Part shown: positions 1 to 64,000 of the stretch, in pieces | How the letters are laid out: each line of letters starts with the position of its first letter | Numbering within the stretch: position 1 is the stretch's first letter | DNA from: Tabrizicola sp. | GTDB lineage: Bacteria; Pseudomonadota; Alphaproteobacteria; Rhodobacterales; Rhodobacteraceae | Direction: 5' to 3' | DNA: 64,000 bases | Assembly: GCF_016793705.1 (NCBI RefSeq) | Contig: NZ_JAEULO010000040.1 | Coordinates: forward strand, 22,986-86,985 | The notes under the pieces: model-generated | What the model was told of the DNA's origin: nothing | Databases searched by the model: none | What the model saw: only the letters and a program-made list of their open reading frames with translations | Translations under genes and position numbers: made by a program

Positions 1-222
1 ATGCAGGTCGCCAGTCTCCAACCCCGCGAACTGGGCGAGATAGTCGGCCTGCACATATTCGACATTGTAGCCTGCCTTCTTCAGCACTTCTCCCATGATC
101 TGGGTGGTGATGAGCTGGCCGGTCCAGTCGTGCAGCGTCAGTTTGATCGGGTCGGTGGATTCCTGTGCCAAGGTCGCCGATGCGGCAAGCATGGCGGCCA
201 GGCTGATCGGGACAAGTCGCAT
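1..222 (-). CDS. Glycine betaine/proline-type ABC transporter substrate-binding protein (OpuAC family), 5' part only
   Basis: This is the first 74 codons of a gene that continues beyond the left edge. The reading starts MRLVPISLAAMLAASATLAQ, a Sec signal peptide with a probable cut after TLAQ. It continues with KLTLHDWTGQLITTQIMGEV and then GYNVEYVQADYL, the pattern of the N-terminal lobe of ProX/OpuAC binding proteins (IKLTLHDWTGQ...). A good ribosome site (GAGGGAG) lies just upstream of the ATG at 222. It would deliver a quaternary or methylated amine to an ABC importer outside the window. The DeoR-type gene at 458 is divergent from it and is the likely local regulator. Substrate identity is inference from family only. 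Confidence 0.75.
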   Translation of the reverse strand, partial: MRLVPISLAAMLAASATLAQESTDPIKLTLHDWTGQLITTQIMGEVLKKAGYNVEYVQADYLAQFAGLETGDLH

Positions 223-400
223 CGGTAACTCCCTCTTGTTGGACGATGCCGCGGACGCGGCCAGTGCAGTAGGCCGGGCGCTTTGGCGGCTATCCGTGCC
301 GACGCGCCTTCTGTCATGTCTCAAGTTACGCGCGCCGCGGGGCTGGCTGTCAACGGAATTTCGGGGATTTTGTGGTTTTGATGCCCGTTTGTTTGTAATC

Positions 401-408
401 TTTGCAAA
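401..408. promoter_or_regulatory. AT-rich divergent control region with a small palindrome
   Basis: The 235-base gap between the betaine-type binding protein and the deoR-like gene is GC-rich except for about 360-430, which is AT-rich. It contains the perfect 8-base palindrome TTTGCAAA inside TTTGTAATCTTTGCAAAAAT. This would suit a promoter/operator for the DeoR protein, but there is only one clear half-site pair, so the assignment is weak. Confidence 0.25.
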
Positions 409-457
409 AATCAGTCAACATTAGAAGGAATACCCACACAGGACGAATGGCCATCCG

Positions 458-1231
458 ATGCTGACCCGACGCCACGGCGCGATTCTGAAACTGCTCGAGG
501 CGCGCGGCGCGCTGACGGTGGGTGCGCTGGCGCAAGAGCTTGGCGTCTCGACCGAGACGGTTCGCCGCGAGATCCGTGCCCTGGTCGAGGCGGGGGCGGC
601 TGTGCGGGTGCATGGCGCCGTGGGGCTGGCCGGCCAGATCGGCGAGGCGCCGTTCGAACGGCGCATGCGCGAGAACGCGGCGGCCAAGGGTGCTATCGCC
701 CGCGCCCTGGCCGAACGGATCGGCGACGGCGATAGCTTGATGCTCGACACCGGCACCACCACCAGCTTCCTTGCCCGCGCCCTGCTCGACCGTCGGCGCC
801 TGACAGTGGTGACCAATTCGCTGGATATCGCCCGCACTCTGGCCACGGTGAACGGCAACCGCATCTTCATGGCGGGGGGCGCATTGCGGAGCGATTCAGG
901 CGCTGCCCTGGGGGCGACCGCGCTGGACTTCATTCAAGGCTTCACCGTGCAGCATGCGATCATCTCGGCCGGGGCGGTCGATGAAACCGGAGTGATGGAT
1001 TTCGACCTGCAAGAGGCCGAGTTCGCCCGCGCCGTTCTGGCCTGCGGCGAAAGGCGCGTGGTGGTGACCGACGCCTCGAAGTTCGGGCGCCGCGGTTTTG
1101 TCCGCGTCACGGGTTTCGAGGGCCTTCACGATCTGATTTCAGACCAGCCCCCCCCACCCGGAATCGCCGCCTCCATCGCGGCAGCCGGGGTTTCCATCAC
1201 CCTGGCCGCGGCGGCTGACGAGGGCCGATAG
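458..1231 (+). CDS. DeoR/GlpR-family transcriptional regulator
   Basis: 257 residues, the normal length for the family. Residues 1-55 form the DeoR winged helix-turn-helix (LTVGALAQELGVSTETVRRE). A C-terminal sugar-isomerase-like sensor domain follows, with the effector-binding DTGTTT signature at 97-102, which corresponds to the D-x-G-[ST]-T-T motif of GlpR-like proteins. Members usually repress transport or catabolic operons and sense a phosphorylated intermediate. It is divergent from the betaine-type binding protein at the left edge, so control of that transporter is likely. The RND genes that follow are 280 bases away and probably separate. The gap 1232-1511 holds no convincing gene. Confidence 0.85.
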   Translation: MLTRRHGAILKLLEARGALTVGALAQELGVSTETVRREIRALVEAGAAVRVHGAVGLAGQIGEAPFERRMRENAAAKGAIARALAERIGDGDSLMLDTGTTTSFLARALLDRRRLTVVTNSLDIARTLATVNGNRIFMAGGALRSDSGAALGATALDFIQGFTVQHAIISAGAVDETGVMDFDLQEAEFARAVLACGERRVVVTDASKFGRRGFVRVTGFEGLHDLISDQPPPPGIAASIAAAGVSITLAAAADEGR

Positions 1232-1511
1232 GGGACGATTGCGCAATGGGGTATGGGTGTTCATCGCTGGATGCGGTCGAAGCGCGTGATCCCTTGATCC
1301 CTGGTGAAGCCTCTTCGAGGACCGGCTTGTTCTGCCGCCGCCCGAATCAAAGACAGGGCACGGGCCAGGCCCCGGCGTCACAGTTTAATCCATGACCCGG
1401 CTTGAACTTGTCGTCGTCTGTCCCCACAAAGAGTCAGCGCCGGACTGTGACCGGGCGCTTTGCGCCGGCTTGCTGGCGATCCTCTGACAACTCTGACAAA
1501 CAAGAGACACC

Positions 1512-2603
1512 ATGCTCAAACGCCTGATCATCGCTGTCGTGCTGCTTGGACTGATTGCCGGCGGTATCGTCTGGTTCAAGTACTTCCGCGAGGGCATGAT
1601 CGCGCAGTTCATGGCCGGGGCAGTGCCACCCCCGGTTCCGGTAACCGCGCTGACCGTGGAACCGGCCGACTGGGAACCCGGTTTTGAGGCGGTCGGCACG
1701 GCAATCTCGGCGCGGGGCGTGGATCTCGCGATCGAATCCAGTGGCCTGGTGCGCAGCATCGACTTTGCGCCGAACGCAACCGTGACCGAGGGCCAGATCC
1801 TTCTCCAGATCGACGACAAGGCCGAAAGGGCCGGGCTTGCCGCAGGCGAGGCCGCACTGGCCGTTGCCACGGCCGAGGCTGATCGGGCGCAAACGCTGAC
1901 GGCGCGTGGCGTCGGCGCGACGAACACCCTGGAAAGCGCCGAGGCGCAGCTGGAAAGCGCCCGGGCGCAACTGGCGCAGTTGCAAACCACGCTGGAGGCG
2001 AAGCAATCCCGCGCGCCCTTCGGCGGCGTGGTCGGCATTCCCCGTGTCGAGGTGGGTCAGTATGTCGTGCCCGGTACGATCTACGCCACCCTCCAGGACC
2101 TCCAGAAGATGTATGTCGACTTCACCGTGCCCGAGCAGCAGTTGTCCTCTATCGCGCTGGACCGCGCGGTCGGCGTCACCACCGAAGTCGGCGCCTTCAG
2201 CGCCGAGGGCCGGATCATCGCGATCGAACCGCAGGTCGATCCCAATTCGCGCCTCGCCAGAGTGCGGGCCGAGGTCAGCAATCCCTCGGGGCAGGTTCTG
2301 CCGGGCCAGTTTCTGCGGGTGCGCGTCTCGCTGCCGGTGGAGCAGGGTGTGATCGCCGTGCCGCAGACCGCCATCGTGGGCAGCCTCTACGGCAGCTATG
2401 CCTATGTCCTGCAGAAGGGCGAGGGCGACGCGCTGACCGCCGACCAGGTCTTCGTGAAGACCGGACGGCGCAACGGCGCGCAGATCGAGGTGGTCTCGGG
2501 CCTGTCGGCCGGGGATCAGGTGGTGACCTCGGGGCAGAACCGACTGTCGAACGGCGCGGCGGTCGTGATCGACGGGTCCGTTGACCTGACGGTCGGCGAA
2601 TAG
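1512..2603 (+). CDS. RND efflux periplasmic adaptor (membrane fusion protein, AcrA/MexA-like)
   Basis: 363 residues. Residues 1-25 are a membrane anchor (LIIAVVLLGLIAGGIVWF). The biotin-lipoyl-like half motifs flank an alpha-helical hairpin rich in Ala/Glu/Gln (about 110-165), followed by the beta-barrel (about 190-265, KMYVDFTVPEQQLSSI) and a membrane-proximal domain (LPGQFLRVRVSLP). It links an inner-membrane RND pump to an outer-membrane channel. The pump gene begins 9 bases downstream. No TolC-like gene is in the operon, so a channel encoded elsewhere must be shared. Substrate unknown. Confidence 0.93.
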   Translation: MLKRLIIAVVLLGLIAGGIVWFKYFREGMIAQFMAGAVPPPVPVTALTVEPADWEPGFEAVGTAISARGVDLAIESSGLVRSIDFAPNATVTEGQILLQIDDKAERAGLAAGEAALAVATAEADRAQTLTARGVGATNTLESAEAQLESARAQLAQLQTTLEAKQSRAPFGGVVGIPRVEVGQYVVPGTIYATLQDLQKMYVDFTVPEQQLSSIALDRAVGVTTEVGAFSAEGRIIAIEPQVDPNSRLARVRAEVSNPSGQVLPGQFLRVRVSLPVEQGVIAVPQTAIVGSLYGSYAYVLQKGEGDALTADQVFVKTGRRNGAQIEVVSGLSAGDQVVTSGQNRLSNGAAVVIDGSVDLTVGE

Positions 2604-2612
2604 GGGCGGCCG

Positions 2613-5600
2613 ATGCATTTCTCGGAGATCTTCATCCGCCGACCCGTGCTGTCCACCGTCCTGGCGGCACTGATCCTGTTCGTTGGCCTGGCCTCGGTCC
2701 TGAACCTGCCGGTGCGGCAATACCCGGAGGTGTCGGAAAGCGTGATCACAATCACGACGGTCTACCCCGGCGCCGCCCCCGACCTGATCCAGGGTTTCGT
2801 CACCTCGCCCATCGCTGCTGCCGTCTCGACGACCGAGGATGTCGACTATGTCACCAGCCAGTCCCGGCAGTCGGCCTCGGTTGTCACCGTGCAGATGCGG
2901 CTGGGCGCCGATCCCGACACCGCCCTGACGGAAGTGATGTCCAAGGTGCAGCAGGTGCGCGGCCAGTTGCCGCAGGACACCGAGGACCCGGTGATCGTCA
3001 AGGGCACCGGCATGACTTTCGCGCTGATGTATTTCGCGGTGCAGAACCCGAACATGTCGCCCGAAGAGCTGAACGAATACCTCGAACGGGTGGTGCGGCC
3101 GCGGGTGACGAACATCCAGGGCGTCGCGCAGATGGAGATCCTGGGCGCGCAGAAGTTCGCGATGCGCGTCTGGCTCGACCCGCTCAAACTGTCCTCGCGC
3201 GGCGTGACCGCGCCCGAGGTGCTGGCGGCGATCCGGTCGTCGAACTTCCTGTCGGCGCCGGGCAAGACCGAAAACGAGTATTTCGCCTATTCCCTTACGC
3301 TGGACAGCACGATCCAGACGCCCGACTCCTTCGGTGCGCTGCCTTTGGTGCAGGGCCCGAACGGCGTGGTGCGGCTGCGCGACGTGGCGCGGATCGAGCT
3401 TGCCTCGGGTGCGACCGACGCCATCGTGACCTTCGCAGGCGAACCCGGCACCTTCATCGGCATCGTCCCCGCCCCGGGCGAGAACCAGCTTGACGTCGCC
3501 ACCAACGTGAACGAGGCAATTCCCGCGCTGGCGACGACCCTGCCGCAGGGCATGACCATCGACCTGGTCTACGACTCGACCGAGACGATCTCGGCCTCGA
3601 TCACCGAAGTTTTCAAGACCATCGCCGAGGCGGTGATCATCGTCATGGTGGTGATCCTGCTCTTCCTGGGCTCGTTCCGTTCCGTGGTCATGCCGATCGT
3701 CACCATTCCGCTCTCGCTGATCGGCGTCTGCGCGGTCATGCTGGCCTTCGGCTATTCGATCAATCTCCTGACGCTTCTGGCCATGGTGCTGGCCATCGGC
3801 CTGGTGGTCGACGACGCCATCGTCGTGGTGGAGAACATCCACCGCCACATCGACGATGGTATGCGCCCCGCCCAGGCGGCGATTACCGGCATGAAGGAGA
3901 TCACCGGCCCGGTCGTCGCCATGACCATCACGCTCGCCGCCGTGCTGGCGCCGCTCGCCTTCACCGGCGGTCTGACCGGTGCGCTCTTCACCGAATTCGC
4001 CCTCACGCTGGCCGGGTCGGTCGTCATTTCCGGCCTGGTCGCCCTGACCATCACCCCCACCATGTCCGCCCGCATCCTGCACGCGGGCGAGCCGGGCCGC
4101 TTCCAGCGCATCGTCGACCGGACGCTGAACGGGCTGTCCAACTGGTACGAACGCCGGGTCTCCTCCTCGCTGGACTACAGGCCGGTGACGATGCTGATGG
4201 CAGCCGTCCTGGTCGGCGTCACGGGGTTCATGTTCCTGAACACCTCGTCGGAACTGGCGCCAGAAGAAGACAGCGGCGCGCTCTTCGCCATCATGAACGG
4301 GCCACGCTACGCCACGCTGGAATACACCGACGCCTTCACGCGCGAGATCGGGCGCCGCACCGCCGGCATCGAGGAGGTCGAAACCTCGTTCTCCGTCGCC
4401 GGGATGGGCGGGGCCGGGAATACCGGCTTCTACATCTGGGCGCTCAAGGACTGGGACCAGCGCGACCGCAGCCAGAGCGAGGTGCAGCAGGAAATCCAGG
4501 GAATCCTCGATGGGGCCCCCGGCCTGCAAAGCTTCGTCTTCGCACCGCCCTCGCTGCCCGGCGCCGGGGGCGGCCTGCCCATCGCCATGGTGATCCAGTC
4601 GATCCACGCGCCGGAACGGGTGGTCGAGATCGCCGAGGAAATCCGCGCCAAGGCGATGCAGTCCGGCATGTTCATCGTGGTGCAGAACAGCCTCTCGTTC
4701 GACGCTCCGCAGGTGCGCGTCACCATCGACCGCGACCGCGCCGCGCTGCTTGGCGTTTCGGTCAGCGACATCGGTTCGACGCTGGGCCTTCTGGTAGGCG
4801 GCGGCGCGGTGGCGCAGTTCGATCGTGACTCCAACAGCTACGACGTGATCACCCAGGTCCCGCGCGACTGGCGCGACAATCCCGAACGTCTGGGCGAGTT
4901 CTTCGTCCGGGCGCGCTCCGGTGCGATGATCCCGCTGTCCTCGGTCGTGTCGATCACGCCCACGGTCGCCGCCGCCTCGATCGAGCAGTTCAACCAGCTG
5001 AACTCAGCCTCGCTGACGGCCATGCCGATGATCGGCCTGTCCACCGGCGTGGCCCTGGCCGAGCTGGAGCGCATCGCGGCCGAAGTGCTGCCGGACGGGT
5101 TTTTCATCGACTATTCCGGCCAGTCGCGGCTGGAGAAGACCGAAGGCAACACGATCCTCCTCGCCTTCGGCGCGGCGCTGGTGGTGATCTATCTGGTGCT
5201 CGCCGCGCAGTTCGAAAGCTTCCGCGATCCGTTGATCATCCTGATGTCGGTGCCGTTGTCGATCTTCGGTGCGATGCTGCCGCTGTTCTTCGGGCTGAGT
5301 ACGCTGAACATCTACACCCAGGTCGGGCTGATCACCCTGATCGGCCTGATTACCAAGCACGGCATCCTGATGGTCGAATTCGCCAACCAGCAGCGCGAGG
5401 CCAGGGGGGCGACGCGCCGGCAGGCCATCGTCGCGGCCGCCCGGACCCGTCTCAGGCCGATCCTGATGACGACTGCAGCCATGGCGCTGGCGGTGGTGCC
5501 GCTGATCATCGCCGAGGGTGCCGGCGCCGCGGCGCGGCAGGCCATGGGCGTGGTGATCTTCACCGGCCTTCTGATCGGGACCCTCTTCACCCTGTTCGTG

Positions 5601-5693
5601 GTGCCGATGTTCTACACGCTCATCGCGCGCAGCGACGTCGAGGAGAAAAAACATCTCGAAGCCGTGGCCCGCACCTTCGGCGAGGCGCAATAA
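2613..5693 (+). CDS. RND efflux permease (AcrB/MexB-like, HAE1 family)
   Basis: 1026 residues, full length for the hydrophobe/amphiphile efflux family. It opens with the classic FIRRPVLSTVLAALI first membrane helix. After a large periplasmic loop, helix 4 carries the proton-relay Asp pair (GLVVDDAIVVVEN, about residues 400-401). The second half repeats the layout, with helices LLAFGAALVVIYLVLAAQF and ITLIGLITKHGILMVEF near the C-terminus. It works as a trimeric proton-driven antiporter with the adaptor encoded 9 bases upstream. A possible terminator lies at 5796-5827. Confidence 0.95.
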   Translation: MHFSEIFIRRPVLSTVLAALILFVGLASVLNLPVRQYPEVSESVITITTVYPGAAPDLIQGFVTSPIAAAVSTTEDVDYVTSQSRQSASVVTVQMRLGADPDTALTEVMSKVQQVRGQLPQDTEDPVIVKGTGMTFALMYFAVQNPNMSPEELNEYLERVVRPRVTNIQGVAQMEILGAQKFAMRVWLDPLKLSSRGVTAPEVLAAIRSSNFLSAPGKTENEYFAYSLTLDSTIQTPDSFGALPLVQGPNGVVRLRDVARIELASGATDAIVTFAGEPGTFIGIVPAPGENQLDVATNVNEAIPALATTLPQGMTIDLVYDSTETISASITEVFKTIAEAVIIVMVVILLFLGSFRSVVMPIVTIPLSLIGVCAVMLAFGYSINLLTLLAMVLAIGLVVDDAIVVVENIHRHIDDGMRPAQAAITGMKEITGPVVAMTITLAAVLAPLAFTGGLTGALFTEFALTLAGSVVISGLVALTITPTMSARILHAGEPGRFQRIVDRTLNGLSNWYERRVSSSLDYRPVTMLMAAVLVGVTGFMFLNTSSELAPEEDSGALFAIMNGPRYATLEYTDAFTREIGRRTAGIEEVETSFSVAGMGGAGNTGFYIWALKDWDQRDRSQSEVQQEIQGILDGAPGLQSFVFAPPSLPGAGGGLPIAMVIQSIHAPERVVEIAEEIRAKAMQSGMFIVVQNSLSFDAPQVRVTIDRDRAALLGVSVSDIGSTLGLLVGGGAVAQFDRDSNSYDVITQVPRDWRDNPERLGEFFVRARSGAMIPLSSVVSITPTVAAASIEQFNQLNSASLTAMPMIGLSTGVALAELERIAAEVLPDGFFIDYSGQSRLEKTEGNTILLAFGAALVVIYLVLAAQFESFRDPLIILMSVPLSIFGAMLPLFFGLSTLNIYTQVGLITLIGLITKHGILMVEFANQQREARGATRRQAIVAAARTRLRPILMTTAAMALAVVPLIIAEGAGAAARQAMGVVIFTGLLIGTLFTLFVVPMFYTLIARSDVEEKKHLEAVARTFGEAQ

Positions 5694-5795
5694 CCGGCTG
5701 CGCCCGACCGTTCATGTCGGCTCGAACAGCCCGTCCGGCGCCCCGCCTCCGGCTTTCCGCAGGTCTTCTTCTGATGATCATCCGCGGCCTCTCCT

Positions 5796-5827
5796 GACGA
5801 CCCCCGCAACCTTCGGCGGGGTCCGTC
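5796..5827 (+). terminator. Probable terminator of the RND operon
   Basis: An imperfect GC-rich inverted repeat (GACGACCCCCGC ... GCGGGGTCCGTC with loop AACCTTCG) lies about 100 bases after the permease stop. Arms pair with one bulge on each side. It lacks a strong T-run, so this is a weak call. Confidence 0.35.
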
Positions 5828-5873
5828 AACCAACTTTGCGCGGTGCCGGGTCTTGACGGATCGACCGCTCTGA

Positions 5874-6203
5874 CAGGCCCAGCCGATCACGGTGCCTGCC
5901 ATTCTGGCGGCGGAGCTGGAGCCGCTGGCCGACCGTTTCCTGGACGGACTGTCAGTCGATCAGCGCCGGCAGGCGCATCAGGCGATGTCCTTCGCGCGGG
6001 GGACCGACTGGCTTTTGCTGGAGTAACCCTTGGCTGCGCTGGACATGGCCCATGCCCGCCGCCCGATGCACGAACGTGCCGACCTGAGTGACGGCGGGAA
6101 AAGCGTTGTCATGGTGCTGCACGAGGTCAACGATGCCGCCGCCTGGGCTGATCACGTCGTGGCGGGCCGCACCATCCAGATCGTCGCCGCGATGAATGTC
6201 TGA
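5874..6203 (+). pseudogene. Relic of a siderophore (FepC/YclP-type) ABC transporter ATPase with an in-frame stop at Walker B
   Basis: One reading frame carries the C-terminal half of an iron-siderophore ABC ATPase. LADRFLDGLSVDQRRQ corresponds to the signature LSGGQRQR. FARGTDWLLLE then a TAA at 6024 corresponds to GTDWLLLDEP. PLAALDMAHARR continues in the same frame and corresponds to EPLAALDMAHA, and GKSVVMVLHEVNDAAAWADHVV corresponds to the H-loop region. The stop replaces the catalytic Glu codon of Walker B, the signature glycines are altered, and the Walker A half is absent. After ADHVV the normal continuation is lost. It is a dead gene fragment; the alignment is from memory of the family. 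Confidence 0.6.
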
Positions 6204-6259
6204 CCGGCATTGATCCCTTGGGCCCGGAGTTTCCCCGCCGGGCCCAAGGGTAAGCCGGT
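6203..6259. terminator. Strong perfect hairpin, probable terminator or structured relic
   Basis: Thirteen-base arms pair perfectly (CCCTTGGGCCCGG at 6215-6227 with CCGGGCCCAAGGG at 6238-6250, loop of 10). Outer arms ACCGGC and GCCGGT extend the stem after a short interior loop. It lies immediately after the decayed ATPase frame and may be that gene's former terminator, now isolated. No T-run follows on the plus strand. Confidence 0.4.
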
Positions 6260-6482
6260 TCATCGGCCCCATAGGCCTCGTCCGTGGTGAGGCGATCGGC
6301 AAAGGCCCCTCCGATCTTCTGCGCATGGGCCCCCAGATGCGTGCTTGCAGGCCCTTGGCGGCATCGGCAGGTGCAGGCGCTGCCCGCGCCCGACACCGGA
6401 CACGCTGGGCCGCCGGATCAGGCCCAGAAATCGCTCTGACGCTGCGCGCCGCCGGCAGGACTTTGGCGAAAAGAGCTTTCCG
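6260..6482. other. Non-coding stretch downstream of the IclR gene, no gene recognised
   Basis: Together with the relic before it, this makes almost 800 bases without an intact gene. Both strands have short open frames of high-GC composition, but none shows a recognisable family. The stretch is compatible with gene decay. Confidence 0.4.
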
Positions 6483-7250
6483 CTATCCTGGTGTCACGCT
6501 GCCCAGCAGGCCCATGCGCCTCGACAATTCGCAGTTGGTTTTTGCCAGCAACTCGACGATCCGCGCCTGCGCAGGTTTGGTCATTCGCGATCTCGGCGCG
6601 GCGACGGCCAAGGCACCGATGGCCGTCGCGTCCGGCGCGCCGAACACGGGAACGGCGATACCGAGCACATCGTCGTCGTAGCATCTGTCCACGATGGCAA
6701 AACCCGCCTGCCGCACCTTCTGAAGCGTGTCCCTGATGCCGTCGGGATCGGTGACGGTGCGGCCCGTGTAGCGGGTCAGCGGGTTCGCAACGAGACGCTC
6801 CACCAGATCCGCCGCGGCAAAGGCCAGATAGGCAATCCCCGATGCAGTCGCATGCAGGGGCAGTGCCTCCAGCCTGCTCATGGCAACGTGGTTGGGCTTG
6901 CTGCTGTCGCAACTCGCGACCACGACCAGCGATTCCCCAGTGTAAAGCGAGAAGTGCGAGGTCTCGCCGGTCTCCTGGGTAAGCTGGCCAAGCAGGGGCT
7001 GGACGACAGAAAGCAGCGGCATGCTCTTTTCCCGCACGCGCGCCAGCCGCAGGACGGCCGGTCCGATCCGGTACAGCTTGGTCTGGGGGTCCTGCTCGAC
7101 CAGTTCCGCCGCTCGCAATGTGCCAAGCAGGCGGTGGACGGTGGCCTTGTCATGGCCCGACAGCCGCGCCGCGTCGGACAGCCCGATCTCGGGGGCTGAT
7201 TCTGTAAAAAGCTCCAGCAGCGAAAGTGCGCGTTGGACCGCTATGGTCAT
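6483..7250 (-). CDS. IclR-family transcriptional regulator
   Basis: 255 residues, starting MTIAVQRALSLLELF. This start is preferred to an upstream ATG at 7271 because GAGG sits seven bases before it. Residues 1-65 are the IclR winged helix (LSDAARLSGHDKATVHRLLGTL). The C-terminal effector domain has the family pattern (GIAYLAFAAAD, GFAIVDRCYDDDVLGIAVPVF, GALAVAAP). It is divergent from the SsuA-like operon beginning at 7375, and two inverted repeats lie between them, so it is the likely regulator of that transporter/hydrolase operon. The effector is unknown. Confidence 0.9.
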   Translation of the reverse strand: MTIAVQRALSLLELFTESAPEIGLSDAARLSGHDKATVHRLLGTLRAAELVEQDPQTKLYRIGPAVLRLARVREKSMPLLSVVQPLLGQLTQETGETSHFSLYTGESLVVVASCDSSKPNHVAMSRLEALPLHATASGIAYLAFAAADLVERLVANPLTRYTGRTVTDPDGIRDTLQKVRQAGFAIVDRCYDDDVLGIAVPVFGAPDATAIGALAVAAPRSRMTKPAQARIVELLAKTNCELSRRMGLLGSVTPG

Positions 7251-7296
7251 GCAATTCCTCACTTTCTTCACGAGTTAAGTATTTCACGCCGACCCG

Positions 7297-7325
7297 TTGA
7301 CACAAGCAGGCTGACGCCACATAGT
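7297..7325 (+). promoter_or_regulatory. Sigma70-type promoter for the transporter/sulfatase operon
   Basis: A perfect -35 box TTGACA (7297-7302) is followed, after a 17-base spacer, by the -10-like CATAGT (7320-7325). Transcription would begin within the palindromic operator just downstream, which suits repression. Confidence 0.5.
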
Positions 7326-7328
7326 TAT

Positions 7329-7356
7329 TGAACCATCGGTTCATGGTATAAACCAT
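7329..7356. promoter_or_regulatory. Tandem palindromic operator, likely IclR binding site
   Basis: TGAACC-ATC-GGTTCA (7329-7343) is a perfect 6-base inverted repeat. It abuts ATGGT-ATAA-ACCAT (7343-7356), a second one. They cover the expected transcription start and lie upstream of a good ribosome site (GGGAGAAGGA) before the ATG at 7375. The position between the divergent IclR gene and the ABC operon supports an operator. Confidence 0.55.
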
Positions 7357-7374
7357 ATAAGCAGGGAGAAGGAA

Positions 7375-8346
7375 ATGGCTAAAATCATCCGTCGGGCCGT
7401 GCTGGGCGGGGTGGCTGTTGCCGCCCTGGTTGGCTCGTCCCTTGCAGCCTGGGCAGAAGACGCCAAGCTGACCGTGGCCTATTTCCTGGCGGATTCGATG
7501 CTTCCGGCGCTGTACGCGCAAGAGAAGGGCTATTTCACCGAGGCCGGACTGGACGCGGAATTCATCGCCGTGCAGGGCGGGCCGGCGGTGGTTTCTGCCG
7601 TTGCCGCAGGTGAGGCCGATGTCGGCTATGCCGCACCCGTGCCGCCGATCAATGGCCGACTGAACGGCGTGCCGGTCAAGATGTTCCTGCAACTGTCGCA
7701 GGAAGTGGCGCCGGACAAGACTTATACTTGGCTGGTCGCTTCGGGGGCCTCGGGGATCAAGGATCTGGCCGGGGTGAAGGGCAAGAAGATCGGCTTCAAC
7801 GCCAATGGCGGGCTGTGCGAGCTGATGTGGCGCGACCATCTGGCAACGGTCGGCCTGACCATGGACGATGTGGAGACGGTCGTGCTGCCCTTCCCGGAAC
7901 AGGAGGCGGCGCTGGAGCAGGGCAATCTGGATGCGACCTGCACCATCAACCCGTTCCATGCTTCGATGGGGGGCAATGCCAATCTGGGCGCGGTCGAAAT
8001 CGCCACCGGCACGCTGGCCGATCTTTCCACACCGCTGATGAACGATGCGCTCTTTGCCTCGGAAGACTGGCTTGCCGCGAACGGCGAGACGGCGATCAAG
8101 CTCGCGCAGGTGATGGACAGGGCGCGCAAGGAGTTGCTTGCCGACCGTACCGCGCTGGAAGGCGCTGCGGTGCAATTCATGGAACTGACGCCGGAGGCGG
8201 CCAAGTCCTTCAGCCTGCCGATCGTCAATGAAAGCATGGTGATCACTGCGGCCGACGTGCAGCGCATTCTGGATGCCATGGTCAAGACCGGCATGCACCC
8301 CGGCCCGCTGGACGGTGCCGAATTCGTCTCGGAACTCAAATATTGA
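7375..8346 (+). CDS. ABC transporter substrate-binding protein (SsuA/TauA/NMT1-like)
   Basis: 323 residues with a signal peptide (about 1-27, ending AAWA-ED). The core has the NMT1/SsuA pattern: LTVAYFLADSMLPALYAQEKGYFTEAGLD, then GGPAVVSAVAAGEADVGYA, then a second lobe starting GIKDLAGVKGKKIGFNANGG. The family binds sulfonates, taurine, pyrimidine precursors or aromatic acids. The Cys in NANGGLCELMW is unusual and could sit in the ligand pocket. First gene of an operon with ATPase, two permeases and a sulfatase-like hydrolase; IclR-type regulator divergent. Substrate cannot be assigned from sequence. Confidence 0.88.
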   Translation: MAKIIRRAVLGGVAVAALVGSSLAAWAEDAKLTVAYFLADSMLPALYAQEKGYFTEAGLDAEFIAVQGGPAVVSAVAAGEADVGYAAPVPPINGRLNGVPVKMFLQLSQEVAPDKTYTWLVASGASGIKDLAGVKGKKIGFNANGGLCELMWRDHLATVGLTMDDVETVVLPFPEQEAALEQGNLDATCTINPFHASMGGNANLGAVEIATGTLADLSTPLMNDALFASEDWLAANGETAIKLAQVMDRARKELLADRTALEGAAVQFMELTPEAAKSFSLPIVNESMVITAADVQRILDAMVKTGMHPGPLDGAEFVSELKY

Positions 8347-8354
8347 AACGGCAG

Positions 8355-8373
8355 GGCGGGCTGTCGGCCCGCC
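8355..8373 (+). promoter_or_regulatory. Intercistronic hairpin between binding-protein and ATPase genes
   Basis: GGCGGGC-TGTCG-GCCCGCC is a perfect 7-base stem with a 5-base loop placed 9 bases after the binding-protein stop. Hairpins here commonly stabilise the upstream message, giving more binding protein than membrane components. No T-run argues against full termination. Confidence 0.5.
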
Positions 8374-8392
8374 AGCTTTTCCGGGGGACCCG

Positions 8393-9184
8393 ATGACAGG
8401 CATTCTCACCGCAAGTGACGTTGGCAAGAGCTATGGCAGCGGTGACACGCGCATGGCCATCATCGACGGGCTGAACCTGTCGATCGCCAAGGGCGAATTC
8501 GTCTCGCTGGTTGGCCCCTCCGGCTGCGGCAAGACCACCTTGCTGATGTGCCTGTCGGGCCTGCTATCGCCCAACCTGGGCAAGGTGGGCTTCAAGGGGC
8601 AGGTCGTGACCGCCCCGCCCATCGGACTTTCGGTGGTGTTTCAGGACTACTCCCGCTCGCTTCTGCCGTGGAAGACCAACCTCGACAACGTGTTGTTCGG
8701 CATGCGCCGGGTCACGGGTATGGACGCGGCGCAGAAGAAGGCGCGCGCGCTGGAAATCCTGGAAGCCGTCGGACTGCCGGGATTTGCCGGGCATTACCCC
8801 TGGCAGGTGTCTGGCGGGATGCAGCAGAGGGTGGCGATAGCCCGCGGCATCGCCTCGCAATCCGAGCTTCTGCTGCTGGACGAGCCGCTTGCCGCCGTCG
8901 ACGCCCAGACCCGCGCCGACATGCAGGATCTGCTTCTCGATCTCGCGAAGCGTTTCGACCAGACCTGTGTGCTGGTGACCCATGATGTCGAGGAAGCGGT
9001 CTACATGGCCGACCGTGTTCTGGTGCTTGGCCCCCGTCCGACCCGCGTGGTGCGTGAGATCGTCGTCGACCTGCCAAAGCCGCGCGATCAGATTTCCACC
9101 CGTGAAGCCCCGGCCTTCCTGCATGCGCGCCACGAAGTGATGGAGCTGATCCGGTCGATGCGGCAGGGCAAAGCACTGTCATGA
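8393..9184 (+). CDS. ABC transporter ATP-binding protein (SsuB/TauB-like)
   Basis: 263 residues. Walker A GPSGCGKTT at 41-49, a Q-loop in VVFQDYSRSLLPW, signature SGGMQQRVAIARG, Walker B LLLLDEPLAAVD and switch His in VTHDVEEAVYMADRV. The LLPW after the Q-loop is typical of the nitrate/sulfonate/taurine importer subfamily. The ATG at 8393 is chosen over longer in-frame extensions that run back into the binding-protein gene; GGGGGA sits upstream. Its stop overlaps the next gene's start (ATGA). Confidence 0.93.
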   Translation: MTGILTASDVGKSYGSGDTRMAIIDGLNLSIAKGEFVSLVGPSGCGKTTLLMCLSGLLSPNLGKVGFKGQVVTAPPIGLSVVFQDYSRSLLPWKTNLDNVLFGMRRVTGMDAAQKKARALEILEAVGLPGFAGHYPWQVSGGMQQRVAIARGIASQSELLLLDEPLAAVDAQTRADMQDLLLDLAKRFDQTCVLVTHDVEEAVYMADRVLVLGPRPTRVVREIVVDLPKPRDQISTREAPAFLHARHEVMELIRSMRQGKALS

Positions 9185-9966
9185 TCCCTGGAATCGCGGT
9201 TCTGGCCGAAAAGTTCCGGGTTCCGATCTGCATCGCGCTGGTTCTGGGTGTCTGGCAGATCGTGTTCGTGCTGGGGGTGGTGAACGAGAAATACTTCCCC
9301 TCGATCCCGACCATCGCTGTCGCGTTCGGACAGATGCTGACCGATGGCTCCGTGATCGCCGCCTGGGCTACCACTTTCCTGCGCGCCCTGATCGGGCTGA
9401 TCGGCGCGGCGCTTCTGGGCGTGGCGCTGGCAATCGTGTCGGACCTTTCGCCGATCCTGTCGCGCGGCATCCGCTATGTCTCGGACGTGCTTCAACCCAT
9501 TCCGCCGGCGGCTTTCGTGCCCATGGCGGTATTCATGCTCGGTCTGGGCTCCAAGCTTTACGCCTTCGTCATCATCCTCGTCACGGTTTGGCCGCCCTAT
9601 CTGAACGGCGTGGCCGCGCTCGCAGGCGTGGGGCCGGTGCAGCTGAACACCGGGCGGATGTTCGGGCTGACGAACTGGGGTCTCCTGTGGCGGGTGAAGC
9701 TGCCCGCCGCGTTGCCCGAGATATTCACCGGCATCCGCTATGCCGCGACCATCAGCCTGATCGCGGTCATCGTGTCGGAGATGCTGGCGGGCCGTGATGG
9801 CATCGGCTTCATGATCTTCAAGAAGGCCTTTGCAATGCGCACCCCCGAGGTCTTCGGCCTGATGTTCCTCGTTGCCATCAACGGCGTCTTGCTGAACGGG
9901 CTGGTCAACCTTCTGCGCCGTGGCCTGACCGGCTGGCACATGCGGATGATGGAGCGTTCGGAATGA
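9181..9966 (+). CDS. ABC transporter permease (SsuC/TauC-like), first of two
   Basis: 261 residues with about six membrane helices and the EAA loop region (ALAGVGPVQLNTGRMFGLTNWGLLWRVKLPAALPEIFTGIRYA) that docks the ATPase. Start overlaps the ATPase stop by four bases, and its own stop overlaps the second permease (ATGA), indicating translational coupling. Having two distinct permeases suggests a heterodimeric channel rather than the homodimer of SsuC. Confidence 0.9.
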   Translation: MIPGIAVLAEKFRVPICIALVLGVWQIVFVLGVVNEKYFPSIPTIAVAFGQMLTDGSVIAAWATTFLRALIGLIGAALLGVALAIVSDLSPILSRGIRYVSDVLQPIPPAAFVPMAVFMLGLGSKLYAFVIILVTVWPPYLNGVAALAGVGPVQLNTGRMFGLTNWGLLWRVKLPAALPEIFTGIRYAATISLIAVIVSEMLAGRDGIGFMIFKKAFAMRTPEVFGLMFLVAINGVLLNGLVNLLRRGLTGWHMRMMERSE

Positions 9967-10727
9967 CGCGCCAGACCCGCATCGCCCTTTGGGGCCTTCT
10001 GGTACCGCTTGCCATTCTGGCTCTCTGGCAAGTCGCGGCCATGCTGCAAAGGACACCGCTCTTCCCCGGCCCGGGCAAGGTGGCGCTGGCGATCTGGGCG
10101 AATTACCCGGTGATCCTGCGCGAACTGGGGATCACCTTGCTGCGCGCCGTCGTAGGCTTCGGGCTTGCCGCCGTGACCATGATTCCGCTTGGCATCTTCC
10201 TCGGTCGGGTCCGCGTCATTGGCCGGGTGCTGGAGCCGCTGATGGACATGCTGGCCACCCTGCCGCCCCCCGCCATCATCCCGCTGGTCATGCTCTTTGC
10301 CGGGACGGGCGACGGGGCCAAGGTGGTGATCATCGCCTATGCCGCCGCCGTGCCCCTGCTGATGAACACCTACGAGGCGTCGCACTCGATCCATCCCATG
10401 CTGTCGCGGGTGGCAAGATCGCTGCACCTCAGCCGGTTCGAGACGATGCGGCTGATCGACCTGCCCTCGTCGCTGCCGATGATCGCCACTGGCGCCCGGC
10501 TGGCCATCGCCTCCAGCCTGCTGGTCAGCGTGACCTCGGAAATGCTCTTGGCCACCAATGGTATCGGCACCTTCCTGCAACGCAGCCAGGAAACCTTCAA
10601 GATCGACGCCGGTCTGGCGGGCATCGCCTTCATCTCGCTGGCGGGAATCATTGTGAATGCGGGGGTGTTCCGCTTGGAGAAGAACTGGCTTTTCTGGCAC
10701 TATCGCGACCAGCGGCCGGCAGAGTGA
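9963..10727 (+). CDS. ABC transporter permease (SsuC/TauC-like), second of two
   Basis: 254 residues, five to six membrane helices, with an EAA-type loop around SIHPMLSRVARSLHLSRFETMRLIDLPSSLPMI. It is clearly related to the preceding permease but divergent, consistent with a heterodimer. Overlaps the preceding gene by four bases, and the sulfatase-like gene starts three bases after its stop, so the hydrolase is firmly part of the transport operon. Confidence 0.9.
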   Translation: MTRQTRIALWGLLVPLAILALWQVAAMLQRTPLFPGPGKVALAIWANYPVILRELGITLLRAVVGFGLAAVTMIPLGIFLGRVRVIGRVLEPLMDMLATLPPPAIIPLVMLFAGTGDGAKVVIIAYAAAVPLLMNTYEASHSIHPMLSRVARSLHLSRFETMRLIDLPSSLPMIATGARLAIASSLLVSVTSEMLLATNGIGTFLQRSQETFKIDAGLAGIAFISLAGIIVNAGVFRLEKNWLFWHYRDQRPAE

Positions 10728-10729
10728 CC

Positions 10730-12379
10730 ATGGCCCGTAACGTGCTTTTCATCATGTGCGACCAGCTGCGCGTCGACTACCTGTCGTGCTACGGCCACCC
10801 GCATCTGCACACGCCGAACATCGACGCGCTGGCCGCGCGCGGTGTGCGCTTCACTCAGGCCTTCGTGCAATCCACCATTTGTGGCCCGTCGCGGATGTGC
10901 ACCTATACCGGCCGCTACATGCGCAGCCATGGCAGCACCCAGAACGGTGTGCCGCTGAAGCTTGGCGAGCTGACGCTGGGCGATCACCTGAAGCAGCTTG
11001 ATGTGCGCACCGTTCTGGTCGGCAAGACCCACATGGTCGCCGATCATGAGGGGATGGCACGACTGGGCATCGCGCCGGAGAGCGTGATCGGCGTTCACGT
11101 TTCGGAATGTGGCTTCGAACCCTACGAACGCGACGACGGTCTGCACCCCGACGGCCCATATTCGCCCGATCCGGCCTATGACCGCTATCTGCGCGACAAG
11201 GGTTATCAGGCGGCGAATCCTTGGGAGCATCTGGCCAATTCCGGGCAGGCAGCGGATGGCACCATCCTGAACGGCTGGCTCTACTCGCACGCCGACAAGC
11301 CCGCCCGCGTGGCCGAGGAGGATTCAGAGACCCCCTACATGACCCGCCGCGCCATGGATTTCATGCGCGAGGCCAAGGCCAGCGGCCAGCGCTGGTGCCT
11401 GCATCTGTCCTACATCAAGCCGCACTGGCCCTATATCGTGCCCGCCCCCTATCACGAGATGTATGGCCCTCAGCATGTCCTGCCCGCCAACCGGACCGAA
11501 GAGGAGCGGGTGAACGCACATCCGATCCTGAAGGCCTTTCAAGAAGAGCGTTATTCCACCGTCTTCAACCGCGAAGGTGCGCGGGAGACCGTGATTCCGG
11601 CCTATATGGGCCTGATCAAGCAGATCGACGACCAACTGGACCTTCTGTTCCGCTTCATGGACGAGCAGGGGCTGACCGAGGAAACCGTGGTCGTCTTCAC
11701 CTCGGACCATGGCGACTACCTGGGCGATCACTGGCTGGGCGAGAAATATCTCTTCCACGCGCCCTCGGTGCAGGTGCCGCTGATCATCGCCGATCCGTCC
11801 CCCGCCGCCAATGCCACGCGCGGCACGACCTGCGAGGCGCTGGTCGAAATGATCGACCTTGCGCCGACCTTCGTCGAAGCCTTTGGCGGGGCGGCCCTGC
11901 CGCATATCCTCGAAGGCCGCTCGCTGATGCCACTCTTGCGGGGCGAACGGCCGGAGTGGCGCAAGGTCGCGATCAGCGAGTATGACTATGCCTTTGACCT
12001 GGCCCGGATAAAATTCGCCGTCCCCATTCCAGAGGCCCGGCTTTACATGGTCTATGACGGGCGCTTCAAATACATCCACGCCGATGGTTTTGCCCCGATG
12101 CTCTACGACCTGGCGACCGACCCGCAGGAGCTTCATGATCTCGGCACCGATCCCGCCCATGCCGGAATCCGGGCGCATCTCTACGAGGCGCTGGCGAAAT
12201 GGAGCCGCTCCACGCGCAGCCAGACCACGGTTTCGGATGCGGAGATCACCCGGAACGACGCGCGTGCGCAGGCCTATGACCTGAACATCGAAGCGGGCGT
12301 CCTCATCGGCTATTGGGACGAGGACGATCTTGCCGCCGAGCAGGCCAAGCGCGCGGCCTTTGTTGCCGCAGGCGGCTGA
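10730..12379 (+). CDS. Formylglycine-dependent sulfatase / phosphonate monoester hydrolase-like enzyme
   Basis: 549 residues of the alkaline-phosphatase superfamily. The sulfatase signature C-x-P-x-R-x4-T-G is present as CGPSRMCTYTGR, with Cys51 expected to become formylglycine. Metal ligands are visible in MCDQLRVDYL near the N-terminus and TSDHGDYLGDH in the second half. KPHWPY and HAPSVQVPLI are also family features. No signal peptide, so it acts in the cytoplasm on imported substrate. The overall look is closest to the phosphonate-monoester-hydrolase/arylsulfatase group. Substrate (sulfate, phosphonate or phosphodiester) is open. The start is the ATG three bases after the permease stop. 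A long open frame runs upstream but there it is a shadow of the permease. Confidence 0.85.
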   Translation: MARNVLFIMCDQLRVDYLSCYGHPHLHTPNIDALAARGVRFTQAFVQSTICGPSRMCTYTGRYMRSHGSTQNGVPLKLGELTLGDHLKQLDVRTVLVGKTHMVADHEGMARLGIAPESVIGVHVSECGFEPYERDDGLHPDGPYSPDPAYDRYLRDKGYQAANPWEHLANSGQAADGTILNGWLYSHADKPARVAEEDSETPYMTRRAMDFMREAKASGQRWCLHLSYIKPHWPYIVPAPYHEMYGPQHVLPANRTEEERVNAHPILKAFQEERYSTVFNREGARETVIPAYMGLIKQIDDQLDLLFRFMDEQGLTEETVVVFTSDHGDYLGDHWLGEKYLFHAPSVQVPLIIADPSPAANATRGTTCEALVEMIDLAPTFVEAFGGAALPHILEGRSLMPLLRGERPEWRKVAISEYDYAFDLARIKFAVPIPEARLYMVYDGRFKYIHADGFAPMLYDLATDPQELHDLGTDPAHAGIRAHLYEALAKWSRSTRSQTTVSDAEITRNDARAQAYDLNIEAGVLIGYWDEDDLAAEQAKRAAFVAAGG

Positions 12380-12386
12380 CTGCGCA

Positions 12387-12406
12387 GGACAGGTCCCCGG
12401 CTGTCC
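12387..12406. terminator. Short hairpin between convergent genes
   Basis: GGACAG-GTCCCCGG-CTGTCC pairs over six bases in the 40-base gap between the convergent sulfatase-like and GcvT-like genes. It could end transcription from both sides, but the stem is short and has no T-run. Confidence 0.35.
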
Positions 12407-12419
12407 GGCGCTCAGCCCC

Positions 12420-13526
12420 TCAGCTTCTCGCCCGCTTCCGTTCGGGATCGTGGACCGGCAGGTCGACCAGAACGCCCGGCGAACCTGCTGCGAAAACCTT
12501 CGCTCCCGTCGTCGCCCGGATCGGGTCGATGCGCGCCATGGCGAGCATTTGACCGCCGAGCAGGGGTGAGGGGACTGCCATGCTGATCTTTCCCACGGCC
12601 TCGCCATCGGCCAGGACTTCGGCCCCGTCGAGGCCCTCGGTTCCTTCGGGAAAGGCAATGGCTGCCACTGTGACGCGCGGTGTGGCCTTGGAGGCGGCAA
12701 GCGCCACCTTGCCCTGGAAGTCCGGTTTCGACAGATCGACGGCCCAGCCCATCCGGCATTCCCAGGGGGTGGAGTTTTCGTCGTAGTCGAGCCCGCCCAT
12801 GATCAGCCCGGCCTCGATCCGCGCCATCATCAGGCCCACGCCACCCACCGGGCGCAGGCCGTGGGCGACCCCTGCAACCGTCAGGGCCTGCCACAGCTTC
12901 GGCACCTCCGCCACGGGCAAAAGCAGCTCATACCCCAGCTCTCCGGTGAACCCCAGGCGACTGATCTGCATCGGTATCCCGGCAATCTCGACGCCCGTGC
13001 GAAAGCTGTAGTAGGGCAGGCTTTCGTTCGAGAGGTCGGCCTTTGTCAGCCCCTGCAACAGGGCGCGCGAGTTCGGGCCCTGCACGGCGATCTGCCCAAA
13101 TTCGGCGCGGCATTCCCGAACGTGAACGCCCGGCCCGGCATGATGCGACAACTCCGCGCCCAGGCGCGGGTTTGCCCCCATCACCATGACCCGCTCCGGG
13201 CCGTGAAGGAACACGGTGCAGTCGTCGATCATGTGACCGTCCGGACCTACCACCACGCCATAGGCAACCCGCCCCGGCTTCATCGCCGTCACATCGCGCG
13301 AGAACAGCCGGTTCACACAGTCCGCGGCGCCCGGCCCGGTGACATCGTATTTCAACAGCATCGAGAACTCGATCACCGCCACGCGGTTGCGAATGGCGTC
13401 GTATTCCGCCGCGGGATCGCCCCATGTGACCGGGATGGCAAAGCCGAAGACGTCCATCCAGTCTGCCACCCCTTCGGCATAAAGGGGCGCCAGCGGCGTT
13501 GGCATCAGCCCTTCTGGATAACTCAT
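12420..13526 (-). CDS. GcvT-like aminomethyltransferase (tetrahydrofolate-dependent)
   Basis: 368 residues, normal for GcvT/DmdA-type proteins. The N-terminal folate-binding GcvT domain shows AVIEFSMLLKYDVTGPGA and the GHMIDDCTVF segment containing the conserved Asp. The C-terminal barrel begins near WAVDLSKPDFQGKVAL. The start ATG overlaps the stop of the TMADH-like gene by four bases (13523-13526), so the two are translationally coupled. The likely role is to accept the one-carbon unit formed by the flavoprotein and hand it to tetrahydrofolate as methylene-THF. Alternative: a stand-alone demethylase such as a DmdA relative. Part of the minus-strand operon with the permease at 15771. Confidence 0.8.
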   Translation of the reverse strand: MSYPEGLMPTPLAPLYAEGVADWMDVFGFAIPVTWGDPAAEYDAIRNRVAVIEFSMLLKYDVTGPGAADCVNRLFSRDVTAMKPGRVAYGVVVGPDGHMIDDCTVFLHGPERVMVMGANPRLGAELSHHAGPGVHVRECRAEFGQIAVQGPNSRALLQGLTKADLSNESLPYYSFRTGVEIAGIPMQISRLGFTGELGYELLLPVAEVPKLWQALTVAGVAHGLRPVGGVGLMMARIEAGLIMGGLDYDENSTPWECRMGWAVDLSKPDFQGKVALAASKATPRVTVAAIAFPEGTEGLDGAEVLADGEAVGKISMAVPSPLLGGQMLAMARIDPIRATTGAKVFAAGSPGVLVDLPVHDPERKRARS

Positions 13527-15688
13527 TTCGCAGCCCTCCCACCCAAGGCCGCCGACAAGGTGGGGGCGCCCAGCCGGTAATCCTCTTCCGTCGCGCCGAT
13601 AAGACGGCGCTCGCGGATGAAGGGCTGGTGCGTGTCGGGATCGTCGCTGTCGAACTCGCGCGCCAGCCGCGCGCCCGAGAAGGTCGCCTGCGCGATCATC
13701 CCCGGCGTATGCGCGTCGCCGATCAGGTGGATCGAGGCGATGCCCGCCTCTTTCAACCGCTCTGGCTGGGCCTGAAGCTGGTCGTAGATCGCGCATTCGG
13801 ACTTGCGATAGGTGACCATCAGCACCGAGTCACAGGGGGTTTCGGTTTCCTCGGCGGTCCATTTGTGAACCGAAGTCACCTTGCCACCCTCGACCGACAG
13901 CGCGAACTGCATGGGCAGAAGCTTCACGCCAAGCTCCATCAGCGTCATGTGGACGCGCTGTTCCTCCAAAGTGTAGCGCAAATAGGGGCCGACGCTTTCG
14001 TTGTGGGTCAAATAGACCACCTCATGCCCCTTCTGGGCCAGGTCGATCGCCACGGCAGAGCCCATGTAGTAGGCGTCATGGTCGACGACGACTACCCGCT
14101 TGCCCACCGGCTTTCCCCCCGCCATGTATTGATCCGGCGTGACGATCTCGGGCCTCGAGGCATCTGCCCCGGCAATGTAATCGTGGATCGGCGCACTCAT
14201 GCCGGTCGTGTCCCAGCTGGAACCGGTGGCGAAGATGACATGCCGCGCGCCGTAGTTCAGGATGTCGTCCAGGCTGAGCGTGTTGTTCAGTTCCATCCCC
14301 ACATTGGTGTGCAGTTTCAGCTGCGTCAGCCGCCAGTCAGCAACCCGCTTCCAGGCGCCGAAGCCCGGCAGTTTCGTCACCCAGTTCAGATGGCCGCCGA
14401 CGACCGGCTGGGCGTCGATCAGCTGCACGGTTTCATAGCCGCGCTTGCCGAGCACCATGGCACATTCCAGACCGGCGGGACCGGCGCCCACCACCATGAT
14501 CGCGGGTTCGGGGTTGCGCGTCGGCGTGAATTTCTCCGGGTGCCAGCCGCGGCGGTATTCCTCGCCCGCGGTCGTATTCTGCGTGCACCAAATCGGCGGG
14601 CCACCCTTCTCCCAGCGGCTGACGCAGACGTTGCAGCCGATGCATTCGCGGATGTCCTCATACCTGCCATCCCGGATCTTGTTCGGCAGGAACGGGTCGG
14701 CGATTGAGGGCCGCGCCATGCCGATGATGTCGCACTGGCCGGAATTGATCGCCTTGACCATCACGTCGGGATCGGTGAAGCGGCCGACATTGATGACGGG
14801 CTTTTTCGACACCCGCTTGGCGTGGCGCGTATAGGGGGCTTCGTGATTGCTCTCGAAGAATCGCGACGATCCGGCATCCTCACCCCAGTTCAGGGTGCCG
14901 ATGTTGATGTCCCAGTAATCCACCAGATCATCCAGCAGGGCGATGAACTTCACCCCATCCTCCTCGGCCCGCACGCCCTGGTCGCCATAGCCGAATGGCA
15001 TGTCCAGCGTGTCGATCGGGAAGCGGATGCCGATGGCGCAATCCTTGATCTCATCGCGCAGCATCTGCATCAGCTCGACCGTAAAGCGCGCGCGGTTCTC
15101 GAAGCAGCCACCGTATGCGTCGGCGCGCTTGTTGTTCCAGGGATAGAGGAAATAGTTCGGAACGGTCGCCAGTCCGCAGAAGACCGTCAACAGGTCGAAC
15201 CCTGCCTCGCGCGCCCGGTGCGCCGCATCGACATGGTCGCGCTGCATCTTGCGGATGTCCTTCAGCGACATCTCGCGGGCGCTCGACATGCCCTCCATCT
15301 CGTTCGGGACTTGCGAGGGCGCGCGGTTCGGCATCCGGGTTTCGGCGTTGAAGCAGAAGCTGGAGCCATGGGTCAGTTCCACCCCGGCAAGCCCGCCGTG
15401 CTTGTGGATTTCATCCGTCATCATCCGCAGGTTCCGGATGTCGCCCTGGTCGATCAGCTTGCTGCCGACCCAGGGCATCGAGTCACTGTCGGGGGCGACC
15501 ATGCAGACCTCGGTGAAGGCCGCCGCAAAGCCGCCCTCGGCCTTCATGCCGCGGTGCATGGCCTGAAAGCCGGGCCGGTCCGACCCCGCACCATTGCAAT
15601 GCGGCACTTGCCAGAACCGGTTGCGCAGGGTCTTGGGGCCGATCCGGATGGGTTCGAACAGCACGTCATGTCTGGGATCACGAGCCAT
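13523..15688 (-). CDS. Trimethylamine/dimethylamine dehydrogenase-like iron-sulfur flavoprotein
   Basis: 721 residues, colinear with TMADH. Residues 1-380 are the old-yellow-enzyme barrel, with HDVLFEPIRIGPKTLRNRF and Cys31 in QVPHC matching the cysteine that covalently binds FMN. Cys349, 352, 355 and 368 match the 4Fe-4S ligands. Residues from about 390 form the ADP/NAD-binding domains (IMVVGAGPAGLECA). Trp268, Asp271 and Trp359 match TMADH W264, D267 and W355. In contrast, the positions of TMADH Tyr60, Tyr169 and His172 are Val61, Phe170 and Leu173. So it should bind the cofactors but not use the TMADH Tyr-His chemistry; a related methylated amine or betaine is likely. Coupled to the GcvT-like gene. 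Confidence 0.85.
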   Translation of the reverse strand: MARDPRHDVLFEPIRIGPKTLRNRFWQVPHCNGAGSDRPGFQAMHRGMKAEGGFAAAFTEVCMVAPDSDSMPWVGSKLIDQGDIRNLRMMTDEIHKHGGLAGVELTHGSSFCFNAETRMPNRAPSQVPNEMEGMSSAREMSLKDIRKMQRDHVDAAHRAREAGFDLLTVFCGLATVPNYFLYPWNNKRADAYGGCFENRARFTVELMQMLRDEIKDCAIGIRFPIDTLDMPFGYGDQGVRAEEDGVKFIALLDDLVDYWDINIGTLNWGEDAGSSRFFESNHEAPYTRHAKRVSKKPVINVGRFTDPDVMVKAINSGQCDIIGMARPSIADPFLPNKIRDGRYEDIRECIGCNVCVSRWEKGGPPIWCTQNTTAGEEYRRGWHPEKFTPTRNPEPAIMVVGAGPAGLECAMVLGKRGYETVQLIDAQPVVGGHLNWVTKLPGFGAWKRVADWRLTQLKLHTNVGMELNNTLSLDDILNYGARHVIFATGSSWDTTGMSAPIHDYIAGADASRPEIVTPDQYMAGGKPVGKRVVVVDHDAYYMGSAVAIDLAQKGHEVVYLTHNESVGPYLRYTLEEQRVHMTLMELGVKLLPMQFALSVEGGKVTSVHKWTAEETETPCDSVLMVTYRKSECAIYDQLQAQPERLKEAGIASIHLIGDAHTPGMIAQATFSGARLAREFDSDDPDTHQPFIRERRLIGATEEDYRLGAPTLSAALGGRAAK

Positions 15689-15770
15689 GTGATTGCCTTT
15701 TGAGTTGAGGAATGTCGGAGGAGAGGGCGGGGTGGGCCAGCGTCGGCACCACCCCCGGAAGCGTGCCATC

Positions 15771-17213
15771 TCAGTCGCGGTTGGCGCCCATCCGGGCAAA
15801 GCGCGCGGGACTGGCCGTCTCGAGCCGCGCCGCGACCAGCCAGCCCGCGAGACCAAAGACCGGAACCAGACCTGGCAGGATCCAAGACAGTGGCGGCACG
15901 GTGCCGGTCGAGGGGCCGAAGCCGATCAGGGTATAGATCGCCATCGCTGCCATCAGCAGGCCCGAGACGACCGGGGCCAGCACCACCTTCCAGCCGGGCT
16001 CTTCGCCCCGATGGCGGCGGAAGAAGGCCAGCACCGCGAAGGAGGTGATCGCCATCATGGTCAGCACGCCCAGAACCGAGACCTGGGCGACCCAGGTGAA
16101 CAGGTTCAGCACCGGATCCAGCCCCATCGCGGCAAAGAAGATCACGACCACGATCGCCATTGCCGTCTGCACGACCGAGCCGACATGCGGGCTTTGATGG
16201 CTGTCGTGGGTCACCCCCATGAAGCCAGGCAGCAGCCCCTCTCGGCCCGTGACATAGAAATACCGGGCGATGAAGTTGTGCATGGCCTGGGCCGAAGCGA
16301 AGATTGATGTGACCAGCAGGACGCCGAGGATCATCGCCACCGTGCCCCCGGCATATTGCTCGGCCAGTCCGAAAAGATAGAGCGTCGGGTCAGGCAGTGC
16401 GGCAATGGCGGGCACCAGTGCGTCGACCCCGGTACCCACAACCATGGTCCAGGTGGTGAAAGTGTAGAACAGCCCGATCAGGATGATGGCAAGGAATGTC
16501 GCCCTTGGCACGGTGCGGTCGGCATCGCGCACCTCCTCGGTGTAGATCGCCGTCGCCTCGATGCCGATGAAGGAGCCGAAGGTGAACAGGATCGCGGCCA
16601 CCGTGCCGCCGGGCACGAAGATCAGCGCGGGATCGAGGATGTTGTAGGACAGATCGCCCGCTCCACCCCTTGCGAGGATCGAGACGGCCACGATCAGGCC
16701 GATCACCACCTCCAGGGATACCAGGACCATCAGCACCCTGGCGGACAACTCGGCTTCCTTGTAGCCCAGGATGCCGATCAGTGCCGTGGCGATCAGGCTC
16801 CATCCCCACCACGGCAGGTTCAGGCCGAACTGGCCGAAGACGCCCGAGGCGACGCCGCCCAGAAGGCCCAAGAGTCCGAACATCATGGCGTTGTAGGCGA
16901 GAACCGCGATCAGCGCGACAGTGCCACCGGCCCTCCCTCCCAGAGCGCGGGCGCTGTAGGCATAGAAGGCGCCCGCGTTGCGGACCCGCCTGGCAAGCGC
17001 GACGAAACCCACCGCCCAGATCGCCATGATGATCGCCATCAGGACGAAGGTGCCGGGAATTCCCGCTCCATTGCCCAGCAACATGGCGATCGGGATGGCC
17101 CCGGCAATGCCGGTCAGCGGCGCCGCCGCCGAAATCACCATGAACACCAGCAGGCTCAATCCGATGGAGTTCTTCTTTAGGGTGTGAACCCTGTCGTGAC
17201 CGCTTTGGTCCAT
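15771..17213 (-). CDS. APC-superfamily amino acid/amine permease
   Basis: 480 residues with about 12 membrane helices. The first helix carries the APC substrate motif (LVFMVISAAAPLTGIAGAIPIAMLLG), helix 6 reads FGSFIGIEATAIYTEEVRDADRTVPRA (consensus helix 6 of APC transporters), and the C-terminus has two more helices. It precedes the TMADH-like gene by 82 bases on the same strand and probably supplies the substrate for the flavoprotein/GcvT pair. A TetR-type gene is divergent. Substrate class (amino acid, betaine or amine) is inferred from the neighbours. Confidence 0.85.
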   Translation of the reverse strand: MDQSGHDRVHTLKKNSIGLSLLVFMVISAAAPLTGIAGAIPIAMLLGNGAGIPGTFVLMAIIMAIWAVGFVALARRVRNAGAFYAYSARALGGRAGGTVALIAVLAYNAMMFGLLGLLGGVASGVFGQFGLNLPWWGWSLIATALIGILGYKEAELSARVLMVLVSLEVVIGLIVAVSILARGGAGDLSYNILDPALIFVPGGTVAAILFTFGSFIGIEATAIYTEEVRDADRTVPRATFLAIILIGLFYTFTTWTMVVGTGVDALVPAIAALPDPTLYLFGLAEQYAGGTVAMILGVLLVTSIFASAQAMHNFIARYFYVTGREGLLPGFMGVTHDSHQSPHVGSVVQTAMAIVVVIFFAAMGLDPVLNLFTWVAQVSVLGVLTMMAITSFAVLAFFRRHRGEEPGWKVVLAPVVSGLLMAAMAIYTLIGFGPSTGTVPPLSWILPGLVPVFGLAGWLVAARLETASPARFARMGANRD

Positions 17214-17587
17214 GTTGCTGTCATCCCTGTTCGCATGTCGTTGGTGTCTTGTCGCCTTCGATGGCTTCCGTGGCTGTCCGGCAAAGCTTCTCCCGGCGAC
17301 GAACCAAGAGGTTCGCCGGGGCAGCCTTGGGTGCCACGGTCAGTTGGGTAGAGGTCGGGGTCGGCTGATGGGCCGACATCGTTCAGGCAGTCTTGCGGCG
17401 CGCAGGCCATAAGTCAAGTATTTCTTGAGTTTTGCAATTCACTGCCCGACACTGCCGCGGAGGGACAGCCGCGATGCACGGCAAGCGACGGAAAACAATG
17501 AAACTCTCAAGTCGACCTGGGCTTGATGCGTTTCGGGTTTCCTTCTGCAGCAACTTGGCTACGCTTGCCGAACCAGAGGATGCGCCG
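17214..17587. other. Divergent control region between permease and TetR genes
   Basis: 374 bases with no convincing gene. An open frame reaches upstream of the tetR gene from 17432, but its first 52 codons look unrelated to TetR proteins. Apart from the inverted repeat at 17414-17428, the region is GC-rich and otherwise featureless. Confidence 0.5.
17414..17428. promoter_or_regulatory. Candidate TetR operator
   Basis: TCAAG-TATTT-CTTGA is a perfect five-base inverted repeat in an AT-rich island between the divergent permease and TetR genes. Read on the minus strand the flank offers a TTGACT -35-like box pointing toward the permease operon. Short arms make this a tentative call. Confidence 0.35.
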
Positions 17588-18208
17588 ATGAAACCTGAAG
17601 ACTTCTTGCTGGTCCAACCCCAACAGGACCGCGCCTTGGCCAAGTTCCGCAAGATGGTCGATGCCGGCATCGAAATCCTGGCCGAAAGCGGTTTCGCCGG
17701 GCTGACGACGGATGCCATCGCGGCAAGGGCCGGAGTGAATATCTCGACATTCTACAAATACTTCCCCAACCGCGAGGCGCTGGTCCGCTATCTGGCGGTG
17801 GACTTCATCGACAAGCAGACCGCCTCGATGCTGGCGGTGATCGACCGGATGCCGCCCGATGCGCCGCTGGAGGTGGTGATTCCCGCCATGCTGGATGCGG
17901 CGGTGGACGATTGGGCGGGCAACGCCGCCTCGCGCGCGCTGCAAGGCAGCTTCATCCTCGATCCGGTGCTCTACGACGCCTACAGCCGCAGCAGCCAGGA
18001 CGTCGCGGTCGCGCTGCAACCCTTCATGGCCGTCTGGAACATCGAGGGCAATTTCGAGGATTGGGACCGGATGCATTCGGTCTTCGGCGACAGCGCCATC
18101 GTGTTGTTCGACCGCGCCGCGAAGGCCGAGCCGGACGAGCAGGCCAAGGTCGTCACCCAGCTGAAAAAGCTCGCCGTTGCCTACTTCAAGACTGCCGTAA
18201 GGACCTGA
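17588..18208 (+). CDS. TetR-family transcriptional regulator
   Basis: 206 residues. The helix-turn-helix spans about residues 25-60 (FAGLTTDAIAARAGVNISTFYKYFPNREALVRYL, the canonical TetR pattern), followed by a helical ligand domain. ATG 17588 is chosen because GAGGA lies six bases before it; a longer frame starting at 17432 adds 52 residues unlike TetR N-termini. Divergent from the permease-TMADH-GcvT operon, which it most likely represses. Confidence 0.88.
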   Translation: MKPEDFLLVQPQQDRALAKFRKMVDAGIEILAESGFAGLTTDAIAARAGVNISTFYKYFPNREALVRYLAVDFIDKQTASMLAVIDRMPPDAPLEVVIPAMLDAAVDDWAGNAASRALQGSFILDPVLYDAYSRSSQDVAVALQPFMAVWNIEGNFEDWDRMHSVFGDSAIVLFDRAAKAEPDEQAKVVTQLKKLAVAYFKTAVRT

Positions 18209-18272
18209 CTGCTTTGCCGATACCGCTTGCGTCAGCCCGGCGGCCCGAGTCGCGCAGAAAGGGCGAACCCGC

Positions 18273-18932
18273 TCAGATCAACGGGGCATCACTCTCGACC
18301 ATGCCCGAGCGGATCATGGCGGCGGTCTGCAGGTAGTGGTCGCGCAGCAGACGTTCGGCCCGGGTCGTATCCCGTGCCAGGACGGCATCGGCGATGTCGC
18401 CATGTTCGGCGTCGATGTCGCGTTTTTGCGGCCCGGCGTCCAGCAGCGCGGGGATGCGATAGCGCTCGGTCGCGGCATAGAGGCGTTCGAAGAAGTTCAT
18501 CAGCCAGTCGGAGCCGCAGGCCGCAAGAAGCGCGCGGTGAAAGGCGTGATGGCGGGTCTTCAATTCGTCCACATCGCTGCTTTCCCGCCCGGTCTGTCGA
18601 CGAAGGGCGTAAAGCGCGGCGACGATCGACGCCTCCCAGGCATCGTCGCCCTGCGCGATCGAAAGACGCAGCGCCTCGGTCTCGACCAGAAGGCGGGCGT
18701 GCAGGGCATCTTCGAACTCGGCCAGCGACCGGGCCGAGACGCGGAAGCCGCGCAGGGATTCGGCAGTGACAAGGCGTTCCGCCTGAAGCCGGTTCAGCGC
18801 CTCGCGCAGCGGCGAGAAGCCCATCCTGTAGCGCTCGCTGAGTTCGGCAAGGCGCAGCGGGCTGTCGGGAGCGAAGCAGCCATCGACGATGTCTTTGCGC
18901 AGGGAAACATAGGCTTTTTCCGCAAGAGTCAT
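18273..18932 (-). CDS. GntR-family regulator (FCD/FadR type)
   Basis: 219 residues. The N-terminal winged helix (LRLAELSERYRMGFSPLREALNRLQAERLV) is followed by an all-helical FCD ligand domain (EFEDALHARLLVETEALRL, with His in ELKTRHHAFHRALL and ILxxH-like EHGDIADAVLARD). FCD domains often bind organic acids through a metal. It is divergent from the bicupin/FAH/nitrilase operon, and a large inverted repeat lies between, so it should control that operon. Start MTLAEKAYV was preferred over upstream in-frame ATGs because it gives the canonical N-terminus. Confidence 0.9.
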   Translation of the reverse strand: MTLAEKAYVSLRKDIVDGCFAPDSPLRLAELSERYRMGFSPLREALNRLQAERLVTAESLRGFRVSARSLAEFEDALHARLLVETEALRLSIAQGDDAWEASIVAALYALRRQTGRESSDVDELKTRHHAFHRALLAACGSDWLMNFFERLYAATERYRIPALLDAGPQKRDIDAEHGDIADAVLARDTTRAERLLRDHYLQTAAMIRSGMVESDAPLI

Positions 18933-18985
18933 GATCGCATCCTTCACTGGCCGCAGCATATCCAGAGCCGGCGACACGTGCAATT

Positions 18986-19026
18986 CCAATATTTTCGAAA
19001 ATCTTTATTGCCATCGAAAATACTGG
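18986..19026. promoter_or_regulatory. GntR operator: large inverted repeat
   Basis: CCAATATTTTCGA (18986-18998) and TCGAAAATACTGG (19014-19026) are inverted copies over 13 bases with a single mismatch. Inside the left half, ATTTTCGAAAAT is itself a perfect 12-base palindrome. The AT-rich element stands out from its GC-rich surroundings and sits between the divergent GntR gene and the catabolic operon starting at 19072. Confidence 0.6.
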
Positions 19027-19071
19027 CTGGCATAGTTCGCGCGTCATCTCAGCCGGAGGAGGGGGAAGGCC

Positions 19072-20193
19072 ATGGCCGCCAAACGCGAAAACCACCGTGA
19101 GGATGTTGTCGGCCGCGCCAATGTCGAGGATACGCCGGAGCTTTTGGCCTATTACGACCAGCTCGAAGGCTACCATGCCGGTGCGCTCTGGACCGTGGCG
19201 AACAAGATCGAGCCCTGGCAGCCGCAAAGCCAGTCGGTCCCGGTGGTCTGGAGATACAAGGACCTGCGCGATCATGTGATCCGCTCGGTCGATCTGGTGA
19301 CGCCAGAGAAGGCGGGGCGTCGGGTGATCTATCTGAACAACCCGGGGCGGCAGGACGTGGCGGCGGCGGTCGGCTGGATCTATGCCGGCCTTCAGGTGAT
19401 GAAGCCGGGCGAGGTGGCCGGCGCCCATCGCCATTCGGCCAGCGCGATCCGCTTCATCATGGAAGGGCGCGGTGCCTATACCGTCGTCGACGGTCACAAG
19501 ATGACGCTCGGCGCGAATGATTTCGTGCTGACCCCCAACGGCACCTGGCACGAACATGGCGTCAGCGCGGATGGGGCGCTGTGCCTGTGGCAGGACGGGC
19601 TGGACATTCCCTTCGTCAACGCGATGGAGGCGAATTTCTACGAAGTGCACCCCGACCTCAACCAGGCGGTGGGCTATGCCGTCGACGACATGACCAAGAC
19701 CTGGGGCAATCCGGGGCTGACCCCCTATGGCGACAGATGGGGCAAGGCCTACAGCCCGATGCTCAAATACGAATGGGCACCCACCTATGACGCGCTGACC
19801 CGCTATTCGGCATGCACGGGGGGAAGCCCGTTCGATGGTGTGCTGATGGAATACGTCAACCCGACGACCAATGGCCCGGTGATGCAGACGCTGGGTGCCA
19901 GCATGCAGATGCTGCGGCCGGGTGAGCAGACGAAGGCGCATCGCCACACCGGCAGCTACCTCTATCATGTCGCCAAAGGCCGGGGCCATTCGATCATAAA
20001 CGGCAAGCGGTTCGACTGGCAGGAACGCGACATTTTCTGCGTTCCCTCCTGGGCGTGGCACGAACACGTCAACGCATCGGACCGCGAGGATGCCTGCCTC
20101 TTCTGCCTGAACGACCTGCCGGTCATGCGGGCGCTCGGGCTCTATCGGGAAGAGGCTTTCGGTGAAAACGGCGGCCAGCAGCCGCTTCTGTAA
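19072..20193 (+). CDS. Gentisate 1,2-dioxygenase-like bicupin
   Basis: 373 residues, the usual length for gentisate/salicylate-type ring-cleaving bicupins. First cupin: AHRHSASAIRFIMEGRGAYTVVDG, with iron ligands expected at His119, His121 and His160 (GTWHEHG). Second cupin: AHRHTGSYLYHVAKGRGHSIINGKRFDWQERDIFCVPSWAWHEH. The enzyme would open a hydroxylated aromatic carboxylate to a maleylpyruvate-type product. It is followed 9 bases later by an FAH-family hydrolase, the usual next step. Exact substrate (gentisate, salicylate, hydroxynaphthoate or a hydroxypyridine acid) is not fixed by the sequence. Confidence 0.85.
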   Translation: MAAKRENHREDVVGRANVEDTPELLAYYDQLEGYHAGALWTVANKIEPWQPQSQSVPVVWRYKDLRDHVIRSVDLVTPEKAGRRVIYLNNPGRQDVAAAVGWIYAGLQVMKPGEVAGAHRHSASAIRFIMEGRGAYTVVDGHKMTLGANDFVLTPNGTWHEHGVSADGALCLWQDGLDIPFVNAMEANFYEVHPDLNQAVGYAVDDMTKTWGNPGLTPYGDRWGKAYSPMLKYEWAPTYDALTRYSACTGGSPFDGVLMEYVNPTTNGPVMQTLGASMQMLRPGEQTKAHRHTGSYLYHVAKGRGHSIINGKRFDWQERDIFCVPSWAWHEHVNASDREDACLFCLNDLPVMRALGLYREEAFGENGGQQPLL

Positions 20194-20202
20194 GGACTGA
20201 TC

Positions 20203-21126
20203 ATGAAACTGGTGACCTACCGCGCCTCGGTCGAAAGCGCGGCCCGTCTTGGGGTGATCGAGGGCGATCTTGTCGTCGACGTGGAGCGGCTGGCGGCCGC
20301 GCAGGGCGAGTGCCTGCCGGCGACCATGCTGGGGCTGATCGACACCGGCCGCCCGGGGCTGGAGACTCTGCGCGCCTGTCTGGCGGCGGCGAAGGGCCGC
20401 CACAAGCCCGGCACGGCGACGGCCCTGTCGAACGTGTCTCTTCTCGCTCCGATCCCGCGGCCGCGGAAGAACATCTTCGGGATCGGACTCAACTATGTCG
20501 AGCATGTCGCGGAAAGCGCGGCCTCTCTGGACACGTCCAAGGACCTGCCGAAACAGCCGGTGGTGTTCTCGAAGCCGCCGACGACGGTGATCGGGCCAGG
20601 CGACGCGATCCAGCACGACACCAAGATGACCAGGCAGCTGGACTGGGAGGTGGAACTGGCCGTCATCATCGGCACCACCGCCCGTCGCGTCCGGCGCGAG
20701 GCGGCCCTGGCGCATGTCTTCGGCTATTCTGTGATGATCGACGTCTCGGCCCGCGACAACCGCCGCGCGGGCCAGTGGATCTTCTCCAAGGGCATGGACA
20801 GCTACGCCCCCTTCGGCCCCGTACTCGTCACGGCGGACGAGATTCCCGATCCGCAGTGCCTGGACCTGTGGCTGACCGTCAACGGGGTGGAAAAGCAGCG
20901 GTCGAACACGCGTCACATGCTGTTCAAGGTCGATGAGCTGATCGCCGACATCTCGACCGGTATGACGCTGGAACCGGGCGACATCATCGCCAGCGGCACG
21001 CCGGAAGGCGTCGGCGCGGGCAGGTCGCCGCAGGAATGGCTGAAACCGGGCGACGTGGTCCTGGGCCATGTGCAGGGGATCGGCACGCTGCGCAATCCGG
21101 TCGTGAACGCGACCCCGGAAGACTGA
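20203..21126 (+). CDS. Fumarylacetoacetate hydrolase-family protein (fumaryl-/maleylpyruvate hydrolase candidate)
   Basis: 307 residues. The catalytic FAH domain starts around residue 85 (RPRKNIFGIGLNYVEHV), contains the metal-binding Glu pair in LDWEVELAVIIG and Asp in MIDVSARDNRR, and ends with MTLEPGDIIASGTPEGVGAG. It would cleave the ring-fission product of the bicupin into pyruvate plus fumarate or maleate. No maleylpyruvate isomerase is present nearby, so direct hydrolysis of the cis compound, or an isomerase encoded elsewhere, has to be assumed. Confidence 0.85.
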   Translation: MKLVTYRASVESAARLGVIEGDLVVDVERLAAAQGECLPATMLGLIDTGRPGLETLRACLAAAKGRHKPGTATALSNVSLLAPIPRPRKNIFGIGLNYVEHVAESAASLDTSKDLPKQPVVFSKPPTTVIGPGDAIQHDTKMTRQLDWEVELAVIIGTTARRVRREAALAHVFGYSVMIDVSARDNRRAGQWIFSKGMDSYAPFGPVLVTADEIPDPQCLDLWLTVNGVEKQRSNTRHMLFKVDELIADISTGMTLEPGDIIASGTPEGVGAGRSPQEWLKPGDVVLGHVQGIGTLRNPVVNATPED

Positions 21127-21210
21127 CAGGTTGCATTTCCTGACCGGAAGGTTCCTGTGGGGGTCCGGGGGTGCTGCGCTCCGGGGCCCCGATCCTTAGC
21201 GGAGGCGACG

Positions 21211-22140
21211 ATGTCCACCCCCTTCACTTCTGCCGTGGTCCAGATGGCCTCGGTCCCCAATGACCCGCTGGCCACCGCCGAAAAGGCCGCCCTGCGGCTG
21301 CGCGAAGCCGCTGAAAATGGCGCTCGGCTGGTGGTTTTCCCCGAGGCGCTGATCGGCGGCTACCCCAAGGGCGCCAGCTTCGGCGCGCCGATCGGCATGC
21401 GCAAGCCCGAGGGGCGCGCGGCCTTCGCGCGCTACCACGCCTCGGCCATCGACCTGGACGGACCCGAGGTCGCCTGCCTGACCGAAGCCTGCACTGAAAC
21501 GGGTGTCTTCGCCGTCGTCGGCGTGATCGAACGCGACGGTGCGACGCTCTATTGCACCGTCCTCTACCTTGATGGCGCAAAGGGGCTGGTCGGCAAGCAT
21601 CGCAAGCTGATGCCCACGGCGGGCGAGCGCCTGATCTGGGGCTTTGGCGACGGATCGACGATGCCCGCCTTCAAGACCGACCTCGGCACCATCGGCGCAG
21701 TGATCTGCTGGGAAAACTACATGCCGGCGCTGCGGATGCATATGTATCACCAGGGCGTCAGCCTGTATTGCGCGCCCACTGCGGATGACCGCGACACCTG
21801 GCTTCCCACCATGCAGCACATCGCGCTGGAAGGCCGCACCTTCGTTCTGACTGCCTGCCAGCACATCACCCGCGCCGCCTATGGTCCCGACCACGAAAGC
21901 GCGCTCGGCGACGAGCCCGACCGCGTGATGATGCGCGGCGGATCGGCCATCGTGTCACCTATGGGTCGGGTGCTGGCCGGACCGGATTTCAATGGCGAGA
22001 CCGTGCTCTACGCCGAGATCGATCCCGACGAGGTGATGCGCGCCAAGTTCGACTTCGACGTGACCGGCCACTACGCCCGGCCGGACGTCTTCCAGCTGAT
22101 CGTGGACAGCCGGGCGAAACCTGCGGTGCGCGAAATCTGA
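21211..22140 (+). CDS. Nitrilase
   Basis: 309 residues. The Glu-Lys-Cys triad is visible as Glu45 (VVFPEALIGGYPKG), Lys132 (KHRKLMPT) and Cys166 (VICWENYMP). The CWENYMP and HRKLMPTAGER segments are those of true nitrilases rather than amidases. It converts an organic nitrile to the acid plus ammonia. It starts after a GGAGG site, and its stop overlaps the next start (ATGA-type TGATG). Its place in a ring-cleavage operon suggests that an aromatic or heteroaromatic nitrile is an entry substrate. Confidence 0.9.
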   Translation: MSTPFTSAVVQMASVPNDPLATAEKAALRLREAAENGARLVVFPEALIGGYPKGASFGAPIGMRKPEGRAAFARYHASAIDLDGPEVACLTEACTETGVFAVVGVIERDGATLYCTVLYLDGAKGLVGKHRKLMPTAGERLIWGFGDGSTMPAFKTDLGTIGAVICWENYMPALRMHMYHQGVSLYCAPTADDRDTWLPTMQHIALEGRTFVLTACQHITRAAYGPDHESALGDEPDRVMMRGGSAIVSPMGRVLAGPDFNGETVLYAEIDPDEVMRAKFDFDVTGHYARPDVFQLIVDSRAKPAVREI

Positions 22141-22772
22141 TGCGCTACGACCTTGACCGGGTGCCCGAGCCGATCGCCTACAAGCTCCTGGCCGCGACCG
22201 TCATTCCCCGGCCCATCGCCTGGGTGGTGACCAAGGGGAAGGAGGGGTTGAACGCCGCGCCCTATTCGTTCTTCAACGTCATGGGATCGGCCCCGCCGAC
22301 CATCGCGCTGGGGCTGATGGCGGCGCCGGACCGCGGGTTCAAGGACACCGCGCTGAACATCCTCGAAACCGGGGAATTCGTCGTGAACCTGGTGCCGGAA
22401 CGGCTGGCCGGGCAGATGAACCTGACCGCAGCCGACGCGCCGCGCGGGGTGGACGAACTCGCTCTGGCGGGGCTGGAAACGCTGCCCTCGACCCACATCG
22501 CCCCGCCCCGCATCGCCGAAAGCCCGGTTGCCTTCGAATGCCGGTCGCTGTCCTCGGTCATCACCGGTCCGTGCCAGACGGTCGTGATCGGCCGCGTGCT
22601 CGCCGTGCATATCGAGGACCGGTTCCTCAAGGACCCCGATCGCGCGCATATCCGGACCGACGCGCTTGACCTCGTGGCCCGCAGCTACGGCAGCGACTAT
22701 GTCCGCACACACGACACGTTCCGACTGGACCGTCCGACCTGGGCGGGGCTGAAGGCCGAAGGAAAAGTCTGA
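22140..22772 (+). CDS. Flavin reductase-like FMN-binding protein
   Basis: 210 residues of the split-barrel flavin reductase/DIM6-NTAB type (IPRPIAWVVTKGKEGLNAAPYSFFNVMG, then FVVNLVPERLAGQMNLT). Such proteins bind FMN and may be reductases for a two-component oxygenase or act alone. No partner oxygenase is visible. It begins one base into the nitrilase stop codon and is the last intact gene of the operon. Confidence 0.85.
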   Translation: MRYDLDRVPEPIAYKLLAATVIPRPIAWVVTKGKEGLNAAPYSFFNVMGSAPPTIALGLMAAPDRGFKDTALNILETGEFVVNLVPERLAGQMNLTAADAPRGVDELALAGLETLPSTHIAPPRIAESPVAFECRSLSSVITGPCQTVVIGRVLAVHIEDRFLKDPDRAHIRTDALDLVARSYGSDYVRTHDTFRLDRPTWAGLKAEGKV

Positions 22773-22845
22773 TCCCAACAAGGTTTTCGGAGAAGGCAGG
22801 GCTTTCGAGAATACCGTCGGTAGGATTGCGGTCAGCGTCATCTCT

Positions 22846-23140
22846 GCCGGGGATCGAGGACACCGGGCACACGCGGCTTCTGGTCTTCACCAACGGACAC
22901 CCGGAAATCCTGAAGCGGATCGACCCCGAAGGCCGAAGACGACGTCAAGTTGCAGATTGGCATCCAGATGCTGCGCGAAGCGGCGGAGAGGCGGGTGACA
23001 TCGCCGGCTGCGACCGACCTGACGGTCGATCTGCGCGGCACGCCCTGCAGTGGCACGGCTCAGTTCAGCCCGAAACCGGGGCCGGCGGCGCATTGGCCCG
23101 CGCGGCTGTGCCTCATCCCGACGTCGATCCCCGGTGTGAC
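22846..23140 (+). pseudogene. Frameshifted relic of a NicX-like 2,5-dihydroxypyridine 5,6-dioxygenase (M29-like fold)
   Basis: One frame reads GHTRLLVFTNGHPEILKRIDP. Near 22930 the homology moves to another frame and continues AEDDVKLQIGIQMLREAAER, then RVTSPAATDLTVDLRG and PGPAAHWP. In NicX-type proteins these segments are contiguous (EVLARMLP-TEDDKRR ... VRSKAGSDF ... PGRWDHWPSG). There is no start, the middle segment lacks the aromatic-rich loop, and the C-terminal half is missing. The gene is therefore dead. It directly follows the catabolic operon and probably belonged to it. Alignment is from memory; the limits are approximate. Confidence 0.5.
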
Positions 23141-23615
23141 TGGACCTGCACCGGCTTCAGGCCGCGCGCAACCGAACTGGATCAACCTCTCGCGATCAAG
23201 CGCGTTGATCCCGACGATTCCAGATTCGCGCTGCTGCAAGTCCAGGATCGCCGTCCTGGACCGCTGCGGCGGCCTCCCGGCGGCCCTCGTGTCTCCGATG
23301 TGAGTTTGTATGGGTTCCCCAAATTTGGTCAGCCGAGCAATCCGGGAACTGACGGGCGTTTCGTTGCGGTCAACCGCAAGCTCCGCTAAAGGGGACCACC
23401 GCAGCGCATCATCCCGGCGTGAGATGCGTCTCGCCGACATACCGACCCTTGCGACGCAGCTCTAGGCGCCGCAAACCAGAGGGGAAGCTTTGCGATGGCG
23501 GGCATTCGTGTGCAATCCGCGTGCAGTGATCGTCGTGACATGGCGAAAAGTGGCGAAACGGAGCGTGAGGACGGCGGGCGGTCAAACGACCCAGCGATTT
23601 GAGTTTGCAGAAAAA
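23141..23615. other. Stretch without a recognisable gene upstream of dusA
   Basis: About 475 bases between the NicX-like relic and dusA. Open frames exist on both strands but none is family-like, and the first part may be further decayed relic sequence. A short direct repeat (TGGCGAAAAG / TGGCGAAACG around 23539-23560) lies before dusA. Confidence 0.4.
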
Positions 23616-24599
23616 ATGACAGAATATCAGCCATATAGACTCTCCGTCGCCCCCATGATGGACTGGACCGACCGGCACTGTCGCGTCTTCCACCGGCAGA
23701 TGACCCGGCGGGCGATGCTCTACACGGAAATGGTGACGGCCCCCGCCATTGTCCACGGACCTAAACCCCGCCTTCTCGACTTCTCCCCGCAGGAACATCC
23801 CGTCGCACTGCAACTCGGCGGCTCAGACCCGGTGGAACTCGCTTCCGCCGTCCGTATCGCTGCCCCCTGGGGCTACGACGAGATCAACCTGAACTGCGGT
23901 TGCCCCTCGGACCGCGTGCAGTCCGGCTGCTTCGGGGCCGTCCTGATGGAACGACCGACACTCGTCGCCGATTGCGTCCGTGCGATGCAGGGCGAGACCG
24001 ACACCCCCGTCACCGTCAAATGCCGGATCGGGGTGGACAACCAGGACCCCGAAGCCGTCCTGCCCGCCTTCATCGAGACCATGGCCGGGGCAGGGGTCCG
24101 CCATATCATCGTCCACGCCCGGAAAGCCTGGCTCCAGGGCCTTTCTCCCAAGGAGAACCGGGAAATCCCGCCGCTCGATCATGACCTCGTGGTCCGCATG
24201 AAGCGCCTTTTCTCCGAGCTGACGATCTGCATCAACGGCGGCATCACCAGCCTGGCGCAGGCGAAGGCGCTCCTCGACCATGGCCTCGACGGCGTGATGC
24301 TCGGCCGCGCCGCCTACCATGACCCGGCGAACACCCTGATCGGCGCCGACGCGCTCTGGGGCGATGATTTCGCGCCCGACTCGCTGGCCGTCGTCGACAC
24401 CATGCGCCCCTATATCGCCGCGCATCTGGCGCGTGGCGGGCGCCTGCACCAGATCACCCGCCACATGCTCGGCCTCTTCCAGGGCCGGCCCGGCGCGCGC
24501 GGTTGGCGACGGGTCCTGTCGGTCGAGGCCACCCGCGACGGGGCAGGCCTCGAGGTGATCGACCGCGCGCTCGCCGAACTTCAGGCCCGCGCCGCCTGA
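23616..24599 (+). CDS. dusA: tRNA-dihydrouridine synthase A
   Basis: 327 residues. FMN-barrel start LSVAPMMDWTDRHCRVFHR and the DusA signature NLNCGCPSDRVQSGCFGAVLM, with the catalytic Cys in the CGCPS region, then VHARKAWLQGLSPKENREIPPL typical of DusA and ICINGGI. It reduces uridine 20/20a in the tRNA D-loop. The ATG at 23616 gives the conserved N-terminus; a 42-codon extension upstream is non-homologous. No strong ribosome site is visible. The 3' end overlaps the convergent MFS gene by 19 bases. Confidence 0.95.
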   Translation: MTEYQPYRLSVAPMMDWTDRHCRVFHRQMTRRAMLYTEMVTAPAIVHGPKPRLLDFSPQEHPVALQLGGSDPVELASAVRIAAPWGYDEINLNCGCPSDRVQSGCFGAVLMERPTLVADCVRAMQGETDTPVTVKCRIGVDNQDPEAVLPAFIETMAGAGVRHIIVHARKAWLQGLSPKENREIPPLDHDLVVRMKRLFSELTICINGGITSLAQAKALLDHGLDGVMLGRAAYHDPANTLIGADALWGDDFAPDSLAVVDTMRPYIAAHLARGGRLHQITRHMLGLFQGRPGARGWRRVLSVEATRDGAGLEVIDRALAELQARAA

Positions 24600-25774
24600 C
24601 GCGGGATCAGCCGCGACAGGCCCAGCACCAGCGCACCGCAAAGGGCAATCGCCCCCAGCATCGGCGTCACCGTCCCGTCCAGGAACGGACCGGCAGCCAC
24701 CACCAGCGCCCCCGCTGCCATCATCTGCAACGTGCCCCCCAGCGAGGCCGCCAGCCCCGCGATCGCACCATGCTCCTCCAGCGCCTGCACCTGCGCGCTC
24801 GGCATCAGCACCCCCAGGAACATATTGCCGATGAAAAGCGTCGTCATCGTCACCGGCAGGCTCGCCAGCCCCGCCAGCGCCAGCCCGAAGCCTGCGAAGG
24901 TCGCCAGCGAAAACCCGATCGTCGCCCGCCGGATCATCCGCAGCGTGCCGGCCCGCGCCGCGATCGTCGCCGAGAACTGCGAGGCCGCGAAGAAGCCCAC
25001 TGCATTGACCGCGAAAGCCAGCGAGAATTGCGTCGCCGTCAGCCCGAAGCTGCCGATATAGACGAAAGAGGCGGCGGCGATGAAGACGAAGAAGCTCGCA
25101 AAGGCGAAACCCGCGAGGAGGGTCATCACCAGGAAGCTCCGGTTGGTCATCAGGGTCCGTGCGCCCGTCAGCGTGCTCGCCAGATCGAAGCGCCGCCGGT
25201 TCTCCGCTGCCAGGGTCTCGGGCACCGCGAAATGGATCAGCCCCGCGCTCACCAGCGCCGCGCCCAGGAGCGCCCAGAAGATCAGCCGCCAGCTGCCAAG
25301 CGCCAGCAATCCCGCGCCCGACAGGGGGGCAAGCAGCGGCGAGACGGCGATCACGATCATGATCGTCGACATCATCCGCGTCGCCGCCGGGCCGGTCGCC
25401 ATGTCGCGGATCACCGCGCGCAGGACGACCATATTCGCCGCCCCGCCCGCGCCCTGCACCATCCGTCCCACCACCAGCCAGCCGAGCGTCGGCGCCAGCG
25501 CACAGGTCACGGTGCCCAGGATGAAAAGCGCCAGCCCGACATAAAGCGGCGGCTTCCGCCCCGCCTGGTCGGCCCAGGGGCCATAGACCAGCTGCGCGAG
25601 GCCGAAGGTGATGAAATAGCCGACGATGGTCCACTGCACCTCGTGCTGGCTGGCCCCCAGGTCGCGGCCGATATCGGGCATCGCCGGCAGATACATATCG
25701 ATGGCAAACGGCCCGACGGCCGCCACCAGCCCCAGGATGATCGACATCGAGGTCGTGGAAATGCTGCGGGTCAT
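24581..25774 (-). CDS. Bcr/CflA-type MFS drug transporter
   Basis: 397 residues with 12 predicted membrane helices. The first helix shows the Bcr/CflA signature AVGPFAIDMYLPAMPDIGRDL, and the loop between helices 2 and 3 reads GPWADQAGRKPPL (motif A). Helix 4-5 carries the GRMVQGAGGAANMVVLRAVIRD motif. It would export drugs or metabolites such as sulfonamides or bicyclomycin. Start MTRSIST gives a normal cytoplasmic N-terminus. It converges on and overlaps dusA by 19 bases. Confidence 0.92.
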   Translation of the reverse strand: MTRSISTTSMSIILGLVAAVGPFAIDMYLPAMPDIGRDLGASQHEVQWTIVGYFITFGLAQLVYGPWADQAGRKPPLYVGLALFILGTVTCALAPTLGWLVVGRMVQGAGGAANMVVLRAVIRDMATGPAATRMMSTIMIVIAVSPLLAPLSGAGLLALGSWRLIFWALLGAALVSAGLIHFAVPETLAAENRRRFDLASTLTGARTLMTNRSFLVMTLLAGFAFASFFVFIAAASFVYIGSFGLTATQFSLAFAVNAVGFFAASQFSATIAARAGTLRMIRRATIGFSLATFAGFGLALAGLASLPVTMTTLFIGNMFLGVLMPSAQVQALEEHGAIAGLAASLGGTLQMMAAGALVVAAGPFLDGTVTPMLGAIALCGALVLGLSRLIPRQAARA

Positions 25775-25919
25775 GCGGGCCTTCCTTCGGGAGCATGCGG
25801 CGAAAGCGGGCAGCCTTACTCCGGCTGTCCGGAAAAGGGAAGACCGGCCCGGCATTTCCGGCTGGCCTGCGTCCGTCCAGCCCGCTAAACGGACGGAACA
25901 TCATTCCGGATCCCACAAC

Positions 25920-26738
25920 ATGCCAGATCTTGCCACCGCCCTGCCGATGCTTGCCGTCCTTCTCGTCATCGGCGCCTTCGCCGGCGTGGTCGGCGGCCTC
26001 CTCGGCGTCGGCGGCGGGATCGTGCTGGTCCCGGCCTTCTTCTACGCTTTCGGCCATCTCGGCTTCGGCGGCGACCGCCTGATGCAGATCTGCGTCGCCA
26101 CCTCAATGGCCACCATCGTCATCACCTCGCTGCGCTCCGTCTCCTCGCACAACAGGAAGGGCGCGGTGGACTGGGAGGTGCTGAAGACATGGGGTCCGGC
26201 GCTGGTGATCGCCGCCGCCGTGGGCACCTTCGTCGCGGGCAAGGTCTCGTCGATGACCCTGCAAGCGGTCTTCGGCGCGCTTGCGGGCCTCGCCGGCCTC
26301 TGGATGGCCTTCGGGCGCGAGGACTGGCGCCTGGGCGAGCACATGCCCGGCCAGCCGGTCCGCAGCCTTCTGGCCGGGGCCGTGGGCTTCTTCTCCGCCA
26401 TGATGGGCATCGGCGGCGGCACTTTCGGCGTGCCGCTGATGACGCTCTACGCCATGCCGATCCACCGCGCTGTCGCCACAGCCTCGGGCTTCGGAGTCCT
26501 CATCGCCGTGCCCTCCGTCCTCGGCTTCCTGCTCCTGCCGGTCGCCGACGCACCGCCCTGGACCATCGGGGCCGTCAACCTCCCCGCCTTCCTCGTCGTC
26601 ATCGGCACCACGCTGATGACCACGCCGCTCGGCGTCCACCTCGCCCATGCGATGAACCCCAAGCCGCTGAAACGCGCCTTCGCCGTCTTCCTGACCCTCG
26701 TCGCGCTGAACATGCTGCGGAAGGTGCTGGGGTGGTAG
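25920..26738 (+). CDS. TSUP-family permease (TauE/SafE)
   Basis: 272 residues with eight or so membrane helices. The two family repeats are visible: GVVGGLLGVGGGIVLVPAFFYAFG in the first half and FFSAMMGIGGGTFGVPLMTLYAMP in the second. Members move sulfite, sulfoacetate or other small anions. It is divergent from the MFS gene, and the next gene starts within its last codons (GTG 26732). Confidence 0.92.
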   Translation: MPDLATALPMLAVLLVIGAFAGVVGGLLGVGGGIVLVPAFFYAFGHLGFGGDRLMQICVATSMATIVITSLRSVSSHNRKGAVDWEVLKTWGPALVIAAAVGTFVAGKVSSMTLQAVFGALAGLAGLWMAFGREDWRLGEHMPGQPVRSLLAGAVGFFSAMMGIGGGTFGVPLMTLYAMPIHRAVATASGFGVLIAVPSVLGFLLLPVADAPPWTIGAVNLPAFLVVIGTTLMTTPLGVHLAHAMNPKPLKRAFAVFLTLVALNMLRKVLGW

Positions 26739-27484
26739 AGGCGGACGGAGAGGGGGGCTGGCGCCGCATCGGCCCTCACCCGGCCATCGCCGCCTGGGCA
26801 AGGGCTGCCCGCACCGCCGCGCTCCATACCCTCGCCACCACCGCTGAAGATTGGCGCTGCGGCGGCACCTGGTTTGTCGGCGTCGATGCGCTCCCCAATG
26901 CACCGGACGGCAGCATCGACGCGACCCCGTTCCCCTGGGGCGCGCTGCCCCTGACCCCCGAGCCCCTGCACCCTGCCCAGCTCTCGGTGATCCGCCCCGG
27001 CTACCCGCAGCCCTCGCCCGAGGAGACCCCCGCCGCCTTCGCCTTCCGCCGCGACCGCGATGCCGCCCATCTCGACGGTCTCCTCCCCATCGGCCCGGAA
27101 AAACGGAGGATGGTCAGGGAACCCCACGCCTGGATCCTCGGCCTGCCGCTCAACGACAGCCCGGCCTCGCCCCTCACCGTCTGGGAGGGCAGCCATGGAA
27201 TCCTTCGCGCCGCCCTCCGCAAAGCCCTGGACCCCCACCCACCCGCAACCTGGGGCGAGATCGACATCACCGAAGCCTATCAGGCCGCGCGGAAAGAGAT
27301 CTTCGCCATCTGCCGCCGGATCGAGCTTCCCGCCCGCCCGGGCGAGGTCACGCTGCTGCACCGCCTCGCTCTGCACGGGGTCGCATGCTGGAAGCCGCAC
27401 GACGAAGCCCCGCCCGAAGGCCGGATGATCGCCTATTTCCGCCCGCAACTCGCCTCGGTCGAAGCCTGGCTCGCGCTGCACTGA
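26732..27484 (+). CDS. Hypothetical protein, possible phytanoyl-CoA-dioxygenase-like Fe(II)/2-oxoglutarate oxygenase
   Basis: 250 residues if it starts at the GTG overlapping the TSUP stop. No family is certain. Features resembling PhyH-type oxygenases are an H-x-D pair in DAAHLDGLLP, a WEGSHGILR segment, a distal His in LLHRLALHG and Arg in GRMIAYFRP. These would form the 2-His-1-carboxylate iron site and the 2-oxoglutarate Arg. The order and spacing fit, but the assignment rests on these motifs only. Overlap with the TSUP gene suggests coupled translation. Confidence 0.55.
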   Translation: MVEADGEGGWRRIGPHPAIAAWARAARTAALHTLATTAEDWRCGGTWFVGVDALPNAPDGSIDATPFPWGALPLTPEPLHPAQLSVIRPGYPQPSPEETPAAFAFRRDRDAAHLDGLLPIGPEKRRMVREPHAWILGLPLNDSPASPLTVWEGSHGILRAALRKALDPHPPATWGEIDITEAYQAARKEIFAICRRIELPARPGEVTLLHRLALHGVACWKPHDEAPPEGRMIAYFRPQLASVEAWLALH

Positions 27485-27504
27485 TTTTCTGTCCCGAAGT
27501 ATCC

Positions 27505-27529
27505 TGGGGGTTTGGGGGTGAAACCCCCA
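27505..27529 (+). terminator. Hairpin terminator
   Basis: TGGGGGTTT-GGGGGTG-AAACCCCCA forms a perfect nine-base stem with a seven-base loop shortly after the preceding gene's stop. It probably ends the TSUP operon and lies before the convergent DUF1289 gene. Confidence 0.55.
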
Positions 27530-27598
27530 TCCGGAGACAAGCGGGCGAAGTCCCGCGCAGGCGACCTGAAGACTCCGTGCCGAAGGCACTCCGCCCGA

Positions 27599-27847
27599 TC
27601 AGCGCTCCAGCCGGGCCATCCGCCCGCCGCGCCGCTTCGCCAGCCGGGGCGCGCGCGACGGCAACTCCGCCATCACCGCCGCCCGCTCCTCATGCGTCAT
27701 CCGCGACCAGCCGGAGATTTCCTCGATCGACCGCATGCAGCCGACGCAGATCCGTTCCTCGGGATGCACGACGCAAAGCCTGACGCAAGGCGAAGCGATC
27801 TCGTCGCGTTTCCAGACGTCGTCCTTCACGGGTTCACCTTCAGCCAA
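27599..27847 (-). CDS. DUF1289 domain protein
   Basis: 82 residues. The DUF1289 core is clear: [26 protein letters not shown] then [14 protein letters not shown], with four cysteines (C-x3-C and C-x2-C) likely to bind a metal or Fe-S cluster. Function unknown. It overlaps the end of ruvX by eight bases, so it is the last gene of the ccmI-ruvX operon. Confidence 0.9.
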
Positions 27848-28307
27848 GATACGCCATCCGGTCCAGCGCGCCTTGCAGGATATATCCGGCAGCCACCTGG
27901 TCGATCACCGCTTTCCGACGCTTTCGCGACGTATCCGCCTCAAGAAGTGCCCTTTCTGCCGCAACCGTCGACAGACGCTCATCCCAATAGCAGATCGGCA
28001 GGGCCGTCAACTTCTCCAGGTTCCGCGCAAAGGCTTGAGTCGCCTGCACCCTCGGGCCGACCGAACCATCCATGTTCAACGGCAATCCCAGCACGATCCC
28101 GCTGGCCCCCCGCGCCTCCAGAAGTGCCAGCAGCCTACCCGCATCCAGCGTGAACTTCTCGCGCCGGATCACCTCGATCGGAGTTGCCACTTGCCGCCGC
28201 AGGTCCGACAGCGCGACGCCGATGGTCTTGTCGCCCAGGTCCAGCCCGGCAATCGCCCGCATCGGGGGCAGGGCGGCCAGGAACTCCTCCACGCTCGCGC
28301 AGATCAC
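27840..28307 (-). CDS. ruvX: RuvX/YqgF RNase-H-fold nuclease
   Basis: 155 residues. The N-terminal catalytic Asp is in [17 protein letters not shown], and the second acidic sites are in [12 protein letters not shown] and the C-terminal [12 protein letters not shown]...[11 protein letters not shown], all YqgF signatures. It processes the 5' end of 16S rRNA precursors and has been called a putative Holliday-junction resolvase. Its start overlaps the ccmI stop by four bases. Confidence 0.95.
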
Positions 28308-29455
28308 GGGGTCAGCCCGCTTTCGACCGCCGCCTGCTTCAGGAAGGACAGCTCTGCCGGTCGCCCCTCGAACCGGGCCTTCGCCTCGTCATAGATCTTC
28401 TGCGCCTCGTCCGTCCGCTCCAGCACCGTCAGCGAGCGGATCAGCCGGTCCCATTCCTCCACCGTGCCGCCCTCGGTCGCCAGCCGGTCGTTGAGCTGCG
28501 CCACCATGCCTTCGGGCGTCATCCCCTCCGGCGCTTCCAGCGTATCCGGCAGGGCATAGCGAATGCCCGCCAGCGCCGCGACCTGTTCGATGCGCTCGCG
28601 GATCGAGCCGACCCAGGGCGACCCAGGCATTCCGTGCTCGGCCAGCGGGCGCCAGAAGCGGAACGCCTGGTCGTAGCGCCCGCCCTGCAGGAACATCTCG
28701 CCCACCAGATAGCGCGACAGCTCGTTGCCCATGTCGCGCTCAAGGCTCGCGCGCAGCTCCGCCTCGGCCTCGGGCGAGACATAGCCCTGCGCCTCGGCCA
28801 CCAGAGCCAGCGCCAGGTTGGCGTGGTCATTGGCCGAAGCCTCGTCGCCCCGCAGGGCCAGGATGCGTTCCTGCACCCGGACGGCGGCCTGCATCTCGCC
28901 CGCCTCGAAGCGGGTGCGGAACTCGGCCAGCAAGGCCGCAGGGTCGGTGATTGCCGACAAATCGTCGGCCAGCTTCTCGTCCAGCGCCGCGTCCCTCGGC
29001 GTCTTCAGCTGTTCCAGCTCCGCCGCCTGAGACGGTCGCGCCGCAATCCCGGCATCCAGCGCCTCCAGCCGGGGGATCAGTGCCATGTCGGGATAGCCCG
29101 GCGCGCCGAGCCACCAGTAGGCGGCAAGCCCGCCCGGCACCACCAGCGCCAGAATCAACGCCACCAGCGCCGCGACTCCGTCACTGTCCCTCGCAGCCCC
29201 GCGCGCCCCGCGTGCCCGGTCGGCCTCGATCACCCGCTTGCCGATTTCCGCCCGCAGCCGCTTGGCGTCCTCGGACCCGAGCGTGCCCCGCGACAGGTCG
29301 CGCTCGATCTCGGCCAGCTGGTCCTTGTAGACGGCAAGGTCGGCCTCTGCGCTCTCAGCGCCCGGCCTCGGCGCCCGCCGCAGCGCCGCGACCAGCACGG
29401 CGGCGACCAGAAGCGCCAGGCTGGCGGCCACTGCCCAGAAACCCCAGCCTGTCAT
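28304..29455 (-). CDS. ccmI: Cytochrome c maturation protein CcmI (CycH)
   Basis: 383 residues. Two membrane helices at the N-terminus ([25 protein letters not shown] and, after a coiled loop with [41 protein letters not shown]), then a periplasmic TPR-containing domain. The [15 protein letters not shown] motif is diagnostic of CcmI. It presents apocytochrome c to the haem lyase. ATG 29455 gives the canonical start; a longer frame upstream is not homologous. Confidence 0.93.
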
Positions 29456-29620
29456 GCCCCGCCTCGTCCGTCGTCCGCAATGTCCGCGCGGGAAGCCCCG
29501 CGCCTGTTCCGGCCCCACATAGTCGTTTCACCCCTCCCGAGAAAGGGGCATTCGGCCGCAGCGCCCCGCCCGCAGGCCCGCGACAGCGATACCTCCCGCC
29601 GAATGTCGCAATTTTCCCGA

Positions 29621-29648
29621 TTGTGCCGCAGAAAGGTGCGGCTATAAC
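29621..29648 (+). promoter_or_regulatory. Candidate promoter of the sarcosine oxidase operon
   Basis: TTGTGC (29621-29626) and TATAAC (29643-29648) are separated by 16 bases, 66 bases upstream of soxB. Both boxes are near-consensus sigma70 hexamers. No activator site was recognised in the 258-base gap. Confidence 0.4.
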
Positions 29649-29713
29649 CCGCAACCGATCCAAGAAAACACTGCCGGAGTCCCCCGGCCCGTTCCGTCCG
29701 ACATGAGGCCCCG

Positions 29714-30961
29714 ATGAAGCGCTATTCGGTCTTTGCCATCGCCCGCGAAGCAATCCGCTACCACATGGGCTGGGAACGCGCCTGGGCCTCGCCGGAACCG
29801 AAACCCGCCTATGACGCGATCATCGTGGGGGCAGGGGGCCACGGCCTCGCCACCGCATACTACCTCGGCAAGAACTTCGGCATCACCAATGTTGCCATCA
29901 TCGAGAAGGGCTGGCTCGGCGGCGGCAACACCGGGCGCAACACCACGATCATCCGCTCGAACTACCTCCAGGACCCTTCCGCCGCGATCTACGAAAAGGC
30001 CCGCAGCCTGTACGAGACGCTGAGCCAGGACCTGAACTACAACGTCATGTTCTCGCCCCGCGGCGTGATGATGCTGGCCCAGACCCATCATGAGGTCCGC
30101 GGCTATCTCCGGACGGCGCACGCCAACGCCCTGCAAGGCGTTTCGACCGAATTCATCACCCCGCAGCGGGTGAAGGAACTGTGCCCGATCCTGAACATCG
30201 ACGGGCCCCGCTACCCCGTCCTCGGCGCGCTCTGGCAGCCGCGCGGCGGCACCGGGCGGCACGATGCCGTCGCCTGGGGCTATGCCCGCGCCTGTTCGGC
30301 GATGGGAATGCACATCATCCAGAACTGCGAAGTGAAGGGCGTCCGGTCGGAAAACGGCCAGGTGTCGGGCGTCGACACCACCAAGGGCTTCATCGGCTGC
30401 AAGAAGCTCGGCATCGTCGTCGCGGGCCACTCCGGCCAGCTGGCCGAGATGGCGGGCTTCCGTCTGCCCATTGAAGCGGTCGCCCTCCAGGCCCTCGTCT
30501 CGGAACCGATCAAGCCCTGCATGGATGTGGTCGTCATGGCCAACACCGTCCACGGCTACATGAGCCAGTCCGACAAGGGCGAGATGGTGATCGGCGGCGG
30601 CACCGACGGCTTCAACAACTACACGCAGCGCGGCAGCTTCCACCATATCGAGGAAACCCTCCGCGCGCTGGTGGAAACCTTCCCGATCATCAGCCGCCTC
30701 AAGATGCTGCGCCAGTGGGGCGGCATTGTCGACATGACCGGCGACCGCTCGCCCCTGATCTCGAAGACCCCGCTCGGCAACTGCTTCATCAACTGCGGCT
30801 GGGGCACCGGCGGGTTCAAGGCGATCCCCGGTTCCGGCTGGGCCATGGCCGAGCTGATGGCCAAGGGCGAACCCGGTCCCCTGGCCGAGGACTTCAACAT
30901 GTGGCGTTTCAAGGACGGCCAGTTCATCGACGAAAGCGTCGCCGCCGGGGTGGCGCACTGA
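29714..30961 (+). CDS. soxB: Sarcosine oxidase beta subunit
   Basis: 415 residues. Rossmann motif IIVGAGGHGLATAYYLGK, then LGGGNTGRNTTIIRSNYL, and the R-H-D of GGTGRHDAVAWGYA, whose His is the covalent FMN site in heterotetrameric sarcosine oxidases. The C-terminus has GWGTGGFKAIPGSGWAMAEL. With the alpha, gamma and delta subunits it oxidises sarcosine to glycine, passing the methyl carbon to tetrahydrofolate and electrons to oxygen. Unlike the usual soxB-D-A-G order, two unrelated genes follow before soxD. Confidence 0.96.
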   Translation: MKRYSVFAIAREAIRYHMGWERAWASPEPKPAYDAIIVGAGGHGLATAYYLGKNFGITNVAIIEKGWLGGGNTGRNTTIIRSNYLQDPSAAIYEKARSLYETLSQDLNYNVMFSPRGVMMLAQTHHEVRGYLRTAHANALQGVSTEFITPQRVKELCPILNIDGPRYPVLGALWQPRGGTGRHDAVAWGYARACSAMGMHIIQNCEVKGVRSENGQVSGVDTTKGFIGCKKLGIVVAGHSGQLAEMAGFRLPIEAVALQALVSEPIKPCMDVVVMANTVHGYMSQSDKGEMVIGGGTDGFNNYTQRGSFHHIEETLRALVETFPIISRLKMLRQWGGIVDMTGDRSPLISKTPLGNCFINCGWGTGGFKAIPGSGWAMAELMAKGEPGPLAEDFNMWRFKDGQFIDESVAAGVAH

Positions 30962-31064
30962 TGCATTCCCGTCGGCAACTCCTTGCCGATCCCCGGCCCG
31001 GGCGGAACCCCCCGCCCGCGGCCAAGGTTTCCATGCCAGTTTACAACAGCATGGAGACACTCCA

Positions 31065-31424
31065 ATGGCCGATCAAGACCAATACAAGACCTACGTCCGT
31101 GAAACCCGGACGACCGAATCCTCCGGCAGCAGCATGGCGCTCATCGTCGGGGGCCTTGTCGTCGCGGTGGGCTTCATCCTGTGGCTCGTCTTCGGTGGGC
31201 CGGCCCCGGTCGGCACGACCGACCCGGTGTCCGACACCACCAACGTCACCATCGAGCCATCCGCGGCTCCGACCGAGCCCACGGTCGACGTCACCATCGA
31301 CCCGGCCCCCGACGCGGCCGCTCCGCTCGAGACGGCACCGGCCGATGACGCGGCTGCGCCTACCGACGACGCCGCCGAACCGGCTGCCCCTGCCGAGCCT
31401 GCCACGCCTCCGGCCAACCCGTAA
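31065..31424 (+). CDS. Small membrane protein with acidic Ala/Pro-rich tail, unknown function
   Basis: 119 residues with one membrane helix (SMALIVGGLVVAVGFILWLVFGG, about 23-45). A low-complexity Ala/Pro/Asp/Thr tail follows (for example DDAAAPTDDAAEPAAPAEPA), presumably periplasmic. No domain recognised. It lies between soxB and the FkbM-like gene inside the sox operon. GGAG precedes the start at a suitable distance. A strong hairpin follows its stop. Confidence 0.7.
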   Translation: MADQDQYKTYVRETRTTESSGSSMALIVGGLVVAVGFILWLVFGGPAPVGTTDPVSDTTNVTIEPSAAPTEPTVDVTIDPAPDAAAPLETAPADDAAAPTDDAAEPAAPAEPATPPANP

Positions 31425-31430
31425 TCTCTC

Positions 31431-31462
31431 CTGCGGCGCGCGCGCGCCTGCGCGCGCCGCAG
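31431..31462 (+). terminator. Very strong GC hairpin inside the sox operon
   Basis: CTGCGGCGCGCGC-GCGCCT-GCGCGCGCCGCAG is a perfect 13-base stem with a six-base loop directly after the small membrane-protein gene and 17 bases before the next start. No T-run follows. It may attenuate or process the message between soxB and the later subunits. Confidence 0.55.
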
Positions 31463-31478
31463 CCTCCGGGGTCCGGCC

Positions 31479-32234
31479 ATGATCCGCGACCTCGGCCCCT
31501 ATGTCCCGAAACGCGCACACAAGCTGGATGCGCCGATCCTGACCATGCTTCTGAACGGGGTCCACGACCACCATCGCGGGCAGGTCTTCGTGGTGCAGGT
31601 CGGCGCGGGCAACGGCGCGACCGGCCTTCCCCTCCTGCCGCGCTTCCGGGATCACGGCTGGTCCGGCCTCCTCATCGAACCGCAGCCGCAGAACTTTGCG
31701 CAGCTCGACGCTCTGCACGCGAACGGCGAGCGGGTCGCCGTGCTGAACCTCGGCATCTCCGATATCTCGGCTAACCTGCCACTGCACTCCCTCTCGGCCG
31801 AAGGCGAGGCACGGAACCGTCGCGCACCCCGGGGCCGGGCCTCGCTGATCCGCGACCGCATCGCCACACCCGGCATCCGCCCCGATGACATCGCCAGCAC
31901 CGAAGTACCCTTCCTGCGCATGGACACCGTGCTGGCAGAGCTGGGCATCGACAGCGTCCAGCTGCTGGCGGTCAACGCCGGCGGACACGAGGCGCAGGTG
32001 CTTTCCAGCTTCGACCTCGCCGCGCTCAACCCCTCGCTGGTCCTCGTCCAGTCCACCCCTGGCACCGCTGCCGACGACGCCTGCACCACCGCCCTGACCG
32101 CCGCCAGCCTGCACCCGTTCCGCATCGCGGGCTGGCTGGCGGGCCTTGCCCCCAACCGACTTGCCGTCCCGCTGGAAGAGCTGCTGACCTTCTTCCGCAA
32201 GGGCCTCGGCGCCCCGCAGGACACCGAAGAATGA
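31479..32234 (+). CDS. FkbM-like methyltransferase, possibly degenerate
   Basis: 251 residues. The SAM-binding start VVQVGAGNGATGLPLL and the later RMDTVLAELGIDSVQLLAVNAGGHEAQVLSSFDL..NPSLVLVQ follow the FkbM layout. In FkbM proteins the last segment usually reads hxKhDhEGaE; here the Asp and Glu are replaced (AVNAGG), so activity is doubtful or altered. It sits between soxB and soxD, and a methyl-transfer role in methylamine metabolism is possible but unproven. FkbM enzymes usually act on sugars or lipids. Confidence 0.7.
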   Translation: MIRDLGPYVPKRAHKLDAPILTMLLNGVHDHHRGQVFVVQVGAGNGATGLPLLPRFRDHGWSGLLIEPQPQNFAQLDALHANGERVAVLNLGISDISANLPLHSLSAEGEARNRRAPRGRASLIRDRIATPGIRPDDIASTEVPFLRMDTVLAELGIDSVQLLAVNAGGHEAQVLSSFDLAALNPSLVLVQSTPGTAADDACTTALTAASLHPFRIAGWLAGLAPNRLAVPLEELLTFFRKGLGAPQDTEE

Positions 32235-32259
32235 CCCCCGCACAACTGGGAAGACCCTC

Positions 32260-32595
32260 ATGCTGATCCTCGAATGCCCCTACTGCGGCGTGAAGGCCGA
32301 AGAGACCGAGCTTTCCCCCGGCTACGAGGCGCATCTGAAGCGCTTCGGCCCCGGCTCCTCGCCCGAGGAGTTCGAGGCCTACATGTTCGCCCGCAAGAAC
32401 CCCAAGGGCGTCCACTTCGAACGCTGGCGCCATACCTACGGCTGCGGGAAGTGGTTCCTCGCCGCCCGCTGCACCGCTACGCTGGAGGTTTTCGGAACCT
32501 ACCCCGCGCAGGTCTCCGAACCCCCTGCCGACATCATCGCCAAGATCCAGGCCCGTCGACCCGACTGGCGGCCTGACTGGAAGGACATGAAATGA
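32260..32595 (+). CDS. soxD: Sarcosine oxidase delta subunit
   Basis: 111 residues. The zinc-binding pattern is visible: CPYCG at residues 6-10 and the later RHTYGCGKWF supplying His and Cys. It is the small zinc subunit of heterotetrameric sarcosine oxidase. Its stop overlaps the soxA start (ATGA at 32592). Confidence 0.95.
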   Translation: MLILECPYCGVKAEETELSPGYEAHLKRFGPGSSPEEFEAYMFARKNPKGVHFERWRHTYGCGKWFLAARCTATLEVFGTYPAQVSEPPADIIAKIQARRPDWRPDWKDMK

Positions 32596-35507
32596 GCACG
32601 CGTCTCGCCAAGGGCGGCCGGTTGATCGACCGCACCGCGCCCGTCGAATTCACCTTCAACGGCAAGCGCCTCAAGGGCTTCCAGGGCGACACCCTCGCCG
32701 CGGGCCTCCTGGCCAACGATCAGGTCATGGTCGGCCGCAGCTTCAAGTACCACCGCCCGCGCGGCATCGTCGCCTCGGGGCCGGAAGAGCCGAACGCGCT
32801 CGTCAACCTTGGGCTCGGCGCACGGCTGGAGCCGAACCAGCGCACCACCACGACGGAGCTGTTCGATGGGCTCGACTCCACCAGCCAGAACCACTGGCCG
32901 TCGCTGGAATTCGACGTGGGCGTGGTGAACAACTACGTCGCCCGCTTCCTGCCCGCGGGCTTCTACTACAAGACCTTCATCCACCCGCGCCCGTTCTGGA
33001 AACACGTCTTCGAGCCGATCATCCGCCGCTCGGCAGGTCTCGGCAAGGCACCGACCGAAGGCGACGCCGACCGCTACGAACAGGCCTATGCCTTCTGCGA
33101 CGTGCTGGTGATCGGGGCGGGGGTCGCAGGCCTCAAGGCCGCGAAGGCCGCGGCCGACAAGGGCCAGCGCGTCATCCTGCTGGAACAGGCCCCGACCCTT
33201 GGCGGCCGTGCTCCGGTCGACCAGACTGAGGTCGACGGCCAGCCGGTCGAAGCCTGGCTCTCCGCCATGGAATCCGACCTCGCCGCCCGCGACAACGTCA
33301 CCATCCGCACCCGCACCTGCGGCTTCGGCGTCTATGACCACGGCTATGTCCTCGCCGACGAGCGCGTCGCCGACCATACCCCCGGCGATGGCCGACCGAA
33401 GCATCGGCTCTGGCGCATCCGCGCGGGCAGGATCGTCAGCGCGACCGGCGCCATCGAACGCCCGCTCAGCTTTGCCGGAAACGACATCCCCGGCGTGATG
33501 CTGGCCGGGGCCATGCGCGACTATGTGGTGAACTACGCCGTCTCGCCCGGCGACCGGACCGTCGTCGTCACCAACAACGACAGCGCCTACCAGACCGCCC
33601 TTGCGCTGAAGGCCGCGGGCCTCGACGTGCCCGCCATCCTCGACGCCCGCGACCAGGCCACCGGCCCGCTGCCCGAGGCCGCCCGCGCCGCGGGCATCCG
33701 CGTCCTGACGGGCAAGGCCATCGCCAAGGTCAAGGGGGCCAAGCGCGTGACCGGCGTCACCGTCTGCGCCCAGGCGGGCGAGGGGGCGGTGCAGGAGGAG
33801 ATTCCTTGCGAGGCCGTCGCCATGTCCGGCGGCTGGTCCCCTGTCGTCCACCTGTGGAGCCATTGCGGCGGCAAGCTTCTCTGGGACGACACCATCTCCG
33901 CCTTCGTCCCCGACCCGGCCCGCCCGCCGCTGAACCACGACGGCTCGGCAATGGTCGAGGTTGTCGGCGCCGCCTCGGGCGATCTCACCCTGGACGGCAA
34001 GCCGACGATCCCGCCGGTCTGGGTCATGCCACAAGGCGCACCCATCGCCTATCGCAACAAGATGTGGCTCGACTACCAGAACGACGTGAAGGTCTCTGAC
34101 GTGCAGCTTGCCGCGCGCGAGGGCTATCTCAGCGTCGAACATACCAAACGCTACACCACGCTCGGCATGGCGACCGACCAGGGAAAACTGTCGAACATCA
34201 ACGGCCTCGCCATCCTCGCCGATGCGCAGGGCTCGCAAATCCCGCAGGTCGGCACCACCACCTTCCGCCCGCCCTACACGCCTGTCACCATCGGCGCGCT
34301 GGCCGGGGAATCGCGCGGCGAGATCTTCCAGCCGCTCCGCCGCACGCCGATGCACGAAGCACACGAAGCGGCGGGCGCCTATTTTGAACCCGTCGGCCTC
34401 TGGCGCCGCCCCTACTGCTACCCGCGCGCCGGGGAAACGCACGAACAGGCCGTCCACCGCGAGGTCACGAACACCCGCACCAACCTTGGCCTCCTTGACG
34501 CCTCCACCCTCGGCAAGATCATCGTCAAGGGCCCCGATGCGGGCCGCTTCCTCGACATGCTCTACACCGGCGTCATGTCCACGCTGCCGGTCGGCAAGTG
34601 CCGCTACGGCTTGATGTGCAACGAGCAGGGCTTCCTTTCCGACGACGGTGTCGTCGCGCGGATCGACGAGGACACCTGGCTTTGCCACACCACCTCCGGC
34701 GGGGCCGACCGCATCCACGCCTGGATGGAAGACTGGCTGCAATGCGAATGGTGGGACTGGAAGGTCTACACCGCCAACGTGACCGAACAATACGCTCAGG
34801 TTGCCGTGGTCGGCCCGAACGCAAGGAAACTGCTGCAAGTCCTTGGCGGAATGGACGTTTCCAAGGAGACGCTGCCCTTCATGCAATGGGCCGACGGCAC
34901 CCTGGCGGGCTTCCCGGTCCGGGTCTACCGGATCAGCTTCTCGGGCGAACTCAGCTACGAGATCGCCGTCCCCGCCAGCCATGGCGCGGCCTTCTGGGCC
35001 GCCTGTCAGGAAGCCGGAAAGGCTTTGGGTGCAATGCCTTACGGGACGGAGTGCCTGCACGTCATGCGCGCCGAGAAGGGCTTCATCATGATCGGCGATG
35101 AAACCGACGGCACGGTGATCCCGCAGGACCTTGGTCTTGACTGGGCAATCTCGAAGAAGAAGGCCGACTTCCTTGGCAAACGTGGCCAGGAACGCACCTA
35201 CCTCGCCAATCCGGACCGCTGGAAACTGATGGGCTTCGAGACGCTGGACGGCTCGGTCGTCCCGGACGGCGCCTATATCGTCGCCGAGGGGGTGAACGCC
35301 AACGGTCAGCGCAACACGCAAGGGCGCGTGACCTCGACCTACTACTCGCCGACGCTCAAGCGCGGCATCGCCATGGGCCTGCTGAAACAGGGACCTGCGC
35401 GGGTCGGCGAAGTGGTTGAGTTCAACACCGTCGCCGGTGGCACGGTGAAGGCCAAGGTCCGCGACACGGTCTTCTTTGACAAGGATGGGGAGAAGCAGAA
35501 TGTCTGA
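32592..35507 (+). CDS. soxA: Sarcosine oxidase alpha subunit
   Basis: 971 residues, normal length. The N-terminal ferredoxin-like domain (VEFTFNGKRLKGFQGDTLAAGLLAND...SFKYHRPRGIVASGPEEPN) is followed by an NAD-binding Rossmann region (VLVIGAGVAGLKAAKAAADKG, about 172-192) and a C-terminal GcvT/folate domain from about 590 (TRTNLGLLDASTLGKIIVKGPDA). The GcvT part moves the sarcosine methyl carbon to tetrahydrofolate. It overlaps soxD by four bases and soxG by eight. Confidence 0.96.
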   Translation: MSTRLAKGGRLIDRTAPVEFTFNGKRLKGFQGDTLAAGLLANDQVMVGRSFKYHRPRGIVASGPEEPNALVNLGLGARLEPNQRTTTTELFDGLDSTSQNHWPSLEFDVGVVNNYVARFLPAGFYYKTFIHPRPFWKHVFEPIIRRSAGLGKAPTEGDADRYEQAYAFCDVLVIGAGVAGLKAAKAAADKGQRVILLEQAPTLGGRAPVDQTEVDGQPVEAWLSAMESDLAARDNVTIRTRTCGFGVYDHGYVLADERVADHTPGDGRPKHRLWRIRAGRIVSATGAIERPLSFAGNDIPGVMLAGAMRDYVVNYAVSPGDRTVVVTNNDSAYQTALALKAAGLDVPAILDARDQATGPLPEAARAAGIRVLTGKAIAKVKGAKRVTGVTVCAQAGEGAVQEEIPCEAVAMSGGWSPVVHLWSHCGGKLLWDDTISAFVPDPARPPLNHDGSAMVEVVGAASGDLTLDGKPTIPPVWVMPQGAPIAYRNKMWLDYQNDVKVSDVQLAAREGYLSVEHTKRYTTLGMATDQGKLSNINGLAILADAQGSQIPQVGTTTFRPPYTPVTIGALAGESRGEIFQPLRRTPMHEAHEAAGAYFEPVGLWRRPYCYPRAGETHEQAVHREVTNTRTNLGLLDASTLGKIIVKGPDAGRFLDMLYTGVMSTLPVGKCRYGLMCNEQGFLSDDGVVARIDEDTWLCHTTSGGADRIHAWMEDWLQCEWWDWKVYTANVTEQYAQVAVVGPNARKLLQVLGGMDVSKETLPFMQWADGTLAGFPVRVYRISFSGELSYEIAVPASHGAAFWAACQEAGKALGAMPYGTECLHVMRAEKGFIMIGDETDGTVIPQDLGLDWAISKKKADFLGKRGQERTYLANPDRWKLMGFETLDGSVVPDGAYIVAEGVNANGQRNTQGRVTSTYYSPTLKRGIAMGLLKQGPARVGEVVEFNTVAGGTVKAKVRDTVFFDKDGEKQNV

Positions 35508-36030
35508 TCCGGTCAGCGCCCTGAACGGCGCCAGCGCCCAGGGCTTCGCCGCCATTCGCGAAGTCGGCCCCCTCGGCATGATAACCTTGCGTGCCAAAGG
35601 TTTGAAATCGCTGGACAAGGCGATCAAGGCCGTGACGGGGACCAAGCTCCCCGCGCAGCGTCGTATCGAAGTGAACGGCGACCGCGCCTGCGGTTGGATG
35701 AGCCCGGACGAATACCTGCTGATCCTGCCCTATGCCGACGTGTCCGCCGCGCTGGCCTCGCTCGCCAAATCTTTGGCGGGAGAGCATTATCTCGCCGTCG
35801 ACGTCTCGGACGCCCGCGCTGTCTTCCGGGTCGAGGGCGACCGGGCGGCCGAAGTGCTGGCGAAGCTTGTCCCTGTCGACTTCGACAGGCTGGAACCGGG
35901 CGAGCTGCGCCGCAGCCGCACCGCCCAGGTGGCGGCGGCAATGTGGAAGCAGGATCAGGGGTTTACCCTGGTCTGCTTCCGCTCTGTTGCGCGGTATGTC
36001 TTTGATCTTCTTGCAAATGCCTCGCGCTGA
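35500..36030 (+). CDS. soxG: Sarcosine oxidase gamma subunit
   Basis: 176 residues. Contains the SoxG pattern (SAQGFAAIREVGPLGMITLRAK, WMSPDEYLLILPY, VDVSDARAVFRVEGDRAAEVLAKLVPVDF), a GcvT-like small fold. It completes the heterotetramer. ATG 35500 overlaps the soxA stop and gives the family N-terminus; an upstream in-frame codon at 35476 lies in soxA and is less likely. Confidence 0.94.
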   Translation: MSDPVSALNGASAQGFAAIREVGPLGMITLRAKGLKSLDKAIKAVTGTKLPAQRRIEVNGDRACGWMSPDEYLLILPYADVSAALASLAKSLAGEHYLAVDVSDARAVFRVEGDRAAEVLAKLVPVDFDRLEPGELRRSRTAQVAAAMWKQDQGFTLVCFRSVARYVFDLLANASR

Positions 36031-36121
36031 CCCTTTCGCGATCCCTTGACAGTCTTCCAGACCCCGGCTTCCATCCGTCCACGATCAACAATCCGTGGAT
36101 TCATGAAGGTGGCGTTTGAAG

Positions 36122-36544
36122 ATGGCGATGCGTAAAGGTTTGGCGGCGATGGCAATTCTGGCGGTCTGCGGGACGGTAGGCCCCGCGATGGCCAAGATCA
36201 CCCAGTATGAGTGCAAGTTTCCCTACGAAAAGGCGCGCGGCGGCGGCTGGATTCCCGAAATCCTGATCCTGACCGACGACGATGCGAAGGGCGAGATCAT
36301 CGTCTTCGACCCGGTCATCAAGCATTTCGTCGGCAATCCGATCAAGGCGAAGCTGAGCAGCCGCACCAACGCCCGCTCCACCTATACCTGGGAGCTGAGC
36401 TACCGGAACAAGGGCCAGGGCGGCCGGATGATCTATACCTTCTCGTATTTCAACAAGGGCCAGCGCGCCAAGATGAAAGGCGAGCCGGGCGGCTTCGACA
36501 ACAGTTGGACGGGCGAGGGAACCTGCAAGGTCTCCCAGGGTTGA
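36122..36544 (+). CDS. Secreted protein of unknown function
   Basis: 140 residues with a clear signal peptide (MAMRKGLAAMAILAVCGTVGPAMA then KITQYEC). The mature part has two Cys (YECKF and the C-terminal GTCKV) that could form a disulfide and a mainly beta pattern (TWELSYRNKGQGGRMIYTFSYF). No family recognised. Starts at TTG 36116, ATG 36122 or ATG 36128 are possible. A TTGACA -35 box at 36046 lies upstream, but its -10 is poor. Confidence 0.7.
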   Translation: MAMRKGLAAMAILAVCGTVGPAMAKITQYECKFPYEKARGGGWIPEILILTDDDAKGEIIVFDPVIKHFVGNPIKAKLSSRTNARSTYTWELSYRNKGQGGRMIYTFSYFNKGQRAKMKGEPGGFDNSWTGEGTCKVSQG

Positions 36545-36656
36545 CCAAAAGGGCCGTGACCGGGCGTCGGGCGGGGCGCAGGGTGGCAGCACCTTGACCT
36601 TCCCTCCGTAAGCCCCCTTATTCGTGCCAAGCCTTCACCCAACAGGAGAGACCACA

Positions 36657-37259
36657 ATGGCTTTCACCCTTCCCGATCTTCCCTACGCTCACGATGCACT
36701 GGCCGGCCTCGGCATGTCGAAGGAGACGCTGGAATACCACCACGACCTGCACCACAAGGCCTATGTCGACAACGGCAACAAGCTGATCGCCGGCACCGAA
36801 TGGGAAAACAAATCCCTTGAGGAGATCGTCAAGGGCACCTACCAGGCGGGCGCGGTGGCGCAGAACGGCATCTTCAACAACGCCTCCCAGCACTGGAACC
36901 ACAACCAGTTCTGGACCTGGATGGCCCCGGGCGAAGGCAAGAAGATCCCCGGTGCGCTGGAAAAGGCGCTGACCGACAGCTTCGGCTCGGTGCAGAAGTT
37001 CAAGGACGATTTCGCCGCCGCCGGTGCGGGCCAGTTCGGCTCGGGCTGGGCCTGGCTGGTCAAGGACAAGGACGGCAGCCTCAAGGTCACCAAGACCGAG
37101 AACGGCGTGAACCCGCTGTGCTTCGGGCAGGTAGCACTTCTGGGCTGCGACGTGTGGGAGCACAGCTACTACATCGACTTCCGCAACAAGCGCCCGGCCT
37201 ACCTGACCAACTTCCTGGAAAAGCTGGCGAACTGGGAAGCGGTCGCCGCGGCTTTGTAA
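36657..37259 (+). CDS. sodB: Superoxide dismutase, Fe type
   Basis: 200 residues. Metal ligands are His28 (EYHHDLHHKAYV), His82 (WNH) and the D-x3-H of CDVWEHSYY. Gln78 in NNASQHWNH is the Fe-SOD-type outer-sphere residue (Mn enzymes usually place Gly here), so iron is the likely metal. Cytoplasmic; removes superoxide. A good terminator follows. The ATG at 36657 gives MAFTLPDLPY, the family start. Confidence 0.94.
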   Translation: MAFTLPDLPYAHDALAGLGMSKETLEYHHDLHHKAYVDNGNKLIAGTEWENKSLEEIVKGTYQAGAVAQNGIFNNASQHWNHNQFWTWMAPGEGKKIPGALEKALTDSFGSVQKFKDDFAAAGAGQFGSGWAWLVKDKDGSLKVTKTENGVNPLCFGQVALLGCDVWEHSYYIDFRNKRPAYLTNFLEKLANWEAVAAAL

Positions 37260-37279
37260 GCCTTTGACTCGATGACGAA

Positions 37280-37314
37280 AAGGCCCGCGGATCGCGTCTC
37301 GCGGGCCTTCTTTG
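37280..37314 (+). terminator. Terminator after sodB
   Basis: AAGGCCCGC (37280-37288) pairs with GCGGGCCTT (37301-37309) and is followed by CTTTGT. The element lies between the convergent sodB and LOG genes and may serve both. Confidence 0.65.
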
Positions 37315-37866
37315 TCAGCGAAGTGCGCCCGCCAATGCCGCCTCCAGCGCCGGAACATCCGGCACGGTCCGGAAATGCCGCTTGAGCGAGGTATCCGCAA
37401 AGCCCTCGGCGATCACATGGTCGACAAGCGCCAGCAGCGGCTGCCAGTAGCCCTCCACATCCAGCAGCAGGATCGGCTTGCCGTGCAGCCCGATCTGCGC
37501 CCAGGTCAGCACCTCGAAGAACTCGTCCAGCGACCCCGCGCCGCCCGGCAGCACCACCACGGCGTCCGAGTTCATGAACATCACCTTCTTCCGCTCGTGC
37601 ATGTCTTCGGTCACGACCATCGTTGCCCGGTCCCGTCCTGACCGTTCGCGCCCCAGAAGATGCACCGGGATCACCCCCAGCGCCGGTGCGCCCGCCGCCT
37701 GCGCGGCCTTCGCCACCTCGCCCATCAGGCCGACATCGCCCGCCCCGAAGACCAGCCGCCAGCCGTTCCGCGCCAGCATCGCCCCGGTGTCGCGGGCGGC
37801 GATCCCGTGCGCCGGGTTCCGGCCGGGACGAGAGCCGCAAAAGACGCAGACGGAACGAAGGGACAT
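37315..37866 (-). CDS. LOG-family nucleotide phosphoribohydrolase
   Basis: 183 residues. Starts MSLRSVCVFCGSRPGRNP and contains VVLPGGAGSLDEFFEVLTWAQIG, the PGGxGTxxE motif of LOG proteins (often mislabelled lysine decarboxylase). The family cleaves nucleoside 5'-monophosphates to base and ribose phosphate, releasing cytokinins in some hosts. Cytoplasmic. Divergent from the LysM gene. Confidence 0.93.
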   Translation of the reverse strand: MSLRSVCVFCGSRPGRNPAHGIAARDTGAMLARNGWRLVFGAGDVGLMGEVAKAAQAAGAPALGVIPVHLLGRERSGRDRATMVVTEDMHERKKVMFMNSDAVVVLPGGAGSLDEFFEVLTWAQIGLHGKPILLLDVEGYWQPLLALVDHVIAEGFADTSLKRHFRTVPDVPALEAALAGALR

Positions 37867-37965
37867 GGGTGCGCTCGAAAACAGTTGCTTTGCCCCGTCA
37901 TATAGCGATTCCTGAGCACAAGAAACGCAAAGCGCGCACGACGGGATGGTCGGGGGAAGACGGGG

Positions 37966-39333
37966 ATGGCGGCATTCGGGGCCCTGCGCCCGGGGACACA
38001 GGTGGCGGCCCTGCTCCTGGGCGGGACGGTGGTGGCGGGTGGCGGATATGCGGCCTGGCAGCTGACGCGGCCCGATCCCGCGCCGGTGGCAGCCGTCGAG
38101 GTCGCCGCCGCCGAACCGGCGAAGGCCGCCCCGGAACCTGCTGCCGAACCCGCCGCGGCACCCGCAGCCGAGCCGGAACCCGCCGCCGCGGCAGAGGCCC
38201 CGAAACTCGCCCAGCCGGTCATCGACACCTGGCGCGTCGCCGCCGACGGCGCGGCGGTGGTCTCCGGCACTGCCGAACCCGGCGCAACGGTCGAGGTCAT
38301 GGTTGACGGCACCGCGGTCGCCAGCGGCGCCGCCACCGCATCGGGCGAGTTCGCGATCCTCTTCACCCTCGCGCCGAACCCGAAGCCCAGCCTCATGTGG
38401 CTGTCGATGACCCTGCCGGAGCACGATCCGGTTCCCTCCGCCGAGATGGTCGCCCTTGGCCCGGTCGAAGGCCCGAAGCCCCCCGCCACTGAGGCCCCGG
38501 CCGCCGAGGCACCCGCCGCCGGGGAACCCGCGCCGGGGGACACGATCGCCGCCGCCGAGGCGCCTGCCGCGCCGCCCGCGCTGCTTCTGTCCGAGGACGG
38601 CGCGGTCCTGTTGCAGGATCCCGCCACGCCCGATCCCCTCGCCCTGCCGACCGCCAGCGTGATGATCGACACCATCACCTACACGCCTGCGGGTGAGGTG
38701 CAGGTCGGCGGACGGGGCGCGGCAGGGGCAGGCCTGCGCATCTATCTCGACAATGCCGAAACGACGACGGCGCAGGTGCCGGACAACGGCCTCTGGCTCG
38801 CGACCCTGCCCGATACCCCGCCGGGCATCTACACCCTGCGCGTCGACCAGCTGGACGGCGCGGGGAAGGTCACATCCCGCTTCGAGACGCCATTCAAGCG
38901 CGAGACGCCCGAGGCCCTGGCCGCCGCCTCCGGCACCGAACCCGCCACTCCGGCGCCAGCGCCCGCTCCAGACGCCCCGGTCCAGCCCCAGGCAGAAGCG
39001 CCGGGCCTCGCCGCGCCCGGATCCCCCACCGAAACCACTACCGCCGAAGCCGCCGCGCCCGCGGTCGAGCCCACCCCGACCCCCACCGAAGCCGCCAGCG
39101 CGCCAGAGGCGCCGGCGGCACCGCAGGCCGACCCCGCGCCAGTCCCCGCCGCCGCGCCGGTCACCGTGACTGTGCAACCCGGCTTCACCCTCTGGGGCAT
39201 CGCGCAGGACCGCTACGGCGACGGCGTGCTCTATGTGCAGGTGTTCGAGGCGAACAAGGACAAGATCAAGGACCCCGACCTGATCTATCCCGGTCAGGTG
39301 TTCTCGGTCCCGGAAACCGCAACCTCGCCCTGA
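37966..39333 (+). CDS. LysM-domain protein with Ala/Pro-rich spacers
   Basis: 455 residues. N-terminal membrane segment or uncleaved signal (about residues 12-33), then long Ala/Pro/Glu-rich spacers flanking two Ig-like segments ([32 protein letters not shown] and [23 protein letters not shown]). A C-terminal LysM domain follows ([47 protein letters not shown]). LysM binds peptidoglycan, so it probably spans the periplasm. Its last 40 bases overlap the convergent arsR-like gene. Confidence 0.85.
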
Positions 39334-39665
39334 TCCGCGCCCGCGCGCCGGTTGTGCGCACAGGCCGCCAGCACGTCCGGGTGATGGCAGCAGCAATCGT
39401 TCAGCACGAAGGAAATCGTGCTGCCGACCATATGCGTGTCGACACTGTAGAACACATGCCGCGCCAGCTTGCGCGACCGCAGAAGCCCTGCCTGCTCCAG
39501 CGCCGACAGGTGGAACGACAGGCGCGGGGCGGCAAGGCCCAGCTTCTCCGCGATCTGGCCGGCCGCCATCCCCTCCGCGCCGCGCGGCGTCAGCAGGCGG
39601 ATCAGGTCGAGCCGCGTTTCATGCGCAAGCGCCGAAAGGGCGGCGAGGGCTTTACTTCGGTCCAT
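39294..39665 (-). CDS. ArsR-family transcriptional regulator
   Basis: 123 residues. Winged helix with [13 protein letters not shown] and [35 protein letters not shown]. The tail has a cysteine cluster ([14 protein letters not shown]) that could bind metal or sense oxidants. It is divergent from the Atm1-like exporter with a perfect palindrome between them (39675-39692), so it probably represses itself and the exporter. Its 3' end overlaps the LysM gene. Confidence 0.88.
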
Positions 39666-39674
39666 GGTTCAACT

Positions 39675-39692
39675 ATTCAAGAAACCTTGAAT
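39675..39692. promoter_or_regulatory. ArsR operator
   Basis: ATTCAAG-AAAC-CTTGAAT is a perfect seven-base inverted repeat 10 bases upstream of the arsR start and about 69 bases before the exporter start. Location between divergent genes and the AT-rich composition support an operator for the ArsR protein. Confidence 0.55.
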
Positions 39693-39760
39693 TGACCATA
39701 GCCGAACCGGACCCGCCACGCAATCCCGTTGGCCGGACCGGACGCCATCCAGGACCTCCG

Positions 39761-41644
39761 ATGCGCCGCACCACCACGACCGCCACTTCTGCCGACCAGG
39801 GCATCGCCCGCGCGCCGGCCGCCTCCACCTTGCGCCGCGTCGCCCCCTATCTCTGGCCGGACGGGCAGGCTTGGGTGAAACGCCGCGTGGTGCTGGCGCT
39901 TCTCTTCCTCCTTGCCGCCAAGCTGGTCTCGGTCTCGACCCCTTACGTCTACAAGCTCGCCGTCGACAGCCTGTCGAACGAGGCAGGCACCGACCCCCGC
40001 GCGCTCATCGGCCTCGGCGCCGTTGGCCTTGTCGTCGCCTACGGCCTCGCCCGCCTTGGCTCTGTCGTCTTCGGTGAGCTTCGCGATGCCGTCTTTGTCC
40101 GCGTCGGCCAGCGCGCCATCCGGCGGCTTGCGATCGAGACCTTCACCCATATCCACCAGCTTTCCTTGCGCTACCACATCACCCGCAAGACCGGCGGCCT
40201 CTCCCGCATCATCGAGCGCGGGGTGAAGGGCGTCGATTTCCTCCTCCGCTTCATGCTCCTCTCCATCGGCCCGCTGATCCTGGAGCTGACCATGGTCGCG
40301 GGCATCTTCGCCTGGGTCTTCGGCTGGCAGTATGCTGCCGTCGTCATCGTCACCATCGCCCTCTACGTCTGGTTCACCTTCACCGTCACCGAATGGCGCG
40401 TGAAGCTCCGGCGCGAGATGAACGACCAGGACACCGACGCCAACCAGAAGGCCATCGACAGCCTCCTCAACTTCGAGACCGTCAAGTATTTCAACGCCGA
40501 AACGCGCGAGGCCGACCGCTACGATGGCGCGATGCGGCAGTATGAAAGCGCTGCGGTCAAGACCGGCCTCTCGCTCTCTTTCCTGAACATCGGCCAAGCC
40601 ACGCTCATCACCACCGGCCTTGTCATCGTCATGGCGATGAGCGCGCTGGGTGTGCAGGCGGGGCAGTTGACCGTGGGCGATTTCGTCATGGTCAACGCCT
40701 ACATGATCCAGATCACCATGCCCTTGAACTTCCTCGGCACCGTCTACCGCGAGATCCGCCAGGCGCTCGTCGACATGGGCGAGATGTTCGCGCTCCTCGG
40801 CCAACCGGCCGAGATCACCGACGCGCCGGACGCCCAGCCCCTGCACGTCACTGCGGGCGAGATCGCCTTCGACAACGTGCATTTCGCCTACGAACCTGCG
40901 CGGGAAATCCTGAAGGGCGTCTCCTTCACCCTGAAACCGGGGCAGAAGCTGGCCCTCGTCGGCCATTCCGGCAGCGGCAAGTCCACCATCGGGCGGCTTC
41001 TCTTCCGCTTCTACGACGTGACCTCCGGCGCCGTCCGCATCGACGGGCAGGACATCCGCGAGGTGACGCAGACCTCACTCCACGCCCAGATCGGCGTCGT
41101 GCCGCAGGACACCGTGCTCTTCAACGACACGATCCGCTACAACATCGCCTATGGCAGGGCCGACGCCTCCGACGCCGAGGTCATCGCCGCCGCCAAGGCC
41201 GCCCGCATCCACGATTTCGTCATGCGCCTGCCGCAAGGCTATGACACCACCGTCGGCGAGCGGGGCCTCAAGCTTTCGGGCGGCGAGAAGCAGCGCGTCG
41301 GCATCGCCCGGACCCTTCTCAAGAACCCGCCGATCCTGATCCTGGACGAGGCGACCTCTGCGCTCGACACCCAGACCGAACGCTCGATCCAGGAAAGCCT
41401 GGCCGAGATGGGGCAGGGCCGCAGCGTCATCACCATCGCCCACCGGCTCTCGACGATCGCCGATGCCGATCAGATTCTCGTCCTGGACGACGGAAGGGTC
41501 ATCGAACGTGGCACGCATGACGAGCTTCTGGACCTCGGTGAGGTCTATGCCGCCATGTGGCAGCGGCAGGTGATGGAGGAAGCGGAATTCTCCCCCCCGG
41601 CAGAAGAAGAGCCCGCGCCGAAGCAGGCCTATGCCGTCGGCTGA
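39761..41644 (+). CDS. Atm1/HMT1-type ABC exporter (half transporter)
   Basis: 627 residues. Six-helix membrane domain (about residues 35-320) containing the ABCB7/Atm1-type motif SLLNFETVKYFNAETRE, followed by an ATPase domain: Walker A GHSGSGKST, signature LSGGEKQRVGIARTLL, Walker B ILILDEATSALD and H-loop IAHRLSTI. Members export glutathione conjugates, heavy metals or Fe-S precursors. ArsR-type regulator with palindromic operator is divergent, favouring metal or redox stress. Confidence 0.9.
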   Translation: MRRTTTTATSADQGIARAPAASTLRRVAPYLWPDGQAWVKRRVVLALLFLLAAKLVSVSTPYVYKLAVDSLSNEAGTDPRALIGLGAVGLVVAYGLARLGSVVFGELRDAVFVRVGQRAIRRLAIETFTHIHQLSLRYHITRKTGGLSRIIERGVKGVDFLLRFMLLSIGPLILELTMVAGIFAWVFGWQYAAVVIVTIALYVWFTFTVTEWRVKLRREMNDQDTDANQKAIDSLLNFETVKYFNAETREADRYDGAMRQYESAAVKTGLSLSFLNIGQATLITTGLVIVMAMSALGVQAGQLTVGDFVMVNAYMIQITMPLNFLGTVYREIRQALVDMGEMFALLGQPAEITDAPDAQPLHVTAGEIAFDNVHFAYEPAREILKGVSFTLKPGQKLALVGHSGSGKSTIGRLLFRFYDVTSGAVRIDGQDIREVTQTSLHAQIGVVPQDTVLFNDTIRYNIAYGRADASDAEVIAAAKAARIHDFVMRLPQGYDTTVGERGLKLSGGEKQRVGIARTLLKNPPILILDEATSALDTQTERSIQESLAEMGQGRSVITIAHRLSTIADADQILVLDDGRVIERGTHDELLDLGEVYAAMWQRQVMEEAEFSPPAEEEPAPKQAYAVG

Positions 41645-41754
41645 CGCCGGTCCCGCCACTGACGGCTGCGTGAAGCCCGCAAGATGACAGGCTTTTTCCT
41701 TTGACCATCCGGTCAGGCTTCCGCATTCTGCCCCCATCCCTCAGGGAGCGGGCG

Positions 41755-44700
41755 ATGCTCATCCGGCGTCTCGGTCTGGTTCTGGTCCTCTGGCTCTGCG
41801 GCCTCACCGCGGCGCTGGCCGACAAGCGCGTCGCCCTCCTCATCGCCGCCGAGGATTACGACTATGTCCGCCCGCTGGAAAACCCCGCCAACGACGCCCG
41901 CGCACTGGAGGAGGTGCTGGAAAGCCTGGATTTCGAGGTCTTCGTCGAGACCAACCGCGACCTGAAACGCACCCGCCGCGCGCTTGAGGATTTCAAGGAA
42001 GATGCCAAGGGCGCCGACGTGGCGCTTCTCTTCTATGCCGGCCACGGCGTCGCGCTCGACGGGGTGAACTATCTTCTCCCCACCGACGCCGACGCCTCCT
42101 CCGCCACCCGGCTGACCGAGACCGCGCTCCCCTTGTCCGAGGCGCAGGAGGCGGTCCAGTCCGTCGCCCCCGTGGTGATCATCCTCTTGGACGCCTGCCG
42201 CGACGACCCGTTCTCCGGCGGCGGGAAAGAGGGCAGGGGCGCCGCCGCCCTGGACGACGACCCGCCCGAGGCCCCCAAGCCGAAATCCGGCCTCGGCCGC
42301 ATCGGCCGCGCCGATGGCGTGCTCTTCGCCTTCTCCGCTGCCCCCGGTGAGACTGCCTCGGACGGGGACGAGGACAATTCACCCTTCACCGCCGCCCTCG
42401 TCCGCCATTTTGCCACCGCCGGGGTGGAACTCCGCACCGCCCTTACCCTCGTCCAGCAAGACGTCTACGACCGCAGCCGCGGCAAGCAGCTGCCCTATAT
42501 CGAATCCGGCCTGCCCGAGCTTGTCTTCATCTCCGGCCAGGGTGCGCAGACCGAACGCGACCAGCTCCTGATCGCCATGGCCGACCTCACCCCCGACATC
42601 CGCGCCGAAGTCGAGGCGCTGGCCACCGAACGCAACCTCCCCCTCGCGCCGCTCTACGCCGCCCTCCTTTCTGCCGACCTCGGCAGCCAGACGCCCGAGG
42701 AACGCGCGACCATGCTTCTGGGCGCGGCACAATCCTACGAACAGTTCCAGTCCGAGTTGCAGAAGTTCCAGTCCGACGACCCCCGCGTCGCGGCCCTGCG
42801 TGCCCAGGCCGAGGAACAGCTGACCCTCGGCGCTTTCGATTCCGCCCGGTCTCTCCTGACTGACGCTGCCGAAATCGACGCCACCGCCCGCACCACCATC
42901 AAGGAAACCTACCTCTCGCGCACCCTTTCCGAAGCGGCGACCCATCTTCTGAACGCCAACGCCGCCAAGACCGACCTGCGCTATGACCTCGCCGTTTCCG
43001 ACCTGCTGAAAGCCACCGGGCTTTATGCAGAGGTGGCGACCGACATGGACCGCGACGCGCAATTCTCCTATGTCACGGCGCTGACCTCGCTGGGCGAATT
43101 GCAACTGGTGATGGGCAACACCGAGGCCGCCTGGTCCGCCTACAACGAACGGGCGACCTTTGCGCAAGGCCGGGTCGAGGCCGATGCCACTGATGTCGAA
43201 TGGGTGCGCGAGCTGGTTTGGTCGATGAACGATCTCGGTTCTGTCCTCCAGCAGCAGGGCTACCTCAAGGAAGCCGAGACCGCCTATTCCAGCGCCCTGG
43301 AGTTCTCGCAGTGGCAGGCCGACCAGCGGCCCGATGATGTCGACCTGATGCGCGACCGGCAGGTTGCGGTGAACCGCGTCGGCTCGATCCGGCTCGCGCG
43401 CAGCAACGCCTCCGGCGCGCTCGACGCGCATGTCGAGGCGCTGGGCATCGCGCAGACGCTTCTCGACATGGACCCCGCCAGCGTCACCTACCGGATGGAC
43501 GTCTCCTTCACCCAGGAACGCATCGGCGATGCCAAGCTCGAACTTGGCGACAAGGAGGGCGCCAAGGCCGCCTTCCAGACCGCGCTGGAGCTTGCCGAGG
43601 CCCTGGCCGCCGAATTTCCCGGCGACGTGGTGATCCGCCGCAACCTGTCGGTCAGCTACGAACGCATCGGCGACGTGCTGGTGGACGAGGGCGATTTCCA
43701 GGCGGCGCTGGAAACCTACGGCAAGGCGCTGACCATCCGCGAGGAACTGGCCGCGCTCGACCCCGACAACAAGCCGCGCCAGCGCGACCTTGCCATCAAC
43801 TTCGACCGGATCGGCGATGTCCAGCGCTACATGGGCGACATGGATTCGGCTCTGATCTCGCATCAGGCGGCGATGTCGATCCGGCAGAACCTCGCCGCGC
43901 TCGACCCCACCAACATGGTCTGGCAGAAGGACCTTCTGGTCAGCCTCGACCGGATGGGCGACGTCTATTTCGCCGACAACGATTTCGTCGCCGCGCTTGA
44001 GGTGCAAGAGGAAGCCCGCCGGATTTCCGAGGGCATGGTCTCGCTCGATCCGCAGGACCTGTCGCGTCAGGCCGACCTTGGCAATGCGCTGCGCAAGATC
44101 GGCGACACGAAGAACGCGATGGGCGATCCGGTCGGCGGGCGCGAGGCGCTGCAAGCCGCGCTCGACCTGCGGCTGTCGCTCGTCACCGCCGATCCGACGA
44201 CGCAGCGCTACTTGCGCGACGCCGCCGTCTCGCTGACCCTGATGGCCGAGCTTGACCTGTCCGAGGGCGACCCCGCCACCGCCGAGCCGTTGATCGCCGA
44301 CGCGGTGGCCAAGCACGCCCAGCTTGCCGGGGCCTCTCCCGGCGATGTGTTCATTCTGCGCGACCTGTCGATCGCGCAGAACATCCACGCCTCCACCCTG
44401 ATGCAGCTGAACCGCAACAGCGAGGCGGTCGAGGTCGCAAGGGCCTCGCTGGAAACCGCCGACAGGCTGCTCCAGATCGCGCCCGACGACCCCGAACATC
44501 TGCATGACCGGCTGGTCACCTTGAATCGGCTGGGCGATGCGCAATTCGCGCTGGGCGACACCAAGGCGGCGGTCGAAAGCTTCAGCGCCATGGTTGACCA
44601 GGGCAACAAGCTTCTGGACGTCGATCCCTACAGCACGCCCTGGGCCAATGACCTCGGGCTGGCGCTGGAGCGGCTGGGCAATGCGCAATCGGCGGCGGGA

Positions 44701-45111
44701 GATGTGGCCGCTGCGCTGAAAAGCCACCAGGACGCCCTGGCCCTGCGCGACTGGCTGAACCAGCAGGACCCGTCCAACCCGGACTGGTATCGCAATCTCG
44801 CCCTCAGCCAGGCCAGCGTCGCGACGGCGCTGTCCTCGCGTCAGGACTATGAGGGCGCGCTGCCGCACCAGGACGAATCCCTGCGCATCATGCGCGACCT
44901 CGCCGCCGCCTTCCCCGACAATGTCTGGTACCAGCTCGACGTGGTGCGTGCGCTCGACCAGCGCGCCATGCTCCTGCAAGATCCCACCGCCGAGAACCGC
45001 GAGGCGCTGGACATGCTCGAGGCGATGCAAGCCGGTGGAACCCTGCCGGAGGGCTATGAAGACTGGATCACCGGCTTCCGCAAGAACCTCGGGCTGCCGA
45101 CAGAGTTCTGA
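41755..45111 (+). CDS. Secreted caspase-like (C14) protease with long TPR region
   Basis: 1118 residues. Signal peptide about 1-22 (LGLVLVLWLCGLTAALA), then a caspase/metacaspase p20 domain: RVALLIAAEDYDYVRPLENPANDARAL, catalytic His97 in FYAGHGV and Cys148 in LLDACRDDPF. From about residue 300 to the end are alpha-helical repeats of about 50 residues resembling TPRs (recurring RIGD...GD...A...L..R..LAALDP). Start ATG 41755 gives the signal peptide; a frame extension to 41701 does not. Orthocaspases usually cleave after Arg or Lys and may act in cell death or stress. Target unknown. Confidence 0.85.
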   Translation: MLIRRLGLVLVLWLCGLTAALADKRVALLIAAEDYDYVRPLENPANDARALEEVLESLDFEVFVETNRDLKRTRRALEDFKEDAKGADVALLFYAGHGVALDGVNYLLPTDADASSATRLTETALPLSEAQEAVQSVAPVVIILLDACRDDPFSGGGKEGRGAAALDDDPPEAPKPKSGLGRIGRADGVLFAFSAAPGETASDGDEDNSPFTAALVRHFATAGVELRTALTLVQQDVYDRSRGKQLPYIESGLPELVFISGQGAQTERDQLLIAMADLTPDIRAEVEALATERNLPLAPLYAALLSADLGSQTPEERATMLLGAAQSYEQFQSELQKFQSDDPRVAALRAQAEEQLTLGAFDSARSLLTDAAEIDATARTTIKETYLSRTLSEAATHLLNANAAKTDLRYDLAVSDLLKATGLYAEVATDMDRDAQFSYVTALTSLGELQLVMGNTEAAWSAYNERATFAQGRVEADATDVEWVRELVWSMNDLGSVLQQQGYLKEAETAYSSALEFSQWQADQRPDDVDLMRDRQVAVNRVGSIRLARSNASGALDAHVEALGIAQTLLDMDPASVTYRMDVSFTQERIGDAKLELGDKEGAKAAFQTALELAEALAAEFPGDVVIRRNLSVSYERIGDVLVDEGDFQAALETYGKALTIREELAALDPDNKPRQRDLAINFDRIGDVQRYMGDMDSALISHQAAMSIRQNLAALDPTNMVWQKDLLVSLDRMGDVYFADNDFVAALEVQEEARRISEGMVSLDPQDLSRQADLGNALRKIGDTKNAMGDPVGGREALQAALDLRLSLVTADPTTQRYLRDAAVSLTLMAELDLSEGDPATAEPLIADAVAKHAQLAGASPGDVFILRDLSIAQNIHASTLMQLNRNSEAVEVARASLETADRLLQIAPDDPEHLHDRLVTLNRLGDAQFALGDTKAAVESFSAMVDQGNKLLDVDPYSTPWANDLGLALERLGNAQSAAGDVAAALKSHQDALALRDWLNQQDPSNPDWYRNLALSQASVATALSSRQDYEGALPHQDESLRIMRDLAAAFPDNVWYQLDVVRALDQRAMLLQDPTAENREALDMLEAMQAGGTLPEGYEDWITGFRKNLGLPTEF

Positions 45112-45190
45112 CCCTCGCCGCGACGGGGCAGGGCTTGGCAATGTGCGGCCTTTCCCTGTAAGACGGGGCAAACGACAGGAAGGCCAGGGC

Positions 45191-45847
45191 GTGAGCAATC
45201 CCGACAGCTTCATCGACGAAGTCACCGAAGAAGTGCGGCGCGACCGCCTGTTCCGGCTGTTCCGCAAGTATGGCTGGATCGGCGTGCTGATCATTGTCGG
45301 CCTCGTTGTCGGCACCGCCTGGACAGAATGGTCGAAATCCCGCGCCGCGGCCCGGGCCGAAGCCTTCGGCGATGCGGTTGTCGACGCGCTCGACCAGGGC
45401 ACGCCCGATGAACGCCGCGAGGCGCTGGCCGCCGTGCCCGCCGACGCCGGGCAAGCCGCTTTGCTGGGCCTGATCCAGGCCTCCGACCCGGCCGAGGACA
45501 AGGCTGCCACGCTCGCCGCGCTGGAAAAGGTCGCGAACGACGCCAGCCTGACCCCCGCCTACCGCGACCTCGCGGTTCTGCGCCGGGTGCTGGTCGCCGG
45601 GGCCGATCTGCCGCTCGCTGACCGCCGCGCCGCGCTTGATGGCATCGCCGGACCGGGCCGCCCTTACCGGGTTCTGGCCGAGGAACAACTGGGCTATCTC
45701 CTGATCGAAGAGGGCAAGCCCGACGAGGCCATCACCGCGCTCGTCGCCCTGGTGCAGGATCAGGAGGCCTCAGCCTCGCTCCGCGCCCGGCTCGGGCAGG
45801 TGGTGACGGCGCTGGGCGGCACGCTGCCCGAAGCGACGGGCGGCTGA
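45191..45847 (+). CDS. YfgM-like TPR membrane protein
   Basis: 218 residues starting with GTG. One N-terminal membrane helix (YGWIGVLIIVGLVVGTAW after FIDEVTEEVRRDRLFRLFRK), then a periplasmic TPR_21-type domain. In other proteobacteria the counterpart YfgM lies directly upstream of bamB and der and assists periplasmic folding with PpiD. The same order here (this gene, BamB, Der) supports the identity. Confidence 0.85.
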   Translation: MSNPDSFIDEVTEEVRRDRLFRLFRKYGWIGVLIIVGLVVGTAWTEWSKSRAAARAEAFGDAVVDALDQGTPDERREALAAVPADAGQAALLGLIQASDPAEDKAATLAALEKVANDASLTPAYRDLAVLRRVLVAGADLPLADRRAALDGIAGPGRPYRVLAEEQLGYLLIEEGKPDEAITALVALVQDQEASASLRARLGQVVTALGGTLPEATGG

Positions 45848-45890
45848 AACGGCGATGGGCGGAAGCGAAAGGTCCTATCAGGTGGCAGGC

Positions 45891-47231
45891 ATGAAGATCA
45901 GGCTGATGACCGGCGCGGCACTTCTGGCGTGTCTCGCCGCCTGCGGCAACAAGGAAGTAATCCTCCAGGGCGAACGCTTCCCGGTCCGCGCCGACCTCGA
46001 CGCCTCGGTCCCGGTCGAGGGCAAGCCCGCACCCACCGCCCCCGCCGCGCCGGAAAACCAGAGCGTCGCCATCTCGCTCGGGCCCCAGACCGGCGGCGAC
46101 TGGACCCACCGCGCCGGGAACGCCCGCCACCTGATGCCGCACGCCGCGCTGTCGGCCGCGCCGCAACGGGTTTGGTCGGCGAAGATCGGCACCGGCTCCA
46201 GCCGCAAGAACCGCATCGCCGCCGCGCCCGTGGTGGCCGACGGGCGCATCTTCACCATCGACGCGGGCACCGCCGTCACCGCGACCGGAACCAATGGCGC
46301 GACGCTCTGGTCCACCGACCTCACCGCCAGCTTCGACAAGGGCGGCGGCCAGTCGGCGGGCGGTCTCGCCGTCGGGGGCAATCGGCTCTTCGCCACCACC
46401 GGCTATGGCGAACTGGTGGCCCTCGACGCCGCCTCCGGTGCCGTCGTCTGGCGCCAGCGCGTCGACGCCCCCGTCAGCGGCGCCCCGGCGACCGATGGCA
46501 GCACGGTCTATGTCTCGGGCATCGACGGCTCGGCCTGGGCGCTCGATGCGGCCACCGGCAAGGTGGTCTGGCAGGTCGTCGGCACCCCCGGCAAGACCGC
46601 CTATGTCGGCACCGCCGCCCCCACGATCGGCGACCGCGCGGTGATCTTCCCCTCTGCGGCGGGCGACCTGATGGCCGTCCTCAAGATCGGCGGCGGCACG
46701 AAGATCTGGCAATCCTCGATCGCGGGCAAGCGGCTCGGCCGGGCCTATGCCGTCACCTATGACGTCACCGGCGACGCGGTGATTGCGGGCAAGACGCTCT
46801 ACGCCGGGTCCGGCTCTGGCCGCACCGTGGCGATGTCCGCCTCCTCGGGCGAAAAGCTCTGGTCCGCGACCGAAGGCGCGCTCGGCCCTGTCGCCGTGGC
46901 GGGTGGCTCGCTCTTCCTGGTGAACGACGAGGCCAAGCTTGTCCGGCTCGACGCCACCACGGGCGAGGTGATCTGGTCCGTCGAAATGCCTTATTTCACT
47001 CAGGACAAGATCAAGAAGCGCAAGGGAATCTTCGCCCATTACGGCCCCGTCCTCGCCGGTGGTCGTGTCATGGTCGTCTCCTCCGACGGGCTTTTGCGCG
47101 CTTTCGACCCGACCGATGGCTCGCTCACCTACACCGCCGAGATTCCCGGGGGTGCTGCGGCACAACCGGCCGTGGCGGGCGGCACGCTTTATGTCGTGGG
47201 CGGCAACGGGCAACTTCACGCTTTCCGCTAG
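45891..47231 (+). CDS. bamB: Outer-membrane assembly lipoprotein BamB (PQQ-like propeller)
   Basis: 446 residues. Lipoprotein signal MKIRLMTGAALLACLAAC with lipobox Cys18. After it come repeated beta-propeller blades with the PQQ-type signature (GLAVGGNRLFATTGYGELVALDAASGAVVWRQRV; GSAWALDAATGKVVW; AKLVRLDATTGEVIW). It is part of the Bam complex that folds outer-membrane proteins. The upstream ATG at 45855 is less likely because it would hide the lipobox behind 12 extra residues. Confidence 0.9.
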   Translation: MKIRLMTGAALLACLAACGNKEVILQGERFPVRADLDASVPVEGKPAPTAPAAPENQSVAISLGPQTGGDWTHRAGNARHLMPHAALSAAPQRVWSAKIGTGSSRKNRIAAAPVVADGRIFTIDAGTAVTATGTNGATLWSTDLTASFDKGGGQSAGGLAVGGNRLFATTGYGELVALDAASGAVVWRQRVDAPVSGAPATDGSTVYVSGIDGSAWALDAATGKVVWQVVGTPGKTAYVGTAAPTIGDRAVIFPSAAGDLMAVLKIGGGTKIWQSSIAGKRLGRAYAVTYDVTGDAVIAGKTLYAGSGSGRTVAMSASSGEKLWSATEGALGPVAVAGGSLFLVNDEAKLVRLDATTGEVIWSVEMPYFTQDKIKKRKGIFAHYGPVLAGGRVMVVSSDGLLRAFDPTDGSLTYTAEIPGGAAAQPAVAGGTLYVVGGNGQLHAFR

Positions 47232-47279
47232 GGGCGAAGCCGTGTATCTGGGCGGCTTCGCTGATGCCGGACGCATGAC

Positions 47280-48749
47280 ATGACCTTCACCCTCGCCATC
47301 GTGGGCCGCCCCAATGTGGGCAAGTCGACGCTCTTCAACCGCTTGGTCGGGCGCAAGCTCGCACTGGTCGACGACCAGCCCGGCGTGACCCGCGACCTGC
47401 GCGAAGGCGATGCGAAACTCTTCGACCTGCGCTTCACCGTGATCGACACCGCGGGGCTGGAGGAAGTCACCGACGACAGCCTGCAAGGCCGGATGCGCCG
47501 CCTGACCGAGCGCGCCGTCGACATGGCCGATGTCTGCCTCTTCCTGATCGACGGGCGGACGGGCGTCACCCCCTCGGACGAGGTCTTTGCCGAGATCCTG
47601 CGCAAGAAGGCGGCGCGCGTCCTCCTCGGCGTGAACAAGGCCGAGGGCAAGGCCGGGGACTCCGGCGCGCTCGAGGCCTACTCCCTCGGTCTGGGCGAGC
47701 CGATCCGCCTTTCCGCCGAACATGGCGAGGGGATGGACGACCTCTACCGCGCCTTGAAGCCCTTCGAGGAGGAATTCGCCCCCCGCGAAGCCGAGATGCT
47801 GCCGGAGACCGACACCGACATTTCCGAGGACGAGGCCGAGCTTGAGGCGGATGAAAACGCCCACAAGCCCACCGCCGCCAAGCCCTTGCAAATCGCCGTC
47901 ATCGGCCGCCCGAACGCCGGAAAATCCACTCTGATCAACAAGATCCTCGGCACCGACCGGATGCTGACTGGACCCGAGGCCGGGATCACCCGCGACGCGA
48001 TCTCGGTCCGCGCCGACTGGCAGGGCACGCCGATCCGCATCTGGGACACCGCCGGAATGCGCAAGAAGGCGAAGGTGGTGGAGAAGCTGGAGAAACTCTC
48101 CGTCGCCGACGGCCTACGCGCCGTGCGCTTTGCCGAAGTGGTGGTCGTCCTCCTCGACGTGGAAATCCCCTTCGAGGTGCAGGATCTGAGGATCGCCGAC
48201 TTCGCCGAGACCGAAGGCCGCGCCGTGGTGGTCGCCGTCAACAAATGGGACCTGGAAGACGACAAGCAGGAAAAGCTCGCCGAGCTGAAGGAGATGTTCG
48301 AACGCCTCCTCCCGCAACTCCGCGGCGCCCCCCTCGTCACCGTCAGCGCCAAGACGGGCAGGGGCCTCGACCGCCTGCACGACGCCATCCTCAAGGCGCA
48401 TGACGTCTGGAACCGCCGCGTGCCCACCGCCAAGCTGAACAGCTGGCTCGGCGCGATGACCGAGGCGCACCCGCCGCCCGCGCCGGGAGGCCACCGGATC
48501 AAGCTCCGCTACATGACCCAGGCCAAGACCCGGCCCCCCGGCTTCGTCATCAAATGCTCTCGGCCCGACGAGCTGCCGGAAAGCTACAAGCGCTATCTGG
48601 TCAACGGCCTGCGCGACCATTTCGACATGCCGGGCACGCCGATCCGCCTGTTCCTGCGCTCACAGGGCGACCAGAACCCGTGGAAGGAACGCAAATTCCA
48701 CACGCCCTCACGGCTGCGCAAGCACAAGGAAAAGAACACCGGGCAATAG
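47280..48749 (+). CDS. der: Double-domain GTPase Der (EngA)
   Basis: 489 residues with two G domains: [15 protein letters not shown] in the first and [17 protein letters not shown] in the second, plus a C-terminal KH-like domain (RLRKHKEKN at the end). Essential for 50S ribosome assembly. It follows bamB as in many proteobacteria. Palindromes downstream likely end transcription. Confidence 0.97.
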
Positions 48750-48758
48750 GCCAACCCC

Positions 48759-48806
48759 AAGAATTTTAAGTAAAATTCTTGTCAAATTCCTTGCTCAAGG
48801 AATTTG
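48759..48806. terminator. Two adjacent AT-rich palindromes, likely bidirectional terminator
   Basis: AAGAATTTT-AAGT-AAAATTCTT (48759-48780) is a perfect nine-base stem. CAAATTCCTTG-CT-CAAGGAATTTG (48783-48806) is an eleven-base perfect palindrome. They sit between the convergent der and TspO-like genes, in an AT-rich island in a GC-rich background; the second overlaps the last codons of the TspO-like gene. Confidence 0.6.
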
Positions 48807-49502
48807 GTTCCGACCCGCCACCACCGTCACCGCCCCCATCACCGCCGCCCCCGCCAGTGCCAGCCAGGCGACCGGCGCGTTCAGCCCCCAGTTGGCGACC
48901 GTGATCCCGACCAGCGCCCAGACCACCGCCGCGCCGTATTCCGGCACCCGGCCCAGCCGCAACTGCATCGCCACCGCAATGGCCAGCACGCCCAGAATAC
49001 AGACCACCGCGCTGGCGGTGTCGGTAAGCCACCCCAGCCCCACCATCGTCACGCCCGAGGCCGCGCCCGCCGCCGCCGTGACCCATCCGGCCAGCAAGGC
49101 AATCGGCGGCATCAACCACAGCCGGTCCGCGCGCGCCGTGCGCAACACGGCGGTCAGGGCCGCCGCCAGCATGATCAGGATCGTCACCGTCGCCGCCACC
49201 GGCTGATCCTCTGCCAGCGCGACCCAGGTCGTGCCCAGAACCAGCGCCGCCATCAGCGGAAGGCGTGGCCGGTCCCAAACCGGATCGTCCGCCCGACGCA
49301 GCAAGCCGTAACCCGCATGCAGGATCAGCCCGGCATAGATCACCAGCCAGATCGAAAAGGCATAGCCCGCCGGCTGCACCGAAGGCCGCAGCACCTGCAC
49401 CGGAAAATCCTCCGGGTCATAGCCATCGAAGCTCGGCAGCATCAGCGGGGTCAACGCGAAGAGGATCGCAAGGCACAACAGCAAAATCGCACGGGCACGC
49501 AT
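48795..49502 (-). CDS. TspO/MBR-related membrane protein
   Basis: 235 residues, about eight membrane helices. The segment QPAGYAFSIWLVIYAGLILHAGYGLL resembles the TspO/tryptophan-rich sensory signature (PAGWAFSIWxxIY), but the protein is longer than TspO and more divergent, so it is a related family. It may bind tetrapyrroles or act in membrane sensing. Convergent with der. Ends with the palindrome at 48783-48806 within the coding end. Confidence 0.75.
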   Translation of the reverse strand: MRARAILLLCLAILFALTPLMLPSFDGYDPEDFPVQVLRPSVQPAGYAFSIWLVIYAGLILHAGYGLLRRADDPVWDRPRLPLMAALVLGTTWVALAEDQPVAATVTILIMLAAALTAVLRTARADRLWLMPPIALLAGWVTAAAGAASGVTMVGLGWLTDTASAVVCILGVLAIAVAMQLRLGRVPEYGAAVVWALVGITVANWGLNAPVAWLALAGAAVMGAVTVVAGRNQIP

Positions 49503-49556
49503 CGGCTCTCTCCTTCGGGGTCGGGCGAAAACGCCTGCCGCGTCAACGGGTTCCCG

Positions 49557-50846
49557 TCAGACCAGCACGCCCTCCGCCGTGATCCGACTCTTGCCGCCAA
49601 GATAGGGCGCCAGCGCCGCAGGCAAGGTCACGCTTCCGTCGGCCTCCTGCCCGTTCTCCAGCACCGCGATCAGGCAGCGGCCTACTGCAAGGCCCGACCC
49701 GTTCAGCGTCGCCACGAACTCGGGCTTGCCGCCCGCAGGCCGGTAGCGCGCATTCATCCGCCGCGCCTGGAACTGGCCGCAGGTCGAGACGCTGGAAATC
49801 TCGCGATAGGTATTCTGCCCCGGCAGCCAGACCTCCAGATCATGCGTCTTCTGCGCGCCGAATCCCATGTCGCCGGTGCAAAGGACGATGGTCCGGTAGG
49901 GCAGCTCCAGCCGCTCCAGCACGGCTTCGGCGCATTTGGTCATTCTTTCGTGTTCAGCCAGCGCCGTTTCCGGGGTGCAGATCGTCACCATCTCGACCTT
50001 CTCGAACTGGTGCTGGCGCAGCATCCCGGTGGTGTCCTTGCCCGCCGAGCCCGCCTCCGACCGGAAGCAATGCGTATGCGCCGTCAGCCGCAGGGGCAGG
50101 GCCCCCTCGTCCAGGATATCGCCCGCGACCGAGTTGGTCAGCGTCACTTCACTGGTCGGGATCAACCACCAGCCGTTCGTGGTCTGATAGCTGTCCTCGG
50201 CGAATTTCGGCAACTGGTTGGTGCCGTACATGGCATCCTCTTTCACCAGAACCGGAGTCCAGGTCTCCGCCAGCCCGTGCTCGCCGGTGTGCAGGTCCAG
50301 CATGAACTGCGCCAGTGCCCGGTGCACCCGCGCCGCCGCGCCCCGCAGCACGACGAAGCGGCTCCCGGACAGCTTCGCCGCCGTCGGAAAGTCCAGCCCG
50401 TCCTTCGCCGCCGGAATGTCGAAATGTTCCAAAGCCTTGAACGCCATCTCTCGGGGCGCACCCCACCGCCGGATTTCCACGTTCCCCGTCTCGTCCGGCC
50501 CCTCCGGCACCTCGTCCAGCGCCATGTTCGGAATCCGCATCAGCGCATCGCGCAGTCGCGCATCCTCGGCCCCCGCCTCCTCGGTCAGCTTTGCCCCCTC
50601 GGCCTTCTTCTCGGCCACCAGCACCCGCAGGCGCTCGAACTCCGCGTCATCCCCGCGGGCCTTCGCGGCCCCCACGTCCTTCGACGCCGCATTCTGCGCC
50701 GCCGCCGCCGTCTCGGCCGCCAGGATCTTCGCCCGCCGCGCCTCGTCCATCGCCAAGAGCTCCGCCGCCATCGGCGCCAGCCCGCGCCGCGACAGCGCCT
50801 TGTCGAAGGCACCCGGGTTTTCGCGGATGAAGCGGATGTCGTGCAT
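49557..50846 (-). CDS. serS: Seryl-tRNA synthetase
   Basis: 429 residues. N-terminal coiled-coil arm ([45 protein letters not shown]), class II motif 2 ([28 protein letters not shown]) and motif 3 ([18 protein letters not shown]). Also the TSEVTLTN substrate motif. The ATG at 50846 yields [11 protein letters not shown], the standard start; a longer frame upstream is not homologous. Confidence 0.98.
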
Positions 50847-51028
50847 GGCTCTGCCCCTCTGGAACGCAACACCGGCGCTTATGCCCGATAACGATGCAGG
50901 GGGGAAGGCGTCCCGGCCCGGGCTTCCCGCGCGCGCCCTCTGGCAAAGCGCTTCGAAAGGCCTTACATGAGCCGACAATCGCAAACGGGCGCCGCCCAAG
51001 GCAGCCCGGCCCGCAGGAAAGGATGCCC

Positions 51029-51361
51029 ATGTTCGTCACCCCCGCCTTCGCGCAAACCGCAGGCGCCGCCCCCGGCGGTGCCGCCATGTATTCGCAGTTC
51101 GTGATGATGGCTGCGATCTTCGGTATCTTCTACTTCCTGCTCATCCGCCCGCAGCAGAAGAAGATGAAGCAGCACCGCGCCATGGTCGAGGCGCTGCGCC
51201 GGGGCGACCAGGTGGTCACCTCCGGCGGCATCGTCGCCAAGGTCTCCAAGGTCCAGGACGACGGCATGGTCGAGGTCGAGATCGCCGACGGGGTCAAGGT
51301 GAAGGTCGTCAAGCACACGATCACCCAGGTCCTGAACAAGACCGAACCTGCCGTAAGCTGA
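51029..51361 (+). CDS. yajC: Preprotein translocase subunit YajC
   Basis: 110 residues. One membrane helix ([25 protein letters not shown]) with the YajC motif [29 protein letters not shown]. It forms the SecDF-YajC accessory complex. ATG 51029 is preferred to 51023 because the AGGAAAGG site then has six bases of spacing. secD follows after nine bases. Confidence 0.95.
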
Positions 51362-51370
51362 GACCGACCC

Positions 51371-53038
51371 ATGGAACCGACGGCGCTGTGGAAGCGTATC
51401 CTCATCCTTCTCGTCTGCGGCTGGGGCATCCTCGCTGCGGTTCCGAACCTCTTCTACGCCCAGGTGGAACGGCACAACGACGCCGTCGCCGCCATCGCGG
51501 CCGCGGACGGTGCCTCCACCCCCGAGCTTGACGCCGAAAAGGCGGAGTGGCCCGCCTTCCTGCCCTCGGCCCTCGTGCCGCTCGGCCTCGACCTGCGCGG
51601 CGGGGCGCATCTTCTGGCCGAAGTTCAGGTCGAGGATGTCTACAAGGCCCGGATGGACGCGCTCTGGCCCGAGGTCCGCGATGCGCTGCGCGACCTGCGC
51701 GACCAGGTCGGCGCCGTCCGCCGCGCACCCTCGCCCGAAGGCGTCCTGCGGGTGACGATCTCGAACCCCGAAGGCATGGCCGCCGCCTTGGAGGCCGTGC
51801 GCGGCCTCGGCTCCAGCGTCGTCACCCTGACCGGGGTCGGGCAAAGCACGATCGACGTCACTTCGGAAGGCAACGACGTCGTCGTCACCCTGTCCGACGC
51901 CGAGAAGAAGGCGACCGACGAACGCACGCTGCAACAATCGCTGGAAATCATCCGCCGCCGGGTCGACGAGGCCGGGACCCGCGAACCCACCATCCAGCGC
52001 CAGGGCGAAGACCGCATCCTGATCCAGGTCCCCGGCATCGGCTCGGCGCAAGAGCTGAAAGAGCTGATCGGCCAGACCGCCAAGCTGACCTTCAACGCCG
52101 TCGTCAGCCGCACCACCGATGCCTCGGCCACCCCTGGCCCCCGCAACCTCCTGCTGCCGTCGCTCGACGAGAAGGACATCTACTACATCATCGAGGAAAG
52201 CCCCGTCGTCTCGGGCGACGATCTCGTCGATGCCCAGCCCTCCTTCGACCAGAACGGCTCGCCTGCGGTCAGCTTCCGCTTCGACACCACGGGCGCGCGC
52301 AAGTTCGGCGATTACACGGCGGCCAACATCGGTGCGCCCTTCGCCATCGTGCTCGACAACCAGGTGATCTCGGCCCCGGTGATCCAGAGCCATATCCCCG
52401 GCGGGTCGGGCATCATCACCGGCAGTTTCACCGTCGAGGATTCCACCCGCCTCGCCGTGCTCCTCCGCGCCGGTGCGCTGCCCGCAGAGATGACCTTCCT
52501 CGAAGAACGCACCATCGGCCCGGAACTCGGCGCCGACTCGGTCCAGGCCGGGCGGATGGCCGGGATCGTCGGCCTCGCCGCTGTCGCGCTCTACATGCTG
52601 GTCAGCTACGGCTGGTTCGGCATGATGGCCAATGTCGCTCTGGCGGTGAACCTCTTCCTCCTCGTTGCGGTCCTGTCCACAATCGGGGCGACCCTGACCC
52701 TGCCGGGCATCGCGGGGATCGTGCTGACCATGGGCATGGCGGTCGATGCGAACGTGCTGATCTACGAACGCATCCGCGAGGAATTGCGCAACAAGCTCAG
52801 CCCGCCTGCCGCCGTCCAGGAAGGTTTCTCCCGCGCCTTCTCGGCGATCATGGATTCGAACATCACCGGTCTCCTGACGGCGTTGATCATGTACTGGATC
52901 GGTTCGGGTCCCGTCCGCGGCTTCGCGGTCACGATGGGGATCGGGATCATCACCTCGATGTTCACCGCCGTCTACGTGACGCGCTTCATCATCGAGATCT
53001 GGATGGGCTGGAAACGCCCGAAGACCATCACGGTTTGA
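51371..53038 (+). CDS. secD: Protein translocase subunit SecD
   Basis: 555 residues, full length. Conserved LGLDLRGGAHLLAEV near residue 75, a large periplasmic region, then six C-terminal helices with GMAVDANVLIYERIREELR, the SecD D-relay motif. It couples proton flow to late stages of Sec export. secF begins 11 bases later. Confidence 0.97.
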   Translation: MEPTALWKRILILLVCGWGILAAVPNLFYAQVERHNDAVAAIAAADGASTPELDAEKAEWPAFLPSALVPLGLDLRGGAHLLAEVQVEDVYKARMDALWPEVRDALRDLRDQVGAVRRAPSPEGVLRVTISNPEGMAAALEAVRGLGSSVVTLTGVGQSTIDVTSEGNDVVVTLSDAEKKATDERTLQQSLEIIRRRVDEAGTREPTIQRQGEDRILIQVPGIGSAQELKELIGQTAKLTFNAVVSRTTDASATPGPRNLLLPSLDEKDIYYIIEESPVVSGDDLVDAQPSFDQNGSPAVSFRFDTTGARKFGDYTAANIGAPFAIVLDNQVISAPVIQSHIPGGSGIITGSFTVEDSTRLAVLLRAGALPAEMTFLEERTIGPELGADSVQAGRMAGIVGLAAVALYMLVSYGWFGMMANVALAVNLFLLVAVLSTIGATLTLPGIAGIVLTMGMAVDANVLIYERIREELRNKLSPPAAVQEGFSRAFSAIMDSNITGLLTALIMYWIGSGPVRGFAVTMGIGIITSMFTAVYVTRFIIEIWMGWKRPKTITV

Positions 53039-53049
53039 AGGGGAACATC

Positions 53050-54021
53050 ATGGCCTGGCGTCTCAAGCTCGTCCCTGAACATACCAGCATCGACTTCTTC
53101 CGCTGGCAGTGGCTCACCTTCGGCGGCTCATTCTTCCTGATGGCTGCGACGGTCGTCATCGTCGCGGTCATGGGGCTGAACTTCGGCATCGACTTTCGCG
53201 GCGGCACGACGATCCGTACCGAAAGCACCACGCCGGTCGACGTCGGCGCCTACCGCGCCGCGCTGGAAACCGGCGGCTTCGAGGATGCCAGCATCTCCGA
53301 GGTCTTCGACCCCTCGTTCCGCGCCGACCAGCATGTCGCCATGGTCCGCATCGCCCCGGTCGACGGGGCCGAATCCGTGACCGAAGAGGTCATCACCCAG
53401 GTCGAGGCAGCGCTGAAATCCGTTGATCCGGCGATCACCTTCCCGTCGGTCGAATCGGTCGGCCCCAAGGTGTCGTCCGAGCTGATCTGGCAGGCCGTGA
53501 TGGCCGTCGTGCTCGCCTGCACCGGGATCATGGCCTATGTCTGGATGCGCTTCGAATGGCAGTTCGCGCTCGGCACCGTGGTGGCGCTCCTGCATGATGT
53601 GCTCGTCACCGTCGGGGTCTTCTCGCTCTTCCAGCTGAAGTTCGACCTGACCATCGTTGCGGCGCTGCTGACGATTCTCGGCTATTCGGTCAACGACACC
53701 GTGGTGATCTTCGACCGCCTGCGCGAGAACCTGGCCAAATACAAGACGATGCCGCTGCGTGACATGATGAACCTTACGGCGAACGAAACCCTCAGCCGGA
53801 CCATCATGACGGCCACGACGACCCTGATCGCCCTGACGGTTCTCATCATCTTCGGCGGCGACGTGATCCGGGGCTTCGTCTTCGCCATGCTGTTCGGTGT
53901 GTTCATCGGCACCTATTCGACACTCTATGTCGCCAAGAACATCGTGCTGATCCTGGGCGTCGACCGCGGCGACAAGCCGAAGAAGACCAAGGGCGGCGAA
54001 TTCGCCAACATCGACGCTTGA
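53050..54021 (+). CDS. secF: Protein translocase subunit SecF
   Basis: 323 residues. N-terminal FGIDFRGGTTIRTES (the D-loop of SecF), then helices with GYSVNDTVVIFDRLRENLAKYK. It pairs with SecD. ATG 53050 gives the family start. Confidence 0.97.
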   Translation: MAWRLKLVPEHTSIDFFRWQWLTFGGSFFLMAATVVIVAVMGLNFGIDFRGGTTIRTESTTPVDVGAYRAALETGGFEDASISEVFDPSFRADQHVAMVRIAPVDGAESVTEEVITQVEAALKSVDPAITFPSVESVGPKVSSELIWQAVMAVVLACTGIMAYVWMRFEWQFALGTVVALLHDVLVTVGVFSLFQLKFDLTIVAALLTILGYSVNDTVVIFDRLRENLAKYKTMPLRDMMNLTANETLSRTIMTATTTLIALTVLIIFGGDVIRGFVFAMLFGVFIGTYSTLYVAKNIVLILGVDRGDKPKKTKGGEFANIDA

Positions 54022-54033
54022 GGGGCAGGCCCG

Positions 54034-54390
54034 ATGCGTCTGACCGAAGTCACCTACGGCTCGGCAAAGGCGATCGAAGGCTACGGCCCCGGCTTCTTCC
54101 GCGTGGCCGGGCATGTGTTGCGCGGCCCCTGCGTGATTACGCCCTGGGATGCCGGTCCCTGGGGCGGGCTTGAAGACACCGTCGCACCGCTGACTCTCGT
54201 GGACAAGATCGACGTGCTCTTCGTTGGCACCGGCTCGCAAGTGGCGCATGTGCCGTCCGCCTTCCGCGCCGCGCTGGAAGGGCAGGGGATCGGGGTCGAG
54301 GTCATGGCCTCCCCCACCGCCGCCCGCACCTACAACGTCCTCCTCGGCGAAGGCCGCCGCGTCGCCGTGGCGCTGATCCCGGTCGCGTGA
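54034..54390 (+). CDS. Mth938-like domain protein (DUF498)
   Basis: 118 residues. Pattern YGPGFFRVAGHVLRGPCVITPW and IDVLFVGTGSQVAHV is that of the Mth938/NDUFAF3-like fold. Eukaryotic relatives assist complex I assembly; bacterial role unknown. It follows secF by 12 bases, so it is the end of the yajC-secD-secF operon. Confidence 0.88.
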   Translation: MRLTEVTYGSAKAIEGYGPGFFRVAGHVLRGPCVITPWDAGPWGGLEDTVAPLTLVDKIDVLFVGTGSQVAHVPSAFRAALEGQGIGVEVMASPTAARTYNVLLGEGRRVAVALIPVA

Positions 54391-54411
54391 TCCCGCTCGT
54401 CACCCCGCACC

Positions 54412-54434
54412 CCCCTCCCCCTCGTGGGGAGGGG
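54412..54434 (+). terminator. GC-rich hairpin, terminator of the sec operon
   Basis: CCCCTCCCC-CTCGT-GGGGAGGGG pairs perfectly over nine bases, 22 bases after the DUF498 stop. The surrounding C- and G-runs resemble a common intergenic repeat of alphaproteobacteria. A T-run is absent. Confidence 0.5.
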
Positions 54435-54508
54435 ACGGGGGTGGGGGGGCGCCGACAGAACCCTGCTGCGTCGACCTCTCATCGCGAAGGAAGGGCTCGC
54501 AACCTGCG

Positions 54509-54667
54509 CTACCAGCGCTTGCTCCGGTCGATCCGGTCGCGCAGCCGGATCATGGCCTGCCAGAGCGCCCGCGTCTTCGACCAGAACAGCCAGCCGTACA
54601 ACGCCGCTGCCCCGCCGAAGATGACCGCCAGGATCACCCAGGTCAGAAGGTTGTCAGACCTCTCCAT
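54509..54667 (-). CDS. Small membrane protein, unknown function
   Basis: 52 residues: MERSDNLLTWVILAVIFGGA..., one membrane helix (about 7-28) and then a basic, amphipathic tail (SKTRALWQAMIRLRDRIDRSKRW). GGAGCGG precedes the ATG at a workable spacing. No family recognised. It fills the otherwise empty gap between the sec operon and the mcl gene. Confidence 0.6.
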   Translation of the reverse strand: MERSDNLLTWVILAVIFGGAAALYGWLFWSKTRALWQAMIRLRDRIDRSKRW

Positions 54668-54823
54668 GGTTTCCGCTCCATGTTCTCCGCGCCCGGAAGC
54701 CTAAGCAGGATCGGGCCGGGAGGGCAACTCCCAGCCCGGCCCAACATGGTTAAGCCTTTCCGAACGGCCACAGACAACCCTCTGATACCGTTTGGGAATC
54801 CGAATTTGTCCACCGTGGACAGG

Positions 54824-55801
54824 TCAGCCCCCCGCGATCTGTTTCGCCTTCTGGACCAGCACCTCCGCCTGCCGGATCGAGGCATAGTCGATCAGCCGCC
54901 CGTCCAGCGACACCGCCCCTTTCCCCTCCGCCGCCGCCTGCGCCATCGCCTCCAGGATCCGCTGCGCCCGCGTGACCTCCGCCTCCGAGGGGCTCATCAC
55001 CTCGTTAGCGAGGGCAATCTGCGACGGATGGATCGCCCACTTCCCCTCGCACCCCAACACCGCCGCCCGCTTCGCCGCCGCCCGGTAGCCGTCGGGGTCC
55101 GAGAAATCCCCGAACGGCCCGTCCACCGGCCTGAGGCCATTCGCCCGCGCCGCCACCACCATCCGGGCCAGCGCATAGTGCCACATATCGCCCCAATGCA
55201 CCTCGCGGGAGCCATCCTCCAGCTTGTCGGTCAGCACCGAATAATCCGGGTTCACCCCCCCGATGATCGTCGTCCGCGCCCGGGTCGAGGCCGCATAATC
55301 CGCCACCCCGAAATGCAAGCTTTCATTCCGCTTCGACGCCCCCGCGATCTCGGTGACGTTCTGCATCCCCAAGGCGGTCTCGATGATATGCTCGAATCCG
55401 ATCCGCTTCCTGAACCCCTTCGCATCCTCGATCTGCGTGACCATCATGTCGACCGCATAGACATCCGCGGCCGTCCCCACCTTGGGGATCATGATCAGGT
55501 CCAGCCGCTCGCCCGCCTGTTCCACCACATCCACCACGTCGCGATACATGAAATGGGTGTCGAGCCCGTTGATCCGCACCGACATGGTCTTCTTGCCCCA
55601 GTCGATCTCGTTCAGCGCCTTGATGATGTTCTTCCGTGCCTGCGCCTTGTCGTCCGGTGCGACGGCGTCCTCCAGATCAAGGAAGATCACATCCGCCTCC
55701 GACGCGGCGGCCTTCTCGAACATCTGGGGGGCGCTGCCCGGAACGGCCAGCTCGCTGCGGTTCAGGCGCGCGGGGGCCTGGGTGATGACGTGGAAAGACA
55801 T
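54824..55801 (-). CDS. mcl: Malyl-CoA lyase (CitE-like), serine-cycle type
   Basis: 325 residues. Pattern RLNRSELAVPGSAPQMFEKAA, then DVIFLDLEDAVAPDDK with the metal Asp/Glu residues, and IIETALGMQNVTEIAGAS and GCEGKWAIHPSQIALANEV, all of the CitE/malyl-CoA lyase family. It cleaves malyl-CoA to acetyl-CoA and glyoxylate. Its place next to sga, mtkAB, hprA, ppc and glyA strongly favours the serine-cycle enzyme. A role in beta-methylmalyl-CoA cleavage (ethylmalonyl-CoA pathway) is a possible second function. The start MSFHVITQ is preferred over the longer frame. Confidence 0.9.
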   Translation of the reverse strand: MSFHVITQAPARLNRSELAVPGSAPQMFEKAAASEADVIFLDLEDAVAPDDKAQARKNIIKALNEIDWGKKTMSVRINGLDTHFMYRDVVDVVEQAGERLDLIMIPKVGTAADVYAVDMMVTQIEDAKGFRKRIGFEHIIETALGMQNVTEIAGASKRNESLHFGVADYAASTRARTTIIGGVNPDYSVLTDKLEDGSREVHWGDMWHYALARMVVAARANGLRPVDGPFGDFSDPDGYRAAAKRAAVLGCEGKWAIHPSQIALANEVMSPSEAEVTRAQRILEAMAQAAAEGKGAVSLDGRLIDYASIRQAEVLVQKAKQIAGG

Positions 55802-55889
55802 ATTGGGCTCCTGCCAAAGAAGTAGGAGCTGCACCCGCCCTAGGCATCCGCGATGGCGGGGCGGTTCGTCAAGCCGGAAAATGCGCCCC

Positions 55890-56549
55890 TTATATTTCCC
55901 CCCCCGAGGCCCGGTTCGCATAGAAGAACGCAATCGCCTGCGCGCGGTTCTTGACCGACAGCTTCTCGAACAGGTTCGACAGGTGGAATTTCACCGTATT
56001 CGCGCTGATATCCAGCTCGCGCGACAGTTCCTTGTTGGTCAGCCCCTTCGACAGCGCCTCCAGCAGGGTCCGTTCGCGGGGCGACAAGGATTCGATCGGG
56101 TCCTGCTTCAACCCCCGCACGTCGAGGAAGGGAAACACCATCTGCCCCTTCGCCACCGCGACGCAGGTATCCAGCAAGCGCTCCACCGATTCGGAGCGCG
56201 AAACGAACCCCGCCGCCCCCGCCGCCATCGCCTTCCGCGGAATATCCCCGGTATCCTCGGCATAGACCACCAGCCGCGGCGCATTGGGCTGGGCGCGAAG
56301 CACGTCGATCAGCCGCGCGCCACCCAGTTGCGGCAGGTTCCAGTCGATCACCCCCACCTGCACCGGCATCCGCATCACCATGCCGAGGAAGCCCTCCGCC
56401 GTCGCCGCCGTTGCGACCAGCGAGAATCGGCGGTCCTTCTCGAAGATCTCGGACATGGCGGTCAGCATCAGCGGGTTGCTGTCGCCGAGCATCAGCGTTA
56501 CCGCTACCACCTTTTGCTGATCGTCCCAAAGCGCCATCAACTGCTCCAT
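55890..56549 (-). CDS. LuxR-type response regulator with atypical receiver
   Basis: 219 residues. N-terminal receiver-like domain (LMLGDSNPLMLTAMSEIF, phosphoacceptor Asp in VIDWNLPQLGG) and C-terminal LuxR helix-turn-helix (SPRERTLLEALSKGLTNKELSRELDISANTVKFHLSNLFEKL). The usual acidic pair is reduced (GDSN), and the conserved Lys near the end is Arg (GFVSRSES), so phosphorylation may be weak or absent. No partner kinase is in the window. It is divergent from the sga operon and may activate it. Confidence 0.85.
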   Translation of the reverse strand: MEQLMALWDDQQKVVAVTLMLGDSNPLMLTAMSEIFEKDRRFSLVATAATAEGFLGMVMRMPVQVGVIDWNLPQLGGARLIDVLRAQPNAPRLVVYAEDTGDIPRKAMAAGAAGFVSRSESVERLLDTCVAVAKGQMVFPFLDVRGLKQDPIESLSPRERTLLEALSKGLTNKELSRELDISANTVKFHLSNLFEKLSVKNRAQAIAFFYANRASGGEI

Positions 56550-56550
56550 C

Positions 56551-56610
56551 CCTACCCATTCGGGTGGGGTTCTATTTGTATACCGACGTATATCCACCTT
56601 TATGGGTAGG
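56551..56610. promoter_or_regulatory. Long inverted repeat in the luxR-sga divergent region
   Basis: CCTACCCAT (56551-56559) and ATGGGTAGG (56602-56610) are perfect inverted copies 42 bases apart, one touching the luxR start. Between them is TATAC-CGAC-GTATA, a second inverted repeat. The AT-rich island is unlike the surrounding sequence and is a likely control region for both directions. Confidence 0.45.
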
Positions 56611-56629
56611 AAACTTGCCGCCCAAATAG

Positions 56630-56648
56630 ATATCCAAAAGCAGGATAT
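56630..56648. promoter_or_regulatory. Second inverted repeat upstream of the serine-cycle operon
   Basis: ATATCC-AAAAGCA-GGATAT has six-base perfect arms. It lies about 160 bases before the sga start and may be an operator or activator site for the divergent regulator. Confidence 0.35.
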
Positions 56649-56807
56649 AGGAATGTTGTGGCCGCTGTCGAGCGGCGCTTTCCTTAGGGGCAGGACCAGC
56701 GTTCCCGGCTGGCCCCGCGACCCTTTCTTCCGCTGCACCCGGAATGGTCGCTGGGCTTCCAGAACCCGCAGTCCAACCGACGTCGATGGCCTTGGGAGGG
56801 GCGCCGC

Positions 56808-58055
56808 ATGACCGATACCGAACTGTTCCCGCAGCTCACAATCCCCGAAACCCTGGCCGCCGGGCCCGGCCCCGGCAACACCGATGCGCGGGTGCTGGCC
56901 AGCTTCGCCAATGCGGGCCTGGCCGACCACATGCAGGCCGATGTGCTAAGGGGCATGGTCGAGGCCAAGCACATGCTGCGCCGGATCTGGGGCACGAAGA
57001 ACACCTACACTTTCGGCGTCGGCGGCACCGGCTTCAGCGGGCTCGATGCGCTCTTCTCGGCGATCCTGCCGGGCGACACGGTGGTCTGCTTCGTCAACGG
57101 CACCTTCTCCGGCATCGACGCGCTGACCGTCCGCACCAAGGCCGCCAGCCGCGACGACCTGAAGGCCGATGCGCTGGACCCGAAGCCCGCCAACGTGACC
57201 GTCATCCAGGTCCCGCATGGCCAGTCGGTCACCGCCGAGGTCGTCGACCAGGCGCTGGCCCAGCACAAGCCGACCTGGGCCGTCATGGCGCATTGGGAAA
57301 CCGGCTCGGGCCGGATCAACGACCTGAAGGGCTTTTCCGACGCCTGCCTCAAGCACAACGCGATGGGCCTCGTCGACGCGGTCTCCTCGCTCGGGATCGA
57401 AGACTTCGCCATCGACGACTTCCCCGGCGTCGCGGGCTGGGCGTCCTGCCCGCAGAAGGGCGTCCTTTGCCTGCCGCTCACCTACGCCCCGGTCAGCTTC
57501 ACCGACCGCTACATCGCCCACCTGCGCGAGAACGGCTGCTACTCTTATGTCCACAACCCGATCCTGGAAGCCCGGCACTGGGGCATCGTCGACGGCAAGG
57601 ATGTGGCCGCAGGCAGCTACCATCGCACCCATTCCGGCTATGCCGTCGCCGCCTTCCACGAGGCGCTGCGGATCAACCTGCAACACGGCCGCGCCCAGAA
57701 GGCCGCCGACTACGCCCACCACGAAGCCGCCCTGCGCGCCGCCGTGCAGGCGCTTGGCTGCGAGGTGACTTCGAACATGACCAGCCTCGTCGTCCTGAAC
57801 CTCCCCGGCGCGCTGGCAGGCCGGGAGAAGGAACTGGTGGCATCGGCCCGCGCCAAGGGCTTCGGCATCTGGCCGACGCTGTCGGAACCCGTGCAGGTCC
57901 GCATCGGCATCCTGAACCAGCTTTCCGAAGCCGCGATCGCCGAGATCGTGACCCGCTTCGCCGCCGAGATGAACGCGATGGGCGCAAACGTCGATGTGGG
58001 GCTGTCGCTGAAGGCGCTGGAAACCCACTACGCCGCCGCCCTGGCCGCTGAATAA
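56808..58055 (+). CDS. sga: Serine-glyoxylate aminotransferase
   Basis: 415 residues of the class V aminotransferase fold. The PLP lysine is in GWASCPQKGVLCLPL, and the substrate loop is GPGPGNTDARVLASFANAGL. It transfers the amino group from serine to glyoxylate, giving hydroxypyruvate and glycine. First gene of the serine-cycle operon; mtkA begins 12 bases later. Confidence 0.93.
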   Translation: MTDTELFPQLTIPETLAAGPGPGNTDARVLASFANAGLADHMQADVLRGMVEAKHMLRRIWGTKNTYTFGVGGTGFSGLDALFSAILPGDTVVCFVNGTFSGIDALTVRTKAASRDDLKADALDPKPANVTVIQVPHGQSVTAEVVDQALAQHKPTWAVMAHWETGSGRINDLKGFSDACLKHNAMGLVDAVSSLGIEDFAIDDFPGVAGWASCPQKGVLCLPLTYAPVSFTDRYIAHLRENGCYSYVHNPILEARHWGIVDGKDVAAGSYHRTHSGYAVAAFHEALRINLQHGRAQKAADYAHHEAALRAAVQALGCEVTSNMTSLVVLNLPGALAGREKELVASARAKGFGIWPTLSEPVQVRIGILNQLSEAAIAEIVTRFAAEMNAMGANVDVGLSLKALETHYAAALAAE

Positions 58056-58067
58056 GGGAGGGATCAG

Positions 58068-59264
58068 ATGGACATCCACGAATATCAGGCCAAGGAAATC
58101 CTTGCCAAATTCGGCGTCACCGTGCCTGCGGGCGCGCTGGCCTACAGCCCCGAACAGGCGGCCTACCGGGCGCGCGAGCTGGGGGGCGACCGCTGGATCG
58201 TCAAGGCCCAGGTCCATGCCGGGGGCCGCGGCAAGGCGGGGGGCGTCAAGCTCTGCAATTCGGAGCACGAGATCCAGGAGGCGACCGACGCCATGTTCGG
58301 CCGCAAGATCGTGACGCACCAGACCGGGCCAGAGGGAAAGGGCATCTACCGCGTCTATGTCGAGAACGCGGTCGAGTTCACCCGCGAGATCTACCTCGGC
58401 TTCGTCCTCGACCGCTCCTCGCAGCGGGTGATGATCGTCGCCTCGTCCGAAGGCGGGATGGAGATCGAGGAAATCTCGGCCTCGCGCCCCGAGTCCATCG
58501 TCCGCTCGACCGTGGAGCCCGCCGTGGGCCTTCAGGAATTCCAGGCTCGCGAAATCGCCTATGCGCTTGGCATTCCTGCCGCGCTGACGCAGCAGATGGT
58601 CCGCACCCTGCAGGGCTGCTACCGCGCCTTCCGCGAGCTTGACGCCACGATGGTGGAAATCAACCCGCTGGTCGTGACCGCCGACAACCGCATCCTGGCG
58701 CTCGACGCCAAGATGACCTTCGACACCAATGCGCTGTTCCGCCACCCCCAGATCGCCGAACTCCGCGACAAGTCCCAGGAAGACCCGCGCGAAAGCCGGG
58801 CCGCCGACCGGGGCCTCGCCTATATCGGGCTGGCGGGCAACATCGGCTGCATCGTGAACGGCGCGGGCCTCGCGATGGCGACGATGGACACGATCAAGCT
58901 GGCCGGGGGCGAGCCCGCCAACTTCCTCGACATCGGCGGCGGCGCCACGCCGGAACGGGTGGCCAAGGCCTTCCGGCTGGTCATGTCGGACCAGAACGTG
59001 CAGGCGATCCTGGTCAACATCTTCGCCGGCATCAACCGCTGCGACTGGGTGGCCGAGGGTGTCGTCCAGGCGCTGACCGCGAATCCGGTGGACGTGCCGG
59101 TCATCGTCCGCCTGTCGGGCACCAACGTCGAGGAAGGCCAGAAGATCCTGGCGAAATCCGGCCTGCCGATCATCCGCGCCAACACGCTGATGGAGGCGGC
59201 CGAACGCGCCGTGACCGCCTGGAAGAACGACCGCAAGCAGAACACCAAGATGAGGGCCGTGTGA
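58068..59264 (+). CDS. mtkA: Malate thiokinase (malate-CoA ligase) beta subunit
   Basis: 398 residues, SucC-like. Starts [17 protein letters not shown] with the ATP-grasp pattern ([20 protein letters not shown]) and the C-terminal NLVFxG-type nucleotide site replaced by [18 protein letters not shown]. It activates malate to malyl-CoA. Distinguished from succinyl-CoA synthetase by its place between sga and hprA in the serine-cycle operon. Its stop overlaps the mtkB start by one base. Confidence 0.92.
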
Positions 59265-60157
59265 TGAGCATCTTTCTCGACCGTTCCAGCCGTGTCGTCG
59301 TGCAGGGCATCACCGGCCGCATGGCCCAGTTCCACACCAAGGAAATGCTCGACTACGGCAGCAATGTCGTCGCCGGCGTGGTGCCGGGCAAGGGCGGGGA
59401 AACCGTCATGGGCGTGCCGGTCTTCAACACGATGAAAGAGGCCGTCGCCGCAACCGGCTGCGACACCAGCCTCGTCTTCGTGCCGCCGCCCTTCGCCGCC
59501 GACAGCATCATGGAGGCGGCGGACGCGGGCATCCGCTACTGCGTCTGCATCACCGACGGCATCCCGGCGCAGGACATGATCCGGGTCAAGCGCTACATGA
59601 TGCGCTATCCCCGCGAACGCCGCATGGTCCTGACCGGGCCGAACTGCGCGGGCACCATCAGCCCCGGCAAGGCGCTTCTCGGCATCATGCCGGGCCATAT
59701 CTACCTGGCTGGCAACGTCGGCATCGTCAGCCGCTCGGGCACGCTGGGCTATGAGGCCGCGCAGCAGCTGAAGGATCGCGGCATCGGCGTGTCGACCAGC
59801 GTCGGCATCGGCGGCGACCCGATCAACGGCTCCAGCTTCCGCGACATCCTGGAACGGTTCGAGGCCGACCCGGAGACCCATGTGGTCTGCATGATCGGCG
59901 AGATCGGTGGGCCCCAGGAAGCCGAGGCCGCCGCCTATATCCAGGAACACATGACCAAGCCGGTCATCGCCTATATCGCGGGCCTGACCGCACCGAAGGG
60001 CCGCACGATGGGCCATGCCGGGGCGATCATCTCGGCCTTCGGCGAAAGCGCCTCGGAGAAGGTCGAAATCCTCACCGCCGCCGGCGTCACCGTGGCCGAG
60101 AACCCCAGCGTGATCGGCGAAACCGTCGCCCGCGTGTTGAACAAGCGCGCCGCCTGA
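59264..60157 (+). CDS. mtkB: Malate thiokinase (malate-CoA ligase) alpha subunit
   Basis: 297 residues, SucD-like. CoA-binding Rossmann start [31 protein letters not shown], and the phosphohistidine loop in [11 protein letters not shown]. With MtkA it makes malyl-CoA for malyl-CoA lyase. ATG 59264 overlaps the mtkA stop (TGATG); an in-frame GTG three bases earlier would add one residue. Confidence 0.92.
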
Positions 60158-60169
60158 CGGGAGGATGCG

Positions 60170-61141
60170 ATGACGAAACCCAGAGTCCTTGTGACGCGGC
60201 GCTGGCCGGAAGCGGTCGAGGCGAAGATGGCTCAGGCGTTCGACCTGCACCTCAACACCTCGGACCAGCCGCTCTCCCAAGCCGATCTGCGCGACGCGAT
60301 GGGCCAATACGACGCGGTCTTGCCGACCGTCACCGACCGCCTTCCTGCGGCGGTCTTCGACGGATCGGCAACGCGCACGAGGATTCTGGCCAACTACGGC
60401 GTGGGCTTTGCCCATATCGACACCGAAGCCGCCAAGGCACGCGGCATCGCCGTCACCAACACTCCCGACGTGCTGTCGGAATGCACCGCCGACATCGCGA
60501 TGACGCTGCTGCTCATGGTTGCTCGCCGGGCGGGGGAGGGGGAACGGGAACTGCGCGAGGGCCGCTGGACCGGCTGGCGCCCGACCCATCTGATCGGCAC
60601 CAAGGTCTCCGGCGCGACTCTGGGCATCATCGGCTTCGGCCGCATCGGGCAGGCGATGGCGCAGCGGGCGCATTTCGGCTTCGGGATGAGGATCCTGGTG
60701 CAGAACCGCTCGCCCGTGCCCGCCGAAGTTCTGGCGCGCTACAATGCAACCCAGGTCGCCAGCGTCGAGGCCCTGCTGCCCGACTGCGACTTCGTCTCGC
60801 TGCATTGCCCGGGCGGCGCGGCAAACCGCCACCTGATCAACGCGGCGCGGCTGGACCTGATGAAGCCCACGGCCTTCCTGATCAACACCGCCCGCGGAGA
60901 GGTGGTGGACGAACATGCGCTTGCGCAATCGCTGTGGTTCAACACCATCGGCGGCGCGGGGCTGGATGTGTTCGAACGCGAACCCGCCGTTCCCGATGCG
61001 CTGCTGAATGCCGACAACCTTGTCCTTCTGCCGCATCTCGGCTCGGCCACCCGGGAAACGCGGGAGGCGATGGGGTTCCGCGTGCTGGACAACCTGACCG
61101 CTTTCTTCGACGGTCGGGCCCCCCGCGACAGGGTCGCCTGA
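60170..61141 (+). CDS. hprA: Hydroxypyruvate reductase (glycerate dehydrogenase)
   Basis: 323 residues of the D-2-hydroxyacid dehydrogenase family. NAD site GFGRIGQ, catalytic Arg in NTARGEVVDE, and His in LPHLGSATRETREAMG. It reduces hydroxypyruvate to glycerate in the serine cycle. Located between mtkB and ppc in one operon. Confidence 0.9.
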   Translation: MTKPRVLVTRRWPEAVEAKMAQAFDLHLNTSDQPLSQADLRDAMGQYDAVLPTVTDRLPAAVFDGSATRTRILANYGVGFAHIDTEAAKARGIAVTNTPDVLSECTADIAMTLLLMVARRAGEGERELREGRWTGWRPTHLIGTKVSGATLGIIGFGRIGQAMAQRAHFGFGMRILVQNRSPVPAEVLARYNATQVASVEALLPDCDFVSLHCPGGAANRHLINAARLDLMKPTAFLINTARGEVVDEHALAQSLWFNTIGGAGLDVFEREPAVPDALLNADNLVLLPHLGSATRETREAMGFRVLDNLTAFFDGRAPRDRVA

Positions 61142-61142
61142 A

Positions 61143-63791
<2,649 letters not shown>

Positions 63792-63808
63792 CCCAAAGGA
63801 ACTTGCCC

Positions 63809-64000
63809 ATGACCGCCACCCCCCGCGACCCTGGTTTCTTCACCGAAGCGTTGTCCTCGCGCGACCCGGAACTCTTCGGGGCGATGAGCCAGGAGCTTGG
63901 CCGCCAGCGCCACGAGATCGAGCTGATCGCGTCCGAGAACATCGTCTCCCGCGCGGTGATGGAGGCGCAGGGGTCGGTCCTGACCAACAAATATGCCGAG
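63809..64000 (+). CDS. glyA: Serine hydroxymethyltransferase, 5' part only
   Basis: First 64 codons of a gene that runs past the right edge. The reading [17 protein letters not shown], then [20 protein letters not shown] and LTNKYAE, is the typical GlyA N-terminus. It joins glycine and methylene-tetrahydrofolate to serine, the entry of C1 units into the serine cycle. It begins 17 bases after ppc, so it is the sixth visible gene of the operon. GGAA lies upstream of the start. Confidence 0.95.

Follow-up and report, generated by a model that had tools for sequence, protein, structure and literature searches.

What can a flavoprotein of the trimethylamine dehydrogenase (TMADH) family do once the side chains of its proton relay have been replaced? 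TMADH is a textbook example of a flavin amine dehydrogenase, and mutants have been used to probe what its Tyr/His relay does. The question is raised by a gene, here P0001, in a window of 64,000 nucleotides from Tabrizicola sp., the window being the whole stretch of DNA that was analysed (Table 1).

Table 1. Features of the window, with codon positions in the flavoprotein gene
Feature	Position	Strand	Remarks
ABC transporter	7375..10727	+	NMT1/SsuA-like binding protein, ATPase, two permeases; leads into sulfatase gene
SpAS1-type sulfatase	10730..12379	+	59.6% identical to Ruegeria pomeroyi SpAS1; C51 (CGPSR), GKTHM motif
GcvT-like aminomethyltransferase	12420..13526	-	368 aa; PF01571 7.3e-58; TMAO demethylase model 1e-62, below cut-off
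TMADH-family flavoprotein P0001	13523..15688	-	721 aa; FMN barrel, 4Fe-4S motif, Rossmann-type domains
Fe-S C349, C352, C355, C368, with W359 among them	14585..14644	-	TMADH W355 = W359; position computed
W268 to D271	14876..14887	-	TMADH W264 to D267, both retained; position computed
Leu173 codon	15170..15172	-	TMADH His172; position computed
Phe170 codon	15179..15181	-	TMADH Tyr169; position computed
Val61 codon	15506..15508	-	TMADH Tyr60; position computed from start at 15688
Cys31 codon	15596..15598	-	TMADH FMN-binding Cys30; position computed
APC-family permease	15771..17213	-	same strand, upstream of flavoprotein gene
TetR-family regulator	17432..18208	+	divergent; true start probably further downstream
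FCD-type regulator	18273..18959	-	63% identical to Aminobacter pAA02 counterpart
Ring-cleavage module	19072..22772	+	gentisate-type cupin dioxygenase, FAH-family hydrolase, carbon-nitrogen hydrolase, flavin reductase
NicX-like (M29) gene remnant	22920..23120	+	open-frame copy on contig C9, same genome

A TMADH-family protein with an altered pocket

The flavin-binding Cys, the four Fe-S cysteines and the Oxidored_FMN and Rossmann domains place P0001 among the TMADH-family iron-sulfur flavoproteins, and TMADH itself (1djn) is its best solved match (737.5 bits, residues 2-695). The initial annotation, using TMADH numbering, had described gap-free colinearity over the first 190 residues, intact cofactor cysteines and pocket residues, and the loss of Tyr60, Tyr169 and His172. 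Computed alignment agrees on every one of these points, the numbering included: the first gap appears only past TMADH residue 213; C30 maps to C31 and C345/348/351/364 to C349/352/355/368; W264, D267, W355 and R222 are retained as W268, D271, W359 and R222; and Y60, Y169 and H172 become V61, F170 and L173. An artefact behind these losses is ruled out, the alignment being gap-free around the sites and the relatives concordant. Further replacements had escaped the initial annotation, namely W105 to T106, Y106 to H107, Y174 to T175, V344 to E348 and Y442 to R448. The last two were considered as proof of a different electron acceptor, an argument dropped because most non-TMADH rows have Glu and Arg there too. 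The AlphaFold model of P0001 is moderate (pLDDT 71.4, pTM 0.58, with 266-274 and 350-386 among the stretches below 50), and its top fold match is 2tmd at E 1.9e-71 but with a TM-score of 0.46 and rmsd of 18; it therefore supports the family assignment and was not taken as a basis for modelling the pocket.

The Val/Phe/Leu set is common to P0001, a relative 91% identical (L097) and the Gemmobacter protein (L009, 89%), and the Aminobacter protein (L010) shows it in its N-terminal piece. In the Ca. Thioglobus order, four proteins at 69% identity divide evenly between Val/Tyr/Leu and Val/Phe/Leu. Such recurrence makes the set more than chance. Given that position 169 varies between Phe and Tyr in Thioglobus-order proteins that share 94-95% identity with L018, the fixed losses are those at 60 and 172, and the clade can dispense with Tyr169. 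The gene is under purifying selection and is not decaying: Ka is 0.054 and Ks 0.794 against G343, and 0.067 and 0.872 against Gemmobacter, a Ka/Ks of 0.07-0.08 that rules out a pseudogene.

P0001 falls in one deep clade (11 of 120 tree rows, SH-aLRT 99) outside the clade of TMADH and the dimethylamine dehydrogenase (DMADH)-like rows. From TMADH it differs in lacking Tyr60, Val344, Tyr442 and, Asp271 excepted, the Tyr169-His172-Asp267 triad. Rows with Gln at 60, which we take to be DMADH-like, resemble it in the replacement at that position and in keeping W264, D267 and W355, but they retain Tyr169 and His172 and group with TMADH. Histamine dehydrogenase (HADH; 3k30, 6de6) and HisD (6l6j) belong to the same family but differ in retaining Tyr169 and His172 and in having no Trp at 355 (judged by eye for 6l6j), where P0001 has F170, L173 and W359. 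Residues and tree thus rule out identity as a DMADH or HADH orthologue, and the residue set of P0001 occurs in none of the solved relatives compared (TMADH, two HADH, HisD).

The GcvT-like partner and a probable folate-linked demethylation

The adjoining GcvT-like gene, of which the initial annotation made no use, is the stronger functional clue. Its product carries the GCV_T folate-binding domain of the GcvT/aminomethyltransferase family, and its start codon overlaps the flavoprotein stop codon (ATG and TGA, in ATGA). Of 12 clade loci, 6 (window, L009, L010, L104, L018, L120) have such a gene immediately downstream, and two more (L126, L127) have a divergent one 0.9-2.7 kb off; an adjacent copy is missing at two of the four Thioglobus-order loci. 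The Gemmobacter genome (G361) retains permease, flavoprotein, GcvT and, after it, PurU, and the window TetR shares 72-76% identity with the Gemmobacter and G343 regulators. Since 11 of 21 TMADH-type loci also have a GcvT-like gene close by, the pairing is no hallmark of this clade. Dimethylglycine oxidase has a GcvT-domain folate module with its demethylation step, and a GcvT-like module is likewise joined to demethylation in TMAO demethylase and the sarcosine oxidase SoxA; the GcvT-like protein considered here differs from all three in being encoded by its own gene, which overlaps that of a TMADH-family flavoprotein. No TMADH-like/GcvT pair was found in the available portions of open-licence papers.

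P0001 is best viewed as probably a folate-linked flavin N-demethylase, a working TMADH-family dehydrogenase, for which the retained cofactor residues and purifying selection both count; demethylation and folate hand-over are inferred. An imported amine would have an N-methyl group oxidised by P0001, the one-carbon unit would pass to the coupled GcvT-like partner to give 5,10-methylene-THF, and free formaldehyde would be avoided. Electrons would travel from FMN to the 4Fe-4S cluster and on to an acceptor whose gene did not turn up in the neighbourhood of P0001.

Protonation and the nature of the substrate

With the proton-relay side chains gone, a different substrate or a different substrate protonation is to be expected, and to this extent the initial annotation, which had suggested another substrate or mechanism, stands: P0001 is a conserved TMADH relative without the relay. 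Its further suggestion, that a zwitterionic methylated amine would need no such help, is not supported. At neutral pH, zwitterionic secondary and tertiary amines carry a proton that has to leave before a hydride can, and the quaternary nitrogen of a betaine has no lone pair to drive hydride loss. The chemistry does not demand a zwitterion, and a low-pKa amine, or one whose proton is taken by some other group, is the better fit. Val, Phe and Leu at the three positions would give a more hydrophobic pocket without the Tyr-His relay, which would suit a bulkier low-pKa amine that is neutral when bound.

Neighbours in three lineages hint at an aromatic amine: an SpAS1-type sulfatase gene, ring-cleavage genes of gentisate and NicX type, and genes of homoprotocatechuate type. 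On Aminobacter pAA02 the row runs cupin, FAH, C-N hydrolase, flavin reductase, NicX-like, acyl-CoA-dehydrogenase-like, alpha/beta hydrolase, TetR, GS, LysR-annotated, APC, flavoprotein and GcvT. The window carries both ends of this row, adjoining, with its cupin 84%, FAH 81%, C-N hydrolase 85% and flavin reductase 72% identical. The NicX match reached E 5.7e-58. Sarcosine oxidase genes lie farther along, at 29.7-36 kb. In Thioglobus the flavoprotein gene is followed by TTT and sulfatase genes, and HpaD-, HpaE- and HpaG-like genes (homoprotocatechuate-type) lie 6-11 kb off, with scores below NCBIfam cut-offs. The SpAS1 gene of R. pomeroyi (4upi) adjoins relatives of the window cupin (62%) and FAH (68%) and of two Thioglobus TTT genes (58-60%); unlike the window, its 21-kb stretch has no TMADH-like match. 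Four plasmid stretches with a related cupin all lack a close flavoprotein relative, and no SpAS1-type sulfatase was found in G343. Gemmobacter, searched for cupin, NicX-like and SpAS-type genes, gave zero matches, which means that the aromatic link does not hold throughout.

The CGPSR formylglycine Cys motif and the His103 of GKTHM mark the window sulfatase as an SpAS-type arylsulfatase. According to PMC5488252, His103 separates arylsulfatases from PMHs, and the H103E change impairs SpAS1 in each of the four activities assayed. Glu is what the Thioglobus sulfatase carries at this position, which counts against the explanation favoured here. A choline-sulfatase route was set aside because choline was undetectable from choline-O-sulfate with SpAS1 and SpAS2 (PMC5870055). 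The substrate class is tentatively proposed, from gene co-occurrence at these loci, as an aromatic or heteroaromatic N-methylamine, possibly O-sulfated; the demethylated product would enter the nearby-encoded ring-cleavage pathways, and the substrate would sometimes be supplied as the sulfate ester. A family precedent counts for an aromatic substrate, HisD being, by its structure title, a 6-hydroxypseudooxynicotine amine oxidase acting on a pyridine amine. Homarine and trigonelline were set aside as direct substrates since, to our knowledge, an aromatic quaternary nitrogen cannot be oxidised by a TMADH-type route; no tie between the P0001 unit and homarine was found in the available portions of open-licence papers.

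A DgcA/StcD-like demethylase acting on a zwitterionic N-methyl amino acid (N-methyltyrosine, N-methylproline, dimethylglycine or similar), the initial annotation's idea, is rather unlikely. The amino-acid APC family of the permease, the sarcosine oxidase genes of the window, and the R. pomeroyi aminotransferase and indolepyruvate oxidoreductase genes adjoining the related cupin and SpAS1 genes speak for it, but zwitterionic amines, as noted, need deprotonation too. Further, DgcA-type genes lie beside those for a DgcB-like Fe-S protein and ETF, and neither DgcB nor EtfB was matched in the flanks of any of 11 clade loci, some on short contigs, whereas DgcB and ETF genes commonly accompany TMADH, DgcB at 19 of 21 TMADH-type (YYH/WDW) loci; the comparison is one of neighbouring genes. 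Oxidation of the other C-N bond with release of methylamine, as by a deaminating dehydrogenase like HADH or HisD, is improbable. These enzymes are relatives, E348 and R448 match HADH-like rows, and a GS-family gene lies two genes upstream of the Aminobacter APC gene and about 8.5 kb off in one Thioglobus-order genome; yet both solved types retain Tyr169/His172, TMADH is the closest solved match (737 bits against about 500 and 483), and the coupled GcvT-like gene would be left without a role. Loss of amine chemistry in favour of an OYE/2,4-dienoyl-CoA-type reductase or a structural partner is very improbable: the relay is gone and the superfamily is common with reductases, but the flavin Cys persists, as do the two Trp and the Asp of the TMADH pocket, and the NCBIfam reductase models among those listed score far below cut-offs.

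A candidate catabolic unit

Returning to folate-linked N-demethylation, the locus might, speculatively, represent a catabolic unit, undescribed so far and spread horizontally, for N-methylated aromatic amines that in water would often occur as O-sulfates. Such a unit would combine a transporter, an arylsulfatase, a relay-free TMADH-family flavoprotein and a GcvT-like protein channelling methyl carbon into methylene-THF, and would feed gentisate-, NicX- or homoprotocatechuate-type cleavage according to the host. The P0001 clade, without Tyr60 and His172 and with position 169 toggling between Tyr and Phe, is a natural test of the role of the relay. More broadly, the unit suggests a route for the use of methylated, possibly sulfated, amines in a few scattered bacteria, including relatives of the marine Ca. 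Thioglobus.

The residue set and its distribution

The flavoprotein P0001, whose closest solved relative is trimethylamine dehydrogenase (TMADH; 1djn, 737.5 bits), followed by the histamine dehydrogenases 3k30 and 6de6 (about 500 bits) and by 6l6j (483 bits), is a real, conserved and rare variant of the TMADH family. The initial annotation had described ungapped colinearity with TMADH over the first 190 residues, and indeed no gap appears before TMADH residue 213. A MAFFT alignment of 119 rows likewise upheld the replacements it had proposed (Tyr60 by Val61, Tyr169 by Phe170 and His172 by Leu173) and the retention of the flavin and Fe-S cysteines, W264, W355 and D267: Cys30, Arg222, Trp264, Asp267 and Trp355 correspond to C31, R222, W268, D271 and W359, and all four Fe-S cysteines are kept (C349/352/355/368). 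W105, Y106, Y174, V344 and Y442 of TMADH, absent from that earlier list, are also altered; the last two, ETF contacts in TMADH, are Glu and Arg in P0001 and in most non-TMADH rows, and therefore permit no inference.

The gene is under selection: comparison with its homologues gives Ka 0.054 and Ks 0.794 for genome G343, and Ka 0.067 and Ks 0.872 for Gemmobacter. Val/Phe/Leu is common to the Gemmobacter (89% identity), G343 (91%) and Aminobacter (78%) proteins. Among four proteins of the Ca. Thioglobus order (69%), two carry Val/Tyr/Leu and two Val/Phe/Leu, while four rows from the genome and order of locus L017 carry Ser/Tyr/Val; the fixed departures are thus positions 60 and 172, with Tyr169 optional. 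The Aminobacter aminovorans pAA02 gene (L010, 9001-11149) is annotated as two overlapping pieces, with a frameshift in the record that is either real or a sequencing error.

In a quick IQ-TREE tree (LG+G4, 120 rows), P0001 groups with ten other rows in a single clade (SH-aLRT 99), which lies outside the clade of TMADH and the Gln60 (dimethylamine dehydrogenase-like) rows. By hand count from the tree labels, 93 of the 120 rows retain His172. The 27 that do not comprise the 11 rows of the P0001 clade, nine rows with Asp in a second clade, and seven more, among them a single group of four with Glu. These fractions are not family-wide, as the tree was built from the nearest matches to P0001 (the top 80 loci, a capped selection, plus others). 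The count omits two histamine dehydrogenase references, four distant own-genome rows (L004-L007), the duplicate L098, the partial rows of L028, L064, L086 and L091, and the frameshifted L010.

Other deviant or additional proteins were encountered. In the second clade (L015, L045, L050, L052-L054, L056, L057, L059), Thr/Ser/Val-Asp replaces Tyr169-His172, and DgcB and EtfB queries match one and the same place beside the flavoprotein in five of nine loci, perhaps a single fused gene. A Rhodococcus plasmid protein (L014, 7001-9163) has Ala/Met/Ile, lacks W264 and adjoins cytochrome P450 and alcohol dehydrogenase genes. The Tabrizicola genome itself holds an additional TMADH-like gene with Tyr/Tyr/His (L002, contig C15), adjoined by an ORF that by eye resembles an MttB-type methyltransferase.

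Within the family, Val/Phe/Leu proteins turned up in 3 of 394 genomes, own genome counted; six matched at the limit used, the remaining three being TMADH- or dimethylamine dehydrogenase-like by residues. At E 1e-215, nothing besides the own genome matched in class (385) or phylum (398) samples, and no other match exceeded 50% identity in the genus sample (32 genomes, own counted). Starting genomes counted, matches were found in 4 of 83 genomes of the Ca. Thioglobus order and 3 of 166 of the order of L017. This patchy occurrence suggests horizontal spread of the gene, which is plasmid-borne in Gemmobacter and Aminobacter.

A probable folate partner without nearby electron-transfer genes

Features of the window
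Feature	Coordinates	Remarks
Sulfatase	10730-12379	59.6% identical to Ruegeria pomeroyi SpAS1
GcvT-like gene	12420-13526	downstream of flavoprotein gene; ATG overlaps flavoprotein TGA (ATGA)
P0001 gene	13523-15688	minus strand; 721-residue product
APC permease	15771-17213	upstream of flavoprotein gene
NicX-like gene remnant	22920-23120	directly behind ring-cleavage module
TauE/SafE-type exporter gene	25626-26738	match from ORF residue 112
Sarcosine oxidase genes	29714-36030	NCBIfam confirms soxB and soxA; small subunits assigned by position

The GcvT-like product carries a GCV_T domain (7e-58); its top NCBIfam model is TMAO demethylase (1e-62, under the model's cut-off), and its Asp-Asp and TGELGYE-type motifs line up with the GcvT portion of the window's SoxA. 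Across twelve clade loci (window, L009, L010, L017, L018, L104, L119, L120, L121, L126, L127, L128), a GcvT-like gene lies immediately downstream of the flavoprotein in six and divergently, 0.9-2.7 kb away, in two; none occurs in the stretches read of L119 and L121, and L017 and L128 lie at contig ends. The Gemmobacter unit additionally contains PurU. Queries from L012 found DgcB- or EtfB-like genes in none of the 11 clade loci other than the window, and family models found neither among the window's neighbours. The same queries found DgcB in 19 and EtfB in 16 of 21 TMADH-type loci (Tyr60, Tyr169, His172/Trp264, Asp267, Trp355; L012 included). GcvT-like genes stand in 11 of these 21, and the folate partner is consequently not particular to the P0001 clade; in that clade it occurs without electron-transfer genes.

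The permease varies: in Gemmobacter fulvus (L009, 7478-8920) its gene is broken into two ORFs, and in G343 the copy adjoining the flavoprotein (L104) is short and only 54% identical, an 82% identical one terminating the ring cluster on another contig.

Ring-cleavage and sulfatase neighbours as possible substrate clues

The pAA02 row comprises a cupin dioxygenase, FAH hydrolase, C-N hydrolase, flavin reductase, NicX-like M29 enzyme (5.7e-58 to 2,5-dihydroxypyridine dioxygenase), acyl-CoA-dehydrogenase-like protein, alpha/beta hydrolase, TetR, GS family member, LysR-annotated protein, APC, flavoprotein and GcvT. Window counterparts (cupin 84%, FAH 81%, C-N hydrolase 85%, flavin reductase 72%) and the NicX-like remnant lie 2-6 kb from the APC gene start; contig C9 of the same genome carries a NicX-like copy with an open frame (82%), together with the following genes of the row, and the Tabrizicola cluster was apparently broken up by a rearrangement. 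G343 has a complete ring row on a different contig from the flavoprotein. The cupin (3/9 genomes queried) and NicX-like gene (3/7) were found in the own genome, G343 and G1148, in the last at 58% and 46% and on contigs other than that of the flavoprotein; neither matched in Gemmobacter (G361), the queried Thioglobus-order genomes or G1233. Counting against the ring-cleavage clue, four plasmid stretches with a related cupin lack any close TMADH-like, GcvT-like or APC gene, and two show only distant OYE-type matches.

Two papers (PMC5488252, PMC5870055) describe SpAS1 as an arylsulfatase and report no detectable choline from choline-O-sulfate with SpAS1 or SpAS2. The R. pomeroyi SpAS1 protein matches 4upi along its whole length, and its gene comes after a TTT transporter and relatives of the window's cupin (62%) and FAH protein (68%). 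This megaplasmid set (L151, 8957-17757), with its C-N hydrolase and gentisate-type cupin, is a clue to the native substrate of SpAS1. In all four Thioglobus-order genomes a TTT transporter and sulfatase, then GATase, lie downstream of the flavoprotein; at L018 two TTT proteins share 58-60% identity with their R. pomeroyi counterparts and the sulfatase belongs to the SpAS group, but by eye the Thioglobus enzyme has Glu at the SpAS1 His103 position, which counts against the sulfate-ester clue, as does the finding of an SpAS-type sulfatase in just one of six queried genomes, the own one. At 6-11 kb from the flavoprotein, mostly on the converging strand, the Thioglobus-order loci also have HpaD-, HpaE- and HpaG-like genes (each scoring under its NCBIfam cut-off), a P450 and a GS-family gene. 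The window's TauE/SafE-type exporter may bear on the release of sulfate or sulfite.

Proposed function

The most probable role of P0001 is that of a folate-coupled N-demethylase; searches of open-licence literature found no paper on this variant. In TMADH the Tyr/His relay handles deprotonation of the amine once it is bound; relay single mutants retain activity. A Val/Phe/Leu pocket would lend itself to an amine that is uncharged at physiological pH to begin with, for instance an N-methyl aromatic amine, or to a larger hydrophobic group. This departs from the zwitterionic methylated amine suggested initially, which would remain protonated. By its entry title, 6l6j is 6-hydroxypseudooxynicotine oxidase, a family member able to act on a pyridine-ring amine, although unlike P0001 it retains Tyr and His. 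As its neighbours would have it, an N-methylamine may be imported and, where present, a sulfate ester removed; FMN would then oxidise an N-methyl C-H, electrons would pass to the 4Fe-4S centre and on to an acceptor, the GcvT-like protein would capture the methylene unit on THF, and the demethylated amine, again on the evidence of the neighbours, may enter ring cleavage.
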